NCBI GenBank assembly: GCA_016839655.1
Contig: JAEOTW010000097.1
Span: 1-64,000, forward strand
Source: Promethearchaeota archaeon
GTDB taxonomy: Archaea > Asgardarchaeota > Lokiarchaeia > Sigynarchaeales > SOKP01
Length of the DNA stretch: 64,000 nucleotides
Direction of reading: 5' to 3'
The number at the start of each line of letters is the position of its first letter. The stretch's first letter is position 1. Shown here in pieces: positions 1-64,000 of the stretch. Below the pieces are notes generated by a model. It was not told where the DNA came from. It saw only the letters and a program-made list of their open reading frames with translations, and did not search any database. The translations under genes and the position numbers were made by a program.

Positions 1-1071
1 ATCTTAATCACAGGAATGGGAGGTGGAGGGGCAGAAAAACACATATTAAAACTAATTCCTCTATTAAAATGTGAAAAATAAATTATAATACAAACGACTG
101 TCTAAGAAATTGGAAAAATTTTAACAAAACAAGGATTAAAAATATATTATCTTGTATTTAAATAATTTAACTTTTTTTCGGTATTATATAAATTTCGTTT
201 TATACTTCTAAAAGAAAAACCTAATATAATTGATTCTTACTTAATACATAGCAATTTATTTGCTAGAATTTTTGGGAAATTATTTGGAATAAAAAAGATA
301 ATCAATTCTGTTAGGAATGATTACTCATCATTTAAATTCCTTTCATTTTTAGATCGTTTCACGCAAAATAAGGTTGATCTATATCTAATTAATTCATATT
401 CACTATTTTCTTATGTTAATCGAATTCTAAGAGTGCCCAATAGTAAAGTTAAGATATTACAAAATGGCATTGATCTAGAAAAGATTTATAAGAATTTAGA
501 TTATGAATTTAATATTAGAAATGAATTATATTTAAAAGAAGAAAATGTTGCAATAGTTTCGATATCAAGGCTTCATAAGCAAAAGAATTTACCGATTTTA
601 ATCAAAGCTTTACAATATTTGGATGATAATTTCATTCTTATTATAGTAGGTGACGGTCCAGAAAGAAATCGTCTAATTAGATTAATAAAAGAATTAAAAC
701 TTAACCATAGAGTTTATTTTTTAGGAATAAGATTTGATATAGTTAACATCTTAAATAGTTCTGACATATTTATTCTACCAAGTAAAATAGAAGGTATGAG
801 TAATGCACTTTTAGAAGCGATGGCTTTAAAAAAAAGTTGTATTGTTAGCAATATTCCTCAAAATAAAGAACTTATAGAAGATAATGTAAATGGATTAATT
901 TTTAAAACTGATTGTGAGAAAGATTTATCTCAAAAAGTCTTATACGTTTTAAAAAATGAAAAAAATATAGCTTACGGTGAAAATGCTTATCAAACTATAA
1001 AATCTAAATACGATATAAATTTAATAGCTAAAAAATACAACAAAATTTTGCAAGATATGTGCTTAAAATAA
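1..1071 (+). pseudogene. Glycosyltransferase family 4, interrupted by three in-frame stops
   Basis: Reading frame 1 from the window edge encodes a recognisable GT4 N-terminus with the Gly-rich ITGMGGGGAEKH motif. It then meets TAA at 79, 103 and 163. After each stop the same frame continues with glycosyltransferase-like sequence (for example NLFARIFGKLFGIKK), so there is no frameshift. From the GTG at 433 the frame is open for 212 codons and contains the GT4 C-terminal Rossmann half, with VSISRLHKQKN, VGDGPERNRL and the nucleotide-sugar-binding stretch SKIEGMSNALLEAMA. The intact part alone lacks the acceptor-binding half, so it is probably inactive. Each stop is one substitution from a Lys, Gln or Glu codon. 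Sequencing error or readthrough are alternatives. The true 5' end lies outside the window. Confidence 0.75.
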
Positions 1072-1149
1072 TAAATTCGAAATATAATTTTTCTTAAAAC
1101 TGAAGAATTTTCAATCTTATATTATTTTTTTATTTTTTATTATTTTTCA

Positions 1150-2289
1150 TCATTTAAAGGAATACAATTTTTTATATTTTAAAATTACAGATTCCCAATT
1201 GAAACGGTTCTCTAGAATTTTTTTTGAATTTTTTATAAAATTATTTCTTAAGTTATTATTTTCTAATAATAATTTTATTTTTTTTGAGAATTCTGATACA
1301 TTATTTACTGAACATAAAAATCCATTGAAGTTATTTTTTATTAGAACTTTATTACCAAGAATATCACTCGCAACAATCGGTATTTCGTATAACATACTTT
1401 CTAATAAAACACCAGGAAGACCTTCTCCTTTGGAAGGAAATAAAAATAAATCTGCTTCTTCATAAAAATTAAATACATCATTTCGAAAACCAGTAATTAT
1501 GATATTTTTTCTTAATTTATATTGCTCTATCTCCTTTTCTAATTTTGTACGTAAGGGGCCATCACCAACAATTAAAAAAATATAATTATTATTTCGTAAT
1601 TTTTCAGCAATTTTAACAATTAGATTAACGTTTTTTCGTGAATTTACAAGTCCAACATAAAGGATTAATTTTTGGTCTTTTTGAATTGAGAATTCTTTTC
1701 TTATGTTTTTATTTTGCTCTCTTCTTAAAATTTCTATTCCCGTAGGTATGATCTCTATCTTTTCTCTTGGTATTTTTAAAGCTAAAGCGAATTTCATCAT
1801 TGAATTTGAGTAGATCGTTAATTTATTGACTGAAGATGAAATAAACTTTATAAAGAATTTAAAATATATTTTGAAGATAATATTAAACAAGAATCCTAAT
1901 TCAAAAGACTTTCCTGGAAAAGTATCCATAGTTAAATAGAGTTTGCTTTGTGGGAAAATAATTTTTTTTAAAAATATAAAAATAGTATTTGATATATAAA
2001 AGGGTACCCACATATGTATGATATCGTAAATCCTACACAATTTGATGAATTTAACAAAAAAAAAAGGATTAATGGGAATTGGCCATTCAAAAGAAATAAT
2101 TGGTGGATTAATGGTCTTATAAGTAAACAACTTTAAATTTTTGATTTTATTTAAATGTATATTAGGGATTCCATGGATTACATTATTAGGTATAATAAGT
2201 GCAGGGTTACTAGACCTCAAATATTGCATAATTTCTGCAATTGGTCTTTTTAATAATGTTGTAGGACAAGAAAATAATACTTTTTTCAT
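1150..2289 (-). CDS. Glycosyltransferase family 4
   Basis: This is a predicted cytoplasmic, membrane-associated GT-B enzyme that transfers a sugar from a nucleotide donor onto a glycan or lipid acceptor. The C-terminal half shows the family hallmarks: LYVGLVNSRKNV, FLIVGDGPLRTKLEKEI, and SKGEGLPGVLLESMLYEIPIV with the donor-binding E-x7-E pattern. The frame is open a little upstream to a TTG at 2313, but the ATG at 2289 gives the expected MKKVLFSC beta-strand start, so I use it (379 aa, normal length). It is convergent with the decayed paralogue before it. The acceptor cannot be told from sequence. Confidence 0.85.
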   Translation of the reverse strand: MKKVLFSCPTTLLKRPIAEIMQYLRSSNPALIIPNNVIHGIPNIHLNKIKNLKLFTYKTINPPIISFEWPIPINPFFFVKFIKLCRIYDIIHMWVPFYISNTIFIFLKKIIFPQSKLYLTMDTFPGKSFELGFLFNIIFKIYFKFFIKFISSSVNKLTIYSNSMMKFALALKIPREKIEIIPTGIEILRREQNKNIRKEFSIQKDQKLILYVGLVNSRKNVNLIVKIAEKLRNNNYIFLIVGDGPLRTKLEKEIEQYKLRKNIIITGFRNDVFNFYEEADLFLFPSKGEGLPGVLLESMLYEIPIVASDILGNKVLIKNNFNGFLCSVNNVSEFSKKIKLLLENNNLRNNFIKNSKKILENRFNWESVILKYKKLYSFK

Positions 2290-2427
2290 TACAAGATATC
2301 CATTGATTAACAAGATTCAATCTTATTATTAATTCTAAGGATTTTAAATAATTAAATTTTTATTAAAATATACTATCAATAAACTCAAATTTATCTAATC
2401 TTTATAAAATATTCTCATTTATTAGTT

Positions 2428-2916
2428 CTATTGAGGAATATTGTAAATAACACTTACTGCAAAAATGATTATTAATAAGATTAGATTGATTCGAATTAGA
2501 AATATCACTAGGCTTGAAAGGATTATAGAACTGATTACTAAATATATATAAATATGAAATTTCTTCATACGATTACTACTGATTCTCTGCTCTCTTTGAT
2601 TAATTAAAAAGCGGTCTAATCTTAATTTAATCTTTTTATATTTTAACTCTAAAAATGCAGCGTAAATTATGTAAATAATTAATGTCATAAGTATTATTAT
2701 CAAATAAAAAGTATTAAATAGAAACACAATAAAAAAGAATAGAAATCCTATAATAATAATAGAATAGTTAATCTTTCTTATTATAATAAATCCTTTATAT
2801 TCTTTACTCAATTGATTTTCTTTTTTTTCTGATATTAAATTCATTTGGTTATATAAATTTTCAACATCGTCTTTGCTTTCTATATTTTCAGCCTTCTTTT
2901 CACTTTCTTTGCTCAT
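2428..2916 (-). CDS. Small multi-pass membrane protein, unknown
   Basis: I do not recognise a family. The 162-aa protein has a charged, Glu/Lys-rich cytoplasmic-looking N-terminus of about 45 residues. Two hydrophobic segments follow at about 48-90 (possibly a hairpin), then a basic stretch (about 92-118), then two more hydrophobic segments at about 120-160. The arrangement suggests four membrane passes in two hairpins. The start is ATG without a clear Shine-Dalgarno. It stands alone between two glycan genes. Confidence 0.55.
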   Translation of the reverse strand: MSKESEKKAENIESKDDVENLYNQMNLISEKKENQLSKEYKGFIIIRKINYSIIIIGFLFFFIVFLFNTFYLIIILMTLIIYIIYAAFLELKYKKIKLRLDRFLINQREQRISSNRMKKFHIYIYLVISSIILSSLVIFLIRINLILLIIIFAVSVIYNIPQ

Positions 2917-3040
2917 TGAAAGGGGTATCCGTTTATATAATTTTAAATTAATAAAATTGGTTTTATATTTTGAACTTATATTCTCATTTGACTTTATTTT
3001 ATAAAAATAATTATTAATCGAATTTTTATTCTAAATTAAT

Positions 3041-5557
3041 ATGAAAAACTTTAGTGAAAATAATTTGAAAAAAATTATTCTATCTATCTTATTTTCCGTT
3101 ATTATATTATTTGTAATTTTTTATAGAGATATTTATGAAATATTCGGATATAAAATTTCTCCAATTCTTTTATTAGGATTTATAATAGTTGGTCTAGATT
3201 TTTTATTATTTATCAATTTAAATCATAAAAGGACATATTTTAAATTTGTAGAAGTTAAGTTTATTTCTGAAAATTCAATAATTTTTATTCTTTTGATTCT
3301 AATGTGTATTTCACTTTTTATTCCAGTAAAAAATTCGGCTAATATGATAATTTCACCTGATAAAATATCATTCTTAAATTATTTTAGAGCATGCGTTTAC
3401 ATGATAGGTTGTGCTTTTATCCCCGGCTCTCTGATATATCGGTTTATATTTAAGAACGGTATTCTTTTATCAAAATTTAATATTAACCCTTTTATCATAA
3501 AAATTACACTGTACCCTCTGATTTCTTTAGGATTTATAGGAACTTTTATTTTAATATTTGATCAAATTAATTTAAGTAGCGAATTGTTTAGTGCTTTGTT
3601 AGTTTCATTGATTCTAATTTTATTCTTGTTAGAATTGGTTAAAGAAAAAAAAACAAATAATCGTTTTGATATTAAATTTATTAAAATAAATATTTCTAAC
3701 TATAGTTTAATCATATTTTTATTAGCATTTGGGGTAGCTGTAATATCTATAGGATTTCAAATTGGAAACAATTTTCTAGTTTCAGGTGATCCTTGGGATG
3801 GTATAAAATATGCGAACTATGTTGGTGATATTGAAGGAAGTCCCCTTTATATCAATAGTTATCCAAATTTTTGGGGATACATTATATTTGGTTTAAGCGT
3901 TTTAGGTGGATTACCTTTTATTAATATGAATACCTTATTAGCACCATTTAGTTATTTATTTATTACATCTATTTATTTGCTAATAAAATCTCTATTATAT
4001 CATTTTAAGATAAAATTTGTCGTATTATCTACTATTTTAATGTCAATCTTTGCTGGAATCTTAATAAACCCTCTTGTTCCTTCATTAATTTTTGTCGGAG
4101 AGTATTATTTTATTTATAAAACTTTCTCATATTGTCTATTATTTGTCAGTATGGCAATATTCATTGTTATAATGAGAAGGAGTCATACAATAGGTTCCTA
4201 TGTTGAAATTAGTGGAAAAAATGAAGAACTAAAATTTATAAGTTTAAGTTCAATATTTCTTGTCTTAAGTTTTATAACTTATATATATCCTTTGATATTA
4301 GGGATTATTCTCCTTTCTTTTCATTGTCTTTTTTCAAAGAAGAATAGAAAAAACTTGAATTTTAGATATTACAAATATTTTTTAGTATTTTTATTCTTAT
4401 TTCTCATTCTTTTTGATGTTTTAATGAACTTTTATTTAAGTTATGTTATATTAGAACAATTTATTTATTTTTTTAATTATGAGTTTGTAAGAAATGTAAT
4501 ACACTTTATTCCACGCCCATTATTAACATATTCATTATTATTAGTTGTTTTACTTACAACTTTAATTATAAATTGGGTATTTTTGAAGGTTTTGAATAAC
4601 CAAAAAATTAGGAAAATAATTTTAAAATTAAATTTTAAAAAGATATTTAAAATTTTTTTAATATTAATCGCAATTTTTATAGCAATAGAATTTTCTTTTA
4701 TTTTTTTGGAAATTTTTATTCCAAATATAGATTTCAGTAAACAACTCTTCTTTTTTTTATTTTTGGACAAGATTTTTCTAAATCTTGGAGTTATAGGGAT
4801 AATAGGAATTTCCGTATCTTATTATTGTTGGAAAAGAGATAAACTCTTATTTTTGACATTAGTTTTCTGGATTCTAACTTCTTTTATACTTGCTTTTATT
4901 ATACCATTTATAGAATTTTTTAAAAATATTCCTTTTTCACCAGAGAAATTTTCAGAGCAAGAGATATTGATAATGGATTATTGGTTTAATAGGCTATGGG
5001 TTTACTCAATTCCATCTTTATGTATCTTTGCCTCTATTGGATTATTTGAAATTTTTAAGAAATTAAAACAATATAAGTTTCTGAATAAATTTAAAATATC
5101 CCCGGTATTATCCAAAAATATTATTGTCTTGTTATTAATTATCTTTTCTTTTTCTGGAATAATTTATACAGGTGTTCTTAATAGTGATGCAAATTTCAGA
5201 TATACAGACAATCAAATAGATACTCTCGATTGGATTTCAGAAAATATACCAATTCATTCTGGAGTAGTTGTCGGAGATAACTTTTTTATGGGTGTTGGTA
5301 CTGAATCTATAGCATTTGTTCGACAGTATTTCTTTTATGATATATTTGAAGAGGCTTTTAATCAGACAAAATGTATTGAACAAATTGAATATCTGAAGAA
5401 TGAGACCATCCAGTACGCTGTAATTTCACAGTTCTTCATATCATATTATTTGAATAAATGGGATTTCACGAATAATACTTTGATTCCGAGGTTTTATAAT
5501 ATAACCTTATATCAAAATGGAGATTTATCGGTATATTATGCGCCATATTTTGATTAG
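3041..5557 (+). CDS. Large polytopic GT-C-type glycosyltransferase-like protein
   Basis: The protein is 838 aa with about a dozen or more hydrophobic segments and a soluble C-terminal domain of about 130 residues. A luminal-looking loop near residue 250 carries GDPWDGIKYANY, resembling the acidic first-loop motif of GT-C enzymes (PMT, STT3 and ArnT types), which use polyprenyl-phosphate sugars outside the membrane. The C-terminal part (DTLDWISENIPIHSGVVVGD) resembles the soluble domain often found after the membrane part of such proteins. The next gene on the opposite strand is a DPM1-like enzyme, the kind that makes polyprenyl-phosphate-sugar donors, which supports the assignment. The exact GT family and substrate are unknown. 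Confidence 0.6.
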   Translation: MKNFSENNLKKIILSILFSVIILFVIFYRDIYEIFGYKISPILLLGFIIVGLDFLLFINLNHKRTYFKFVEVKFISENSIIFILLILMCISLFIPVKNSANMIISPDKISFLNYFRACVYMIGCAFIPGSLIYRFIFKNGILLSKFNINPFIIKITLYPLISLGFIGTFILIFDQINLSSELFSALLVSLILILFLLELVKEKKTNNRFDIKFIKINISNYSLIIFLLAFGVAVISIGFQIGNNFLVSGDPWDGIKYANYVGDIEGSPLYINSYPNFWGYIIFGLSVLGGLPFINMNTLLAPFSYLFITSIYLLIKSLLYHFKIKFVVLSTILMSIFAGILINPLVPSLIFVGEYYFIYKTFSYCLLFVSMAIFIVIMRRSHTIGSYVEISGKNEELKFISLSSIFLVLSFITYIYPLILGIILLSFHCLFSKKNRKNLNFRYYKYFLVFLFLFLILFDVLMNFYLSYVILEQFIYFFNYEFVRNVIHFIPRPLLTYSLLLVVLLTTLIINWVFLKVLNNQKIRKIILKLNFKKIFKIFLILIAIFIAIEFSFIFLEIFIPNIDFSKQLFFFLFLDKIFLNLGVIGIIGISVSYYCWKRDKLLFLTLVFWILTSFILAFIIPFIEFFKNIPFSPEKFSEQEILIMDYWFNRLWVYSIPSLCIFASIGLFEIFKKLKQYKFLNKFKISPVLSKNIIVLLLIIFSFSGIIYTGVLNSDANFRYTDNQIDTLDWISENIPIHSGVVVGDNFFMGVGTESIAFVRQYFFYDIFEEAFNQTKCIEQIEYLKNETIQYAVISQFFISYYLNKWDFTNNTLIPRFYNITLYQNGDLSVYYAPYFD

Positions 5558-5559
5558 AT

Positions 5560-6405
5560 TCATAACCTTTTAAATATAAAAGACAAGTAGTTATCGATAA
5601 ATTTGCGTGGAAATTTTAATTTTCTCATTCCATATATAATTAAGCACATGCAGATTTTTCTTAAAATCCTTGCTAAGTTTACGTATGATGTACCATATTC
5701 ACGTGGGTTTAAGGTTATAGGTACTTCCATAATTTCTTTATTCATTTCTAAAGTTTTGAGCAAAAATTCTGTAGAAAAAGCCATTCCACAATCGTAAAAA
5801 TCTTGAAAATGTTTTAACAATGATCTATTTAATGCTCTATATCCACATTGGTTATTGGCTATTTCTTTATGATACAAACATTTTATGACCTTTCTAATGA
5901 AAAATTCTCCCATTCTTACATGTAAAGGAATTTGATAGGAACAATTTCCTAAATATCTTGAGCCAATTGCCAAATCTGCTTCTCCATCCATAATAGGATT
6001 TATGAGTTTAGGGATCTCTTCAGGATTATGTTGACCATCAGAATCAAGTGTTATAATAAAATCCCCTTGAACATGTTTAAAACCAGTCATCAATGCAGCA
6101 CCATATCCTTGATTTTCCTTATGTTTAATAATTCTAATGAATTTGTCTTGGTTTTTTTTGATTTCTTCGATGCTATTATCACTTGAACCATCATCAATTA
6201 TTAGGATTTCAGAATTACAGTATTTTGGAATTCTCTCTATTACATTTCTGATAGAATTCTCTTCATTATAAAGAGGTATTATAATAGAAATTTTAGGTAT
6301 ATTGTGGTTATATGAGTCTTTAATATGTCCATTATGCTCACAATAATCTAAGATAGAATTATCCATAAAAATGTTATCAGTGAGATATTTACGATTTACT
6401 TTCAT
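5560..6405 (-). CDS. Family 2 glycosyltransferase, dolichol-phosphate hexose synthase-like
   Basis: This is a GT-A enzyme expected to transfer a hexose from a nucleotide sugar to polyprenyl phosphate. Seen in sequence: ISIIIPLYNEENSI, ILIIDDGSSDNS, GYGAALMTGF, and the metal-binding ITLDSDGQHNPEEI (DxD-type). These match DPM1/GtrB-like proteins closely. At 281 aa it is a catalytic domain plus a short basic C-terminus without the two extra membrane helices of GtrB types. An extra N-terminus of about 35 residues precedes the first strand. It is convergent with the GT-C-like gene and ends 3 bp from it; the two could act as donor maker and donor user. Confidence 0.85.
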   Translation of the reverse strand: MKVNRKYLTDNIFMDNSILDYCEHNGHIKDSYNHNIPKISIIIPLYNEENSIRNVIERIPKYCNSEILIIDDGSSDNSIEEIKKNQDKFIRIIKHKENQGYGAALMTGFKHVQGDFIITLDSDGQHNPEEIPKLINPIMDGEADLAIGSRYLGNCSYQIPLHVRMGEFFIRKVIKCLYHKEIANNQCGYRALNRSLLKHFQDFYDCGMAFSTEFLLKTLEMNKEIMEVPITLNPREYGTSYVNLARILRKICMCLIIYGMRKLKFPRKFIDNYLSFIFKRL

Positions 6406-6607
6406 AAGTCAACATGTTTATGGATTCGTATGTTAATAGAATCTAACTAGTCTTTTAATGTTTTTGTCTTTAAAGGGTTGAAGTTATTATATTTTCATTT
6501 AATATAAAAATTTTATGGTATCCAATTTCCCATATCATAAATATTAGAATACCTCCCAGTAAAGTGAAATATTAAGAAATTTTATTCCTTTATTAAGGAT
6601 TGAAATA

Positions 6608-7252
6608 TTAATTTAGATTCTTACCTGGTCCAAAGGGACGCAAACGCGCAATTCTCCGTTCAAAACCAGTTAAATCTGTAACTCCAAAATAAGGATTATT
6701 TATAATGTTTAAACATATAGTAGAAGCAACTATAAGGATTTTTTTATACTTTGAATTAAAAAGTTTTAAGCTATAATAATTAATTGTATTATCTTGAATC
6801 ACTTTTTTCCGGTCTTCTGAATTTTCTAGAGTATTGATTTCTCCAACAATTTCATTATCATTATCTATAATTCTATATTTATAATTCTTGAAATCGCCTA
6901 TAGCACAATATTTTTTTCTTTTTGAACCATTTTTGAGCCAAATTTTTGATGGATAAGATAAGAATCTTTTTTTCCTAATGCTTGCGATTAATGTCTCGCT
7001 TGAATCTTTCAAATAACAGATCTTAGTTAATATTTTATCTTTTATTTTAATAAATATAATCTCTTGGGTATCCAATTCTTGAATCTTTAAAATTTTATTT
7101 AGATTCAGAAAAGGAATTGAAATTTTACCTATGATTAGACCATTTTCATTTAAAATATCTTGATAACCAAAATTCTCATATGTTTTTTTAATCAAAACTT
7201 TGAAATCAGTTTCATATGTTGTTTTTTTTGTTGGAGCCCTAGAATTATTCAT
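6608..7252 (-). CDS. LURP-one/scramblase-like (tubby-fold) protein
   Basis: The protein is 214 aa and predicted mostly beta-strand. Its pattern is short strands ending in turns such as ILNENGLIIGKIS, CYLKDSSETLIASIRKK and YRIIDNDNEIVGEI, followed by a C-terminal hydrophobic helix (KKILIVASTICLNIINN). This resembles the 12-stranded barrel around a central helix of the LURP-one-related/phospholipid-scramblase/tubby-like superfamily. The match is by pattern only, so the call is tentative. A membrane- or lipid-associated role would fit, but no active site can be named. It is transcribed divergently from the radical SAM gene. Confidence 0.45.
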   Translation of the reverse strand: MNNSRAPTKKTTYETDFKVLIKKTYENFGYQDILNENGLIIGKISIPFLNLNKILKIQELDTQEIIFIKIKDKILTKICYLKDSSETLIASIRKKRFLSYPSKIWLKNGSKRKKYCAIGDFKNYKYRIIDNDNEIVGEINTLENSEDRKKVIQDNTINYYSLKLFNSKYKKILIVASTICLNIINNPYFGVTDLTGFERRIARLRPFGPGKNLN

Positions 7253-7371
7253 AAACTTTACCGATATAATGTCTCAATTTTAAAAGTTTTAATTGTAAAA
7301 AATTCTTTGATAATTACACATACTTCTTTAGATATATTTAATTTAGGATTTGGAATATACTAATTATCCAT

Positions 7372-8799
7372 ATGAAGATTTTAATAATAAATTTACCGAG
7401 ATTTCAAGGTTCTTCAGTTACAAGAGAAGGGCGCTGTGAGTTTGTTTGTAATTATCGAGTTGATACTCCGGCAACATTATTAATAATAGCTTCCCTCCTT
7501 AGGGATCAAAACCACGAGATTGATTTCATAGATACTAATGCTCTAGATTTGGATTATGAATATATAAGAAGCTTTATAAAAAATAAAAATCCTGAATGTG
7601 TTATTTTTACTTTTAATTCTTGGATTATTGATTTCGATTTAAAAATTTGTGAAATTGTTAAGCAATTAAATCCTTCTTGTAGAACAATAGGATATTCTTG
7701 GTTCGCAAAAAAACAACCTGTAAAAATTCTTAACAAATTTAAATACTTAGATATTCAAATAATCGATGACCCATTTTCTATAATTGAAAGACTAATTAGT
7801 TCCATTGATAAAGGAGTGGATCTTGAAGAGATAAATGGGATTGCTTATCGAAAAAAAAATAATGAAATTAAAGTGAATAAAAATCTTAGCTATAAAAAAG
7901 GTTTTGATAAACTACCCTTACCTGCATATGGTTTAATTAAATCATTTAAACCCTATTATCTATACACTCCTTGGATAAAGCCATATGCATTAGTTTATGC
8001 TGGAAGGGGATGTCCTTATACCTGTGCATATTGCCCTGATGCGAATACCAAGTATAGTGGGCGCTCAGCAAATGAGATTTTTGAGGAATTAAAAGTTTTA
8101 AAAAAGATTGGAAGAATAAAATACGTGTGGTTTTATGATCAGGTATTTACAATTAATCGAAAACGTGTAATTCAATTCTGTAATAAGATAATTGAAGAAA
8201 AACTTAAGGTTAATTGGTTTTGTGACACGAGAGCAGACTTAGTGGATGAGGAACTTTTAAAACTAATGAAAAAGGCAGGTTGTATAGGAATTGCGTATGG
8301 TATTGAATCTGGTTCTCAAAAAATCTTAGACAATATGAATAAATCAATTAAAGTTTCTCAGGCAATTAAAGCCTTAGAATGGACAAGAAAAGCAGGGATT
8401 CCAATTCAATTAAATTTAATTTTGGGCTATATTGGAGAGAATAAAAATACTCTTAAGGAAACAGCGAAATTTATTCGATTAACCCATCCTGAAATTCTAC
8501 AGATTTCATTTTTAATTGCGATGAGAGGGACTGAATTTACAGAATTAGCGATAAGGAAGAAATGGATAGTTTCTAATTCAAGCGAGAATGAATGTATATC
8601 AGAACTTCAGATAGATAGGGATCGCTATAAACCATATCAATTAAACTACCAACAAGTAATAAAAGAATTTTATAAAATCTTGTTTTTAGATATAAGATGG
8701 TGGATTAATGGTATAAGGATTTTAGTTAAAACTTACCAATTGATTTTCCCACTTTTTAGTATAATTATAAATAGAACAAAATCAATAAAAATAATCTAA
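7372..8799 (+). CDS. B12-binding-domain radical SAM protein
   Basis: The N-terminal part (about 1-150) looks like the Rossmann-type cobalamin-binding domain of this class (LIIASLLRDQNHEIDFIDT). The radical SAM cluster motif CPYTCAYC has cysteines at 214, 218 and 221 (CxxxCxxC). The TIM-barrel continues with WFCDTRADLVDEELLKLMKKAGC and GIAYGIESGSQKIL, typical of MiaB/B12-rSAM barrels. The C-terminus is basic and hydrophobic. Members methylate or otherwise modify unactivated carbons, often in lipid, cofactor or glycan pathways; the substrate here is unknown. The stop codon overlaps the ATG of the following acyltransferase (TAATG), so translation is probably coupled. Confidence 0.85.
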   Translation: MKILIINLPRFQGSSVTREGRCEFVCNYRVDTPATLLIIASLLRDQNHEIDFIDTNALDLDYEYIRSFIKNKNPECVIFTFNSWIIDFDLKICEIVKQLNPSCRTIGYSWFAKKQPVKILNKFKYLDIQIIDDPFSIIERLISSIDKGVDLEEINGIAYRKKNNEIKVNKNLSYKKGFDKLPLPAYGLIKSFKPYYLYTPWIKPYALVYAGRGCPYTCAYCPDANTKYSGRSANEIFEELKVLKKIGRIKYVWFYDQVFTINRKRVIQFCNKIIEEKLKVNWFCDTRADLVDEELLKLMKKAGCIGIAYGIESGSQKILDNMNKSIKVSQAIKALEWTRKAGIPIQLNLILGYIGENKNTLKETAKFIRLTHPEILQISFLIAMRGTEFTELAIRKKWIVSNSSENECISELQIDRDRYKPYQLNYQQVIKEFYKILFLDIRWWINGIRILVKTYQLIFPLFSIIINRTKSIKII

Positions 8800-9824
8800 T
8801 GAAGACAAATTATACCATTGATTTATTAAGAGGTATCGCAATAATTCTAGTTATATTAGTGCATACTTTTGCATATTATTTTCATTATGCTACTGAAATA
8901 ATTTTTTATATTCCCGTAGTTGATCATATAGCTCGATCTGGCGTACCGATTTTTATATTCATTTCAGGTTTTGTGTTATCCTTAAAATATTGGGATAATT
9001 TTAAAGTTAAAACATTTTATAAAAAAAGATTTTTAAAAATTTTACCACCATATCTTTTCTTTTGTTTTGTGTATGTTGTCATACCAAGGTTAATTGATGG
9101 AATGCCTATAGATTTCACGTTTGAAGATTTTCTTAATATTTTTTTTGATCCATTCCGAATCTTTTATCATTTCTGGTATATCGGTGTTATAATATCCATT
9201 TATCTTTTTTATCCATTACTTCTAAAGATTTTTAAGAGATTTAAGGATCATTTATTCTATGCTTTGCTTGCTTCAATTTTCATTCAGATTATTTATAATA
9301 TATTTTTACCTTCAATTATTGATGCTCTTGAGCCTTTACGAAATTTATACATCTTATATAAGTTTTTATTTTGGTTTCTATTTTATATATTCTTACGTTA
9401 TATCGCCTTTTTTGTGTTAGGTGTTTACATTAGTAGAAATTATGATAGGATAAGATTGAAAGTCAAATATCTTTATATTTCAATTATCCCCGTTATTACT
9501 CTCATTATAATGGGTGAATTTATAAATAAGTTCGCTTTAGAACCTTTTTTCTCAATTTCCATAATAGTATTTTTCTTATCGTTGTTAATTAATAAAAGAA
9601 GTATTTTTTTGGAGGAGGTTTCTAAATATTCTTATGGGATATATTTAATTCACGCGCTAATACTGTTCTATATTGGTAATACTTTGATCCAATATTCTAA
9701 TTATTGGTTTTTTTATGTATACACCTTTATTCTAACACTTTCGATTTCTTTTATAATTATATATGGTCTTAGTAAAATCCCAAAATCTCATTTTATTTTA
9801 GGTTACTCTCTAACGAGGGAATAA
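8799..9824 (+). CDS. Acyltransferase 3 family membrane protein (copy 1)
   Basis: This is an integral membrane O-acyltransferase of the OafA/NodX type, with about ten membrane segments over 341 aa. The N-terminus shows the family signature DLLRGIAIILVILVHTFAYY, including the conserved Arg in the first helix and the catalytic-type His. FISGFVLSLKYW and FYKKRFLKILPPYLF follow. The C-terminal helices contain YSYGIYLIHAL. It probably acetylates or otherwise acylates a surface glycan or lipid. It overlaps the radical SAM stop by one base and is followed by a diverged duplicate. Confidence 0.85.
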   Translation: MKTNYTIDLLRGIAIILVILVHTFAYYFHYATEIIFYIPVVDHIARSGVPIFIFISGFVLSLKYWDNFKVKTFYKKRFLKILPPYLFFCFVYVVIPRLIDGMPIDFTFEDFLNIFFDPFRIFYHFWYIGVIISIYLFYPLLLKIFKRFKDHLFYALLASIFIQIIYNIFLPSIIDALEPLRNLYILYKFLFWFLFYIFLRYIAFFVLGVYISRNYDRIRLKVKYLYISIIPVITLIIMGEFINKFALEPFFSISIIVFFLSLLINKRSIFLEEVSKYSYGIYLIHALILFYIGNTLIQYSNYWFFYVYTFILTLSISFIIIYGLSKIPKSHFILGYSLTRE

Positions 9825-9867
9825 TAAGTATAATTATAAATAGATCATAATCAATTTAATTTATTTA

Positions 9868-10890
9868 ATGGAGACAAACTATTCATTTAACTCATTAAGA
9901 ACAATAGCTCTATTTCAAGTTATATTGATCCATGTTTTTGCATATTATTCCTTTAGAGCTACTGAAACACTCTTCTATATTCCCATACTTGATCATATAG
10001 TCCAATCTGGTGTACCAATTTTTATTTTCTTATCAGGATTTGCTTTATCCTCAAAATACTGGGATAATTTCTCTATTAAAACCTTTTATAAAAAGAGATT
10101 TATCAGAGTTTGGCCTCCATATCTATTTTACTGTTTTTTATATAGCATCCTACATCCATTAATAAATGGAATGGCAATAGAATTCTCACTTGAAGATTTT
10201 ATTAATATTTTTTTTGATCCCTGGAATTTTTTTTATCATTTCTGGTATATTGCTCTTATAAGTTCCTTTTATCTTTTTTATCCATTACTTGTGAAGATTT
10301 TTAAAAGATTTAAAGAAAATTTATTTATTGTATTACTAGTTTCAATTTTAATTCAGAGTGTTTATAGAATAGTTTTACCCTTAATTAACATTAGTCTTGG
10401 GAGTTTAAGTGAATCGTTCATAATATTTAAAATTATATACTGGCCTTTAAAATATTTTTTCTTTAGTTACATCGCACTTTTTACTCTTGGAGTTTATGTT
10501 AGTAAGAATTTGGATAAAATAATTTTAAAACATAAATTTTTCTATCTTTCAATAATCCCGGTTATCATATTTACTATAATAAGTGAATTTATAATGAGAG
10601 AACATTTAGAACCTTTTTTTTCTATTTCGATAATACTTTTTTACTTATCATTTTTAATAAATAGGAGAATTCTATTCTTAGAGGTTATATCTAAATATTC
10701 TTATGGGATTTATTTGATTCATGCTATTGTATTAGTATGCATAAGCAGAAGTTTGAATTTATACTTTAATTATTGGTTTTTTTATTTATATGCCTTTATT
10801 CTCACATTTTCTATTAGCTTTATAATTATTTACGGTCTTAGTAAGATTCCAAAATCTCAAGGTTTAATTGGGGTCAATAGAAAAAATTAA
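9868..10890 (+). CDS. Acyltransferase 3 family membrane protein (copy 2)
   Basis: This tandem paralogue of the preceding gene has nearly the same length (340 aa) and closely matching blocks (PIFIFLSGFALSSKYWDNF, FDPWNFFYHFWYIAL, ISKYSYGIYLIHAI). The N-terminal signature has drifted: the usual D-x-L-R-G-x-A-I reads NSLRTIALFQ, so the Gly after the conserved Arg is Thr. The His of LIHVFAYY is kept. It could be a specialised or weakened enzyme. It is separated from copy 1 by 43 bp and is likely in the same transcript. Confidence 0.8.
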   Translation: METNYSFNSLRTIALFQVILIHVFAYYSFRATETLFYIPILDHIVQSGVPIFIFLSGFALSSKYWDNFSIKTFYKKRFIRVWPPYLFYCFLYSILHPLINGMAIEFSLEDFINIFFDPWNFFYHFWYIALISSFYLFYPLLVKIFKRFKENLFIVLLVSILIQSVYRIVLPLINISLGSLSESFIIFKIIYWPLKYFFFSYIALFTLGVYVSKNLDKIILKHKFFYLSIIPVIIFTIISEFIMREHLEPFFSISIILFYLSFLINRRILFLEVISKYSYGIYLIHAIVLVCISRSLNLYFNYWFFYLYAFILTFSISFIIIYGLSKIPKSQGLIGVNRKN

Positions 10891-10934
10891 AATAATAATC
10901 ATCCAATGTTGCCTTATAGTGGAAAATTGAGACT

Positions 10935-11846
10935 TTATTCTTGTTGTTTCATTCTTAATAGTGCTTCATTAATAGTTAACGGGTTAACTTTTAATAAGCC
11001 CTTTGCTTTACTAACATCTAAACAACAGCGCATTGGTCTATCTGATGCTTGTTTAAATGTATCGCTAGAAACTGGCGTTATCAAATCTTTATCAATATTG
11101 AAAATTTCAGCAATCATAAGAGTAAATTCATACCGGTTTATACATTCCTTACCTACAGTGTGAAAAATTCCATTAAAATTGGAATTAGCAAGGGCTAATA
11201 AATATTCAGCTAAATTATCTGCTAAAGTGGGAGTACTCCATTGATCGGTGACAATTTTAAGATTTTCACCCTTTCTTAATTTATTTAGTGCCCAAATTAC
11301 AAAATTCATCGTTTTACCTGAGCTTGAATTCTTCCCTGCAAGTTCACCAGGGTTCCATCCAAAAACCAGACTAGTCCTAGCAATGGCATAATCGATCCCA
11401 GAGTGAGAAAGCCTTTCTTCTGCTTTAAGTTTAGAAACACCATAGTAATTTAATGGATTAGTTTCACTTTCTTCATTATAATCTTTAGCTTTCCCGTCAA
11501 ATACATAATCAGTAGATATAAAAATAAATCTAGAATTAATTGCTTTACACCAGTTAGCTATATTCATAGTACCTTCTACATTAACATTCCAAGTCTCTTC
11601 TTGGTGTGTTTCACAATAATCAACGTTATGCAGAGCAGAACAATCTATGATTATGTCAGGTTTAATTTCAGTTAGAAGTTGTTGAGTTTTTTCTTTATTG
11701 GTTTTGTCTAATAGAAAAGTTTCGCATTTATCAATTATTAATGGGCGTTTATTGTAGGTACCATATACTTCATAATTATTACGAGATAACTCTGCTAATT
11801 TATATCCAGCAAGACCGCTTATACCAATAATTAATAACTTTTTCAT
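10935..11846 (-). CDS. rmlD: dTDP-4-dehydrorhamnose reductase family (RmlD-like)
   Basis: This extended/RmlD-type short-chain dehydrogenase would reduce dTDP-4-keto-L-rhamnose to dTDP-L-rhamnose with NAD(P)H. Seen: the nucleotide-binding GISGLAGYKLAE near the N-terminus, FISTDYVFDGKA, the catalytic Y-x3-K in YYGVSKLKAEE, and RTSLVFGWNPG. Length (303 aa) is typical. rmlC-, SDR- and rmlA-like genes follow within 2.5 kb, supporting a deoxysugar role. The eukaryotic MAT2B subunit belongs to the same family, so the substrate remains inferred. Confidence 0.85.
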   Translation of the reverse strand: MKKLLIIGISGLAGYKLAELSRNNYEVYGTYNKRPLIIDKCETFLLDKTNKEKTQQLLTEIKPDIIIDCSALHNVDYCETHQEETWNVNVEGTMNIANWCKAINSRFIFISTDYVFDGKAKDYNEESETNPLNYYGVSKLKAEERLSHSGIDYAIARTSLVFGWNPGELAGKNSSSGKTMNFVIWALNKLRKGENLKIVTDQWSTPTLADNLAEYLLALANSNFNGIFHTVGKECINRYEFTLMIAEIFNIDKDLITPVSSDTFKQASDRPMRCCLDVSKAKGLLKVNPLTINEALLRMKQQE

Positions 11847-11945
11847 AATTTATTACTCATCCATTTAAAAACTATAAATATTAAAGCTAACTAAAAACTA
11901 TCTATTAAACAAGATATTAATCTATTTCACAGTAATAAATATAAG

Positions 11946-12473
11946 TTGGGAGAAATGATTGAAGGCGTATTCATTAGAGATATCAAAAAATTCCTTGACG
12001 AGAGAGGTTTTTTTTCAGAATTATTACGAGAAGATTGGAAAGAATTGTTAATTGAAGATAAAATCGTTCAGTTTAATCTTTCAGTTAGTTATCCAGATAT
12101 AGTGAGAGCTTGGCACAGACATTTAAAAGGACAAATAGATTATTTCATATGTGTTTCTGGCGCTGTTAAAGTATGTGCATATGATGATAGAAAGAATTCA
12201 CAAACATTTGGTGAACTTGATGAAATTATACTTAGTGAAGAAGACTTAAAAATTGCTAGAATACCAGGCATACTTTGGCATGGATACAAAGCAATTGGAA
12301 TAAAACCAGCTAAAATATTATATTGTGTCAACAATCTCTATAATTATAACGATCCGGATGAGGAAAGAAGAGATTGGAATGATAAATTAGTAATTCCTAA
12401 ATCTATAAATGGAAAAATTAATGATCCTAGAGTTGGCAAACCCTGGGATTGGTATTTTTCACCAAATAAATAA
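11946..12473 (+). CDS. rmlC: dTDP-4-dehydrorhamnose 3,5-epimerase family (RmlC-like)
   Basis: This is a small cupin-fold epimerase (175 aa). The family pattern is visible in FIRDIKKFLDERGFFSELLRED, RAWHRHLKGQIDYFICVSGAVKV (His-containing active-site strand) and ARIPGILWHGYKAIG. The start is uncertain: a TTG at 11946 or an in-frame ATG at 11955. The purine-rich GGAGA lies between the two and is too close to the ATG to serve it, so TTG is used here. It is divergent from rmlD and 54 bp upstream of an SDR gene in the same direction, consistent with a nucleotide-sugar cassette. Confidence 0.8.
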   Translation: MGEMIEGVFIRDIKKFLDERGFFSELLREDWKELLIEDKIVQFNLSVSYPDIVRAWHRHLKGQIDYFICVSGAVKVCAYDDRKNSQTFGELDEIILSEEDLKIARIPGILWHGYKAIGIKPAKILYCVNNLYNYNDPDEERRDWNDKLVIPKSINGKINDPRVGKPWDWYFSPNK

Positions 12474-12527
12474 TTAAATAAATAAATCTTATACTTTTAT
12501 ACTTCAAATAATTTGAAAAGATAAAAA

Positions 12528-13526
12528 ATGAGTGTTTTAGTAGTTGGTGGAGGGGGATATTTAGGCAGTATTTTAATACCTCAACTTCTTGAGCATGGTT
12601 ATCAAGTAAAATGCCTAGATAAACTTTTCTTTGGAGAAAAACCTATAGAATCTTTTAGAGATGAGATAGAACTCATAAAGGAAGATATACGGACTTGTAG
12701 TCCTTCAGTACTTAAAAATATTGATGTCTGTATCAATCTAGCAGCCATTTCTCAACCTGATCAATCTCAGGTTATAGATACAGAATTATATTATGAAATT
12801 AATCATGAAGGTTGTGTTAGGCTAGCAAAATTATGCAAAGATAATGGTATTGAACGATTTATATTTACATCGACTTGTAGTGTATATGGATTTCAAGAGG
12901 GTATTATCAGTGAAGAAAATAATCCTAATCCCTTAGAAGCGTATGGAAAATCTAAAGTAATGGCAGAAAATGATCTTCTAAACTTAGCAGATGATAATTT
13001 TGTAGTTACAATACTCCGCCCGGGGACTATGTATGGATTTTCACAAAAAATGAGATTTGATCTAGTTGTAAATGGAATGACATGGGCATTACAAGAATTT
13101 AAAAAAATAAATGTGATGAGAGATGGCAATCAATGGCGTCCTAATGTTCATGTGAAAGACGTAGCTAGATTAATTTTAAATTTACTTGAATTAGGAGAAG
13201 GAAAAATACAGAAAGAAATATTTAATGTAGGAGCTGATAAACAGAATTATCAAATTTTACCTCTCGCTAAACTTATTGGGGATTCTATAGGTATTAAGTA
13301 TAAATTAGGATGGTATGGAGAACCGGATACTAGATCTTATCGAGTAAATTTCTCAAAACTTAAAAATAAGTTAGGTTTTAAGATAAAGCATACTGTTGAA
13401 GAAGCTGCTAAGAATGTTTATAATGCATTAGAAGAGGATGAGACTAAAAAAGATGAAACTACTTCTATTGTTGGGTGGTATAAAAAAATTAGTGATGAGG
13501 GTCTTGTAAAGGTACTAAATAACTAA
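12528..13526 (+). CDS. NAD-dependent epimerase/dehydratase (extended SDR)
   Basis: The N-terminal Rossmann motif GGGGYLGS and catalytic YGKSK (Y-x3-K), with TSTCSVYG upstream, place this 332-aa protein among UDP-glucose 4-epimerase/dTDP-glucose 4,6-dehydratase-like enzymes. Substrate-binding-side blocks RPGTMYGFSQKMRFDL and WRPNVHVKDVARLI fit sugar-nucleotide SDRs used in polysaccharide synthesis. It may provide the missing dehydratase step with rmlA, rmlC and rmlD, but sequence alone does not separate a 4,6-dehydratase from an epimerase. Its 3' end overlaps the convergent rmlA by 4 bp. Confidence 0.8.
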   Translation: MSVLVVGGGGYLGSILIPQLLEHGYQVKCLDKLFFGEKPIESFRDEIELIKEDIRTCSPSVLKNIDVCINLAAISQPDQSQVIDTELYYEINHEGCVRLAKLCKDNGIERFIFTSTCSVYGFQEGIISEENNPNPLEAYGKSKVMAENDLLNLADDNFVVTILRPGTMYGFSQKMRFDLVVNGMTWALQEFKKINVMRDGNQWRPNVHVKDVARLILNLLELGEGKIQKEIFNVGADKQNYQILPLAKLIGDSIGIKYKLGWYGEPDTRSYRVNFSKLKNKLGFKIKHTVEEAAKNVYNALEEDETKKDETTSIVGWYKKISDEGLVKVLNN

Positions 13527-14269
13527 TTTTTATTATTATTTAAGTATTTAGACATGAATTCGTTGCATCTTTGGAGAGTTTTAAATGTTCCCGCATCTGA
13601 CCAAAATCCTCCTACTTTTTTAGCTTCAGTTTTGCCCATTTTTATATAATAATTGTTTACATCAGTGATTTCTAATTCATTTCGGTTAGAATACCCAATT
13701 TCATCAATAACTTGTTTGATAACTTTAAAAATTTGCTCGTCATAAAAATATAAGCCAGTAACGCATAAATTTGATTTAGGTTTAGTTGGTTTCTCTTCAA
13801 TACGTATGATTTCCTCTTTCTCATTTAACTCTGCAACTCCAAACCTTTGGGGTTCAGATACTTCTTTTAAAAATAAAATGCAGTCGTATTCCATACTTAC
13901 TTCAAATTCTTCTACTTCCTCCTTAAAAGTGTCTTCAAAAATGTTGTCACCAAGGATTACTGCTACTTTTTGTCCGTTTACTATTTTTTCAGTTAAATAT
14001 AATGCTTCTGCAATTCCTCCAGCTCCTTGTTGATAAACATAATTAAAATTAGCATTAAATTCTGAACCATCACCGAGTAGTCTAATGAAATCGCCTACAC
14101 TTTCTCCTCCAAGTACGATGGTTATATCATAAATACCTGAATTAGTAAGTGTTCTAATTACTTTAAAAATCATGGGTTCATTATACACAGGTAATAGATG
14201 TTTATTAGTTACTTTTGTGAGAGGAGATAATCTTGTACCGTATCCACCTGCTAAAATAATACCTTTAAT
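13523..14269 (-). CDS. rmlA: Glucose-1-phosphate thymidylyltransferase-like nucleotidyltransferase, ATT start
   Basis: This sugar-phosphate nucleotidyltransferase would make dTDP-glucose from glucose-1-phosphate. The first in-frame ATG (14186) lies well inside the domain. Upstream in the same frame the DNA encodes the essential signature KGIILAGGYGTRLSPLT followed by NKHLLPVYNEPM. No ATG, GTG or TTG precedes that signature; a TGA stop lies three codons before the ATT at 14267-14269. Starting at that ATT gives M-K-G-I-I-L-A-G-G, exactly the family start, and 248 aa. Later motifs GDNIFED and GVAELNEKEEIIRIEEKP are also typical. GTGAT is placed suitably as a Shine-Dalgarno. The non-standard start is an inference from homology. 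Confidence 0.8.
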   Translation of the reverse strand: MKGIILAGGYGTRLSPLTKVTNKHLLPVYNEPMIFKVIRTLTNSGIYDITIVLGGESVGDFIRLLGDGSEFNANFNYVYQQGAGGIAEALYLTEKIVNGQKVAVILGDNIFEDTFKEEVEEFEVSMEYDCILFLKEVSEPQRFGVAELNEKEEIIRIEEKPTKPKSNLCVTGLYFYDEQIFKVIKQVIDEIGYSNRNELEITDVNNYYIKMGKTEAKKVGGFWSDAGTFKTLQRCNEFMSKYLNNNKN

Positions 14270-14356
14270 TGTGAATCACTTCTTAATTTCGTTTCTAAAT
14301 TGATTATGAAAAATAATATGGATAATTATAATTTGATTATTATTAATTTAGATTGA

Positions 14357-15274
14357 TTAATTAATTAGTTTTATGAACAAATCTTCAAGAGATAGTGTTT
14401 GTTCACTTATTCTTAAGACCTTATATTTAGATAAAATTTCGCAGAATTTTGCATAATTTTCTCGTTGATTTAATTTAACAACTAAACCATTATTTCCTTC
14501 ATTAATTACTTTTATAAATTCTTCTTGGTTTAATTTTTTCTTTAATTCAGACCTATTATCAATAATATCAACAAATATTTTTATATCTGATTCGGTTAGT
14601 GTTTTTACTTCATTTTTAGTTCCGATTTTTAATATTTTTCCAAAATTAATAAAAGCAATACGATCACATAATTTTTCTACTACACTCATATCATGACTTG
14701 TTAGAAATATTGTTTTATCTAACTTTTTTATCTTTTCTACAATAAAATTTTTTGAGTTCACATCTAATCCTAAGGTTGGTTCGTCTAAAAATAATATATC
14801 TTGTTCCAACAATAGAGTTCTACACAAAGCTAACTTCATTTTCATACCACTTGAAAATGTCTCAACATATTGGCCAAGCCAATCAGTTAATCCGAATTCT
14901 TCTGCCATATCAGTAATTTTTTTCTTATAATTTTGAATTTTATAAATTTTGGAGAAAAATTTTAAATTATCATATCCCGTAATTCTATAGTATAACATTT
15001 CACTAGCAAACATTATTCCAATTGATGGTTTAACTTTTTTTGGTTGAGTGGCAACATCAAAACCATTAATTGTCGCATAGCCACTTGTAGGTTGCTTAAT
15101 TGTTGTTAATATTTCAATTAAAGTAGTTTTTCCCGCTCCATTAGGGCCTAATAAACCAAAAATTTCCCCTTTTTTAACTGAAAGATTTATTTTATCTAAT
15201 GCTTGGAGGTATTTCCACGGACCTCTTATTTTATATTTCTTTGAAAGATCTACAGTCTCGATTATCTTATTCAT
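14357..15274 (-). CDS. ABC transporter ATP-binding protein
   Basis: This is the ATPase subunit of an ABC-2-type exporter. Walker A GPNGAGKT lies at 43-50, the signature ETFSSGMKMKLAL near 138-150, Walker B ILFLDEPT with catalytic Glu at 165, and the H-loop His in LTSHDMSV at 194. A DrrA/NatA-like C-terminal extension of about 90 residues follows (ending SLEDLFIKLIN). Only 5 bp separate it from the upstream permease gene, so the two form one unit. The cargo is unknown. Glycan or lipid export fits the neighbourhood, although the ATPase resembles the drug/NatA group rather than Wzt. Confidence 0.9.
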   Translation of the reverse strand: MNKIIETVDLSKKYKIRGPWKYLQALDKINLSVKKGEIFGLLGPNGAGKTTLIEILTTIKQPTSGYATINGFDVATQPKKVKPSIGIMFASEMLYYRITGYDNLKFFSKIYKIQNYKKKITDMAEEFGLTDWLGQYVETFSSGMKMKLALCRTLLLEQDILFLDEPTLGLDVNSKNFIVEKIKKLDKTIFLTSHDMSVVEKLCDRIAFINFGKILKIGTKNEVKTLTESDIKIFVDIIDNRSELKKKLNQEEFIKVINEGNNGLVVKLNQRENYAKFCEILSKYKVLRISEQTLSLEDLFIKLIN

Positions 15275-15279
15275 AATAC

Positions 15280-16101
15280 CTAATATCCTGTTATTCCATA
15301 TTTTTTGTATACTGAATTAAATAAAAAAACTCCTATGAAAGGGAGAATTATTGATGTGGCAATTAAAGTTAGGAAATGAAATGAATAAGAACTTATTGTC
15401 AGAAAAACATTATCTTCGATCCACGTTATTCTTAAAAAGTCAAATATATAGTAAAGCGGATTTAGATTTATTATATTTTGTATGAAATCGGGAAAAAGCT
15501 CAAAAGGATAAGAAATACAACTGAACCAAAAAACAAACATCAATAAAAAGGATAAAACACGCCAAATATTTTCGTTTGATATAGCAAAAATTCCAAAAAT
15601 TAACCCAACACCACTAAAAATTAGCGCAATTAGTAGATATAATGTTAAGATAAATAAAATAGTTGGTATTGAAATTGGTATAACTATTATCCCCCAAATA
15701 AAAAATATTGAAAAAGGAATGGAAATCATGACTAAATGTGAAAAAAATATTCCAAATAAAAGATTGAATCTGTTAAAAGGTCCAACAATTAGTGCAGGAA
15801 GAGTTTTCCAAAATTTTTCAGCACGAAATTCACCGGGGAATCTTCCTGTTATACCTGATATATGTGAAATATTATGAGCAATAAATTGATAGAGGATAAA
15901 ATTACTAGATGTCCATAAACCAATATTAACTCTAAAATCAAAAATATTTTGTAGTATAATAAGAGGCATAAAAATAGCAATAATCTGATTAATATACCCA
16001 ATAAATAAACCAAGCTTATATCTTAGAGATAATTTTATATTTTTCTCTGTTAATGCTAAAATTTGAGAAAGATTTTCCTTAATAGTTTTAAGTTTATACA
16101 T
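15280..16101 (-). CDS. ABC-2 type transporter permease
   Basis: This 273-aa membrane protein has about six transmembrane segments and a cytoplasmic amphipathic N-terminus. The hallmark stretch near the C-terminus, SCISYPFELFPDFIQNIINL followed by NPLYYIFDFLR, is typical of ABC-2 permeases (DrrB/NodJ/Wzm group). It is the first gene of a two-gene unit with the ATPase, which begins 5 bp downstream. Together they should form a dimer-of-dimers exporter in the cytoplasmic membrane. Confidence 0.85.
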   Translation of the reverse strand: MYKLKTIKENLSQILALTEKNIKLSLRYKLGLFIGYINQIIAIFMPLIILQNIFDFRVNIGLWTSSNFILYQFIAHNISHISGITGRFPGEFRAEKFWKTLPALIVGPFNRFNLLFGIFFSHLVMISIPFSIFFIWGIIVIPISIPTILFILTLYLLIALIFSGVGLIFGIFAISNENIWRVLSFLLMFVFWFSCISYPFELFPDFIQNIINLNPLYYIFDFLRITWIEDNVFLTISSYSFHFLTLIATSIILPFIGVFLFNSVYKKYGITGY

Positions 16102-16201
16102 TTTTCCTAATAGACGAATTTAATTTGTTAACACAGTTAAAATAATTATTTTTCATTACATTATTTTTTCCATTATTATGATTTTAAATATTTGCAGAAA
16201 G

Positions 16202-17092
16202 TTATAAATGCTCTCTTTTTAATGCTTTTCCTATGCATAAAACACTTGCACAGGAAACCCATGGAGAAATCTTTTCTAGAATTCGAGATATAAGCTTTCC
16301 AAAAGGATTAAGTTTGAAGTTAACACTATATAAAGCCCTTAAGAAAGGAAAATCTACAGCTAACCCAATTGCATGGTCTTTTGAACCATGAAAATCATGA
16401 GGAACCGTTTTAATTACCTCAAAATTTGATTTTTTTAAAAAATTTTGTAGTTCTTTTATGGAAAATCTATATTCCTCGAAATGATAATACTTTTTCGTTT
16501 TTCCTCGCCCTGATCTATCTAATTCGAAGATTTCACTTTCATCCTTAGCTCCTGTCATATAAGATAGCGCTTTTTTGAAAATTCCATGGAGCCTGTTAAT
16601 AATATTTTGAACCGGTTGTATTATGATTTTCCTAATAATATTTACAGTTGGTGTTGATAAAAAAACTAATCCATTTGGTTTTAAAACCCGATATGCTTCA
16701 TTTAGTGCTTTGAGAGGTCCTTCTTCAAAATGTTCAACAACACCCATAGAAATATACGCGTCAAAATAATTATTAGGATAATTCAAATTTAAAATATCTC
16801 CTAATTCAACTTTTAGCGAATTATCATATTCTTTTAATTTTTTGATAGAAAGTTGATTATTATCAACTCCTATAATATCATACCCCCTTTTATTAAGATA
16901 GATAACCCATTTACCAAATCCACAACCTGCATCGATTATTTTTCCAGTCTTTGGGATAAAATAATGAAACATAACTCTTGGTGCAGTTTCTATTTTAGTT
17001 GCAGCTAGTTCTTGTTCAATCGTCCTTGATGTCCACATATCATCCCATAAAGTAAATTTAGGATTATTATCAAAAAAAAATAATTTTCTCAT
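16202..17092 (-). CDS. Class I SAM-dependent methyltransferase
   Basis: Motif I is IIDAGCGFGKWVIYLNKRG, followed by the acidic end of strand 2 (IIGVDNN) and the post-motif LGDILNLNYPNNYFDAYISM. GVVEHFEEGPLKALNEAYRV and LKPNGLVFLSTP complete the class I (Methyltransf_11-like) domain in residues of about 40-150. The remaining 140 residues are a basic C-terminal extension of unknown role. It lies 17 bp downstream of the phosphatase-superfamily gene and is probably cotranscribed. A glycan or lipid substrate is inferred from context. Confidence 0.8.
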   Translation of the reverse strand: MRKLFFFDNNPKFTLWDDMWTSRTIEQELAATKIETAPRVMFHYFIPKTGKIIDAGCGFGKWVIYLNKRGYDIIGVDNNQLSIKKLKEYDNSLKVELGDILNLNYPNNYFDAYISMGVVEHFEEGPLKALNEAYRVLKPNGLVFLSTPTVNIIRKIIIQPVQNIINRLHGIFKKALSYMTGAKDESEIFELDRSGRGKTKKYYHFEEYRFSIKELQNFLKKSNFEVIKTVPHDFHGSKDHAIGLAVDFPFLRALYSVNFKLNPFGKLISRILEKISPWVSCASVLCIGKALKREHL

Positions 17093-17109
17093 TTTTTCTT
17101 TTAATTCTT

Positions 17110-18624
17110 TTATTTAAATGATATATTACTAATTGCTTTTTTAATTAATTTTTTTTCATATTTATTTGTTAAATTAGTTAATTCTTCTGTATCTTTCATT
17201 TTCTTTAAATAATTCTTAAGACCAAATTTCATTTCTTTATATTGTTCATTTTTTGTATTGATTAAATTAATCCTTTCACCTGGATCATTTAATATATTAT
17301 AAAATTCATCGATCTGATTACCATAACTAATTAATTTATATTTTTCTGACCTTAAGAAATAAATGTTATTTAATAGCTTCGGTATTAAATTCTCATCAAC
17401 TTGCCTTCTATGGTAATTTAAACGATTTAGCATTTCATTTTTGTCCTTAAGAAATTCACCAAAGATATATTTCGGCGTTGAATTATTATCAATCTGGGTG
17501 ATTAATGATTTCTCAATATTTAAGTATTCATTATTTTTTTCTGGGATTCCTGTAAGATGGAGGATTGTATGAAATAAATCTTTTAATTCAACTTGGTTTT
17601 CAATTGTCTTTCTTTTGAAGTAATTATTATATATAATTAATGGAACTTTAATTAACGGTTCATAAACACTGTGAAATACACCATGCGTCCAATAGTAATG
17701 ATCATCTAGACTTCCTAATAGTTCTCCATGATCTGATGTAATTAATAGATAGGTATTATCTAACATCCCATATTCCTTTAACTTTAGAAATATTTGTTTA
17801 ATGATCCAATCACAATAAAAAACACTTGAGTCATAGAGTTTGTTCAATATTAATACCTCAACCTCAGAAAGATGTTTTGAATTCATGTTTATTTTTATGA
17901 AATTCTCTAGAGGGAACAATAGAAGATGTTTAATGCTTTTAAAATCATCAATTGAAAGTCCAAAAGTTTCAAGAATATTCTGTGAAGATAGATAAGGGGC
18001 ATGAGTAACCATTAAATTAAAAAATAGGTAAAATGGTTTACCATTCCTTTTTAATAAAATATTTTGGAGATTTAATTCAATTTTCTCTAAAGGATTTACA
18101 TATCTGTCTCGAATCCACCGTTTCCAATTCAAATTCTTCAAAATTCTATCTAATATAGTTTTAAATTTATGCCAAAAACTAAACCAAAATCCTTGTTTAA
18201 GAATTGCTTTAACATATCGATCAATTTTGTCTAAAATATTATCTTTAAATAATAATTCCCAATTTAAAATAGTATAATCAAATCCTCTGAATAATCCTGC
18301 TTCTTTAGTTAAATATGGATTTTCTGTATATAAAAATGTATAATAGCCTAAGTTTTTTAAAATCTGAGGCAATAATGGAATCTTTTTACTTAATTCATAG
18401 ATATTTTTAGTTAGAATATAATTTTGGTTCTCATAAAGTCCTGTAAACAATGAAAAATGAGATGGTAAAGTCCATGTACTATTGGCAATGCAATTTTTAA
18501 AATATATTGACTTATCTAATAAACTATTTATAAAAGGAGTAAGATATTTATTTTCATTTTTAGAGAGAATTTTATCCGCTCTAAATGCATCCAAAACAAT
18601 AACAATAATATTTGATAATTTCAG
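17110..18624 (-). CDS. Alkaline-phosphatase/sulfatase superfamily enzyme, probable CTG start
   Basis: The fold is shown by the first-strand metal site (N-I-I-V-I-V-L-D-A-F-R-A-D), the nucleophile region NSTWTLPSHFSLFTGLY, and the late metal site LLITSDHGELLG plus THGVFHSVYEPL. The sulfatase C-x-P-S-R is absent; Thr sits in that position (W-T-L-P-S-H), so a phosphatase, phosphodiesterase or phosphoglycerol/phosphoethanolamine transferase is more likely than a sulfatase. The nearest standard start (TTG, 18592-18594) would cut off the first strand. The frame is open upstream to a TAA at 18661-18663 with no ATG, GTG or other TTG. The CTG at 18622-18624 gives the expected MKLSNIIVIVLDAFRAD, 504 aa. 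The start choice is inference. Confidence 0.7.
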   Translation of the reverse strand: MKLSNIIVIVLDAFRADKILSKNENKYLTPFINSLLDKSIYFKNCIANSTWTLPSHFSLFTGLYENQNYILTKNIYELSKKIPLLPQILKNLGYYTFLYTENPYLTKEAGLFRGFDYTILNWELLFKDNILDKIDRYVKAILKQGFWFSFWHKFKTILDRILKNLNWKRWIRDRYVNPLEKIELNLQNILLKRNGKPFYLFFNLMVTHAPYLSSQNILETFGLSIDDFKSIKHLLLFPLENFIKINMNSKHLSEVEVLILNKLYDSSVFYCDWIIKQIFLKLKEYGMLDNTYLLITSDHGELLGSLDDHYYWTHGVFHSVYEPLIKVPLIIYNNYFKRKTIENQVELKDLFHTILHLTGIPEKNNEYLNIEKSLITQIDNNSTPKYIFGEFLKDKNEMLNRLNYHRRQVDENLIPKLLNNIYFLRSEKYKLISYGNQIDEFYNILNDPGERINLINTKNEQYKEMKFGLKNYLKKMKDTEELTNLTNKYEKKLIKKAISNISFK

Positions 18625-18725
18625 TTTGATTAACCATCGTAGATTTATTATCTGAATATGTTAAATTTAAATTAAATTTTTTTAATAGAACCTTTTCACA
18701 TCCTTAAATCTAGGTATTTTAGAAA

Positions 18726-19511
18726 CTAAAGAATTTTATTTTTTATAATAAGCCCAATGCCTGCCCATTGTTCATTATCCTTACTAATTATTTCTTTGTA
18801 TTCATAATTACCTTTAATTTCATTCCAAAAATTAAAAACTTTACAATTTGAGTCTGGAAGGTGTTTAACGATATCATGAAATGCGATTATTCCATTTTTT
18901 GCAACAAGAGAAACATAAGCTTCGAAATCGTTTTTTACTCCTTCATATGAATGATCCCCATCAATAAATAATAGGTCAACTCTATTCTGCTTTAATATTT
19001 TCTTTATTTTCTTCACTGTAGATGATTTATGAGAATCTTTTCTAATGAAGTGTATTTTTTGATGTCTCAATCTGTATAACTTATAGAATGGTATTTTTGC
19101 GGGGGAATAACTAGCATAGTCTCTTACTATCGGGAGATCAATTGTTATTATTTTAGCATCAAGGGAAGCGAATTTAGAAAAAAAGAATAATGTTCCGCCT
19201 TCTGAAGTTCCAATTTCAAGGATAATCTTTGGCTTATTTTTTTTTATTTCATTTATGAATTCAATTAATTCTTCCTTTTTTTGATGCATCTTAACTGTAA
19301 CTTTGTATCGGGATTTTTTAAATAAAGTATACTGAAAATTATCAATTAGATTATAAAGTTCGTCAAGGGTCCTGCAATATGTAGTTAACTTTTTTAGTTT
19401 TAATCCTGCTAAAAAATAAACTAATCTAAGATAGAAATTAACAGAATCAATGCAATCAAGGATAATTCTACCTTTAAAATGTTTTTGAACTCTCCAGAAT
19501 AAATTTATCAT
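18726..19511 (-). CDS. Class I SAM methyltransferase, CmcI/Methyltransf_24-like
   Basis: After a basic N-terminal region of about 90 residues, motif I reads ILEIGTSEGGTLFFFSKFAS. It is followed by IITIDLP, the DLLFIDGDHSYEGVKNDFEAY metal/substrate-binding block and GIIAFHDI. This combination is typical of cephalosporin-hydroxylase-like (CmcI, RhmT) O-methyltransferases, often found in polysaccharide clusters and often metal-dependent. Length (261 aa) is normal. The expected product is an O-methylated sugar or lipid; the acceptor is unknown. Confidence 0.75.
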   Translation of the reverse strand: MINLFWRVQKHFKGRIILDCIDSVNFYLRLVYFLAGLKLKKLTTYCRTLDELYNLIDNFQYTLFKKSRYKVTVKMHQKKEELIEFINEIKKNKPKIILEIGTSEGGTLFFFSKFASLDAKIITIDLPIVRDYASYSPAKIPFYKLYRLRHQKIHFIRKDSHKSSTVKKIKKILKQNRVDLLFIDGDHSYEGVKNDFEAYVSLVAKNGIIAFHDIVKHLPDSNCKVFNFWNEIKGNYEYKEIISKDNEQWAGIGLIIKNKIL

Positions 19512-19731
19512 AAGATTAACATTACTAATTCAAATTCAAAATTAAATAAAATGTGCTTAATGATAAATCAAATTTAAAATATTAAATATTTTTATTTATT
19601 CTAAATTGATTTTGATAAACTACAAGAATCTGTTTAAGTAGAAGCAAAATGACTTATTAGACTAGTAAAATTTAAGATAATTGAAGAATTTTCAATTTCA
19701 AATCTATCTATTCAACTCTCAAGGCTTCCTT

Positions 19732-20721
19732 ATGGAAAAATTAGTTTCTGTAATTCTAATAAATTTTAACAATTATCACTATACTATCGAATGCTTAGAA
19801 TCATTAACTCATCAAACTTATAATAATTTTGAAATTCTACTTTTGGATAATGGTTCAAAATATCATTTATTCTTGGAATTAAAAGAAAAATTAGATCGAT
19901 TTAGAAATAGGCTAAATATAAAATTGCTACGAAGTGAAAAAAATTTGTATTTTGGTGCAGGAAATAACAAAGCAATTAAAATAGCTAGAGGAGAATTCAT
20001 TTGCTTATTAAATAATGATACTGAAGTTGAACCAGATTTCATAAAAAATATGATTATTTTTTTAGAAAATAATTCTCAAGTAGGTATGATTGCACCTAAA
20101 ATCAAATTATTCTCAAAAAAGGAACTTATTTGGACTACAGGAGGGCAAGTAAATTTTAATACTGGAGATGTTGTTACCAATAGAGGATATTTAGTATCTG
20201 ACCCAAACGATAAAAAATATAATGATATCGAACCAATTGATTTTGCCCCTGGAACTGCACTTTTTGTACGAAAAGCATATTTAGAGAGAATTGGCTTAAT
20301 AGATGAAATATATTTTATGTATTGGGAAGATCCAGATTGGAATTTTAGAGCTAAACAGCTTGGATATGAAAGCTATTATGTTCCTACAACTATAGTATAT
20401 CATAAAATCCCAATATTAAGAAGTGTTCATGATAAACGACAAATATTCAATGATTTCTTTTTTAAAAGGAATAAACAGATATTTGTATGGAAATTTGCAT
20501 CCTTGAAGCAAATAGCAAAATTTTATTCTATATTTTTTTATGTATTATACTTCGATTTTGTTAGAAGATTAAGGAGAAAAGAATTTTTTGTTCTATATGT
20601 AACTATATTAGCTATTTGGAAGGGATTCAGAATTGGGTTAAAGAGGAGAATTCAGAGGTCTTGCAGAAAAAATTTAATCAAAGATTACAAGTTTGCTCAA
20701 AGACTTCAGAATGTTTTATAA
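19732..20721 (+). CDS. Family 2 glycosyltransferase (rhamnosyltransferase-like), copy 1
   Basis: GT-A fold: VSVILINFNNYHYTIECLES, ILLLDNGSK, FGAGNNKAIKIARGEFICLL and the metal-binding NNDTEVEPDF. PGTALFVRKAYLERIG and YWEDPDWNFRAKQLGYESY follow. This is the WbbL-like rhamnosyltransferase pattern, which fits the nearby rml genes. The frame continues upstream to a TTG at 19681, but the ATG at 19732 gives the normal start MEKLVSVI (329 aa). The C-terminal 80 residues are hydrophobic and basic and probably bind the membrane. The next gene is a close tandem duplicate. Confidence 0.85.
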   Translation: MEKLVSVILINFNNYHYTIECLESLTHQTYNNFEILLLDNGSKYHLFLELKEKLDRFRNRLNIKLLRSEKNLYFGAGNNKAIKIARGEFICLLNNDTEVEPDFIKNMIIFLENNSQVGMIAPKIKLFSKKELIWTTGGQVNFNTGDVVTNRGYLVSDPNDKKYNDIEPIDFAPGTALFVRKAYLERIGLIDEIYFMYWEDPDWNFRAKQLGYESYYVPTTIVYHKIPILRSVHDKRQIFNDFFFKRNKQIFVWKFASLKQIAKFYSIFFYVLYFDFVRRLRRKEFFVLYVTILAIWKGFRIGLKRRIQRSCRKNLIKDYKFAQRLQNVL

Positions 20722-20830
20722 GATTCTGTCTGAATTAAATAAATATATTTTAAAGATTAATAATCAATAAGATTTAAGAAAGTAGGATATTTTTTAAGTT
20801 CAAATATCGATAATATTTAGGTTAAACTAT

Positions 20831-21811
20831 TTGGGGAAATTAGTCTCTGTAATAATCTTAAATTATAACAATTATATATGCACTCTAGATTGCTTAGAAT
20901 CATTAACACATCAAAATTATAGTAATTTTGAAGTAATATTAGTTGATAATGGTTCAAAATATAATCTATTTTTAGGATTGAAAAATCAGATTAAAAAATT
21001 CAATGATTCTTTAAACTTAAGACTGATTAGGAATAACCTGAATCTTTTTTTTGTAAGCGGATGTAATATGGCTATAAAAATTGCAAAAGGGGATTATATC
21101 TGTTTGTTAAATCATGATGTAATTGCACGTCCAGATTTCTTTGAAAAAATGGTTGATTTTTTAGATTCCCATCCGGATGCGGGTATGATTACTCCTAAAA
21201 TTAGAGTTTATAAAGATAAGGCTATACTTTGGAATACTGGAGCTTATCTCAATTTTAAATCTGCCATAGTAATTGGAAATCGAGGATATTTAGAATATGA
21301 TCCTCAAAACTTAAAATATAATAATATCGAAACTATTGGATTCGCTCCTGGAACAGCTGTTTTTACAAAAAGAGAAGTTGTTGAAAAAATTGGTTTAATG
21401 GATGAAATTTTCTTTATGTACCACGAAGATCCTGATTGGAATTTGCGAGCTCAAATGAAAGGATTTAAATCCTATTTTGTGCCAACGACCACAGTTTATC
21501 ATAACATTCCTCGCATAATATCAGAAGATAGAATGAGGTTTAATCATCATTTCTTTACAAGGAATTCTCAAATTCTTGTGTGGAAACATGCTAAGTTTAT
21601 TGATATTCTGATATTTTATTATATTTTCAGTATTTTTAATCTGGGGATATTCTTCTTAAATGTCCTTACAAGAAAGTTTAAATCTATTTCTATAAGACTT
21701 AATTCAATTTGGCAAGGATTTAGAATAGGACTGAAAAGACGAACCAACCGCTCTTGTAAAAAAAATATGATTTCTGATTATAAATATGTTAGAAAAATCC
21801 AAACTTTTTGA
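20831..21811 (+). CDS. Family 2 glycosyltransferase (rhamnosyltransferase-like), copy 2
   Basis: This tandem paralogue of the previous gene shares block-by-block similarity: GKLVSVIILNYNNYICTLDC, DNGSKYNLFLGLK, PGTAVFTKREVVEKIG, YHEDPDWNLRAQMKGFKSYF and the C-terminal IWQGFRIGLKRRTNRSCKKN. The metal-binding motif differs (LLNHDVIARPDF: Asn-His-Asp instead of Asn-Asn-Asp). It uses a TTG start at 20831, which aligns exactly with the ATG start of copy 1. The duplicates may add sugars in sequence to the same glycan. Confidence 0.85.
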   Translation: MGKLVSVIILNYNNYICTLDCLESLTHQNYSNFEVILVDNGSKYNLFLGLKNQIKKFNDSLNLRLIRNNLNLFFVSGCNMAIKIAKGDYICLLNHDVIARPDFFEKMVDFLDSHPDAGMITPKIRVYKDKAILWNTGAYLNFKSAIVIGNRGYLEYDPQNLKYNNIETIGFAPGTAVFTKREVVEKIGLMDEIFFMYHEDPDWNLRAQMKGFKSYFVPTTTVYHNIPRIISEDRMRFNHHFFTRNSQILVWKHAKFIDILIFYYIFSIFNLGIFFLNVLTRKFKSISIRLNSIWQGFRIGLKRRTNRSCKKNMISDYKYVRKIQTF

Positions 21812-21824
21812 ATTTCACTATAAA

Positions 21825-22850
21825 TTATGCAAGTTTAAGTATTTTATTAAGAAGATTTAGCAATATTGTAAAAACATTAAATCTTTTAACACTACCAAGC
21901 AAAGAAGGGTCTAAAGTCTTTGATAATTTTTGATAGGATAAAAATTGTGCTTCTTTTTTTGATTTCTCCCTCATTCTCCTTAAATATTTTAGACTAAATA
22001 TAATCTCCTCATATATTTTAATCCTTAATTTAAATTTTTTTATAAATAGTGAATGTAATAATAGAATTAATTCTACAATTATCATGAATGGTAATATTTT
22101 ATGAATATTATCTATATTTCTCATAATTACAATAAATCTATTGCGTTCAAGAAAGTAGTAGTGAAAATCATTTAAGGGTTGATTTTGTTTTTGGTGGATT
22201 AGAAAAGGATCATTAGTAGTGTAAATTTTAACTCCGTTCCTTAATATCTTTAAGGATAAATCCGTATCCTCATAATACATGAAAAATTGCCTGTAAAAAC
22301 CTCCCATTTTCAAGAAGAAATCTTTTTTTATAAATAGTGTACCACCAGAAAACCTCTGAGTTTGTTTAATAAGTTTATTTTTAGGTAAAGATTCTCCTAT
22401 CTCCGGAGTATATGAGAATCCAAGGAAATGATTTTTCGCACCGAAATAATGAATTTTTCCAGTTTCAAAAATTAGTGCTGGAGAGATTACGATTTCTGAA
22501 TTATCCTTTAAACTATCATAGATTTTTACCAACTTAGGAAAAAAATCATGAGGGAAAAGAACATCCTGATTTGTAATAAACACAAATTCGCCTTCAGAAT
22601 TTAATACTCCAGAATTACAAGCTCCAGCAAATCCTTCATTGGTGTCATTTTTAATTAATTTGATGTTAATATCGTTTTCATAGGATTTTATTACATTTAT
22701 GGTTGAATCTATTGACTTATTATCCACAATTACAAGCTCAATTTCTTCTAAATTTGTTAATGATTTTATAGATTCCAGATTTTTCTTGAGACAAGGTGCT
22801 CCATTGTAAGACGGAATAATAATTGATATGGTAGAGCTTACTTTCGCCAT
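21825..22850 (-). CDS. Family 2 glycosyltransferase
   Basis: GT-A motifs are ISIIIPSYNGAPCLKKNLES, ELVIVDNKSIDST, GFAGACNSGVLNSEGEFVFI and the metal site TNQDVLFPHDFF. RFSGGTLFIKKDFFLKMGGF and YYEDTDLSLKILRNG follow. It belongs to the same broad rhamnosyltransferase-like group as its convergent neighbours but is clearly more distant from them than they are from each other. The C-terminal region has one hydrophobic segment (about 240-262) that could anchor it at the membrane. Length is normal at 341 aa. Confidence 0.85.
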   Translation of the reverse strand: MAKVSSTISIIIPSYNGAPCLKKNLESIKSLTNLEEIELVIVDNKSIDSTINVIKSYENDINIKLIKNDTNEGFAGACNSGVLNSEGEFVFITNQDVLFPHDFFPKLVKIYDSLKDNSEIVISPALIFETGKIHYFGAKNHFLGFSYTPEIGESLPKNKLIKQTQRFSGGTLFIKKDFFLKMGGFYRQFFMYYEDTDLSLKILRNGVKIYTTNDPFLIHQKQNQPLNDFHYYFLERNRFIVIMRNIDNIHKILPFMIIVELILLLHSLFIKKFKLRIKIYEEIIFSLKYLRRMREKSKKEAQFLSYQKLSKTLDPSLLGSVKRFNVFTILLNLLNKILKLA

Positions 22851-23014
22851 TCTTAGTGGAATTTTGTTTTTTCTAAAAATATATAATAAATAAAAACAGT
22901 AAATTATATTATTAAATTATTTTCCTCAAAAATTTTTAATTATATAATTTACAGAAATTTAATTTTATTTTTAGAGAATAAAATATCGAAAAATTTTAAG
23001 AATACTGAAATTAG

Positions 23015-25300
23015 ATGCAACTTTTTAATTTAATTTTCAAGAAACTTGCTCACATAATAAAATTCAGATTACGATTACTAACACTTTTAATTTCTGCATT
23101 TTGTCTTGTATTTATTTATTTGAAATTATTCGATATTGAAAATTTCATATGGGCTACAGGGAATTTTTTTCTACTTTCTATTTTTCAACTTATAATTAAT
23201 TTAAGTGCAATTTTTGTAATATTATTCTTACCTACGTATCCTATTTTTTTTAATTTAATTAAGATTTCGCGTTTTAAATTACGCGAAAAATTAGGGTTAA
23301 CAATTTTATCCAATCTATCATTTTACATAATAATAGGTTTTGTTGGCTCTTGGATTAATTTCCCAATATCCTTAGAATTTTTTCTTTATAGTTTAACTCT
23401 TGTTTATTTTGCATTTTTTATATTGGCTATAATTCAAGGTTATCATAAAGATGGGCATTTTTTTTGGAAAAAAGGTCAGAATTTTGACAAAACCTATGAA
23501 ATTGATAAAATACCCTCTTTGATTGATCTTATTAAAAAAAAAATATCCCTTAATGGTGTTTTATTAATCATTTTCATTGTATTAATCTGTATTTTGAACT
23601 TGGTTAATACATTTTTCTTTGCGGGAGTTGATCCATGGCTCCATCTTTCACTTGTGAAATATATAACAGAAGTAAATTATATTCCAGTTAGTGAATATTT
23701 TGGAGCATTAGGTTTACACACGTTTGGAACTGTAATTTACTTTTTTTCTGCAATAGATTTAATTTTATTGCCTAAATGTTTCATATTTTATACTGTTCCT
23801 TTATGTTCACTCATTTTATACAATATTTTCATGAGGATATTTAAAAATAAGAATCTAGCTATCTTTGGAGTGTTTTTATTAATTTCTTCTTTTGGTTTTA
23901 CATGGTTTATGATGGTTCAATTCTGGCCCTCGAGTATTGCTCTAATACAAGGTTTAACTATTTTTTTAATTCTTTACGTGAGATTACAACCCTTAATTAA
24001 AGAAAAAATCCCACATAAAGAAGATATTTCACGAGAAATTAAAATTTTGTATGTTTTATCAATATTTATTTTTATTAGCGCTTTACTGACCCATTCCTTG
24101 TTAACATTTATTATTCTTATCTCTTTTTTATGGCTTTATTTAATCTATTTTGTAAAAAACTTTAGAAGGGGTTTTGATCTTGTACTTTTAGTAATACTTT
24201 TAAGTATTTTTTTAATATTTTATCTTTTTAATATCAGTACTGGACATTTTCAAGTATTCGATCCATTCAGAATTATTCCATGGTACTATATTCTTTTTGG
24301 AGGTTTGGGCATCATATTAATATTAGGCCTGATCCTTCTTCAATATCGAAAATCGATTGATTTTTCTTCTGGAAAGTTTAAATCCATCATTCAGGGGCGA
24401 ACTAGAAGAATTTACATGAAAATTGAGAATAAAATTATATTCCCGTTGATTTTTGGACTAACTATTCTTCTCTCACTCGCGTTTGCTCTGGTTAATCTAG
24501 CACTTTTTAATCTATCTATTACTTATGTTTTTTATTTTACAGAAATGTTGCTAATTGGGCTTTTTGCAATATGGGGGATTATGATTTTTAGATATAAACC
24601 ACGAGGGAAAGCTGTGTTTTTATGGGGATTAGCAATAAATATTTTGTTTGTATTAATGTTAATATACGATGCAATGATTGGGTTTTCTACGTTCTTTTTA
24701 AGAATATATTTTATAACTGCAATAATAATCTCAATCGGATTTGTTTCTTATCTCTATAAACTTTTAAAAACTAATTCATTTCAAAAGAGAAAATTCAAGG
24801 TTTTCCTAATATTTATTGTTATTTTAGCAGTTTTTACCCAGAATTTATTTGATTTGAGAAATATTGATATTTTTTGTTTGAAAGAACGAGAAGTAAGCTC
24901 TATTGAGTGGTATTCTAATTATACATCAGATGAAAATGTTATTATATCCAAGTTTGGTTGGTATTCAATTTTTATTTATTATGATTATCCCTTTGAAGAT
25001 AAAAATAAAAATCTTAGTTTAGAGTCAATCCACCATTTTCTAACTGTAGATAGGGAGTTAGTACATCCATCTTTACATATTTCTAATGGTTCTAATCTAT
25101 TAAAAGATTTGAAATCCTCTTATAATACAGAAGTGGTTTTAATTCTCCCGGATAAATATTATTTGCCATTTAATTGGCAATTTTTTGACCAATTAACTCA
25201 GGAAGAACTTGAATCTTATTATCGTTTAAATTATTTGAATAAGTTTTATTCTGCTAAGGGAGAAAATGGGGATGAATTATCATTTTATTGGGTTATCTAG
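23015..25300 (+). CDS. Large polytopic GT-C-type membrane protein
   Basis: This 761-aa protein has roughly a dozen or more membrane segments and an extracytoplasmic-looking C-terminal domain of about 130 residues. A loop near residue 205 carries AGVDPWLHLSLVKYI, comparable with the GDPWDG loop in the 838-aa protein at 3041-5557 and with the acidic first-loop motif of oligosaccharyltransferase and other GT-C proteins. The C-terminal domain starts SSIEWYSNYTSDENVIISK, again parallel to the other protein. The two look like distant members of one architecture. Function is inferred; a flippase or polymerase cannot be excluded. Confidence 0.5.
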   Translation: MQLFNLIFKKLAHIIKFRLRLLTLLISAFCLVFIYLKLFDIENFIWATGNFFLLSIFQLIINLSAIFVILFLPTYPIFFNLIKISRFKLREKLGLTILSNLSFYIIIGFVGSWINFPISLEFFLYSLTLVYFAFFILAIIQGYHKDGHFFWKKGQNFDKTYEIDKIPSLIDLIKKKISLNGVLLIIFIVLICILNLVNTFFFAGVDPWLHLSLVKYITEVNYIPVSEYFGALGLHTFGTVIYFFSAIDLILLPKCFIFYTVPLCSLILYNIFMRIFKNKNLAIFGVFLLISSFGFTWFMMVQFWPSSIALIQGLTIFLILYVRLQPLIKEKIPHKEDISREIKILYVLSIFIFISALLTHSLLTFIILISFLWLYLIYFVKNFRRGFDLVLLVILLSIFLIFYLFNISTGHFQVFDPFRIIPWYYILFGGLGIILILGLILLQYRKSIDFSSGKFKSIIQGRTRRIYMKIENKIIFPLIFGLTILLSLAFALVNLALFNLSITYVFYFTEMLLIGLFAIWGIMIFRYKPRGKAVFLWGLAINILFVLMLIYDAMIGFSTFFLRIYFITAIIISIGFVSYLYKLLKTNSFQKRKFKVFLIFIVILAVFTQNLFDLRNIDIFCLKEREVSSIEWYSNYTSDENVIISKFGWYSIFIYYDYPFEDKNKNLSLESIHHFLTVDRELVHPSLHISNGSNLLKDLKSSYNTEVVLILPDKYYLPFNWQFFDQLTQEELESYYRLNYLNKFYSAKGENGDELSFYWVI

Positions 25301-25469
25301 TGATAATCCTGCCTACTATTAAGACTAGTATTTCATTATTTTATTATTATTTATTTTTTGATGTTTTGCTAAAATTTTTAGATTTGTAATTACTCTTATT
25401 TCAAAAGAAACTGGAGAATATTTCTAATTTTTATCCATTTTATAACCTAAAGCTTTAAGTGATGATATA

Positions 25470-27017
25470 TTGCCAATTTTGAAAGGAATGGATTTTGAGA
25501 GCACTAGGAATTGGAATAAATCGTCAATTGAGCGCCATGACCTTTATAATTTTGAATCAAAAATAGATTATACTTTAGAAGTGAATAAAAATAAGAAGAC
25601 ATCTTTTCTAATTGCTACTTATTTATTTATTCCAAGTTCTCTACAGATAAACAAAGACTCATACAGTAAAGATCAATTTTTTTCAGATATAAATAATCGC
25701 ATAAGGTTTAAAACCCCACAAATATCTATCGATGAAATATTAGAAGAAAAAAACCAGTTTTCTCCAATAACCACTATTATGAAATTAATGTTGGATACTA
25801 ATTTTGAAAAAATAAAAAGTGAAACTATTACAAAAATTCAAAGAGAATTGTGCCTACTCGCCGATTTGATAAAAGTATCTTTGAGAGATCAATTTAATTA
25901 TTTTCAAAAAAATCATAATGAATTAAAAAAGCAATCTGACATACCAAATTTGATAAATTCTTATCTCAGATCAATAAAAAAATTACAAAGAAAATTAGAA
26001 TTAATGGGGACTAAATTCTTAATACCCCAGATCCCTATAGTGTTACGTGAAGCGTTTCAGATCGCTGATGAATATATAAGTTTACAGATTGAAAAGTGGC
26101 TTACAAAATTTTTGAAAATTTTTGAAGATAAAGTGTATCAGGAGATCAAAATAAGTATTATTGAGTTAATTGAAAAAGAACAAGAACATCGGGATATTTT
26201 AAAAAGCTCATTAATTATTTCTAAAAACAGTACTAACGAAACATTTTCTTACCAAGAAGGAATCATGAAGAAATATGTTCAAAGTGTGTTATATTTAGAA
26301 AAAAAGAAAAAGGATCCAAAATCACAATCATTAGAAATTTTTTACTCCATAGCTGCTGGAGTTGCAATGTTTTTCTCACTATTTTTTGGGTTTCTAATCC
26401 TCTCATTATTTCCTACATATTCTATTCCATTTATTATCGGCACTGTTGTAATATATATGCTGAAAGATCGAATTAAAGATAATATTCGTGAAGTTTCACA
26501 GAGAGCAGTGGGTTCATTATTTCCAGATCAGCGAATTGATATTGTAGATGGTTTTTATAAAGAAAAAATAGGAAAAAGTAATGAAATTGTTAATTTTAAG
26601 AAGATGGATAAAATTCCGCCAGAGATTTTAAGAATTAGGAGATCGAGTAATATAAGTTCAATTGAAGAGCGTGGTAAACCAGAAGATATCATTGTATATC
26701 AGAAAAAAATTACATTATTTAATAGAAAAATAAAACAATTTCATACTAGAAGAAAAGATATATCAGACGTAATTCGTTTTAATATTAGAAGTTTTTTAAG
26801 ATATGCTGATGATCCAATTCAATATTTATCTAAATGGAATGTAGATAAAAAAAAAATTGAAAATATTCCCGTTTCGAAAGTATACCATTTAAATCTTGTT
26901 TTAAAATTAACATCATTTAAAGGAAAAAAGGTAAATAAAATCCATTACAAAAAGTTTAGGGTTGTAATTGACCAAAAAGGAATTAAAAGAGTTTTAGAAC
27001 CTGAATTTACTTTATAA
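25470..27017 (+). CDS. Conserved-looking hypothetical protein with central membrane hairpin
   Basis: I do not recognise the family. The 515-aa protein has a soluble, largely helical N-terminal region (about 1-285). Two adjacent hydrophobic segments at about 290-330 (VAMFFSLFFGFLILSLFP, then IIGTVVIYML) form a probable hairpin. A basic C-terminal cytoplasmic region of about 185 residues follows, ending in a strand-rich part (HLNLVLKLTSF...KKFRVVIDQKGIKRVLEP). The start is TTG with GTGAT upstream; an ATG at 25488 is an alternative but has no usable spacing. It sits between a GT-C protein and a convergent sugar-isomerase-like gene. Confidence 0.55.
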   Translation: MPILKGMDFESTRNWNKSSIERHDLYNFESKIDYTLEVNKNKKTSFLIATYLFIPSSLQINKDSYSKDQFFSDINNRIRFKTPQISIDEILEEKNQFSPITTIMKLMLDTNFEKIKSETITKIQRELCLLADLIKVSLRDQFNYFQKNHNELKKQSDIPNLINSYLRSIKKLQRKLELMGTKFLIPQIPIVLREAFQIADEYISLQIEKWLTKFLKIFEDKVYQEIKISIIELIEKEQEHRDILKSSLIISKNSTNETFSYQEGIMKKYVQSVLYLEKKKKDPKSQSLEIFYSIAAGVAMFFSLFFGFLILSLFPTYSIPFIIGTVVIYMLKDRIKDNIREVSQRAVGSLFPDQRIDIVDGFYKEKIGKSNEIVNFKKMDKIPPEILRIRRSSNISSIEERGKPEDIIVYQKKITLFNRKIKQFHTRRKDISDVIRFNIRSFLRYADDPIQYLSKWNVDKKKIENIPVSKVYHLNLVLKLTSFKGKKVNKIHYKKFRVVIDQKGIKRVLEPEFTL

Positions 27018-28439
27018 TTAAGTGTGAACATTCCATCCCAAGTAATTAAACAGAGCTTCTATTATTATGTCTTCAACTTCACTTAATGATGCTGCAACAT
27101 GATGAGCAAACCCCTCTTTACATACTATCTTTAAAATTTCTTGTAAGTTAGGGATTTTGATTACTCCATATCCTCCAAACGTATCTAAAGGATCATCAGT
27201 GTAATTACCCTTAACGACTAAAGCCTTAATTTCTCCATATAAATCATCAGTCTCCACTCGCAAAAGTGTACACGGTTTAGATTTAATACGTCCTTGAATA
27301 GCACCGTAACTTACATCTCCACCTTTCAGATCTGAAATTATTGGATGTATAGTCATTCTTGTATCTTGGAAGAACGATTTTGGAAGATTACTACAATGAA
27401 ATAAAACCATTTTGTTAGGATCATCTCCATAATTGTTATTCCAGTCTAGTATAGCTGAAGGAGTCCCAGAAGCGATTTGTAATATTAACATTCCGATTAA
27501 ACCAGAGATATCAACTTCGCAAGCAGCAGGTACAAGCCCTTCACTGAACATGCTCATTACTGCACAAGGCACGATTCCGAAATTATCTTGAATACTAGGC
27601 CAGCATTGAAAAGCAAAACCATCTAATTCATTTTCTTTCACCCATTCTTCAATTACTACTGCTAATTTTGCTAATTTAACTAGATTATCTTCTGGAATTA
27701 CTTTTGTAGACGTATAGTTCTTTAAAAATTCTATTTTATCAAGTACTTGCGGATTGTTATTATCTAATTGTTCAATATATCCAAAAATCTCAGATAGATC
27801 TATTGGTTCAATACTTATACCATTATACTCTAATATTTTTTCACTATACCTAACCGTTTCAAAAGCATTTGGTCTTGTTCCTATCTGTCCTAATCTAGCT
27901 TTTCTGAGCTTTTTAACAATTCTGCATATTTTTTCAAACCTTTTTAGATCTTCTATAAAAGCATCAGATTTGATAGGATTGGTATGGTTTTTGGTTAATG
28001 TAAATGGAATTCCATATTGATATAACACACTAGTAACAGATATTTTACCACAGAATGCATCTCTTCTATGACTTCTGTCCATTTTGTCGATTTCATCAGC
28101 AGCGGCATGAACTAATACAGGCACATTGAGATTTGAAAGTTTAATAGCATTAGCAATTCCTTTCTCATCTCCAAAATTAGGTAAAATCACCAGAATTCCA
28201 AAAATTTTATCTTTATTCCTTTTAAATAAATCAGCACAGATTTTAGCATCTTGATAAGTTTCCACGACCCCAAATTTAGTGTCTTCCTCATTTAAAATAA
28301 TATAATTATACCCTAATTCACTTAATACTTGAATAATCTCAAGTCTTCCTTCCTTAGCAAGATTGTCGGGAAAGACATCTCGATTACCTACTATTACTCC
28401 AAATGTGATTTTTTCTATATTATTTATTTGAAATGCCAT
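27018..28439 (-). CDS. L-fucose/L-arabinose isomerase family protein
   Basis: The protein is 473 aa. Family-like blocks are FGVIVGNRDVFPD, GILVILPNFGDEKGIANAI, VPVLVHAAADEIDK, LGQIGTRPNAFETVRYSEK, DGFAFQCWPSIQDNFGIVPC and CEVDISGLIGMLILQIAS, with a C-terminal domain containing DTFGGYGVIKIP. The family interconverts aldoses and ketoses using a divalent metal bound by Glu, Asp and His in the central domain. Glu and Asp candidates are in the CEVD block. A catabolic role or a feed into surface-sugar synthesis would both fit. It converges on the 515-aa gene with no gap. Confidence 0.8.
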   Translation of the reverse strand: MAFQINNIEKITFGVIVGNRDVFPDNLAKEGRLEIIQVLSELGYNYIILNEEDTKFGVVETYQDAKICADLFKRNKDKIFGILVILPNFGDEKGIANAIKLSNLNVPVLVHAAADEIDKMDRSHRRDAFCGKISVTSVLYQYGIPFTLTKNHTNPIKSDAFIEDLKRFEKICRIVKKLRKARLGQIGTRPNAFETVRYSEKILEYNGISIEPIDLSEIFGYIEQLDNNNPQVLDKIEFLKNYTSTKVIPEDNLVKLAKLAVVIEEWVKENELDGFAFQCWPSIQDNFGIVPCAVMSMFSEGLVPAACEVDISGLIGMLILQIASGTPSAILDWNNNYGDDPNKMVLFHCSNLPKSFFQDTRMTIHPIISDLKGGDVSYGAIQGRIKSKPCTLLRVETDDLYGEIKALVVKGNYTDDPLDTFGGYGVIKIPNLQEILKIVCKEGFAHHVAASLSEVEDIIIEALFNYLGWNVHT

Positions 28440-28529
28440 TATTATGTTTGATATTTTTAATTAAAAAATTTATTTTAAATGATTTAATTTAAGAATTTAA
28501 AACTAAAATAAAAATTTGTTAAATATTCA

Positions 28530-29792
28530 ATGAAATTCGATTTCAAATTTAAGAAGAGGATTAAGGAACTATTAACCCATAAAATAGTTCGATATGCTTT
28601 AATCATTCATGGATTCTACTTAATAATCTCAATCATCTTATTTTTTACATTATATAGAGACCAAAATGATTTTATAATATTTTATAACGTAGGAAATGTA
28701 TTCATAAACGATATTGAGAATCTTTACAATCAATCTTATTATTTATGGGATTTTCGATATTTTCCATTATCAGCTTTGTTTTTTATTCCATTTTCTCTCT
28801 TGAATTTTGATTCTGCTTTTATAGTTTTTAATATTTTCAATTTGATTTTGAACTTATTGATATGTAATTTTCTCTATAAAATCATATTTTTAGTTAGGAA
28901 TGAAGATCATGAAAAGGATGATAAGAGAGTTATATTATATTTATGTATTTACTTAATGGGTTTACCACATGTTTTAAATTATATATACGGTCAAATTAAT
29001 TTATATATTACATTCTTTATTGTGGTATCACTTTATATTTTTCTAAAATATAAAGATCTTAAATGGCAATTTATCGCAAGCTTAATCTTGGGCATTAGTA
29101 TTATCATTAAACCTACAGCTTTTCTCTTAATTCCCTTTCTAATTATTATCAATTTTAGTTTAGAGAAGAAAAAGTTCAAAGTTGAGTTTTTAAGAAGTAC
29201 TGTACAGATAATTGGAGTTATGTTGCCCGTTTTGGTAAATTTTATTCCATTTTTCCTATATCCCACCTTATGGGAAGGCTTTTTAGAGACTAATTTTACA
29301 GGTAGTAATCCCGTTGCATTAAATTTTTCTTTTAGTATAACAAAATTAATTACAAATTTCTGTTATTTTTACAATATTCCTTTCAATCAACTTGTTCTTT
29401 TTTTGGGAGTTGTTTTATTTATTGGAGGATTAGGATTTATTATTTTTATAATCAGGAGATTTGAGAAAAATGCTATAATCTATGGTTATGCTCTCGGTAT
29501 TATTATTATGCTACTTACTTACTTTGATTCATGGGATCATCATTTACTTAACCTGACACCAATTTTAATAATAATTATGTTTAATTTGCCGCGACAATCT
29601 GAAATAACAGAACCGATTAAGTTAAGTTTGTTTTTCTTTAGTTTCTTCGATCTTGCTTTTGTAGGAATATGGTATTTAATCTATCCCCTATTTCCATATA
29701 ATTTTGGGGCTACATTCTTTTTGCTAGTAGCTTTCTATGGAATATTTAAGTATTGTCTCATTAAACAAGAAAAGCATAGAAAGGAGGTTTAA
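28530..29792 (+). CDS. GT87/DUF2029-like mannosyltransferase (copy 1)
   Basis: This polytopic GT-C-type protein of 420 aa has about ten membrane segments. The first external loop has DFIIFYNVGNVFINDIENLY, and the next block is WDFRYFPLSALFFIPFSLL, the Y-x-P-type pattern of GT87. GQINLYITFFIVVSLYIFLK and ILGISIIIKPTAFLLIPFL are also typical of the polyprenyl-phosphate-mannose-dependent family. A near-duplicate lies 0.8 kb downstream with a secreted protein between them. The stop is followed after 4 bp by the next start. Confidence 0.75.
   Translation: MKFDFKFKKRIKELLTHKIVRYALIIHGFYLIISIILFFTLYRDQNDFIIFYNVGNVFINDIENLYNQSYYLWDFRYFPLSALFFIPFSLLNFDSAFIVFNIFNLILNLLICNFLYKIIFLVRNEDHEKDDKRVILYLCIYLMGLPHVLNYIYGQINLYITFFIVVSLYIFLKYKDLKWQFIASLILGISIIIKPTAFLLIPFLIIINFSLEKKKFKVEFLRSTVQIIGVMLPVLVNFIPFFLYPTLWEGFLETNFTGSNPVALNFSFSITKLITNFCYFYNIPFNQLVLFLGVVLFIGGLGFIIFIIRRFEKNAIIYGYALGIIIMLLTYFDSWDHHLLNLTPILIIIMFNLPRQSEITEPIKLSLFFFSFFDLAFVGIWYLIYPLFPYNFGATFFLLVAFYGIFKYCLIKQEKHRKEV
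29782..29787 (+). promoter_or_regulatory. Strong Shine-Dalgarno AGGAGG setting a TTG start
   Basis: AGGAGG lies inside the last codons of the upstream GT87-like gene, 9 bases before the TTG at 29797. It decides the start of the next gene: the frame is open upstream to an ATG at 29737, but only the TTG gives a normal signal peptide. Confidence 0.75.
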
Positions 29793-29796
29793 GAAA

Positions 29797-30525
29797 TTGA
29801 AGAAAAAAAGACTAATATTCAATTCTATAATATTTTTCTTATTTTTAAGCAACCTTGTATCAATTGTGAATGCCTTTAATTATAGTGTAGGTGTTCATGA
29901 AGACCAAGAGATCATATGGAGATGTAATTCATGTAATCAAATGGAGATGGAATTAATTTTTGGGAGTGAATGGAATGACTCAGGAGTGTTTGTTAATTTA
30001 ACTGTAGGTTCACAAATGAAATGGCAAATTAATAGTTTTGAAGTAAATCAATCCTTCTCAAAAATTAATTTCAGTGTTTGGTACTGGACCAGAGAGAGTA
30101 TTTGGGGAACAAAAGATAACGAATCTGTAATAATTTACAATTTCAATTCTATGGAATCGAATTTTACAATATATACATCATTAGTCCCTTTTTGGTTCCC
30201 CGTTCCTGTAGGTGAATTTATGGGAAACTTAGAATTAGTTGAATGGTATGATGTGGATAACAGAGTTTTACCTACTATAAATGTTGAAATTGAAGAAGAT
30301 GCAATATCACTTGGAGTTCCTCAGAAGAGGATCAAAATTATTGCAATCTATAATGATCAAGGTATTTTATACTCCTATAAACTCTATACTGCGGGAAATG
30401 TAGTTATTGTGGATATCTCTCTTGATTATATTCCAATTTATGTATTACCTACGTTAACAGGATTATTAGTTGTATTCTCTGTAAGCATAATTATATATAT
30501 TTTTAAAAATAGAAGAAAAACATAA
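29797..30525 (+). CDS. Secreted, C-terminally membrane-anchored protein of unknown function
   Basis: With the TTG start the 242-aa product begins with a basic n-region (MKKKR), a hydrophobic core and a VNA-type cleavage site near residue 26, so it should be exported. The extracellular part is beta-rich with aromatic residues and contains a C-x2-C (RCNSCNQ) close to its N-terminus. A C-terminal hydrophobic helix (about 212-232) is followed by KNRRKT, so the domain would face outside. I recognise no family. It lies between two duplicated GT87-like genes and is probably cotranscribed, suggesting a surface or glycan-associated partner. Confidence 0.65.
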   Translation: MKKKRLIFNSIIFFLFLSNLVSIVNAFNYSVGVHEDQEIIWRCNSCNQMEMELIFGSEWNDSGVFVNLTVGSQMKWQINSFEVNQSFSKINFSVWYWTRESIWGTKDNESVIIYNFNSMESNFTIYTSLVPFWFPVPVGEFMGNLELVEWYDVDNRVLPTINVEIEEDAISLGVPQKRIKIIAIYNDQGILYSYKLYTAGNVVIVDISLDYIPIYVLPTLTGLLVVFSVSIIIYIFKNRRKT

Positions 30526-30556
30526 ATCTAATGAAAAAGAAATAGGGTATTCAAAT

Positions 30557-31825
30557 ATGGATATTAAACAACAGTTTCGCAAGATCAAAAATAGATGGAG
30601 GGCTCTATGGGAACAAAAAATATTTCGTTTCACTATTCTTATTCATGGATTCTTTTTTATCTTATCATTGATCTTAACCCTTGCCTTTTTTAGAAATCTA
30701 AATGATTTTCGAGTTTATTACAGAGTAGGAGAACTTTTTATAACAGATATTAATGGTTTATATGATCCTTCAAATTATATTGATATGTGGCCATTTAGAT
30801 ATTTTCCAATTTCAGCTGTTTTCTTCGTACCATTTTACTTATTAGGATTCGAATTGGGTTTTGTTGTATTCACGTTATTCAATTTATTTTTGAACGTTTT
30901 GGTATGTCATATTCTATATAAAATCGTAATTCAAATAAGAAAAAAAGATCATGAAAAAGATGATAAGAGAATTATCATGTATATTTGTTTATTTCTAATG
31001 GGATTACCAAATCTTTTCAATTATATATTGGGTCAAATTAATCTATATGTAACTCTACTAATTTTATTATCTCTCTTTCTATTTTTAACTCGTGAAAATC
31101 TAAAATGGAATTTAATATCTAGCATCATTTTAGGATTAAGCATAATTATTAAACCAATTACTATTTTCATGATTCCTTTCCTATTAGTTGTTAGGATAAG
31201 CTTTAAACCAAGAAGTTTCGAATTAAAAGCAATAAGAAGTATAATCAGAGTAATTGGAGTGATATCACCATTAACATTAAATATTTTCTTCTTCGTGTTT
31301 TACCCAGCTCTTTGGGAAGGATTCTTAACGACTAATTTTACAGGGAGTGATCCTATAATGGTCAATCATTCTTTTAGTTTGACCAAGATAATATTAAACT
31401 TTTTTGTCTTCTATAGTGTTCCTCATAATCCATTGTTAATATTTTTAATTATTTCATTTATTATAGGGGGATTCGGGTTTATAAGTTATATTTTTCGAAG
31501 AATTACTGAGAATTCTATTATTTTTGCGTATCTTTTTGGTATTTTAATTATGCTCCTTGTATATTATGACTCTTGGCCACATCATCTATTAGTTTTAACA
31601 CCAATTCTAATAATTCTGGTATTCTATTTACCCCGAAATTCTACAATAACAAGAAAATATATAAAACCTAGTTTTTTCTTTTTAACTTTTTTTGATTTGG
31701 CATTTATGGGAATTTGGTTTATTACTCAAAATTGGTTTCCATTTAATCTCGTTAGTACTATATTTTTATTAATTATTCTTTACGGGACAGTTAAATTTTG
31801 CTTAACTGAAGATTCGAATTATTAA
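30557..31825 (+). CDS. GT87/DUF2029-like mannosyltransferase (copy 2)
   Basis: This duplicate of the gene at 28530-29792 has matching length (422 aa) and blocks: DFRVYYRVGELFITDINGLY, WPFRYFPISAVFFVPFYLLG, GQINLYVTLLILLSLFLFLT and FYPALWEGFLTTNFTGS. Both copies keep the same central K-K-D-H-E-K-D-D-K-R-like cytoplasmic loop. The two probably elongate the same glycan or lipid with different linkages; this cannot be read from sequence. Confidence 0.75.
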   Translation: MDIKQQFRKIKNRWRALWEQKIFRFTILIHGFFFILSLILTLAFFRNLNDFRVYYRVGELFITDINGLYDPSNYIDMWPFRYFPISAVFFVPFYLLGFELGFVVFTLFNLFLNVLVCHILYKIVIQIRKKDHEKDDKRIIMYICLFLMGLPNLFNYILGQINLYVTLLILLSLFLFLTRENLKWNLISSIILGLSIIIKPITIFMIPFLLVVRISFKPRSFELKAIRSIIRVIGVISPLTLNIFFFVFYPALWEGFLTTNFTGSDPIMVNHSFSLTKIILNFFVFYSVPHNPLLIFLIISFIIGGFGFISYIFRRITENSIIFAYLFGILIMLLVYYDSWPHHLLVLTPILIILVFYLPRNSTITRKYIKPSFFFLTFFDLAFMGIWFITQNWFPFNLVSTIFLLIILYGTVKFCLTEDSNY

Positions 31826-31956
31826 AAAAGTTGATCTTATTTATTAAATATTTGAAAAATATTTAAAATAGGGAATTCTAAATATAATCATAGAGAGTAT
31901 ATTAACATTAAGTTAATTCCAACAATTAATAGACAAATTATCAATTTAAAAGTAAA

Positions 31957-32685
31957 ATGTTTCAATTTTATCCACCACCGCTATTATTGATTTTTACACC
32001 GGCTTTTCTTTTGGGAATTTTACACACATTAATTCCATGTGAAGATAAAGCAATATTTTTTTTCTGGTCTTTTGGTATTTCAAAAACACCAAAACGCAGT
32101 CTTTTTATATTAATGTTATATGGATTAGGGTTGATATCTTCTAATTTGATATTGGCAGTTATCACCATAGTAATTAGTTTTATTCCTCAAATTTTGATTC
32201 CACATATAATTCCAGAGGCCACTACAATAAACTTTTTTGGGGCTTTAACTTCAATGTTCGCGGGAATCATAATATTATTCTTTATAACAAGAAGAGGTTA
32301 TATCCCTCATTCAAAAAGAAAGGAAGAGATTTTTCAGTTTAATTGGGAAAAAAAAAAGACTCCATATCTGTTTGGAATCCTAGCTGGGTTTGCTCCCTGT
32401 ATCTTTGAATTCATTATATATACCCAATGCTTAACTTATTCATTAAATCCCCCCTTTGGTTTTATTGATGGAATCTTTTTAGTATTATATTTTTCTCTGG
32501 GCACATTTGTAGGATTGTTTCCAATAGCATTGGCAAAACATGGTACATCTCAGATTATGAAATCTAAGGAGACTAAAAAGAATTGGATTTTAATAGTGAT
32601 GATCTTAATTATCATTGCTTTTAATTGTATTGTATTAATACTTTCATTTCTAGGAATACGAGTCTTTCCAGAAGTATCTATTTAG
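31957..32685 (+). CDS. DsbD/NicO/SafE-like membrane transporter
   Basis: The 242-aa membrane protein has about six helices in two similar halves. Helix 1 has GILHTLIPCEDKAIFFFWSFG and the start of the second half has GILAGFAPCIFEFIIYTQ, so a P-C pair appears in each half. This two-fold pattern belongs to the DsbD transmembrane/LysE/NicO superfamily (thiol electron transfer, metal or sulfite export). The cysteines in both halves favour a DsbD-like redox role, while H-x-x-x-P-C-E-D-K resembles the NicO/UreH-like loop. The assignment within the superfamily is uncertain. Confidence 0.6.
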   Translation: MFQFYPPPLLLIFTPAFLLGILHTLIPCEDKAIFFFWSFGISKTPKRSLFILMLYGLGLISSNLILAVITIVISFIPQILIPHIIPEATTINFFGALTSMFAGIIILFFITRRGYIPHSKRKEEIFQFNWEKKKTPYLFGILAGFAPCIFEFIIYTQCLTYSLNPPFGFIDGIFLVLYFSLGTFVGLFPIALAKHGTSQIMKSKETKKNWILIVMILIIIAFNCIVLILSFLGIRVFPEVSI

Positions 32686-32845
32686 ATAATTTTGGATTTA
32701 AATTATTGAATTTAATACAAAATTTAAAAATCTATAGATAATTCCATTGTTATTGAAACAATAAAATTTGGGCTATATAAAAAATATTAAGCACGAATTT
32801 TTTTTATTATATTATAAGTCACAATTTAAAATTTGATATCAAATT

Positions 32846-35215
32846 ATGAAATGCTTATTCTGTGAAAATCAAAGGATCGATTTCACTTGTGAGAAATGTA
32901 AATCAAGCTTCTGTATTAATCATATTGCTACAACTGAAATACATGAATGTAAAAAGCATAATTTAATTTACTCTAAAGTAAAAGCAATTGAAAGAAATTA
33001 TAAATGTACAGTTGTAGAAGATAGTGAATGTCCTGTTTGTAAACATCTTTTAAGATTAGAAAGACTATCTTCAGGACAATATTATTTAGAGTGTACTAAT
33101 AAAGATTGTCCAGAAACCTGGAATTCATATTTGAAAACACCGGGATTATTCTTCCCTTCAAAAGAAAAACTTGCAAGAGAAGCATTAAGATACAATCTTA
33201 TTAAGACTAATAGATTAGTTTTATGCAGTAAGAGATTGCGTCATATTGTGGGTAAAGAAGTTTGTCCTAAATGTTTTCTTGATCTATTAAAAATGGCTCC
33301 GATTACAAACTTTTCAACAATTATGAATGCTTTTAATATTTCTGCGGAGCAAATGATTAAATTTATTAATAAATATATCGAAGAAGAACGAATCTATGGA
33401 ATAATTGATCAAAAAAACCAGATGTTCTACTACATATCGGCTGAGATGCGAGAAAAAATATTAGCTAAATTTCAAGATGAAGGAATAATTAAGGTAGCAG
33501 ATCTTGGAGTAATGCTTGATATGAGTTCTGAAATTGCTTTAAAAGTGATTTATAAATTGATTAATCAGTTTCAAATAAAAGGTTCGTTTTCCCTCAATAA
33601 AGATATATATTATACTCAAAAATATATTTTGGATATTCTAATTAAAGAAATTAAAGCTAAGGGAAGAGTATCCCTTAAAAATCTCGCAAATATTTTTAAT
33701 ATCCCAAAAGAACTCGTAAAATCATTTTGTGTTAATTTAATGAGAACAAAAGCAGTGAACGGATTTTTCGCTGATCGTGGAAATGAAATAATTACAGCTA
33801 ATCAAATTTACAAAGATATTAAAAGCTATTCAAAAGAAACAGGATTATTCGAACTCTCAAAACTAGCTTCAAAATTAAAAATTGCTGTAGAATTAGCAAG
33901 AAAAAGCCTTCATGAGTTAATTAAGACAGGAAAAATTAAAGGTCTTTTTACTCAAAGAAGAGAATTTATGACAAATAAACACATGGAGAAAAAAATACGC
34001 GAAATAGCCAAGGCATATAGAACCATGCCTTTAAGAGAACTTTCTAATAGATTAGGAGTCACTGAATCAAGTATTGAAGAAAATTTGGCTCAAATTATTT
34101 CACGTGGAGATATTGACGGTTATATAGATATGTCTAAGAAAATTTTTGTTGCTTATAGTGTTCCTATGGAAGCTCAAACACATACAAAATCAACAACAAA
34201 ACAGCCTTCAGACACAGGTAAAATTGAAGTTGTACGTGATTACGATTTCGTCGGTGGACAGTTACATTTCAAGGTAGCTGTTCGAAATAATAGCAGTATG
34301 GCAATCAATACTGTAAAAGTCATTTTAGACGTTCCTTCAAGTTATAATGCAAAAAGTCCCCTCATTACTGTTCCTGTTATAGAAGCAAAAAACTCTAGAG
34401 GTGTCGACTTCTATTTGGAGCCAAAGGAATGTGGAACATCAAATATTACCGGTGATGTTATCTACAAAACAGCTAAAGGCGAAAAAAGAACCGTTCACAT
34501 AAGAAAGAAATCTGTTCAAATCAAATGTCCTCTTGTTGTGTCTTGTTTAGCTACAATCGAGGATGTCCAGATTGCAATCGCAGATTTACCAAATGATGCT
34601 CGAGCATTTCTAATTGCAGATTTAGATCCACGATTAGCTTTTCGAGCAGCAGTAAGAACGATCAAACGTTTTGAAGTAAGTACGGTAACCTCTCACGAAG
34701 GGAACGATGCGAAAGGAAAGTATGAAGCAGAAGCTTGGTTCTGTAGTGAAGCAAAAGTCGGGGGAGGTAGAATTGTTACACGCATTTATGTGTCTGACGT
34801 AAATCAGTCGATGGAGGTTAGAGTTTGGTGTAATCATCCAGGTCAATTAACGGGATTCTTGGCAAAGGTAATCGAGCTATTATTTGAAGAGATCAACCTT
34901 ATTCGGAAGATCAAATCGGAAGAACGAGAAAAAACAATCGATGTCATGGCAATAACCCAAAATTTAGCAGAGATGTCAGATTATTGTATGCTAAGATGGA
35001 AAGCCCAAAACATTAGAACTAAACTGCACGATACTTTTGTTAGAGTACGAAAAATAATGGGAGATAAAGAAGCTATTCTTGGGAGAATGGAGTTTTGGTT
35101 AACTAACTTGAATAAATATGGAAAAGATGATAAAATTACGGATGAAGACGCTGATAAACTTGTGACTGATATTGAGAATTTTCGTAATGTAATTGCTCGT
35201 TCTATCAAATTGTAG
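32846..35215 (+). CDS. AN1-like zinc finger, tandem winged-helix and appendage-like protein
   Basis: The protein is 789 aa. Residues 3-35 fit an AN1-type zinc finger: C3-x2-C6-x8-C15-x2-C18-x4-C23-x2-H26-x6-H33-x-C35. A second zinc site has C62, C65, C83 and C88, and a third pair is C140/C143. Residues of about 150-445 are serial helical/winged-helix repeats (for example GRVSLKNLANIFNIPKELVK, then LFELSKLASKLKIAVELARK), similar to PCI or UFL1-type tandem winged helices. Residues of about 455-560 look like an Ig-type sandwich, followed by an alpha/beta domain (about 560-690) and a helical tail. The sandwich-plus-platform order resembles adaptin/COPI appendages. Assignments are by pattern only. 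Confidence 0.55.
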   Translation: MKCLFCENQRIDFTCEKCKSSFCINHIATTEIHECKKHNLIYSKVKAIERNYKCTVVEDSECPVCKHLLRLERLSSGQYYLECTNKDCPETWNSYLKTPGLFFPSKEKLAREALRYNLIKTNRLVLCSKRLRHIVGKEVCPKCFLDLLKMAPITNFSTIMNAFNISAEQMIKFINKYIEEERIYGIIDQKNQMFYYISAEMREKILAKFQDEGIIKVADLGVMLDMSSEIALKVIYKLINQFQIKGSFSLNKDIYYTQKYILDILIKEIKAKGRVSLKNLANIFNIPKELVKSFCVNLMRTKAVNGFFADRGNEIITANQIYKDIKSYSKETGLFELSKLASKLKIAVELARKSLHELIKTGKIKGLFTQRREFMTNKHMEKKIREIAKAYRTMPLRELSNRLGVTESSIEENLAQIISRGDIDGYIDMSKKIFVAYSVPMEAQTHTKSTTKQPSDTGKIEVVRDYDFVGGQLHFKVAVRNNSSMAINTVKVILDVPSSYNAKSPLITVPVIEAKNSRGVDFYLEPKECGTSNITGDVIYKTAKGEKRTVHIRKKSVQIKCPLVVSCLATIEDVQIAIADLPNDARAFLIADLDPRLAFRAAVRTIKRFEVSTVTSHEGNDAKGKYEAEAWFCSEAKVGGGRIVTRIYVSDVNQSMEVRVWCNHPGQLTGFLAKVIELLFEEINLIRKIKSEEREKTIDVMAITQNLAEMSDYCMLRWKAQNIRTKLHDTFVRVRKIMGDKEAILGRMEFWLTNLNKYGKDDKITDEDADKLVTDIENFRNVIARSIKL

Positions 35216-35280
35216 AGTTATCTTCCCTAAAAAAAGATTTATAAATTTTTAAACCTATATGTTATAATAAAAGCAAATTT

Positions 35281-35709
35281 TTGGTGTTAAATATTCCGAT
35301 CATCAGTGTATCATTGAATGAGAATCTGAAAAAATTTATTAATAAACTTGTCTCAAAAAACCAGTATGAAAATAAATCTAAATTAATAAGAGATGCTCTT
35401 TTACGTTTGATGTCAACAGAGGATATATCCTCTACTCTAGATGCATTTAGTGATTTTACTCCTGTTACAAAAAACATAATTGGTAATATGATTATTGTTG
35501 CTCCTAATGAGTTTAATGTGCAAAAAAAATTGAATAGAATTGAAAGTGAGTATAAAGAACAAATTGTTAGCAAAAACCAAAATTTTCTGAATCAGAATTT
35601 TATTACTTTTATGATTTATGACGGAAGTCTTCAAGAATTCCAAAAACTCGTTGTCGAAATAAACAGCATTGAAGAGATAAAAAATTTTAGGTATTTAATT
35701 ATAAATTAG
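35281..35709 (+). CDS. Ribbon-helix-helix regulator with NikR-like C-terminal domain
   Basis: The 142-aa protein begins with an RHH/CopG-type DNA-binding domain (IPIISVSLNENLKKFINKLV, NKSKLIRDALLRLM). The C-terminal half has the NikR-type ACT-like pattern (GNMIIVAPNEF, later NFITFMIYDGSLQEFQKLVV). The His/Cys nickel ligands expected in the middle are absent: the equivalent region reads NQNFLNQN. It is therefore probably not a nickel sensor. It starts at TTG 35281 or GTG 35284. Regulated genes are unknown. Confidence 0.65.
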   Translation: MVLNIPIISVSLNENLKKFINKLVSKNQYENKSKLIRDALLRLMSTEDISSTLDAFSDFTPVTKNIIGNMIIVAPNEFNVQKKLNRIESEYKEQIVSKNQNFLNQNFITFMIYDGSLQEFQKLVVEINSIEEIKNFRYLIIN

Positions 35710-35790
35710 AATTATCTTCTTATTTTCTGAATATCCAACATAATTATTATAATAAATAAGTTCATTATAATTCAAATTTGGTGATAAAGA

Positions 35791-36150
35791 TTGGGTAAAA
35801 ATAAATATGGAAAAGGTTTTCAAAAGGGAAAACAGTCAAAGAGTGGAAGTTCTAAACAAGGGGGAGATCCTATTCGAGGGGGAAAAATTAAGGCAAGTCA
35901 CATCTTAGTTGAGAAGATGAGTATGGCTCAAGAGATTTATGAAGATTTGATGGCTGGTGATAAATTTGAACAATTGGCTAGTCAGTATTCTACATGTTCA
36001 AGTAAGAAGAAAGGCGGTAATTTGGGTGAATTTAGTAAAGGAGATATGGTCCCTGAATTTTGGAGCGCGTGTACAAAATTAAAAATTGGAGAAATTTCTC
36101 AACCAGTTAGAAGTAAATTTGGATATCATCTCATAAAGCGTACAGGATAA
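35791..36150 (+). CDS. Parvulin-type peptidyl-prolyl isomerase, Par14-like
   Basis: Residues of about 32-119 form a complete rotamase (parvulin) domain: KASHILVEKMSMAQEIYED, FEQLASQYSTCSSKKKGGNL, GEFSKGDMVPEFWSACTKL and FGYHLIKRTG. The first 30 residues are a Gly/Lys/Ser-rich basic tail, the arrangement of eukaryotic Par14 (PIN4), not of secreted PrsA/SurA. There is no signal peptide, so it is cytoplasmic. The TTG start has GGTGAT at 35780-35785 upstream. In Par14 the basic tail is linked to nucleic-acid and ribosome association; the same here is inference. Confidence 0.8.
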   Translation: MGKNKYGKGFQKGKQSKSGSSKQGGDPIRGGKIKASHILVEKMSMAQEIYEDLMAGDKFEQLASQYSTCSSKKKGGNLGEFSKGDMVPEFWSACTKLKIGEISQPVRSKFGYHLIKRTG

Positions 36151-36302
36151 GAAATCTCATATCAGGATGCATCACTTCAGCAGAGCGGAGTTAGGATTGA
36201 AAATAAATTTCATTATATAAATATATGAAGAAATATATTATATTAGAATTCTTAACACCACTCTATTTTTTTAAATTGATTTATCATTTAATAAGGTAAA
36301 TT

Positions 36303-37571
36303 ATGATTCATGATATCAACAATAAAGAAAGAAAAAATAGAAGAAGCTTATATAATGATGGAATTCGGAAAGAATGTAGTAAATGTCATGAAATTAAATT
36401 ACATCGTGAATTTTATTCGAAAAATAATGGTCTAAGGAATATTTGTAAAGATTGTAATAAAATCATTGTAGCTGAGGAATCTTTTAAAAACAAATTTCTT
36501 ATTCTTAAGAATATATATAAGGGTAAATTTGATGGAAAATGTTCTAGATGTGATACTAATTTTATAAATCTTCCATCTATTGATTTTCATCATCAAAAAA
36601 AGAAATTAAAGCAAAAAAGATGGCGCGACAATCGATTCCAAAACTGGAATGAGCTAATGTTAGTTCTTGAACAAGAAAAAGCTGTACCTTTATGCAAAAA
36701 TTGTCATTCAATAGAACATGCTGACAATTTTAATGATTTTAAAGATATAATTCTTAATGTGGATTTATTTAAAAACTCTGCAGAAGAAATACATCAAATT
36801 GTATACGATTTTGTTAAAAAGTGTAAAAATAAACATATTAAAAATTTTAAATTTCGAGTTATAGAATGGATAAAAAAACGATTTGTAATAGAACAGATCT
36901 ATAATGGAAAATGTATTGGATGTGGAAATGTATCCGTAAAATACGATTTACCTGCCCTTGATTTTCATCATATTTCAAAAACAACAGAGAGTGATAAATT
37001 AAGGTGGAATAGAATTAAAAGATACAGTATTACTGAAATTATAGACTTTCTTATAGAGGAAAAATGTGTTTGTCTATGTTCGAATTGTCATACTTTACTT
37101 CATGCAACAAAATTTGTCGTTATCGCAGATGAGATACTAGAGAAACATTACTCAGATCAAGCTAAGGTTTTGTATGAAGAAATATCGGAAAATATTAAAA
37201 ACTTTGAATTCAAAAGGAGAATATTTAAGAATCCTTTAGAACTGTTATTCAAACAAGGAGAGATTTGGAAAAAGCATATACTTCACATTCATAATCTGAA
37301 TCAAATTGAGGGAGTTGATATGATTTATTCTGCAAAAATCAAAAATATCCTTAATATTTCCGATCGACATCTAAGAAGAGTTCTTGAAAACTTGAAAAAA
37401 AGAAAGTTGATTAAAATTTTCAGAAAAGATGAAAAATCTTACTTAAGATTAACAAATATAGCTCATAAGAAAATTACTAAATTGTTACAGGATGAAAGAT
37501 ATTTTCAGTATTTAGAGCGTATTCGTAAAAAAAATAGCAATAGCCCAGCACGGAATTTCGATACGCGATAA
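36303..37571 (+). CDS. Double HNH-type zinc nuclease-like protein
   Basis: The 422-aa protein has three zinc-binding regions. The N-terminus has CSKCHEIKLHREFYS...CKDC, as in phage HNH proteins. Residues of about 80-140 carry CSRC, DFHHQ and CKNCHSIEH, and about 205-270 carry CIGC, DFHHIS and CSNCHTLLH. The last two each have the C-x2-C, D-F-H-H and C-x2-C-H-x3-H layout of an HNH endonuclease. The C-terminus (about 325-400) is a winged-helix-like region (YSAKIKNILNISDRHLRRVL). The last ten codons lie on the strand opposite the 3' end of the tRNA-Gln gene, which suggests integration at the tRNA. Nuclease activity is inferred. Confidence 0.7.
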   Translation: MIHDINNKERKNRRSLYNDGIRKECSKCHEIKLHREFYSKNNGLRNICKDCNKIIVAEESFKNKFLILKNIYKGKFDGKCSRCDTNFINLPSIDFHHQKKKLKQKRWRDNRFQNWNELMLVLEQEKAVPLCKNCHSIEHADNFNDFKDIILNVDLFKNSAEEIHQIVYDFVKKCKNKHIKNFKFRVIEWIKKRFVIEQIYNGKCIGCGNVSVKYDLPALDFHHISKTTESDKLRWNRIKRYSITEIIDFLIEEKCVCLCSNCHTLLHATKFVVIADEILEKHYSDQAKVLYEEISENIKNFEFKRRIFKNPLELLFKQGEIWKKHILHIHNLNQIEGVDMIYSAKIKNILNISDRHLRRVLENLKKRKLIKIFRKDEKSYLRLTNIAHKKITKLLQDERYFQYLERIRKKNSNSPARNFDTR

Positions 37572-37671
37572 ATTCGCTAGTTTTTCGAACCGTGGTCCAG
37601 GGGTATCTCCAAGATCTTAGTTATAAAGACTTATCAGGGCCCCCGATGCTTGACCTCTACACCACTGGGCT
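37541..37671 (-). tRNA. tRNA-Gln (CTG) with two predicted introns
   Basis: The acceptor arms AGCCCAG and CTGGGCT pair perfectly at the two ends, with discriminator A. The D-arm TGGTGTAGAGGTCAAGCAT closely resembles archaeal tRNA-Gln. The anticodon stem (GGGGG with CCCCT) and T-stem (CACGG with CCGTG) form only if two inserts are removed: 29 nt after the anticodon (about 37605-37633) and 29 nt inside the T-loop (about 37555-37583). Splicing both leaves 73 nt and a canonical TTCGAAT T-loop. The anticodon CTG lies at 37635-37637, with C instead of U at position 33. Exact splice points are uncertain; helices across each insert are compatible with bulge-helix-bulge processing. Confidence 0.75.
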
Positions 37672-37855
37672 TTTTCAGAGAATTTCTGAATCTTGTTAAT
37701 TTGATATTAATAATCTGAAAACTCTAAAAAACCTTTCTTAATTGATATATGTTGAATGATTATTGAAAAAATCCTTCCAAAATATAAATTAATATTTTAA
37801 AAAATTTCTTTTTTAAATAAGATAGATTTTTATTTACTGACCTCTATATATATAC

Positions 37856-37997
37856 TGGATTACACCAACTTGATCTGGAGGACACAAAAAGATATCAGTT
37901 TAAAAAACTAGTTTTTAAACCCCGTGTGACTGAAAAAAAAACCCCGTAAATATAAACTGAGAATACCTTTTTACATAAATCCTCCTAGTGTAATCCA
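37856..37997. ncRNA. Candidate structured RNA closed by a 10-bp helix
   Basis: In this gene-free stretch (37672-38075) TGGATTACAC (37856-37865) pairs with GTGTAATCCA (37988-37997). Just inside, GGAGGA (37877-37882) pairs with TCCTCC (37980-37985). An inner 9-bp hairpin (37898-37906 with 37912-37920, loop ACTAG) and two ACCCCGT repeats lie between. Nested long-range pairing in AT-rich DNA suggests a folded RNA. Strand is unclear. On the minus strand a TATA-like element near 38025-38040 would place a start close to 38003; on the plus strand CCCTTTTT follows the closing helix. No known RNA family is recognised. Confidence 0.45.
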
Positions 37998-38075
37998 CCC
38001 TTTTTAATTAAATAACACTATGATATTGATATAATATCTTAGTTCTATTCAAAGCAAATCAAGTAATGTAATGTG

Positions 38076-39278
38076 TTAATTAGTTTTACGGAATTTCCCA
38101 TAAGTTTCATTAAAATACTTATCGGACATTCCCGCGATATAATCACGGGCTATAAGAGTTAATTTATTATCTTTTTTGAGTGGTTTAAAATAAGTATTAT
38201 AATTTTTATCATCAATATATTCAATATGATCTCGAAAAATAGGTGCATTATAGTCCTCTTCTTCTAGATTTTTTAAAGATCTTACAAAAATAAGTAAAAA
38301 TCTCTCTTTTAAACTATCTAGAAAAGTTTTTTCAGTTGAAATTGGCTTAAACAAATCTCTTCTGATATAGATATTTTCATAATTAAAAGATTTCAATTCT
38401 TTTAAAGCTTCGAAAATTTTATCTGAATATCCTATGACGTCATTATCTAAACTGAAACTAAGTAGATCAGTTATCAAAGTATCTATAATTTTCGTATTTG
38501 TATCACCAAGAATCTTTGTACAATATTTAGGAATTTCTTCTCGGTTTATTAGCTTTAACAAAATTGCGTCTTCAATATCTCTTCCTATATAACTAATAGT
38601 ATCACTAAATCGAGTAACAATTCCTTCATAAGTCATTGGAATTCTTTTAATTTTATTTTCATTAAAACAGTCTTCATATTCTTTAAAATGATCTTCCCAT
38701 GATTTTCCATTTCTTTTAAGAGGTTTTAGTTGTTGTTCATTGACTTCTCCATCATGGCATAATATTCCATCTAGGACTTGTAAAGATAAATTAAGCCCAT
38801 TGGCAGGTTGTTCTGGATTTCTTTTTTCAAGATAAGAAAGCCATCGAATTCCTTGAGCATTATGGCTGAAAGTACCCATATTATTTTCTTGACTGATTTC
38901 ATTGAGAATATCTTCACCTAAATGACCAAAAGGTGCATGACCAACATCATGACCCAATGCAATTGCTTCTATTAAATCTGTATTTAATCTTAACACTCTT
39001 CCTATTTGACGAGCAATTCTGGAAACTATGTGGACGTGTAGTGAGCGATGTGTAATATTTGCATTATTAATATCGAAAAATACTTGAGATTTATCAATGT
39101 AACGGGCATACGCTTTGGAATGGACAACCCTATCAACATCTCTGAAGAAGGGAGGCCTAATTTCTTGGCTCTCTTCATTATGATATCTGATGGCTTCAGA
39201 ATCTAATATACCGTGAATACCTACATTCACATCTCTTTTCATTCGAGTTTGCAACAGATCAATTATACGTTTATCCAT
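38076..39278 (-). CDS. dgt: dGTPase-like HD-domain triphosphohydrolase
   Basis: This would hydrolyse dNTPs (typically dGTP) to nucleoside and triphosphate. The HD-domain pattern is clear: ITHRSLHVHIVSRIARQIGR with His 77, the HD pair at 110-111 in ALGHDVGHAPFGHLGE, FSHNAQGIRWLSYLEKR, and a later DGILCHDGEV. Length is 400 aa, in the range of non-Gram-negative dGTPases. The C-terminal 150 residues are helical. It is a single gene with its own upstream region, and its 3' end faces the candidate structured RNA. Confidence 0.88.
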   Translation of the reverse strand: MDKRIIDLLQTRMKRDVNVGIHGILDSEAIRYHNEESQEIRPPFFRDVDRVVHSKAYARYIDKSQVFFDINNANITHRSLHVHIVSRIARQIGRVLRLNTDLIEAIALGHDVGHAPFGHLGEDILNEISQENNMGTFSHNAQGIRWLSYLEKRNPEQPANGLNLSLQVLDGILCHDGEVNEQQLKPLKRNGKSWEDHFKEYEDCFNENKIKRIPMTYEGIVTRFSDTISYIGRDIEDAILLKLINREEIPKYCTKILGDTNTKIIDTLITDLLSFSLDNDVIGYSDKIFEALKELKSFNYENIYIRRDLFKPISTEKTFLDSLKERFLLIFVRSLKNLEEEDYNAPIFRDHIEYIDDKNYNTYFKPLKKDNKLTLIARDYIAGMSDKYFNETYGKFRKTN

Positions 39279-39408
39279 ATTGTTAAGAAATCAATTTCTT
39301 AGAATCTATTGATATAAGATTAGAAAGACTATTATAAAGGTTTTTCTAACGTTTTACAAAACTACTAAGATTTTTTACTTCAATTACTTACAATAAACAA
39401 AATTATAA

Positions 39409-40362
39409 TTAACCAATCTTAACATCTATAGCTTTGTATGGACAAACCTCCTTGCAACGCATACAAAGATTACATTCACCTTTTCCAGTGAAGAATTCAA
39501 ATGGTTCATCCAAAATTCTTATTTGTTTAGGACAAACTCTTTCACAATCACCACATTCAGCTCTTCCTACGCATTTAACTGGACTCCTTGATAATTTCAA
39601 AAATGAGTATTCGCTAATAACAGAAGATACAGCCGCAAATGGGCAAAAATATCTACAATACAACCTTGGATACCAAACTGATAAAACTAAAAGAGCGATA
39701 TAAAAAATTGAAATAATGAATACTAGAGGATTTTCAAGAATGGGCATAATACTTCTTTGCTCGATAACCTGTATAATCAAATTGGGAAAAAACACAAAGA
39801 TAAATTCAGATAAAGAAAAATAGGATAATGGTTTATCTCCAAAATCTCCCAGATTTGTTCTATAATCTATATAAAATGACCAATTCAGAGTTGCTGCTAT
39901 TGCTAAAGGAACTACAAGTAAAATCACAAAAACCACAATAATATACTTAATTTTTAATAAAGATTTATGGTTTAAGATTCCTCCAGTAGTCTTTATTGTC
40001 CTTTTTTTTGTAGGGATTGCAGCACATGCATCTTGGATTGTTCCAATTGGACAGATCCATCCACAGAAAAATCTACTAGTGAATAATATAATTAAAATAA
40101 ACACTCCTATTAAAAAAATAGGTATTATACCGACTGTAAAGAAATAAAATATCATTTCGATAATTCCAGAGCCATTTGAAAGAGGATTTCTCGGAGAATT
40201 TAAAACAGGAAATACTGTTAAAATCCCCTCTAAACCAATTAGATTAATTGAGAAAATAAGTTCTAGAAGTACATAATTAATGATTAAGAAAGCAATAATC
40301 TGAATGATTCGTCTAAATATTGTTATCAAATGATTTCTTAATTTGAAGTCTTTAATGTTCAA
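39409..40362 (-). CDS. NapH/CcoG-like membrane iron-sulfur protein
   Basis: This 317-aa protein has about five membrane helices. Two cytoplasmic-type cysteine motifs follow helices: FFCGWICPIGTIQDAC and YCRYFCPFAAVSSV. The C-terminus has two 4Fe-4S ferredoxin motifs: C-x5-C-x2-C-x3-CP (VGRAECGDCERVCPKQI) and C-x2-C-x2-C-x3-CP (CNLCMRCKEVCPYKAID). This matches NapH/MauN-type electron carriers, which pass electrons between the quinol pool or membrane complexes and soluble acceptors. No obvious redox partner is adjacent, so the pathway is unknown. Confidence 0.85.
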   Translation of the reverse strand: MNIKDFKLRNHLITIFRRIIQIIAFLIINYVLLELIFSINLIGLEGILTVFPVLNSPRNPLSNGSGIIEMIFYFFTVGIIPIFLIGVFILIILFTSRFFCGWICPIGTIQDACAAIPTKKRTIKTTGGILNHKSLLKIKYIIVVFVILLVVPLAIAATLNWSFYIDYRTNLGDFGDKPLSYFSLSEFIFVFFPNLIIQVIEQRSIMPILENPLVFIISIFYIALLVLSVWYPRLYCRYFCPFAAVSSVISEYSFLKLSRSPVKCVGRAECGDCERVCPKQIRILDEPFEFFTGKGECNLCMRCKEVCPYKAIDVKIG

Positions 40363-40570
40363 AAATTACCACTAACTCAATAAAAGTATAAAAAGATTAA
40401 TTAATAATGTTTAAAAAAATTATTTTTTCCTCTTATTAAAGCTAAATGAAAAAAAAAACAATATTGCTGAAATGATATTAAATATTTCAAATTAAAAATT
40501 ACTCAAAATATTGATTTCTAAGATATTATATTAAATAATGCATAATTGATAAAAATATAGATTAGAAGTA

Positions 40571-42481
40571 TCATTTAAGTAAAACAGTTTCAAGATTTTT
40601 AGGGGCTGCAGTACTTTTCCGTAGTTTTTTATGTATCATTGTTGATAAACTAATCGCTTTAGACTCTTCACCGTGACATACAAGTACTTTTTTAGGTCTT
40701 GGTTGAATTCTTCTTAGGAATTGAGAAATTTGACTACGTGACGAATGACCACTAAAACCTTCAAGTGTAAAAGTTTTCATATTAAGTTTAACCAGCTGTG
40801 TGCGTCCTTTTGGATCTATATAAGTGAATTCTTTAAAACCACGTTGGATTCTATTACCCAAAGTTCCTGAAACTTGGTATGAAACAAAAATTAATGAGTT
40901 TTTGGGATCATTGGCTAATTCCTTGAGATATTGTACTGAAGGACCTCCTATAAGCATCCCACTTGTGGCTAAGATAATACAGGGTCCACCCTTTATTATA
41001 TCAAGTCTTTCTTCTTGTGCAGACACAGTTTCGAAATAATCACTTAGAAAAGGATTTTTACCTTGATGTAATATTTTTTCTCTTAGATCACTACTAAGAA
41101 AATCTGGATTTGCAGTATGTATTGCTGTTGCTTCACTAATGAGTCCATCAATAAATATAGGTACTTTATCAATAAATCCTTTCGAGATATATTCTTCTAA
41201 TACAATTAGTAATTCCTGTGCTCGCCCTACTGCCAATACGGGAACCAAAACTTTACCACCCCGCTTAAGTGTTGAATTCAATATTTGTTTAAGTTCTCTT
41301 TCAGATTCTTGTCTACTAGGAATGCGATCTTGAGGACCCCCATAAGTAGATTCAATTAAGAGACTTTCTACCCTTGGAAACTTAACAGCTGCTTTTTCTA
41401 ATAATCGAGTTTTTTGATATTTAAAATCTCCTGTATAAACAAAATTATAGTCTCCTTTTCCAAAATGTAAGTGTATCATTGATGAACCCAAAATATGACC
41501 AGAATTATGAAGTGTTAATTTAATATCTGGAGCAATATCTGTTACCTTTCCCCAAGAAAGAGGAATTGTGTGAAGTACCGTTGATTTTACATCCCTCTTT
41601 GAATATGGTGAGTGTGATCCCTCTTTTTCACAAATCTGAATAAAATCAAGTTGCAGCATTGTGGATAGATTGCGGGTGGGTAAAGTACTATACACTGGAC
41701 CTCTATATCCATATTTGTACAAAAATGGAACAAGACCACAGTGATCTAAATGAGCATGTGATATAATAACAGCATCAAGATCTCTTAATGAGAATTCAGG
41801 TATTTCAAAGAATGGAAATTTCTCATTAGGGTTTCCAACATTTAAGCCACAATCCAATAGTACATTACTATCTCTTGTTTGCATTAATATACAAGATCTT
41901 CCAACTTCTCTGAAACCCCCTAAGGCACTTAACCTTATATTTAAGTTTTTAAATATTATGGGTCTATGGATTCTTTTACCTATTTCTAACAAGATATCTT
42001 TTTGTGTTTGTCGTTCCTTTGAAAGCATCGATCTAATTAATTGAATTGTTCTTGAATTTAATGGAGGTGTTCGAATGGTTCTAGGTTGCCAAAAGGTATT
42101 TGTTCTTATATCTTTTAAGTTAACTCCTTTTTTTCCAATCACTAATCCCGGTTTTCCTGATTCAATTATTACTTCTCCTTTTGTATGATCAAATTCAATA
42201 CTAGTAATCTCAGCATCATCATTAACTAAATTTCTTATATAGCTTTCAGTCTCAGCTGGATCTTTACGTTTATCTACATTCCATCTAAAAACAACTCGTT
42301 TTCGCATAGTTTTTGCTAAGTCCTTTAAGATTGTTGAGCTTTCGGTAGCCTCTACATCTGAATTTTCAGAATATACAGCGATTTCAGGGCCTTCAAACTC
42401 AATTTTCTTAACAGTAATTTCTGGTGGAAGATTATCGACTATTTGATCCTTAATTCGTCTTAATTCACTTTCATAACTCAT
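40571..42481 (-). CDS. KH-domain CPSF-type ribonuclease aCPSF1 (FttA)
   Basis: This archaeal beta-CASP metallo-beta-lactamase RNase has two N-terminal KH domains. In archaea it is the general transcription terminator acting at U-rich sites. Seen: KH region with GLVIGKKGVNLKDI, then LSALGGFREVGRSCILMQT, metal motif HAHLDHCG, later HNSGHILGSSMIHLHFG, YTGDFKYQKT, ESTYGG, and beta-CASP blocks GGKVLVPVLAVGRAQELLIVL, ILATSGMLIGGPS and FSGHSSRSQISQFL. Length of 636 aa is normal for the family. Single-gene unit. Confidence 0.95.
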   Translation of the reverse strand: MSYESELRRIKDQIVDNLPPEITVKKIEFEGPEIAVYSENSDVEATESSTILKDLAKTMRKRVVFRWNVDKRKDPAETESYIRNLVNDDAEITSIEFDHTKGEVIIESGKPGLVIGKKGVNLKDIRTNTFWQPRTIRTPPLNSRTIQLIRSMLSKERQTQKDILLEIGKRIHRPIIFKNLNIRLSALGGFREVGRSCILMQTRDSNVLLDCGLNVGNPNEKFPFFEIPEFSLRDLDAVIISHAHLDHCGLVPFLYKYGYRGPVYSTLPTRNLSTMLQLDFIQICEKEGSHSPYSKRDVKSTVLHTIPLSWGKVTDIAPDIKLTLHNSGHILGSSMIHLHFGKGDYNFVYTGDFKYQKTRLLEKAAVKFPRVESLLIESTYGGPQDRIPSRQESERELKQILNSTLKRGGKVLVPVLAVGRAQELLIVLEEYISKGFIDKVPIFIDGLISEATAIHTANPDFLSSDLREKILHQGKNPFLSDYFETVSAQEERLDIIKGGPCIILATSGMLIGGPSVQYLKELANDPKNSLIFVSYQVSGTLGNRIQRGFKEFTYIDPKGRTQLVKLNMKTFTLEGFSGHSSRSQISQFLRRIQPRPKKVLVCHGEESKAISLSTMIHKKLRKSTAAPKNLETVLLK

Positions 42482-42840
42482 AAATCTTCATTGTATTAGT
42501 TAATTACTTCTTATATATGCAATTTTAATAGTTTGGCAAATTCTTAAAACTAAGAACATCTGAAATTTCTTTTATTTATAGATACAATTGGTTAATTTGT
42601 AATTGCTTATTTTTAATAAATAGTATTACATTCTCTTACATTATAACTTATTTTCGGAAGAGAATAATTTTGAGAATGAAATATTACTAAATTTCTATGA
42701 TAAATATAAATTAATCAAAAATAAAAACATTATCATTATGAAAGAACAAACATTTTTTAAAAACTTAGTAAGAATATCTTCTTCTTGATAATATTTCATT
42801 AATAAGATATTTTTTTTGATAAAACATTCTAGTATATAAT
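42482..42840. other. Intergenic region between aCPSF1 and purN
   Basis: This 359-bp AT-rich spacer separates two divergent genes. It must hold both promoters. I see no convincing open frame, RNA fold or repeat in it. Confidence 0.6.
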
Positions 42841-43476
42841 ATGGGAAAACTAAAAATAGGAGCAATTGCCTCTGGCTCTGGTTCAAATTTTGAGGCTGTA
42901 GTTAATGCATGTGAAAAGGGAATCTTGAAAGATAAAGCGACAATAGAAGTCTTAATTTGTAATAAATCGGGAGCTTATTGTATAGAACGAGCTAAGAATC
43001 ATAATATTCCTTATGTATTAATTGAATCAGACAAATTTCTCAACATTCCGAGAGAGGAATTTGATAAACAACTTATTGAAGTACTAAAGGATTATGAGTG
43101 TGAACTTATTATATTGGTAGGTTATATGAGATTAGTTAGCCCAGCTTTTATTCAGGCATTTAACGGAAATGTTATGAATATTCATCCCGCACTTTTACCT
43201 TCATTTAAAGGCATGCACGCACACAAGGATGCACTCGAATATGGTGTCAAAGTTTCGGGAGCAACTGTTCATTTTGTCGATTTTAATGCAGATCATGGTC
43301 CAATCATTATTCAGAAATGTGTACAAGTATACGATACTGATACCGAAGTTACATTAGGTCCAAGGGTATTAGAATGGGAGCATAAGATATTTCCGAAAGC
43401 TATTGAATTGTTTTGTGATAAAAGATTACATATTGATGGAAGAATAGTTCGTATTGATGGTGAAGTTAAATTATAA
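42841..43476 (+). CDS. purN: Phosphoribosylglycinamide formyltransferase
   Basis: This is the third step of purine synthesis, transferring formyl from 10-formyl-THF to GAR. The 211-aa protein shows the phosphate-binding ASGSGSNFEAVV, the folate-site GYMRLVSPAFIQAF, and the catalytic Asn-His in NIHPALLPSFKG. The catalytic Asp is in HFVDFNADHGPIIIQKCV. A stretch of about 15 extra residues at the C-terminus is normal. An ATG start and a structured-looking RNA 20 bp after its stop are notable. No other purine gene is in the window. Confidence 0.93.
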   Translation: MGKLKIGAIASGSGSNFEAVVNACEKGILKDKATIEVLICNKSGAYCIERAKNHNIPYVLIESDKFLNIPREEFDKQLIEVLKDYECELIILVGYMRLVSPAFIQAFNGNVMNIHPALLPSFKGMHAHKDALEYGVKVSGATVHFVDFNADHGPIIIQKCVQVYDTDTEVTLGPRVLEWEHKIFPKAIELFCDKRLHIDGRIVRIDGEVKL

Positions 43477-43495
43477 ATTTAACTTAATAATCTTA

Positions 43496-43590
43496 GGGAA
43501 ATGATTTTATTGAAAGCTCTGACCCAACTGAAATCAACACAGGATTGTTGATTAATGAAGAAGATCTTGAGTCTTGAAAAATCATTTCCC
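43496..43590. ncRNA. Candidate structured RNA between purN and the EF-2 paralogue
   Basis: GGGAAATGATTTT (43496-43508) and AAAATCATTTCCC (43578-43590) are exact inverted repeats of 13 bp. They enclose a second exact hairpin of 8 bp (AATCAACA 43532-43539 with TGTTGATT 43546-43553, loop CAGGAT). The junction between them is relatively G/C-containing for this genome. A stable stem of this form could be a small RNA, a 5' element of the EF-2-like gene 90 bp downstream, or a bidirectional terminator-like structure. No T-run follows directly on the plus strand. Strand unassigned. Confidence 0.5.
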
Positions 43591-43679
43591 GCTTATTTTC
43601 CTTCTATAGAAATACTAAGATTTTAATCAAAGTATTTATAATCCTAAATAATTTAATAGAAAAAATGTTTCATTGGATC

Positions 43680-45869
43680 ATGCCTCGCCGAAAAGAAATT
43701 ACAGAAATTTTAAATTTAATGGAAAAGACAAAAAATATTATTAATTTTGGACTTGTAGGGCACATTGACCACGGAAAAACCACTCTTTCTGATTCTTTAC
43801 TAAGTGAAGCAGGGTTTTTATCACCAGAATTGGCAGGTGAAGCGCGTGCTTTAGATTTTCTCGAAGAAGAACAAAGACGAGGTATTACAATGAAATCAGC
43901 AAATATATCTTTGTATTATGAAAAATCTCTTGAGGGTCATGAACCTTTTCTTATTAACTTAGTAGATACACCGGGTCATTTGGATTTTAGTGGAAAAGTA
44001 ACCCGTGCATTAAGATTAGTAGATGGAGTTGTAGTGGTTGTTGACGCAGTTGAAGAAGTAATTACACAATCTGAAACTGTTATTAAACAAGCTTTACAAG
44101 AGGGTGTTAAACCAGTATTGTTTATAAATAAAGTGGATCGCCTAATAAGAGAATTGAAGCTTTCTGATGAAAAAATAAAAGAGAAGTATATACGAATAAT
44201 TAAATCATTCAATACTCTAGTAGAAAGATATGCTGATCATCCTTTTAATAAAAGGTGGAAAGTCTCTCCTTTAGCAGGAAATGTCGCGTTTGGTTCAGCT
44301 CTTCATAAATGGGGTTTTACATTAAATATATTAGAAAAAAATGAGTTAAAATTTAAAGATATTAGAGAAAGATATAATAAAGATACTTATACAAAAGAAA
44401 CTTACGCGGATTTAGCTTATTATTTTCCAATTCATAAAGCTATATTAGAAATGGTTGTAGATCATTTACCAAATCCTATAGAAGCTCAAAAATATAGAAT
44501 TAAAAAAATTTGGGATGGAGATGTTAATTCTGAATTAGGAAAATTTATGGTTAATTGTGATCCAGATGGCCCTTTAATAGTTTGTTTAAGTAAAGTTCAA
44601 GCTGATAAACATGGATTAGTCTCAACAGGAAGGATCTTTTCTGGAAGATGTACGAATAAAAAGGAAATTTATCTTTTAAATGAAAGTAATTACGAGAAAA
44701 TCCAACGAATTGCCATTTTCATGGGACAAAGAAGAGAACAAGTAGAAAATATACCTGCTGGTAATATTGTAGCAATTGAGGGGATCAAAATGATAAAAAG
44801 TGGTGAGACTATAATAGATAGCAATAAAATTGATGAAATGGTACCATTTGAAAGCGTGAAATATGTCACCTCTCCTGTCATGACAGTTTCCATCGAACCT
44901 GAATATCTAAGAGATCTTGATAAAATGAAAAAATTGATAGAGAATCTTTTAATTGAAGATCCAAACTTAAAATTTGATATTAATGAAGAAAATGGTGAAT
45001 TTCTCTTATCAGGTGCGGGACCTCTACATTTAGAAGTGAGTGCATATGAAATCGGAAAAAGAGGAGTAAATGTCACTATTTCTGAACCTAGAGCTGTTTT
45101 TAAAGAGTCATGTAGAACTACTTCCCCTTTAATTTCAGTGTCCTCCCCCAATGGTCAAGGTTTTCTTAAACTGAGAATTGGACGCTTAGATAGTGAAACT
45201 GTAAGGTTTTTTAGAAATATAGACTATAAAACAATAAAGCCCTTTGCAAAATTAAAAGAGATTTTAAGTGAAAAGACTTCTCTCAGTGAGGAAGAGATCG
45301 AAAATTTCTGGCTTAGTGATTATGATCAGAATGTATTGGTATATAGAGGAGAAAATGAATTAAATGAATTCTATAAAAAGTCAATCTTTGAGATTATTGA
45401 AAAAATCAGTATAAGCGGTCCACTTTGTGGGGAAAAATTAACTGAACTTAAAATTATAATTGAGGATTTAAATGTTCAAAATATATCAGATGAAAATATT
45501 TTTACTGAATTATCAACCATGTTTTATGATGCAATCCTGAAAGGCCTAAATGAAGCAGAATTAATTCTTTTAGAGCCAATATATCACACCATTATCCAAC
45601 TTCCTCCCGATTACATAAAAAGCACCATAACACTACTATCAAAATATTCTACTAAGATTAAAACTATAGATCAGAACAAAGAATATCAAGCAGTTATGGA
45701 AATTTTGATTCCTGTCAGACATTCAATAAAGTTTGCTGAAGAGATTAGATCATCTAGTTCAGGGAGAGCTTTTTGGCAAAATGAATTTTATGCGTTTATG
45801 GAGGTTCCCCAACACGAATCTCATAGATTAATTCAAGAAATTAAGTTTTTTAAAGGAATTTCTTGGTAA
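43680..45869 (+). CDS. EF-2 paralogue (aEF-2p) lacking the diphthamide loop
   Basis: This 729-aa translational GTPase has G1 GHIDHGKTT, switch I RGITMKSANISLYYE, G3 DTPGHLDFSG and G4 NKVDR, plus EF-2 domains II, III and V. In domain IV the region where EF-2 has the HRGGGQ diphthamide loop reads IFTELSTMFYDAILKG and joins LLEPIYHTII. The modified His and the Gly-rich tip are gone. The C-terminal block SSSSGRAFWQNEFYAFMEVP corresponds to the usual SATSGQAFPQ region. The ATG at 43680 gives the family start MPRRKEITEIL; an ATG at 43665 is an alternative. Such paralogues are known from Asgard and Korarchaeota lineages. Its cellular role is not established. Confidence 0.85.
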   Translation: MPRRKEITEILNLMEKTKNIINFGLVGHIDHGKTTLSDSLLSEAGFLSPELAGEARALDFLEEEQRRGITMKSANISLYYEKSLEGHEPFLINLVDTPGHLDFSGKVTRALRLVDGVVVVVDAVEEVITQSETVIKQALQEGVKPVLFINKVDRLIRELKLSDEKIKEKYIRIIKSFNTLVERYADHPFNKRWKVSPLAGNVAFGSALHKWGFTLNILEKNELKFKDIRERYNKDTYTKETYADLAYYFPIHKAILEMVVDHLPNPIEAQKYRIKKIWDGDVNSELGKFMVNCDPDGPLIVCLSKVQADKHGLVSTGRIFSGRCTNKKEIYLLNESNYEKIQRIAIFMGQRREQVENIPAGNIVAIEGIKMIKSGETIIDSNKIDEMVPFESVKYVTSPVMTVSIEPEYLRDLDKMKKLIENLLIEDPNLKFDINEENGEFLLSGAGPLHLEVSAYEIGKRGVNVTISEPRAVFKESCRTTSPLISVSSPNGQGFLKLRIGRLDSETVRFFRNIDYKTIKPFAKLKEILSEKTSLSEEEIENFWLSDYDQNVLVYRGENELNEFYKKSIFEIIEKISISGPLCGEKLTELKIIIEDLNVQNISDENIFTELSTMFYDAILKGLNEAELILLEPIYHTIIQLPPDYIKSTITLLSKYSTKIKTIDQNKEYQAVMEILIPVRHSIKFAEEIRSSSSGRAFWQNEFYAFMEVPQHESHRLIQEIKFFKGISW

Positions 45870-45879
45870 ATATGGTAAT

Positions 45880-47202
45880 TCAATTCAAATCTCTAATCTT
45901 GTCAGCAATTTTATAATTCGGCAGGACATTATCTACATAACCTTTTTCTGTTGCGAATTTAGGCATTGCATATAAAATAGACGTTTCTTCTGATTCAGCA
46001 ATTGTTTTCCCGCCTACTCGTTTGATTGCTCCTAAGCCGTTAACACCATCAGAACCCATACCTGTTAAAATTATCCCCATTGAACGATTCCTAAAAATTT
46101 TAGCTGCAGAAAAAAATAGAACATCAATAGAAGGCATACAAAAATTAACAGGTGTTCCTTTAAAAATTTTTAATGATGGCGTTTTATTATCTACAGTAAT
46201 TTCCATATGCATATCCCCCGGAGCGATATAAACGTGGCCTCCTTGCAGAGTATCTCCGTTTTTAGCTACTCTAACTTTTAATTCGCATTCTATATTTAAA
46301 TTGTCAGCAAAAGCTTCTGTAAAATGAGAAGATAAATGTTGAACAATCAAAATTGGTGTGTTAAAATTTCTTGGGATTTCTTTTAATATTGTAGTAATGG
46401 TTCTTGGCCCTCCTACACTAGCACCCATTACTATAACATTGGAATTCAACATTACTCCAGAAACAGGAGAAAGATCAGGAATACTAACAGATGATTTTTT
46501 CCTTTTTACTACTTCAGAGGTTAATTTTTGTTTTTTAAGTTTAATTACATCTACCGGTTCAATTGCTTTTGGTTTTATTTTATTAGAAGTTTTATTTACT
46601 ACTAATGGTTTAGTTTCATTCTTTAGAATTGCCTTCACTTTCATAATTTCAAAAGAGTCAATTTCCCTTTTTTCTTCGATTTCTTCAATAGGTTTTAATT
46701 GATTTATGTATTGTCCAAAATCAAAAATTCGATTTACCATTTCTTGGCGAAGAGATCTACTCTTGCTTAAAATATTTTCTTCAGTTTTAAAAATTTTCTT
46801 TATTTGAGACTGAGATGCTAACAATACTTTAGCAAGTAATTCTTCACGAAATCTTGGTAAATCTTTAGCTCCAAGACCACCAGGTTTTATGATATAGTCA
46901 AAAGCACCCATTAGTAATGCTTGTATTGAAGAATCTAAATTTTTAGGGCTAATAGCAGATAAAATAACAGTTGGAGTTGGATGACTTTCCATAATTAACT
47001 TGAAAGCATCTAAACCGTTCATTTTCGGCATCACTAAATCTAACACTAAGACATCAGGGCTATACCTCTTTACTAAATTAACTGCTTCAATACCATCTTT
47101 TGCATAATCAACAATATTTATTAAATCATGTTGTTTAAGAATATCTGATATGCTTTTTTGTAGATATTGAGAGTCGTCAGCGATCAATACGTTTATAGAC
47201 AA
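45880..47202 (-). CDS. cheB: CheB chemotaxis methylesterase/deamidase (copy 1)
   Basis: Last gene of the chemotaxis operon. Residues 1-120 are a receiver domain (LIADDSQYLQKS, phosphoacceptor Asp55 in LVLDLVMP, Lys in IIKPGG). A long basic linker (about 125-245) follows, then the esterase domain: VIVMGASVGGPRTI with catalytic Ser, QHLSSHFTEAFA with His, and ILTGMGSDGVNGLGAI with Asp. It removes methyl groups from receptor glutamates when phosphorylated by CheA. At 440 aa it is longer than usual because of the linker. TTG start with AAGGAGAT five bases upstream. A second cheB lies 2.3 kb upstream in the same operon. Confidence 0.93.
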   Translation of the reverse strand: MSINVLIADDSQYLQKSISDILKQHDLINIVDYAKDGIEAVNLVKRYSPDVLVLDLVMPKMNGLDAFKLIMESHPTPTVILSAISPKNLDSSIQALLMGAFDYIIKPGGLGAKDLPRFREELLAKVLLASQSQIKKIFKTEENILSKSRSLRQEMVNRIFDFGQYINQLKPIEEIEEKREIDSFEIMKVKAILKNETKPLVVNKTSNKIKPKAIEPVDVIKLKKQKLTSEVVKRKKSSVSIPDLSPVSGVMLNSNVIVMGASVGGPRTITTILKEIPRNFNTPILIVQHLSSHFTEAFADNLNIECELKVRVAKNGDTLQGGHVYIAPGDMHMEITVDNKTPSLKIFKGTPVNFCMPSIDVLFFSAAKIFRNRSMGIILTGMGSDGVNGLGAIKRVGGKTIAESEETSILYAMPKFATEKGYVDNVLPNYKIADKIRDLN

Positions 47203-47275
47203 TTAAATCTCCTTTTCAGTATTATTATCTTAACTTATAAATAGTAGATTGAGTTAATTTATATGTTTCTTAATG

Positions 47276-48232
47276 CTAAAATAGATTAGAAATAAGAAAA
47301 GTAAACAATTCATCAATTCCTTCTCCAGTTAAAGCAGAGGTTTCAAAAAATGGAATATTATGTTGATTTGCTAATTTGGAAGCTTGAGATTTAATATCTG
47401 AACGGTTTTCAACTTTATCAATTTTATTTCCAATCAAAACAAAGGGAATCTCTTCATTTTTTAAGAAGTGACGTGATTCTTCAATCCATCCCGAAATATC
47501 ATTAAATGAATTTATATTAGTATAGTCAAATATTATCAAAACAGCGTTTGAATATTTATAATAAAATTTACGGATTTTTACAAAACTTTTCAACCCACTT
47601 AAATCAAGAAGATACAATGTTAGATTAAAATTGCTTGAGACTTTTAATTCCTTTTCATTAATTGAGATCCCTAATGTTGGTTTATATGCCCCATTTTCAT
47701 TAAAATTCACCCCACAATATATATCTGCTAATCTCGATTTTCCTACAGCTTCAGATCCCACAATGGTAATCTTTTTAACATTTTTTTTGTTATCTTGTTC
47801 AGCTGGTAGAATTATTTCTCCCTCCTCTGTCAATATTGGTATATTCAAGGAAATTTCATGATTACTTAAAATTGATGAAATTTTTTCCGCTACAATGTAG
47901 GTATATGGAATAAATTGATCTATATTTGAATAATGATTTGCAACTAAAACAAAAATTGCGGGAACTTGATTTCCTAATTCCATATAAAACAATTGAAAGT
48001 CATTTGTATCGAAAGTCCCTGTACCAAATGAAGTTTCTGCATATCTTTTAATTTTAGTTATGGTTTGATCAAGAATAGCCATTATTGCTCCAATTAATTC
48101 TTCATCAAATCCTTCCACTGAGGAACGAGCAATAATTAAACCATCTAAATCTACAACTAAAGCAGCTAACAAATTATTTACTTCATGCAGTAAATTATTC
48201 AATAAATCATCAATTAAGCTTACATTTGACAT
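47276..48232 (-). CDS. Roadblock/LC7 domain fused to a Ras-like small GTPase
   Basis: Residues of about 1-125 form a roadblock/LC7 domain (LLHEVNNLLAALVVDLDGLI, then FQLFYMELGNQVPAIFVLVA). Residues 152-318 form a Ras-type G domain: G1 GSEAVGKS 159-166, switch I Thr186 (KPTLG), G3 DLSG 210-213, G4 NKID 269-272, G5 SAL 299-301. The residue after DxxG, where Ras has Gln61, is Leu214, a position whose loss slows hydrolysis in Ras. Roadblock domains bind such GTPases in Rag-Ragulator and MglA-MglB systems, so the fusion may regulate itself. No membrane-anchor motif is seen. It lies between cheC (10 bp upstream) and cheB within the operon. Confidence 0.9.
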   Translation of the reverse strand: MSNVSLIDDLLNNLLHEVNNLLAALVVDLDGLIIARSSVEGFDEELIGAIMAILDQTITKIKRYAETSFGTGTFDTNDFQLFYMELGNQVPAIFVLVANHYSNIDQFIPYTYIVAEKISSILSNHEISLNIPILTEEGEIILPAEQDNKKNVKKITIVGSEAVGKSRLADIYCGVNFNENGAYKPTLGISINEKELKVSSNFNLTLYLLDLSGLKSFVKIRKFYYKYSNAVLIIFDYTNINSFNDISGWIEESRHFLKNEEIPFVLIGNKIDKVENRSDIKSQASKLANQHNIPFFETSALTGEGIDELFTFLISNLF

Positions 48233-48242
48233 TTTTCATGTA

Positions 48243-48911
48243 TTATATATTCAATTCATATTTTATGTTTAATATCTCGAACAATTTCCTTAAAATGGTA
48301 ATATTTGGAATGAGACAGATTGTTCCGTTTATATTCAAATCTGAAACTATTAATTTTGTACAAATCAAGATTATATAATCTATTATTTGGGAATATTTTG
48401 CGATGATACTATTTAAGATCGCATTCAATGTGTCAATTGCAACTTTTGGTACATTTGGGACAAGTTTGATTGATAATAAATCTGCTAATGCACTAGCATA
48501 ATGACCACTTAGGATGTTTCCGATTTCGCTTATGATACTATAAGAAAATTCATCCAAATCATTAGTGCTTTTTATTATAATCCCTGAATTTTTATTAGAA
48601 TTGTTTAATAAATTCACTAGGTTAAAAATTGATTCTTTGGGAAAAATTTGGACAATAGAAAGATCAGAATTAAGTGGAATTTTAGAAAATATCACAACTA
48701 CTTCTTCGTTAGGGCTATCAAACAAATCTGGAACTTTCCAAAAAGTATCAATATTTGCAGAAGTTAGAGAAACTTCAACATTTTTATTCAATAACTCCGA
48801 AAGAGCCGTAATTGCGTGTCCAGAGCCTATATTACCAATTTCTTTTAACAAATCTAATTGCTCTTCAGTCAATTCTACCTTAACTGAATTATGTATAACT
48901 TTTTCGTTCAT
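48243..48911 (-). CDS. cheC: CheC-family CheY-P phosphatase
   Basis: The 222-aa protein has the CheC two-fold pattern. The first half has LKEIGNIGSGHAITALSELL and the second SEIGNILSGHYASALADLL, each with the E-x2-N active-site pair. The Pro expected 22 residues later is present in the second half (VPNVP) but replaced by Thr in the first, so the second site is the more likely phosphatase site. CheC binds CheD and dephosphorylates CheY-P; cheD directly precedes it and the two genes overlap by 4 bp, implying coupled translation. Confidence 0.9.
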   Translation of the reverse strand: MNEKVIHNSVKVELTEEQLDLLKEIGNIGSGHAITALSELLNKNVEVSLTSANIDTFWKVPDLFDSPNEEVVVIFSKIPLNSDLSIVQIFPKESIFNLVNLLNNSNKNSGIIIKSTNDLDEFSYSIISEIGNILSGHYASALADLLSIKLVPNVPKVAIDTLNAILNSIIAKYSQIIDYIILICTKLIVSDLNINGTICLIPNITILRKLFEILNIKYELNI

Positions 48912-49492
48912 TCTAATAATTCCTCTTTTTTTTGTGAAATTCCTGTATTTAATATAATCTTTTTATATTCCTTTTCTTTTGTCAATTTAACATATACAGC
49001 AAAATCTTTTGTATCAAATATTACACCCCTCCCTTCAGATCCTCCTGTATCTTCGCCAACAACAGAAATATTTGACTTTTCTAATTCTTGTTTTATAGCT
49101 TTGGTATTATCGATCCCCATAAAATTTTCATCTAAATCAAAAATTTTCGAACCCCCTACTATAATTGCTTTTATATTTTTTTCAGCAGCACCATAATTAA
49201 GAAGTTCTTTGAATAGTAATTTTAAAGAAAGATCAGCATATTTATGCGGATATTCTATTTTCTTATTTAACCTTGCTTTAGGAAGTAAAATGTGGGACAT
49301 CCCGCATACCTTAGTTTTAAAATCAATAAGAATTAGTGCAATGCACGATCCTAATCCGTAAATTGATATTTTTGGGAAAAGATTTATGGGTTTATTTTTA
49401 CAATTTGTAATAAAATAATGACCTATGGGTAAGAAAACCTCTCCATGTTTATCCATTTCATTAATAAATCCATAGGGTTTTATACTAATCAC
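48908..49492 (-). CDS. cheD: CheD receptor glutamine deamidase
   Basis: The 194-aa protein has the catalytic Cys50 in YGLGSCIALILID and His67 in GMSHILLPKA, then IIVGGSKIFDL and GEDTGGSEGRGVIF, all typical of CheD. It deamidates receptor glutamines and associates with CheC. The start is uncertain: a GTG at 49492 lies within its own GGTGATT Shine-Dalgarno-like sequence, and an ATG at 49456 (MDKHGEVFL) gives a more usual CheD N-terminus. Confidence 0.9.
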   Translation of the reverse strand: MISIKPYGFINEMDKHGEVFLPIGHYFITNCKNKPINLFPKISIYGLGSCIALILIDFKTKVCGMSHILLPKARLNKKIEYPHKYADLSLKLLFKELLNYGAAEKNIKAIIVGGSKIFDLDENFMGIDNTKAIKQELEKSNISVVGEDTGGSEGRGVIFDTKDFAVYVKLTKEKEYKKIILNTGISQKKEELLE

Positions 49493-49516
49493 CTTTAATT
49501 CTTAAATATTGAATTG

Positions 49517-50671
49517 TTAATTGGGTATGTTAATTTTCATCATTTTTGTGAAATTTATCATATGGTCTTTAATTTCATAGTTTGGGAGTATTAAATTAGC
49601 AGCTCCTCTCTTTACTGCTGCTTTAGGCATACCATAAACTACACAAGTTTGCTCTGACTCTGCAATTGTTTTGCCTCCCTCTTTTTTAATAGCTTCTAAT
49701 CCCGCAGCACCATCATCTCCTAAACCAGTTAATAAAATTCCAAGTATTTGATTTTTATATACATTTGCTGCTGAAAAAAACAATACATCAACAGAAGGCA
49801 TGCAAAAATTTACTGGCTCACCTTTAAATATCTTAATACAAGGGAAATTGTTCTTCAGGACAACTTTCATATGTTTTCCTCCTGGACTTAGATAAGCGAT
49901 TCCAGGTTGGATTTTTTCTCCATTTTCAGGGATTTTAATTTCAATTTTGCATACTTGATTTAGAGATTTTGAAAGTTCTTTCATGAAGTATGGATCTAAA
50001 TGCTGTACTATTAGAATAGGACTGTTAAAATTTTCAGGAATTTCCTTTAATATTGATTTTAAAGTTCTGGGGCCTCCAGTACTAGTACCAATAACTATTG
50101 CATTGAACAATTTACTAGTTCTTTTTATTTTTGGTTCTTTTGGAACCTCAACTATTTGAGATTTTGATTTTACACTTAATCGATATTGATCTCTATATGA
50201 ATCTAAAGGAGGCAGTTCAGAAACTGATTTTTTAATTAAAAGATTACGTTTTTCATAGGTTTTTTTAATTTTTCCAGCATATAATGTACTGGAAACTAAT
50301 TTTTCTTTATATTTCGGAAATTCATCTTCCCATAAACCTTGTGGTTTTGTTATAAAATCAAAAGCTCCCATTAGTAAGGTCTGGACAGAAGGTTCTAATG
50401 TTTCTGGGTTTTTAGCGGAAAATATAATGGTGGGGATAGGATAATGTTCTGAAAGGAATTTAAACACAGTTATTCCATCAATATCAGGCATCATCAAATC
50501 TAATATTAATACATCTGGATTTATTTTTTCGATTTTTTCAATAGCGTCTCTTCCATTCCTTGCAATATCGACTTCATCAATTTCATGGTGTGATGTTAAC
50601 ATATCTGCTATTATTTTCCTCTGAAAGGCCGAGTCTTCTGCTATAAGGACTTTAATTGATATTATATTCAC
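49517..50671 (-). CDS. cheB: CheB chemotaxis methylesterase/deamidase (copy 2)
   Basis: The receiver domain (LIAEDSAFQRKI, phosphoacceptor Asp58 in LILDLMMP, ITKPQG) is joined by a short linker to the esterase domain: AIVIGTSTGGPRTLKSI (Ser), QHLDPYFMKELSK (His), GLGDDGAAGLEAIKKEGG (Asp) and VVYGMPKAAVKRGA. At 384 aa it is closer to standard CheB length than copy 1. The two copies are clearly homologous along their whole length. It sits 2 bp downstream of cheR, the classical methylation/demethylation pair. Confidence 0.93.
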   Translation of the reverse strand: MNIISIKVLIAEDSAFQRKIIADMLTSHHEIDEVDIARNGRDAIEKIEKINPDVLILDLMMPDIDGITVFKFLSEHYPIPTIIFSAKNPETLEPSVQTLLMGAFDFITKPQGLWEDEFPKYKEKLVSSTLYAGKIKKTYEKRNLLIKKSVSELPPLDSYRDQYRLSVKSKSQIVEVPKEPKIKRTSKLFNAIVIGTSTGGPRTLKSILKEIPENFNSPILIVQHLDPYFMKELSKSLNQVCKIEIKIPENGEKIQPGIAYLSPGGKHMKVVLKNNFPCIKIFKGEPVNFCMPSVDVLFFSAANVYKNQILGILLTGLGDDGAAGLEAIKKEGGKTIAESEQTCVVYGMPKAAVKRGAANLILPNYEIKDHMINFTKMMKINIPN

Positions 50672-50673
50672 CT

Positions 50674-51678
50674 TTATTTCATATATATTCGATTATATGA
50701 GTCTACCATTTTTAAGTTGCTTTTTGAATTAAGTAAAGTTTCAGTTTTACCTAAAATTAACAGACCACCTACGTTTAATCTATTACTTATAACTCTTAAA
50801 AAATCTTCGCGTACTTTCCTGTTAATATAAATTAAAAGATAACGGCAAAAGATAATATCGTAATTAAAAGAAGTTCTATGACCTTTGGTCACATCTTCTT
50901 CTATATATTCAACATAATCTTTAATTTCTTTCTTTACTGAATACAAAAAACCAAAGTTATTTTCAGTTTTGGTAAAATATTTTTTTTCATAATATGATGA
51001 AACATTTTTTGTATGATTTTCATTATAAATACCCAATTTAGCTTTTCTAATCGCATCACCATCAATATCAGATGCATTAATTCTAAAAGATAGAAATCCA
51101 GGAATTTGATTTTTGAGGTTGTCTAAGATCATTGCAATTGAATAAGGTTCTTCACCATTTGCACAAGGGCATGACCATATGTTAAGTGATTTTATTCTAT
51201 CAGAAGGATTCCAAATTTTTTTATATAGTGAAGTACGGGATATATATCGATCGATTAATGATTTACTTCTTGTTTTTGGATCCCATTTTTTATGATTTAG
51301 AGAAGTACTTGTGTTTTTTTTTTTATATTGTCTTTCAGGATTAGGTGTAAAGTCACTCATTACATCTTTTTTTGATAAATATAAAGAATATAATATGATC
51401 TTTTCAAGTTGCTCAAACACTTCCCAGTTCCTAAAAAAAATTGAATAATTTATATTAAAGCAATCAAGAAATTTTTCAGTTTCAGATGGAGTTTCGAGTA
51501 AAAAATTATAGTAAGATTCAAGAGTATCGCAATTGACTCTTATCATTCTGGATTTAATTCGTTTTTCAATAAAATTTCTCTGATAATAATCTAAATTCAA
51601 CCCAGTACTATTCATTAATAAGTGAATTAGAAGGTTATAATAATCATCATCAATTTGAATATCATCAATTCTAATCAC
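50674..51678 (-). CDS. cheR: CheR receptor methyltransferase
   Basis: This SAM-dependent enzyme methylates receptor glutamates. The N-terminal helical domain (about 10-95) has the usual pattern ending FNINYSIFFRNWEVFEQL. The SAM domain has IWSCPCANGEEPYSIAMILD, INASDIDGDAIRKAKLGIY, YDIIFCRYLLIYINRKVRE and GGLLILGKTET. About 50 extra residues (about 98-165), rich in Lys, Arg and Ser, are inserted between the two domains. It follows the gelsolin-like gene by 11 bp. Confidence 0.92.
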   Translation of the reverse strand: MIRIDDIQIDDDYYNLLIHLLMNSTGLNLDYYQRNFIEKRIKSRMIRVNCDTLESYYNFLLETPSETEKFLDCFNINYSIFFRNWEVFEQLEKIILYSLYLSKKDVMSDFTPNPERQYKKKNTSTSLNHKKWDPKTRSKSLIDRYISRTSLYKKIWNPSDRIKSLNIWSCPCANGEEPYSIAMILDNLKNQIPGFLSFRINASDIDGDAIRKAKLGIYNENHTKNVSSYYEKKYFTKTENNFGFLYSVKKEIKDYVEYIEEDVTKGHRTSFNYDIIFCRYLLIYINRKVREDFLRVISNRLNVGGLLILGKTETLLNSKSNLKMVDSYNRIYMK

Positions 51679-51689
51679 TTATATACACT

Positions 51690-52235
51690 TTATTTTTCTA
51701 ATATTTTCTCAATTTCAGCAAAACGTTGTTCAATATGATTTATTGAGTATTTTATATGCATTTGCATTTCTTTTATCTCAGATAAAATCTTTTTAATGCG
51801 AGATTTAACTGATCTTGGTAAATTCAAACCACTTTCTGTAATTTCTGATTTTATTACCTGGTTTACTGAACCACTTGAACGAATAAACTCATTATTGACT
51901 CTACCATTTCTCGATTGTCCAGGATAGTTCAAATTCCTGTTGTTTTCTTTGATTTCTTTAAAGATAATGTGAAACTCAGGTGGTTCAAGCCCTTGTTTTA
52001 TAACTTCATATTTGAAATTATAGAATTTTTTCTTAGTTTTTAATTTCCCTGCAAAGTTTGCAGCCATATATCTATGAAATAAACGTGAATGATTACCTGC
52101 CCATATCCAAATCAATTTTAATTCTTTATCTACTATTAAATATACACCACCCGCTTCAAACATCTTTTCTGGTCGAAGCTTAAGTGTTTCTCCGTCAACC
52201 TTATAAATATAATCATAGTAACTTGTTTTTAACAT
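51690..52235 (-). CDS. Gelsolin-like domain protein with C-terminal coiled coil
   Basis: The 181-aa protein has a single gelsolin/severin-type domain in residues of about 1-95: AGGVYLIVDKELKLIWIWAG (the gelsolin V-Y-L...W-x-G strand pattern), then a helix (HRYMAANFAGKLK) and KYEVIKQGLEPPEFHIIFKE, matching the usual strand plus x-E-P-x-x-F motif. A Ser/Asn-rich linker follows, and residues of about 140-181 form a predicted coiled coil (SRIKKILSEIKEMQMHIKYS). In eukaryotes gelsolin domains sever or cap actin; Asgard profilins and gelsolins act on actin. Its position inside a che operon suggests a link between signalling and cytoskeleton, which is inference. Confidence 0.7.
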   Translation of the reverse strand: MLKTSYYDYIYKVDGETLKLRPEKMFEAGGVYLIVDKELKLIWIWAGNHSRLFHRYMAANFAGKLKTKKKFYNFKYEVIKQGLEPPEFHIIFKEIKENNRNLNYPGQSRNGRVNNEFIRSSGSVNQVIKSEITESGLNLPRSVKSRIKKILSEIKEMQMHIKYSINHIEQRFAEIEKILEK

Positions 52236-52340
52236 GATATATATTGAATCTTTATATTTTACATAGATTTATTTTGGATATTCTTTTTTGTTATTTCTAA
52301 TTTTTAAAAAAAATAATTTAGATTGCTTTTGGCAATCCGT

Positions 52341-54320
52341 TTATGAATAAAATCTTAAAAGCGCATTTAGTAATTCTTGTAGTGTTTCGAGATTAGGAAT
52401 GAATAAGAAAGTCCCAGTAATTTTGATATCTGTGATAATAACGTTCGTTGTGATAACTAATGATAATTTCTTTAATAAACCAATTTCTTCTTTCAATATT
52501 TTGAATAATTGGTTTCCCGTATCAACTGAAATATCCGGTGGCTCAGTCATTAATCGCAAACCTAATAGATCACCTATTGCGCTTACATAGTGGCTTCCTA
52601 AGATGTGTCCCAGCTCTGAAATTGCACTATGATAAAGTTCTGGAAAATCTGAAGCAAACTTAATCTTTTTTCTTAGATCAATCTGTTTCTTATCTCGATC
52701 ACCTACAATTATGGATGTTATATCAATGGCATCCTTAATATTAAATAAAGTTAAAACTGTAGCTCTTGTTTTTCCAACAACATTACTCCAAGCAACTAAT
52801 AGTTTTTCATTTTTCTTACTAATATTATTAGCATATTCATCTAATTCAACCATTTCAACAGAGGGGATATTTATATCCACTCTCTTATTTATCATTTGAG
52901 CTAGCGCATTTGCAGCATTTCCAGCACCAATATTACCAACTTCTTGTAAGGCATCTCTCTGTATTTCTGAGAGTTCGATATCGGAAAGATTTACTAACGC
53001 TGGTTTTTTCTGATGTTTTAGACCTTTAGTAGATAATTGATGTTCTATTCCCAGTTTATCGAAAAATGTTTTCAATGTCTCGAGATCAGGGATAAAGAAG
53101 AACATGCCTTTAAGTTGCAAATCAGCTACCTTTATTGATGTTTTAATTATTATGAAAAACTCAGCAATTGATTTTAATTCCTTAGATAGAAATTCTCCAA
53201 TCTCTCCCGCCTTACTCATAGCAAATTCTGGGATATCAATCATTAACTTTGTACCTAATAAATCTGCTAGGGCTGAGGCATAATGTCCTGCCATAATATT
53301 GCCCATTTCGACAATTGTAGAAACTGCAAAATCATCAAGATCATTTTTAGATTGAACTTTGCTAGGATTAATTTTAGATTTAGTTCCCGCTAAATCTGCA
53401 ATCATTTGCATCAAGGGTTGCATTTCAAAAATGTTTAAAATAGTTGCTTGAGAGGGTCGTTCTATATGGCAGAATATTCCACATACTTTCTCTTTTGGGC
53501 CACCAAATTGTTCGGGTAATTCTTCTAAAGGTATTATACCTACATCAGTTAAAGTCACATCAATTTTCTTTTTAACTAATCGAGATAGTGCTGTAACTGC
53601 ATTTCCAGTCCCTATGTTGCCAATTTCCTTAAGCATGTCTGCTTGTTCAACAGACAATGAAACATTCTTGTTTAAATTATCTTCAGGAATATTTACTAAA
53701 TTTTTTGGAACATAAGTTTCTTGAGGGATTACAACTGTGGATTCAACTGTAGGCGCAGGTTTTGGAGCCAGTTTAGGTTTTACTTTCGGACCTCCAATGA
53801 TTTTCGGTTTTATTTGTGCCTTTTTCTCTACTTTTTTGCCTATAGATTTAATATATGGTGAAATTAATGCATCTAGATCCAATAATATTAAGGAATCATC
53901 TTGAAAAATGCCCGTCAGTTTAATTAATCTAAAATCAATATTTGTTTTTACAATTGTCCCTTGTTTTTTAAAAGCGGAAAGAGGAATATCTTTAACTCCT
54001 ATTACTGAATCAACTAATAATGCTATTTTCAAATCTTTATATTCCAATAATAAAATTCTCGATTTATCACTCAAACCATAATCTAAATCACTATCAATAA
54101 TGTTGTGTCTTAATGAAAGGATTGAATAAATTTCACCTCTAATATTAATGATTCCTACTATATTTTTTTCTGTTAACGGAACGGGAACTATATTTTCTCC
54201 AGGTACATATATCTCTTTAACATGCTCCACTTCAATGAGATATTTTTCATGAAAAATTTGAATAATCACAACATTTATAGTTTCTCCAAACTCTATTCCT
54301 TCTGTTTTACTTTTTATCAT
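52341..54320 (-). CDS. CheW-CheC-CheC fusion protein
   Basis: The protein is 659 aa. Residues of about 10-155 are a CheW adaptor domain (VVIIQIFHEKYLIEVEHVKE, IVGIINIRGEIYSILSLRHN, IALLVDSVIGVKDIPLS). A Lys/Pro-rich linker (about 160-215) leads to a first CheC domain (LKEIGNIGTGNAVTALSRLV, VEMGNIMAGHYASALADLLG) and a second (LQEVGNIGAGNAANALAQMI, SELGHILGSHYVSAIGDLLG). The very last active-site motif has His in place of the conserved Asn (SELGH). The layout recalls FliY/CheW-CheC arrangements and would place CheY-P phosphatase activity at the CheA-receptor array. Confidence 0.88.
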   Translation of the reverse strand: MIKSKTEGIEFGETINVVIIQIFHEKYLIEVEHVKEIYVPGENIVPVPLTEKNIVGIINIRGEIYSILSLRHNIIDSDLDYGLSDKSRILLLEYKDLKIALLVDSVIGVKDIPLSAFKKQGTIVKTNIDFRLIKLTGIFQDDSLILLDLDALISPYIKSIGKKVEKKAQIKPKIIGGPKVKPKLAPKPAPTVESTVVIPQETYVPKNLVNIPEDNLNKNVSLSVEQADMLKEIGNIGTGNAVTALSRLVKKKIDVTLTDVGIIPLEELPEQFGGPKEKVCGIFCHIERPSQATILNIFEMQPLMQMIADLAGTKSKINPSKVQSKNDLDDFAVSTIVEMGNIMAGHYASALADLLGTKLMIDIPEFAMSKAGEIGEFLSKELKSIAEFFIIIKTSIKVADLQLKGMFFFIPDLETLKTFFDKLGIEHQLSTKGLKHQKKPALVNLSDIELSEIQRDALQEVGNIGAGNAANALAQMINKRVDINIPSVEMVELDEYANNISKKNEKLLVAWSNVVGKTRATVLTLFNIKDAIDITSIIVGDRDKKQIDLRKKIKFASDFPELYHSAISELGHILGSHYVSAIGDLLGLRLMTEPPDISVDTGNQLFKILKEEIGLLKKLSLVITTNVIITDIKITGTFLFIPNLETLQELLNALLRFYS

Positions 54321-54361
54321 ATTTTATACCTCTTACTTTTTTCCTCTTCTTTTTATGAATT

Positions 54362-55210
54362 TTATTTTAACATAATTCCTTTCCAAATTAATTCTACTTC
54401 GGGTTCCTCTTCACTAACTTCAGTAAAAAAATCTAGTTGTTTATATATTGAAATTTGACCGCCATTTGAATGTTTAAAGACATAATTTAATAAATCATCT
54501 GTACTAGTAAAGTTAAATCCCGCAACTTTTAGTTCAGATTCATTTAGAATTAATAGGTCTTCTTTGTTGAATGGACAATTTTCCTCATTCCATTCAATCC
54601 ATAATTCTGGTTCTATTTCTTTATTGACAATATTAATGGGATTATCAAGGGGTATATTACGGAAAGCCTTTCCTGTTGCAAAAATAACCCTATCAGGGAT
54701 TAAGTTTTGATTTTTTGCAAATTCGTTTAAATATTTTATTGCTTCCTTGAAATCTCTCAATTCTAATACGTCGTAGCATAAAACTAGAACTACTTCATTA
54801 TCATAAGTTTCAATAATAAAATCTAATATTCGATCCATATTTGGATTAAGATTAATTTTTACTGTTCTTAGGTTGAAATTTAACATGTATTTAATGTATT
54901 GATAAAAACGCCACTTTACCGCTAACGTATTATTTTCTTCTTTACTAACGAATAATTGAAAAAACAGTTTTAATTGTCCCGTAGTTAAATTGGATAAATC
55001 GGCATTTTTTCCCACATCCTTACCTATTTGGACGAATTCTTGAGTAGAATTTGATTTAGAACCTTTACTTTTTTTAGTAGGTTTTAATGCAAAATCTTTC
55101 AAAAAAATTTCAAGTTCATTTTTGGTAAATTGTGGAACAATCTGCTCTATAAGATACAAAACATATTCTTTTGAATTATCATCCATTGTTTCATAATATT
55201 GTAGTTTCAT
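54362..55210 (-). CDS. Chemotaxis-operon protein of unknown function (282 aa)
   Basis: I do not recognise a family. The N-terminal region (about 1-45) is acidic and helical. A short Lys/Ser-rich linker (KPTKKSKGSKSNS) follows, then a mixed alpha/beta region with buried strands (NEVVLVLCYDVLEL, PDRVIFATGK) and a helix, and an acidic C-terminus. There is no signal peptide or membrane segment, so it is cytoplasmic. It lies 40 bp downstream of the 673-aa beta-rich gene in the che operon. The archaellum adaptor CheF was considered but no matching motif was seen. Confidence 0.55.
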   Translation of the reverse strand: MKLQYYETMDDNSKEYVLYLIEQIVPQFTKNELEIFLKDFALKPTKKSKGSKSNSTQEFVQIGKDVGKNADLSNLTTGQLKLFFQLFVSKEENNTLAVKWRFYQYIKYMLNFNLRTVKINLNPNMDRILDFIIETYDNEVVLVLCYDVLELRDFKEAIKYLNEFAKNQNLIPDRVIFATGKAFRNIPLDNPINIVNKEIEPELWIEWNEENCPFNKEDLLILNESELKVAGFNFTSTDDLLNYVFKHSNGGQISIYKQLDFFTEVSEEEPEVELIWKGIMLK

Positions 55211-55250
55211 ATTATTTCCTCCATTTTTTTTTATAAATTTTATTTTTTAT

Positions 55251-57272
55251 TTATCCAATAAAAAACGATTCCAATTCTGATTGTGATACATCCTTTCCAC
55301 TTACACTTTTAAGGTAATACATTATCTCTTTTTCTTGATACGGTAGGATTGAATCGATTTTGAATGAAATTTTTTGTTCTCCATTATTTTTAGATTTATT
55401 AATTTTATGTTCTGCGTTTGAAGAAATTAGTTTAAATGAATTTGGAAATGCATCTGTAATATCGACATCATTAAGTTTAATATTTGAACCATTTTTTGCT
55501 ACAATATAAATAGCGAACTCATCATTACTCCTTCCGGGAAAAATTTGTTTTCCAATCATTAATTTACGTCGTATATGAGAAATTTTTAAGGAAGTTGTAT
55601 CTTTACTTAAGAGATCATCCATTAGAATGTAATGTCCACTTGGTCCTTCTCCTCCAGATTTTTCATACATTGGATAATATGCATAGATTTTGGCATTAAA
55701 ATCGTAATCTTTTTGGTAATCAGGACTGATTGCTCTAAGTGGATATTTCAATTCTAAATAATCTTCCGGATTTATAATTGATTTTCCAGCATTGGTTTCT
55801 AAATTTATACTAATTTCAAAAGTATGCTCATGTGAGTGATCTTCGTCATTTGGAATTGAATTTATTTTAATACCATTTATTTCTACTTTACCAGATGAGT
55901 TGAAAAATGTAAAATCAGAAGTGTTTTGTGGTGGTAAGAAATCTTCTGGAATTTTCTCAACTATTCGAAGCCCATTAATTGGGACAGTACTTTGGTTGTT
56001 TATAATAATTTCAGAATTTAATGTTGCTTGTTCAAATGATTTTATTTCTTCTTCAGGTAATTTTTTCTTTACTATAATCTTAACAATTTTAAAGACACTA
56101 TCATCAAATCTTGTAGTAATCATTGAATTGCTCTCTGATCTATATTCAACAGAATAATCAGCTTTTCTTGAGAACATAGGTTCCTTTTCGTCAATTACAT
56201 CAAAAACTTGTGTTTTATATGTTCCACGAGGATTAAGTACAGTAGCACCAGCTGTATTAAAATCTATATCTAAGTATTTTTTTGATTTGTTCTTATCATA
56301 GATAAGAATTGAATTTAGCTTCAATTTGAAATCACTATGGTTTTCAAAAATTAATGAACATTCCCAATGATTTGGAGCGTCATTTCTCTCTGTTTTCTCA
56401 ATGGCATGCATAGCATGAGAATATGCGGAGAAATAATTTATTTTAACTCCTGAAATTACCTTCGAAGTTAAATTATATGTTAATTCTACTTTACCAGTAT
56501 TAATATTTTCTTTCTTCTTTGGGAAAATGTGAGCAGTAATAAGGATTTTTGCTTTTTCTCTGGGATTTAGACTATTTATATTACATTCTACGGAATTCTT
56601 AACAATTCTAAATTCATTACTCTTGCTACATTCAAATTTCAAGTCATAAAAATTATTAACAAACAATTTTCTAAACTTTATATTTTCTAATATCGAATTT
56701 GAGATATTTACTATATCAATTATAAATTTTACCTTATTTTCTTTTCCAAGTAATAATAAATGTTGCTTTTTATTATCTCCTTTTGATTTACTTTCTTCAT
56801 AAATTTCAGATTCTTCATGAGTTATTTCTTCACTCATGGATTCAATGTTTTCATTAATCCTAATTAAATCTGGTAAATCATCAGAATTTACTATTTCATA
56901 TTTTAATATTTTATTTGAACTGGGCTCAAATATTCCTAGATTTATGGTGTTTTCCTTCTCTTGATTATCAAATTGAGAGCCAGAAAATTGTAAATTTGCA
57001 TCCCAAATTCTATCTTTAATAGAATTATTAAATATTGATATATTTCCGTTTCCGGATACTGTTTTTCGTGTTCCATCATTGTGGTATTGGAATTCCATAA
57101 ATTCCTCATTTAATATCAATACTTCGGACATTGAACCTACATAACTTGATTCAATTTTTTTTTCTCTTTTACCTTTTTGTACCAGCTTACCACCTTCCCT
57201 TATAGGGATACCACGAAAATTTGGGCTAATTTTCGTTTTTAATTCATCATGGTCAATTTTTTTAAAACCCAT
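55251..57272 (-). CDS. Large cytoplasmic beta-sandwich repeat protein in the chemotaxis operon
   Basis: The 673-aa protein has several Ig-like/DUF11-like repeats after residue 170. Each shows a strand, then Asn/Ser-x-linker, then a hydrophobic strand, for example KVKFIIDIVNISNSILENIK, SLIFENHSDFKLKLNSILI, SEIIINNQSTVPINGLRIVE and FAIYIVAKNGSNIKLNDVDI. Similar repeats usually occur in secreted archaeal proteins, but this one has no signal peptide or membrane segment and starts with a basic, soluble N-terminus. Residues of about 1-120 differ and may form a separate domain. It sits between cheA and the 282-aa unknown, so a cytoplasmic scaffold for the chemosensory complex is possible; this is inference. 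Confidence 0.6.
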   Translation of the reverse strand: MGFKKIDHDELKTKISPNFRGIPIREGGKLVQKGKREKKIESSYVGSMSEVLILNEEFMEFQYHNDGTRKTVSGNGNISIFNNSIKDRIWDANLQFSGSQFDNQEKENTINLGIFEPSSNKILKYEIVNSDDLPDLIRINENIESMSEEITHEESEIYEESKSKGDNKKQHLLLLGKENKVKFIIDIVNISNSILENIKFRKLFVNNFYDLKFECSKSNEFRIVKNSVECNINSLNPREKAKILITAHIFPKKKENINTGKVELTYNLTSKVISGVKINYFSAYSHAMHAIEKTERNDAPNHWECSLIFENHSDFKLKLNSILIYDKNKSKKYLDIDFNTAGATVLNPRGTYKTQVFDVIDEKEPMFSRKADYSVEYRSESNSMITTRFDDSVFKIVKIIVKKKLPEEEIKSFEQATLNSEIIINNQSTVPINGLRIVEKIPEDFLPPQNTSDFTFFNSSGKVEINGIKINSIPNDEDHSHEHTFEISINLETNAGKSIINPEDYLELKYPLRAISPDYQKDYDFNAKIYAYYPMYEKSGGEGPSGHYILMDDLLSKDTTSLKISHIRRKLMIGKQIFPGRSNDEFAIYIVAKNGSNIKLNDVDITDAFPNSFKLISSNAEHKINKSKNNGEQKISFKIDSILPYQEKEIMYYLKSVSGKDVSQSELESFFIG

Positions 57273-57334
57273 CTTATTTTTCCTCCAAGTATTTCTTCAT
57301 TTGTTATCTCTATTATTTGTAAAAAAAATTTTAA

Positions 57335-59410
57335 TTATAAATTTAAATTTGAAATTATATTTTCATTTAAAATAGATGAAATTATACTTAAAACATCGAC
57401 AATTAGGCATATTGAACCGTCACCTGTTATAGTTGATCCTAATATGTCCCGAGAATCTGAATAGCTAGATTTAAATGGTTTTACAACAACATCTAATTGC
57501 TGTAATTGCTTATCTGCTATAAAAACTGCTGAACTTTCTTCATCCTTTTTACACCATATTGCAATTTTTTTGTGAGAGTTTTCTGTACTTTTTTCAACCA
57601 TGCTTAAATATTCGTCTAAATGGATAATTGGCATCAATTTCGAACCAATTTTGTAAAATTTTTGACCATCCACATATTCAACTTGATTTGGATTGAAAAA
57701 ATATATTTGTTTAATGTTTTCAGTAGGAATTGCAAATAAATCTTCAGCAATCTGAATTAGTTGTGCTCTTAGTATTGCTCTTGTAAATGGAACTATTAGT
57801 GTAAATTTAGTACCTATACCAGGTTTAGATTGTATATCAAAATCACCACCTATTTCTTTAATTTTTTCAGCCACAATTGCTAAACCCATACCTCTACCAG
57901 AAATAATATCTGCATCTGAAAGCGTTGAGAACCCCGGCATTAAAATAAATTTATGCAATTCATCGTTTGATAGATTTTTCGCCTCGTCTGAGGTGTAGTA
58001 CCCTTTTTTCACAATCTTTTCCATAATTTTATCATAATTGATACCACCACCATCATCTTGAACTTCAATGAAAATTGAGCCTGCTCTCCTAAAAGTTTTA
58101 ATTTTCAATGTCCCAATCTCATTTTTTCTTTTTCTAATTCGATCTTTAGGAGATTCTATTCCATGATAGATGGCGTTTCTTATTAGCTGAACCAAAGGAG
58201 TATTAATTTCTTCTAGGATTTTTCTATCAATTTCTACATTTGTTCCTTCAAGAATTATTTTTATTTTTTTGCCAGTTTCGTTTGCAACATCACGAACAAG
58301 TCTTTTATATTTTCTAAATATTGAATCTACTCGAACTAGTTTTAGTCGAAAAAGAATTTCCTGTATGTCTAGAAAAGGTTTATCCATTTTATCTATTAAT
58401 CGTACTATACTTCTATCTTGCTTTTCCTTTAGAAGTTGACTGATGTGATTCTTCATTATTACTAATTCTCCAAAATAATTCATTAGTTCCTCGAGATACT
58501 CAATGTTAACTTTTACACTCATAATTTTTATGGTATCTTCTGAGAAAACACCTACAATTTGAGATACTCTCTCCAATTCTTGAGCATCAACATCTTCATC
58601 AAAATCATCTTCAAAAGAATCGTAGTTTATAGGCTCAGGCTTTTCATTTTCCCATTTTTCTCTAAGACTAATAATTGTAGTGATAAAATCTTCAGATTTT
58701 AAAGGAGTTATAACATTACTTTCAATTTCAAGAACCTCATCTAACACATGAGAAATATTATCCTTATCTTTATTACTAATATAGAAAATTTCAAATTCAT
58801 TTTTGAGAGTTGCTTTTTCTAAATCTTCAGGGGCAGGGTTTGTCCAACAAATCTTTCCATTCTCATTTAAAGCTCTAAATATAATAAATAATCTTACTTT
58901 TTTGAAAACACATGTCTCTTCAAGCCGGATATATATCTTAAATGGTTTTTGTTTTTTTTCTTTAAGGATATTGTTAACCTCTTCTGACTTTAAAGGCTGA
59001 ATAAAGGTGATATCATACTCATTATCAAAAGTTTCGAAACTATTCCTAATATCTTCAACAAATTTATCATCAATATCACTTAAATCTCCTTTCTTTACTC
59101 GCTTAATGACGTTTCTCAAAACATCAATGCTTTCAAAAAGCATTTCTATGAAGTTTTCTCTTTTGGTTTTGGATACTTTTTTATCTTTGGTATTTTCTAA
59201 AAAGGATTCGAAATGGTGACAAAATTTCGACAAGTTATCAAATCCTGCCATAGCTGTTAATCCCTTCAGTGCATGAAATGTGAAAAAAAGTTCTTGAACT
59301 GGTTTTGAGTCATTCGAATTTTGTTCTAATTTCATGATTTCTTCTTCTGTTTTTTGAATCAGATCCTCTGCTTCACTTATGAAAAGCTTTATATCGTCTT
59401 TAGATGACAC
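57335..59410 (-). CDS. cheA: CheA chemotaxis histidine kinase
   Basis: The protein is 691 aa. The Hpt domain has phosphoacceptor His46 in FTFHALKGLTAMAGF. A divergent P2-like region (about 135-270) follows, then dimerisation helices (VKVNIEYLEELMNYFGELVI). The ATPase has the N-box around LVQLIRNAIYHGIESPKDR, the G1 box VQDDGGGI and the G2 box SGRGMGLAIV. The C-terminal CheW-like regulatory domain begins FTRAILRAQLIQIAEDLFAI. It phosphorylates CheY and CheB. GTG start with AAGGTGAT just upstream. It lies 25 bp downstream of cheY. Confidence 0.95.
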   Translation of the reverse strand: MSSKDDIKLFISEAEDLIQKTEEEIMKLEQNSNDSKPVQELFFTFHALKGLTAMAGFDNLSKFCHHFESFLENTKDKKVSKTKRENFIEMLFESIDVLRNVIKRVKKGDLSDIDDKFVEDIRNSFETFDNEYDITFIQPLKSEEVNNILKEKKQKPFKIYIRLEETCVFKKVRLFIIFRALNENGKICWTNPAPEDLEKATLKNEFEIFYISNKDKDNISHVLDEVLEIESNVITPLKSEDFITTIISLREKWENEKPEPINYDSFEDDFDEDVDAQELERVSQIVGVFSEDTIKIMSVKVNIEYLEELMNYFGELVIMKNHISQLLKEKQDRSIVRLIDKMDKPFLDIQEILFRLKLVRVDSIFRKYKRLVRDVANETGKKIKIILEGTNVEIDRKILEEINTPLVQLIRNAIYHGIESPKDRIRKRKNEIGTLKIKTFRRAGSIFIEVQDDGGGINYDKIMEKIVKKGYYTSDEAKNLSNDELHKFILMPGFSTLSDADIISGRGMGLAIVAEKIKEIGGDFDIQSKPGIGTKFTLIVPFTRAILRAQLIQIAEDLFAIPTENIKQIYFFNPNQVEYVDGQKFYKIGSKLMPIIHLDEYLSMVEKSTENSHKKIAIWCKKDEESSAVFIADKQLQQLDVVVKPFKSSYSDSRDILGSTITGDGSICLIVDVLSIISSILNENIISNLNL

Positions 59411-59435
59411 ATAATCACCTTATTTTTTATTTTCT

Positions 59436-59813
59436 TTATTTTTTTAATATACGGTCCATAACTTCTATTATTTGTTCTGTTTTAAAGGGCTTTTGAATGA
59501 AATCTTTCGCTCCTTTCTTCGCAGCTTCGAGTACAAGAGCTTCCTGACCGAGAGCAGAAACAACAACAATCAATGCTTTTGAGTTTAATTTTAAAATCTC
59601 TTCAGTTGCTTCGATACCGCCTTTTTCAGGCATAACTAAATCCATAGTAACTAGATCAGGATTAAGTTTCTTATATAAAGAGATTGCTTCCACACCATTT
59701 GAAGCTTCACCGATTACTTCAATTTGCTCAATCTTATTGATGATATTCTTAAGCATGTTACGAGTAAACTGGGCATCGTCTACTATTAGGACCTTTTTTT
59801 TATTATTTGACAT
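59436..59813 (-). CDS. cheY: CheY response regulator
   Basis: This stand-alone receiver domain has 125 aa. The acidic pair Asp12-Asp13 (LIVDDAQFTR), phosphoacceptor Asp58 (LVTMDLVMPEKGG), the conserved Ser in VVSALGQE and the Lys in FIQKPF are all present. It is the diffusible output of CheA. In archaea with archaella CheY-P acts through CheF, which is not present in this window, so the target here is open. AAAGGAGTTGAT precedes the ATG with good spacing. Confidence 0.95.
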   Translation of the reverse strand: MSNNKKKVLIVDDAQFTRNMLKNIINKIEQIEVIGEASNGVEAISLYKKLNPDLVTMDLVMPEKGGIEATEEILKLNSKALIVVVSALGQEALVLEAAKKGAKDFIQKPFKTEQIIEVMDRILKK

Positions 59814-59833
59814 TTTATCAACTCCTTTTTAAT

Positions 59834-60364
59834 TTATGTTAATGATGATAAATCTTGTTGGATTCTGAATTGTTCAACTTCATTAAAGATCTTTCCCAAA
59901 TCAAGCATAACTCTTGGTCGTTGTTCAAAATTAACAATTCCTTTGATATATTCTATTGCAACACTAGTTTGAAAGATTGGGCTTAATCCAACAATCTCAG
60001 TGGGATCAATATGATCTATACTAATTATTTGATCTACATAAAATCCAACTAGATTATTATCAAGCTTTAGTATTATAATGAACTTTTTTGCTGTAACCGA
60101 TTCTTTTTCGAAAGAGGAGTTCTTCGAGTACAATATATATTGATTTAAATTCAGTTTTTTCTTTAAATTAATTATATGAATAATCTCTCCCCTGTAATTA
60201 TAAATTCCATCAATGAAATCTAAGCTTTTTGGTAGTTTCCTTATTAATCCTGCTTGAATTATTTCTTTTACGTCGAAGAGATCGATAACGAACTCTTCCC
60301 ATCCAATCTTAAATGAAAGAATGGAAATTTGATCCATATTTTCATATTCTTGCTTTTGAGCCAT
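59834..60364 (-). CDS. cheW: CheW adaptor protein
   Basis: The 176-aa protein has the CheW SH3-like double barrel: ISILSFKIGWEEFVIDLFDV, LDFIDGIYNYRGEIIHIINL, VGFYVDQIISIDHIDPTEIV and YIKGIVNFEQRPRVMLDLGK. It links CheA to receptors. A stretch of about 20 residues (SKNSSFEKESVTAK) is inserted between the middle strands. GAAGGT lies upstream of the ATG. It is the second gene of the operon; a second CheW domain occurs in the fusion protein at 52341-54320. Confidence 0.93.
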   Translation of the reverse strand: MAQKQEYENMDQISILSFKIGWEEFVIDLFDVKEIIQAGLIRKLPKSLDFIDGIYNYRGEIIHIINLKKKLNLNQYILYSKNSSFEKESVTAKKFIIILKLDNNLVGFYVDQIISIDHIDPTEIVGLSPIFQTSVAIEYIKGIVNFEQRPRVMLDLGKIFNEVEQFRIQQDLSSLT

Positions 60365-60384
60365 TTTTTACTTACCTTCTTTTT

Positions 60385-61203
60385 TTAAATAATAAAATAT
60401 TGGTTAATTTTATCTTCAAAAGATGCAAATGGAGTTACATCTCCATTGAACTCTTTTAAATAATTATTAAAATCGTAAATAAATTCATCTGCAATAAGAT
60501 ACATGTATCTCTGTAGCAAGGAATTCATATTTTCAACAAGAAAAGCAAAAATTACGCTACTTTTTGATATAACGTAAAATTGCTGATTCCCAAAATTTAT
60601 CTCCTTCAATTTTGCTCCTGTTTCTTCTCCAATAATCGTATTTGAGAAAGATAATAAGGCAGAGATAAAACCTCCAATGTGAACCTCATGATCTGCTATG
60701 TTATTACGATTTTTATTAATTTTTGAAAGAAAAGGACTACCTGCGGAACCAATAACAAAGATAGCTATAACTCCAGATGATTTTGGAATTTCAATTTTGT
60801 CTTCGAATACTTTATCTATATCAGATAATGGTGCGTCTGAAAGAATTTTTTTATTAATCTTTTTGGATAGGAAATAAAGCTGTGAAAAATTAACTGCAAT
60901 ACTCGGTTCTTTTTCTTCCATATATAGTACTACTGAAATCTCTTTGTTATTATTATTGAAATATTGGATATGAATTGTGAATTCATTTAATGGAATAATT
61001 GAGCTTCCTTGTTTTTTGGTTATTATTTCTTTCTTATAGAGTTCTAAGACATTCTGGATAAGAGGAACTCCTATACCTTTTTGAAGAATAATTTTAAAAG
61101 CGCCTTCAGATTCTATATCTGAGATTCTTAATAATCCATATCCAAGCATTTGAAACCTTTCTGAATTATTATTAATATTTTGAGCCTTGTCCATAGCTAT
61201 CAT
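60385..61203 (-). CDS. First gene of the chemotaxis operon: longin/roadblock-like protein
   Basis: The protein is 272 aa with no signal peptide. The C-terminal half (about 145-255) has strands and helices in the order of a longin/roadblock-type domain: VIAIFVIGSAGSPFLSKINK, then IGGFISALLSFSNTIIGEET, KEINFGNQQFYVISKSSVIF and a long amphipathic helix (LQRYMYLIADEFIYDFNNYL). This is the pattern of archaeal regulators that partner small GTPases. The N-terminal half may hold a second, more diverged copy (ISVVLYMEEKEPSIAVNF). The assignment is by pattern. It would be a natural partner for the roadblock-GTPase encoded at 47276-48232 in the same operon. Confidence 0.5.
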   Translation of the reverse strand: MIAMDKAQNINNNSERFQMLGYGLLRISDIESEGAFKIILQKGIGVPLIQNVLELYKKEIITKKQGSSIIPLNEFTIHIQYFNNNNKEISVVLYMEEKEPSIAVNFSQLYFLSKKINKKILSDAPLSDIDKVFEDKIEIPKSSGVIAIFVIGSAGSPFLSKINKNRNNIADHEVHIGGFISALLSFSNTIIGEETGAKLKEINFGNQQFYVISKSSVIFAFLVENMNSLLQRYMYLIADEFIYDFNNYLKEFNGDVTPFASFEDKINQYFII

Positions 61204-61992
61204 ATTATATTCTTACTTTTATTTTTGCAGATTATTTGCTTTGGATTAATTCCCTTAGTTGTTTTTTATTAGCGCTTTATTTATTTTAAATCAAAAAATA
61301 TTGAATGATGATTTTACATTTTTTGATGTAAAATAATATTATAATTTGTATTCTTTTTTGTGTTTTTTCTAAATTTGAACTAAAAAAGTTATATCAGAAT
61401 GTATATTTAAACTTAATGTTATAAAAAAATGTTATACTATTGTAAATCACATTTTTTGAATTATTGAGATCTTATAAGATCTAAACTATTTTTTTTTGAA
61501 ATATACTAAATAATTCTAAGTTTACAATGAGGATTAGTGAAAAATCAAATATGTTAAATAAATTGAAAAATTACACAATAATGATTTCTTTGAACACAAA
61601 AAAATGTTAATTAATGAGATTTATATATCTGAGTCTGATAATATGTTTTTAAAAAGAAGAAATCAAGTTATCCAAATTATTTAGACTTCTCATATAAATG
61701 AATAAGAATTGAGAGAGCCCTCCGAGGTTCTTGTCTAATCAAAAACTTTTATTCACAAATCCAATTTCAATGGATTTATTGATAAAAATCATTAGGTGTA
61801 GGTATCAATTAATTATCTAAAACATCAAAAATTTATACCAAAAGATTGAACTCAGCAATTTTTTTGCCACAAAATGGGATCCAATAAACTAAATAAGATA
61901 TTTTTTCATAAATATGAGGATTTTTAAAGGGTAAACCAAAAAGATTTATTAAGAGAAAAAATAAATTATAATCAATAAATTTAAAGTAAATT
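61204..61992. other. Long AT-rich intergenic region upstream of the chemotaxis operon
   Basis: This 789-bp gene-free region lies between the divergent che operon and a small plus-strand gene. It contains an inverted repeat at 61311-61334 (separate entry) and a perfect 16-bp palindrome, AGATCTTATAAGATCT, at 61467-61482. There is also an unusually G/C-rich short stretch near 61714-61735 preceded by a TATA-like ATATAAAT, which might start a small RNA. No open frame is convincing. Confidence 0.6.
61311..61334. promoter_or_regulatory. Inverted repeat upstream of the chemotaxis operon
   Basis: ATTTTACAT and ATGTAAAAT form exact 9-bp arms around a 6-base spacer. The site lies about 110-130 bp upstream of the first che-operon gene. 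Between it and the gene a minus-strand A/T-rich TATA-like element (about 61277-61292) could be the promoter. The repeat could be an operator; because of base composition a chance match is possible. Confidence 0.4.
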
Positions 61993-62274
61993 TTGAAATT
62001 TAATAATGAGGAAAGAGAGATGCTATCAAAAGAAGATGATATAAATAATAAAATTAAACTTACTAATGATATTTTGAATCATGTATATGAAATCCTAACG
62101 TTATTCAAACCTTTAATGGATAAAATGATTGAAATGGAAGAATCAAAAGAATTTAAAAAAAATGGAACTTTTGACAGAGCAGCATACTTATTTGGTAAGA
62201 TTTCCGATTTATGTAAAGAAATAGAAAGTAGTTCTACACCAAAAAATACTTTTTTAGAAAATTTAGGTAATTAA
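61993..62274 (+). CDS. Small helical protein of unknown function
   Basis: This acidic/basic mixed protein of 93 aa, or 84 aa from the ATG at 62020, is predicted almost wholly helical (NILNHVYEILTLFKPLMDKM-like amphipathic helices, with preceding residues omitted where uncertain). The TTG at 61993 is the upstream start; the ATG at 62020 has the purine-rich GAGGAAAGAGAG directly before it and may be the real one. No family recognised. It lies divergent from the che operon and convergent with tRNA-Gly. Confidence 0.5.
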   Translation: MKFNNEEREMLSKEDDINNKIKLTNDILNHVYEILTLFKPLMDKMIEMEESKEFKKNGTFDRAAYLFGKISDLCKEIESSSTPKNTFLENLGN

Positions 62275-62324
62275 GATTTAAATTCTTGAGAGACCTATTC
62301 ATTAAAAATTGGATGAATGTGAAA

Positions 62325-62397
62325 TGCGCCCACCGGGAATTGAACCCGGGTCGCGAGGTTGGGAACCTAGCATACTAAACCACTATACTATGGGCGC
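62325..62397 (-). tRNA. tRNA-Gly (CCC)
   Basis: A complete 73-nt cloverleaf without intron. The acceptor stem is GCGCCCA with TGGGCGC, the discriminator A, the D-arm GTAT...GTAT with GG in the loop, the anticodon loop TTCCCAA (anticodon CCC), and the T-arm CCGGG-TTCAATT-CCCGG. One anticodon-stem pair (second from the outside) is a T-C mismatch. Confidence 0.9.
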
Positions 62398-62711
62398 AAA
62401 TTTTGATTACCATTCAACAAATTAAGATTTATAACAAAAATATATATGACAATAATTTTAGTTAACAAATAAAATTTTTTGTAAAACAAGCTGTAACATT
62501 ATTTCGTACCAGTATATAGTACAAATAGACAATGTACATACAAATATAACTATCAAATTCCATTCAATCTTATAGATTGCATTAGAGGAAGACAAGTCTT
62601 TAGAGTTCAATATTATTTATTCTTGCGATGAATAAATAGAAACGGGGTTTGAAAAATGTTAGAACTAATGAAAATCATTAAATAAATAAAGAAATCTTTG
62701 AGGAATTTGAT

Positions 62712-64000
62712 GTGTCAGAAGAATTTAAACAAAATGAGAAAAAAGTAGAGGAATCTGAAAAAAAGTATCGAGATTTAGTTAATAATCTTACTGATATTAA
62801 TCTTGAAGTCAATGTGAATGGTATAGTAACTTATGTTAGCCCTCAATGTTATAATATCATGGGTTATCAACCGATGGAACTCCTAGGAAAAAACGCTCTG
62901 AATTATATCCATCCTGAGGATGTGTTAAAAATCGCAGAAGCAATGAAATTAGCACTTCAAACAAGTGAAAGAATTTCTGTTCCTAAATACAAGCTTTTGC
63001 ACAAAAATGGAAATATTATTTATGCCTCAGCAAAGGGAAAATATGTTAAGACAAATGAAAGTGAAAGATTTATCGTCACCATACAAGATATTACATCTCA
63101 GATATTAGTAGAGCAAAAGTTAAAGGAATCAGAAGAAAAATATCGAAGTTTAATTGATAATCTCACGGATATTATACTAGAACTCGATATAAATGGAACT
63201 ATAACTTATATTAGTCCTCAATGTTATAACATTGTAGGTTATCAACAAAATGAGCTTGTTGGAAAGAAAGCACTTAAATATATTCATCCAAAAGATGTAC
63301 TAAAATTAGTAGAATCAATGAAAAATGCAAGAGATACTAAAAAATTGATAGCTGCTCCTGATTTTAAACTTATCCATAAAAATGGAAATATCGTATATTC
63401 ATCAGCTAGAGGTAAACATGTTATTACAAATGGAATGGACAGATACATTGTTACATTAAGAGATATCACAACTAAAAAAAAAATAGAACTAAAATTGAAA
63501 GAATCTGAAGAGAAATATCGTTTAATTTCTGAAAATGCTAATGAGTTAATTCTTATAGTCAGTGAAACTTTAAATATTGAATACGTAAATAAAAAACCAT
63601 TATTAAAAATAGCAGGTTATTCTATTGATGAAGTTATTGGAAAAAGAGCTTTAAATTTCTTACATTTAGATGATAAAGAGAAAAGCTTCAAACAATTTTA
63701 TGAAGCTTTTAATAAAGAGGGGCATGGAATTGTAGAAGCTAAAGTGAGACACAGGGAAGGTCATTACTTCCATGTAGAAATAAATGGAAGTTTATTTCAT
63801 AATGAAAAAGGTGAACCCAAAGGTCTTCTAATCACTCGAGATATAACAGAGCGTAAAAAAGCTGAAAATCTCATAATTGAAGAATATAAAAAACTGGAAG
63901 AATTAAGCCAAATTAAAAGTGAATTAATTATGCAGGCCTCCCATGAACTCAAAACACCCTTAAGTTCAATATATGCCGCATCACAAATCCTTCTACAAAA
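62712..64000 (+). CDS. Multi-PAS sensor histidine kinase (3' end outside window)
   Basis: The frame is open from a GTG at 62712 (Shine-Dalgarno-like GAGG 8 bases upstream) to the window edge, 429 codons. It contains three PAS domains. The first two are near repeats of each other (YRDLVNNLTDINLEVNVNG with SPQCYNIMGY, and YRSLIDNLTDIILELDINGT with SPQCYNIVGY), and the third is more diverged. Each ends in an I-T-type linker (ITTKKKIELKL, ITERKKAENLI). The HisKA domain begins at the end, with phosphoacceptor His in MQASHELKTPLSSIYAAS. No membrane segment is seen, so it is a cytoplasmic sensor as far as visible. The ATPase domain must follow. Confidence 0.88.
   Translation, partial: MSEEFKQNEKKVEESEKKYRDLVNNLTDINLEVNVNGIVTYVSPQCYNIMGYQPMELLGKNALNYIHPEDVLKIAEAMKLALQTSERISVPKYKLLHKNGNIIYASAKGKYVKTNESERFIVTIQDITSQILVEQKLKESEEKYRSLIDNLTDIILELDINGTITYISPQCYNIVGYQQNELVGKKALKYIHPKDVLKLVESMKNARDTKKLIAAPDFKLIHKNGNIVYSSARGKHVITNGMDRYIVTLRDITTKKKIELKLKESEEKYRLISENANELILIVSETLNIEYVNKKPLLKIAGYSIDEVIGKRALNFLHLDDKEKSFKQFYEAFNKEGHGIVEAKVRHREGHYFHVEINGSLFHNEKGEPKGLLITRDITERKKAENLIIEEYKKLEELSQIKSELIMQASHELKTPLSSIYAASQILLQ

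Follow-up and report, generated by a model that had tools for sequence, protein, structure and literature searches.

A lokiarchaeal chemosensory operon encodes three eukaryote-like proteins and likely acts on the actin skeleton or cell polarity rather than on an archaellum

Results

Gene content of the che operon

The window analysed here is a stretch of 64,000 nt from contig JAEOTW010000097.1 of a Promethearchaeota archaeon (assembly GCA_016839655.1). We found a che operon of 14 ORFs at positions 45880-61203, all on the minus strand and separated by intergenic gaps of -4 to 105 bp, as a sequence-only reading of this DNA had described. From the 5' end of the operon, the features are as follows.

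61204..61992, no strand: AT-rich gap of about 790 bp 5' of the operon, with no ORF of at least 80 aa
60385..61203, minus: g1, first operon gene, predicted tandem-longin protein of 272 aa with a GEF-like fold
59834..60364, minus: CheW (PF01584, E 2.2e-24)
59436..59813, minus: CheY (PF00072, E 6.2e-27)
57335..59410, minus: CheA with Hpt, P2, dimerisation, ATPase (HATPase) and CheW domains (Pfam)
55251..57272, minus: g5, 673 aa, DUF11 repeats (PF01345, E 1.9e-7)
54362..55210, minus: g6, 282 aa, no family, occurring only beside cheA
52341..54320, minus: CheW-CheC-CheC fusion (PF01584 and four PF04509 stretches)
51690..52235, minus: g8, 181 aa, one gelsolin-like domain and a C-terminal extension (Pfam, E 8.4e-4)
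50674..51678, minus: CheR (PF01739, E 4.2e-42)
49517..50671, minus: first CheB (PF01339, E 4.9e-60)
48908..49492, minus: CheD (PF03975, E 1.5e-21)
48243..48911, minus: CheC (PF04509, E 3e-21)
47276..48232, minus: g13, roadblock-Ras GTPase of 318 aa with neither the Gln of G3 nor Gly12 of the P-loop (Pfam Ras, E 4.4e-32)
45880..47202, minus: second CheB, last operon gene (PF01339, E 6e-59)

The AT-rich gap is the presumed promoter region. CheA, CheY, CheW, CheR, CheC, CheD, the CheW-CheC-CheC protein and both CheB proteins, all named in the earlier reading, scored above the Pfam curated cut-offs, and CheA with its Hpt, dimerisation, ATPase and CheW domains, together with CheW and CheY, provides a Che signalling core. 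CheY is 91-98% identical to its counterparts in five related loci. Two further proteins had been called unknown; this holds for g6, but g5 has DUF11 repeats. No strongly hydrophobic 19-residue stretch was found in g5.

Three eukaryote-like proteins encoded in the operon

The gelsolin-like gene g8 ends 11 bp before cheR, exactly as proposed. Its Pfam Gelsolin score falls just below the curated cut-off (19.6 against 21 bits), and its assignment is backed by a gelsolin profile (37 rows) that matched the Asgard gelsolin 7c2f in the PDB at E 2e-7; judged by these profile matches, g8 has a gelsolin domain. Pfam Gelsolin was matched at E<=0.01 by 14 of the 37 members of the g8 family.

The Ras domain of g13 lies above the Pfam curated cut-off, and Robl_LC7 lies just under it (22.8 against 23 bits), backed by matches at E<=0.001 in 9 of 11 che-type GTPases. 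Both domains claimed for this protein are thus present, in a gene that lies among the che genes. The family has the G1, G2, G4 and G5 motifs of the Ras superfamily. Motif comparison showed that the catalytic Gln after DxxG is present in 0/11 che-type GTPases and in 10/10 chosen paralogues, and that the Ras Gly12 is lacking as well (11/11). Because both residues are missing, che-type GTPases, g13 included, are predicted to hydrolyse GTP slowly, and g13 probably lacks MglA-like cycling.

The protein encoded by g1 had no Pfam match. It had been read as longin/roadblock-like; the longin part stands, and we correct the description to a protein with two predicted longin domains in tandem, similar to GTPase exchange factors. 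The model of its 272 aa contains two longin-fold domains, not three. Its best Foldseek matches were the GEF complexes Fuzzy-Inturned and Mon1-Ccz1, with low TM-scores for the whole protein (0.22-0.28, ranks 1-7), and Fuz_longin_1 was matched by one of 54 family members (E 0.0015), amid other chance-level matches. An exchange-factor-like fold is assigned to g1 as a prediction from its model. Relatives of g1 are present in many Loki genomes without CheA, so the g1 family is not chemotaxis-specific.

The mixed neighbourhood is conserved in relatives

In a survey of 227 genomes from this phylum, the CheA type of this operon was present in 21. The results showed that the mixture of che and eukaryote-like genes recurs with its order kept even in relatives whose proteins have fallen to about 40% identity, which suggests more than chance; a neighbourhood not conserved across relatives, named earlier as an outcome that would count against the proposed actin or polarity role, was not what we found. 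The gelsolin and longin genes are the most constant, each in 18/21 genomes but in different sets of 18, and the GTPase gene stands alongside che genes in 14/21. An orthologue of g8 (at least 133 bits, the next match scoring 73) was found in 18/227 genomes, in all 18 of them inside the che operon and directly after CheW-CheC-CheC; among the best candidates scored, up to 15 per genome, none lay outside it. Where the cheW end of the operon is readable and unbroken (19 loci), g1 stands before cheW in 18.

Three loci (L053, L054 and L055) have the order MCP-g1-CheW-CheY-CheA-g5-g6-CheWCC-gelsolin-GTPase, with CheR, CheB, CheC and CheD absent beside the operon. In G123 the stretch from inside cheA to inside cheB2 is gone, and the gelsolin and the che-type GTPase are also absent; G126 retains g1 alone beside an EF2-like flank, again without either protein. 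G126 and G117 keep a che-type g1 and gave no CheA match. The closed chromosome of G006 carries the operon in two places with CheW broken, so a single transcript is not obligatory; gelsolin and GTPase are present there, there is no che-type g1, and the best g1 match is a 238-bit paralogue. The state of G006 and the che-type g1 of G126 and G117 count against the explanation we prefer, as do two further observations: G089 retains CheA, g5 and g6, with the operon gelsolin and g1 absent, and the GTPase is apart from the operon in 7/21 genomes (G005, G106, G107, G162, G089, G123 and G001), of which G089 has only a plain Ras gene near the operon and G001 a longer relative elsewhere.

That the eukaryote-like genes adjoin the che genes by chance, held there by slow rearrangement and having no joint function, accords with the split operon of G006 and with the loss of single genes. 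We consider it very unlikely, since the order persists to about 40% identity, the gelsolin orthologue was found nowhere but in this operon among the candidates scored, G123 and G126 lack gelsolin, GTPase and kinase alike, and it is the eukaryote-like genes, not CheR/B/C/D, that remain beside cheA in L053-L055.

Receptors, CheF, archaellin and actin

The absence of a receptor gene from the window, noted in the sequence-only reading, was borne out by tblastn with the MCPs of five relatives, which gave no match at E 0.01. CheF and archaellin, likewise described as missing, were not found among 20 further window ORFs scanned, which form part of all window ORFs. A genome search for MCPs, suggested at the same time and run on relatives, detected them in 21/21 genomes with this CheA type. 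In 7 loci the operon begins with an MCP gene immediately 5' of g1, and in five genomes (G148, G154, G155, G156 and G162) this operon MCP is the sole MCP match among the candidates scored, which were 14 of 22 in G154 and 14 of 23 in G156. A second g1 paralogue adjoins an MCP gene, or lies one gene off, in G001, G002, G003, G007 and G123.

In ordinary archaeal chemotaxis the Che proteins would steer an archaellum through CheF and ArlCDE, and the complete Che set, CheC and CheD included, fits such an output. An archaellum and CheF that explain the CheY output had been named as evidence against an actin or polarity role. However, CheF was detected in 0/21 relatives with this CheA type (3/14 control genomes positive) and archaellin also in 0/21 (4/14 positive); across the 227 genomes 5 matched archaellin, 1 of them above the cut-off and none among the 21. 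These results, from relatives' genomes and with archaellin as the archaellum gene searched for, leave this already disfavoured explanation with hardly any probability.

Actin was found in 21/21 relatives; a limit of this search is that its 14 controls, all prokaryotes, included no positive. This result bears on the view that the extra genes are receptor-side parts, in which g1 and g5/g6 would adjust the array or keep it in place, the gelsolin fold having been turned into an actin-free protein-binding adaptor. The gelsolin domain of g8 is indeed divergent, and beside a distant CheA, g5 and g6 occur in L064 and g5 in L069, with no gelsolin or longin there. Yet the g8 family shows strong conservation of its gelsolin core and actin is present in all 21 genomes, and we judge the receptor-side view improbable.

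Discussion

Lokiarchaea are relatives of the microbe ancestral to complex cells. Their chemotaxis genes are already published; in the literature examined we did not find the linkage of che genes to gelsolin, longin and GTPase genes. The linkage itself is observed directly in this operon and its relatives. Because it is conserved and no archaellin gene was found in the relatives, this lokiarchaeal sensor likely, if by a limited margin of confidence, steers the actin skeleton or cell polarity and not an archaellum. The output through GTPase and gelsolin suggested in the sequence-only reading is partly supported, by the conserved neighbourhood and by the failure to find CheF and archaellin in 21 relatives; MglA-like cycling of the GTPase is improbable.

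For the wiring, we infer a tentative pathway. Membrane MCPs, CheW and CheA would form an array in which CheA phosphorylates CheY and CheB, and CheY-P would be cleared by CheC and, at the array, by the CheW-CheC-CheC protein. CheY-P or the array state may act via the predicted tandem-longin protein g1, through which the roadblock-Ras protein would be loaded or positioned at a single membrane site. Being slow, this GTPase would serve as a place mark, set more by loading and location than by fast cycling. The gelsolin-like protein might be released, recruited or switched at that site, where it would cap, sever or bind actin and so bias where protrusions grow. In its boldest form, to which we give somewhat less than an even chance, this would be a prokaryotic receptor-to-actin pathway in which membrane arrays steer lokiactin protrusions through CheA/CheY, g1 as an exchange factor, a near-permanently GTP-bound roadblock-Ras protein and a dedicated gelsolin; crawling chemotaxis would then have arisen from two-component parts of bacterial type before there were eukaryotes. 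In Ca. L. ossiferum, an actin skeleton and putative chemoreceptor arrays have been observed (PMC9834061, excerpted text), and a review cites amoeboid-like migration of Asgard cells (PMC12993045, excerpted text). On the other side, protrusions need no che system, since Ca. P. syntrophicum has protrusions (PMC12993045, excerpted text) and is listed without chemotaxis proteins (PMC9834061, excerpted text).

Alternatively, the array may drive another surface machine, such as archaeal type IV pili or adhesion, with the eukaryote-like proteins organising array placement or membrane identity, not actin. Actin binding by the gelsolin-like protein is putative, g1 paralogues adjoin MCP genes, and longin and roadblock proteins are described as small-GTPase platforms (PMC10933270, excerpted text); in Myxococcus, Frz acts on the MglA polarity module, and MglA stimulates assembly of the motility machinery (PMC10329633, excerpted text). 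However, among the eukaryote-like partners only g1 is as constant as the gelsolin-family domain, which always lies in the operon, and gelsolins from Asgard archaea modulate the actin of eukaryotes (PMC9834061, excerpted text). We regard this alternative as unlikely.

Asgard genomes encode GTPases, longins and roadblocks by the dozen (PMC10933270, excerpted text) and several gelsolins, of which Ca. L. ossiferum has eight (PMC9834061, excerpted text). Partners are known for few of these proteins, and the operon supplies a conserved partner set tied to a sensor. If its output is actin, as we prefer, this would be a prokaryote in which receptors direct the actin skeleton. The guidance of Asgard protrusions is now directly testable in cultured Ca. 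L. ossiferum, because chemotaxis genes and putative arrays are reported there (PMC9834061, excerpted text).

Comparison with known systems

The operon resembles the Frz/MglA/MglB system of Myxococcus, in which MglB is a roadblock GAP, in combining a chemosensory system with a Ras-like GTPase and a roadblock domain. Unlike MglA and MglB, GTPase and roadblock here form one protein encoded with che genes, whose polarity role is putative; tandem-longin and gelsolin-like proteins are added, and the GTPase lacks the catalytic Gln. In Ca. Lokiarchaeum ossiferum, lokiarchaeial CheA/B/C/D/R/W/Y, 15 MCPs and putative arrays seen by tomography occur in the same cells as an actin skeleton; that account gives the presence or absence of che genes, and its excerpted text mentions no operon with gelsolin, longin or GTPase genes (PMC9834061). 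Like the tri-longin RabGEFs Mon1-Ccz1 and Fuzzy-Inturned, in which longin domains act on small GTPases, g1 is a predicted longin protein, but it has two such domains and not three per subunit, its sequence similarity to them is negligible, and its exchange activity is putative. The gelsolin domain of g8 is shared with the Asgard gelsolins 7c2f and 2DGel3, its best profile matches in the PDB, whereas g8 has only one such domain, followed by a conserved C-terminal extension, is tied to the che operon, and has a putative action on actin.

Gene order of the operon and its conservation in relatives

The operon is composed of 14 minus-strand ORFs with intergenic gaps of -4 to 105 bp.

61203 down to 45880, minus strand: in transcription order, g1 (predicted tandem-longin protein, 272 aa), CheW, CheY, CheA, g5 (DUF11-repeat protein, 673 aa), g6 (282 aa), CheW-CheC-CheC, gelsolin-like protein (181 aa), CheR, CheB, CheD, CheC, roadblock-Ras GTPase and CheB (CheB2)
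32846-35215: 789-aa ORF with PCI, E3_UFM1_ligase (E 3.6e-17) and DDRGK matches

The roughly 790 bp preceding g1 contain no ORF of at least 80 aa, and a convergent EF2-like gene lies at the downstream end. In the nearest locus, L001 of Lokiarchaeia archaeon ABR05, 13 of the 14 operon genes were matched at 79-97% protein identity, with CheR matched over 50 residues only and the GTPase missing. Judged by sequence, the window is of lokiarchaeal origin. By its domain matches, the 789-aa ORF encodes a UFM1-system protein resembling UFL1/DDRGK1 and is a further eukaryote-like gene of the window.

We searched 227 genomes of the same phylum for CheA at a cut-off of E 1e-20 and found matches in 43. The CheA type of this operon was present in 21 genomes (at least 389 bits), and the best matches of the remaining 22 reached at most 224 bits; one of the latter, in G111, was rejected as a P2-P2 protein. 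Neighbourhoods were compared in the 21 genomes and in ten with a distant CheA. The results showed that the gelsolin-like gene directly follows CheW-CheC-CheC in 18 loci, one per genome, among the 21; the exceptions are G105, whose contig stops inside CheW-CheC-CheC, G123, which carries an internal deletion, and G089, where an operon gelsolin was not found. A gelsolin profile search of the 227 genomes returned the same 18 at 133 bits or more, and none otherwise above 73 bits, among the matches listed (at most 15 candidates per genome). Likewise, g1 precedes cheW in 18 loci; the order is absent from G006 (broken within cheW), G004 (contig begins later) and G089 (no g1 there). The g6 gene was found in 21 of the 227 genomes, always in the cheA neighbourhood; 20 of these genomes carry this CheA type, and G091 carries a distant one. 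The mixed neighbourhood, for which the sequence-only reading had proposed a comparison of gene order, thus recurs in relatives, and the linkage and conservation of che genes with the eukaryote-like genes are firm. Such linkage was not found in those portions of the literature that the search covered.

Relatives of g5 also lie beside a distant CheA type in L064 and L069, with g6 in L064 too, and longin and gelsolin are missing there; the partnership of g5 and g6 with chemosensory systems may be older. The g5 ORFs of six relatives (L052-L057) reach 1007-1220 aa through an additional stretch of about 330-550 aa; Pfam scans of two of them revealed no further family.

Locus variants and probable losses

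Three loci (L053, L054 and L055) are ordered MCP-g1-CheW-CheY-CheA-g5-g6-CheW-CheC-CheC-gelsolin-GTPase, and CheR, CheB, CheC and CheD were not found beside the operon at these loci, so the eukaryote-like genes are more tightly tied to the kinase gene in position than are those for the adaptation enzymes. Their "CheB2" labels were rejected, being receiver domains of hybrid kinases. CheR is inconstant elsewhere: only ORFs matching its N-terminus remain in L001 (12653-12859, 68 aa) and L007 (12647-12868, 73 aa), both of which keep both CheB, and no CheR match was found in the L005 operon.

In G126, the same place holds an intact g1 along with PurN and the EF2-like gene, with the rest of the operon gone from between (L120), and in G123 the region that starts inside cheA and ends inside cheB2 is missing (L060). 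Neither gelsolin nor a che-type GTPase was found in either genome. Both states are read as losses, with misassembly possible for G123. The closed chromosome of G006 (CP070831.1) has gelsolin and GTPase, and a che-type g1 was not found. Its operon is divided between two sites separated by about 1.08 Mb, one with CheY-CheA-g5-g6 and the other with CheW-CheC-CheC onward (L006 9294-10001; L046 4981-5097), and CheW is matched there by its last 39 residues only. This split state without che-type g1 counts against a strict unit.

GTPase and gelsolin-like protein

The GTPase varies more than the gelsolin-like gene and g1, accompanying che genes in 14 of the 21 genomes; ten of these cases lie in the first neighbourhoods and four on other che-carrying contigs (G004, G090, G105, G156); a che-type GTPase was not found with che genes in G001, G005, G106, G107, G162, G089 and G123. 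A 216-aa match in G089 was rejected as a plain Ras gene. Pfam matched Ras in 11 of 11 che-type GTPases and roadblock in nine. The Gln after DxxG is missing in all 11 (eight Leu, one each Ala, Lys and Phe), and Gly is absent from the Ras-12 position in every one. Among ten roadblock-Ras paralogues chosen from a long match list, the Gln is present in all and the Gly in nine. Longer relatives outside the operon (433-438 aa) in G001 (L090 13834-15135) and G132 (L091; no CheA match in this genome) also lack both residues. In Ras, hydrolysis is slowed by changes at this Gln and Gly12, and the che-type GTPase is accordingly predicted to stay GTP-bound for long; this is not certain, since Rap and Rheb hydrolyse GTP by other routes.

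The gelsolin-like protein has one gelsolin domain. Within its family, the domain shows an invariant WxWxGxxSRLFxRY stretch and EPxxF end, and the C-terminal part is conserved. Its best PDB profile matches were Asgard gelsolins, followed by villin and CapG.

Receptors, archaellum and actin

In seven loci (L052-L057, L059), the gene immediately upstream of g1 encodes an MCP. In G148, G154, G155, G156 and G162 it is the sole MCP match reported, all candidates having been scored in three of these five genomes, 14 of 22 in G154 and 14 of 23 in G156. The sequence-only reading had seen no receptor, CheF or archaellum gene in the window and proposed a search for MCPs, cheF and arl genes; among the 21 relatives with this CheA type, MCPs are present in all, and CheF and archaellin were found in none. 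Outside the 21 there were five archaellin matches, one above the cut-off, in G042. Many of the 21 genomes are fragmented, so a single absence counts little and the joint absence of CheF and archaellin counts more. Actin was found in all 21, and prokaryotic controls gave no positive.

A second chemoreceptor-longin locus, with an MCP and a g1 paralogue, was observed in L112 (4628-8795), L113, L114 and L115 (paralogue shortened); three of the four have a receiver protein, and L112 has a small protein that is roadblock-like by eye. Proteins with two CheA-type P2 (CheY-binding) domains, and a P2-CheC fusion, were observed in L108 (7151-11544, G156), L109 (2810-4453) and L110 (811-1998); one two-P2 protein is divergent from genes including an actin-family gene.

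Proposed function and known systems

In Che systems, MCP-CheW-CheA arrays phosphorylate CheY and CheB. Here, CheY-P or the array state would act through g1 on the roadblock-Ras protein, which, together with the gelsolin-like protein as a putative actin binder, would bias actin at the membrane; CheW-CheC-CheC would place a CheY-P phosphatase at the array. An actin output of the chemosensory operon is the best reading, though unproved.

The Frz/MglA system combines a GTPase with roadblock and to our knowledge has no gelsolin or longin. The closest working precedent is the action of Frz on the polarity module of MglA (PMC10329633). For Ca. L. ossiferum, genes for chemotaxis are reported together with putative arrays and an actin skeleton (PMC9834061), and amoeboid-like migration of Asgard cells is cited in a 2026 review (PMC12993045).
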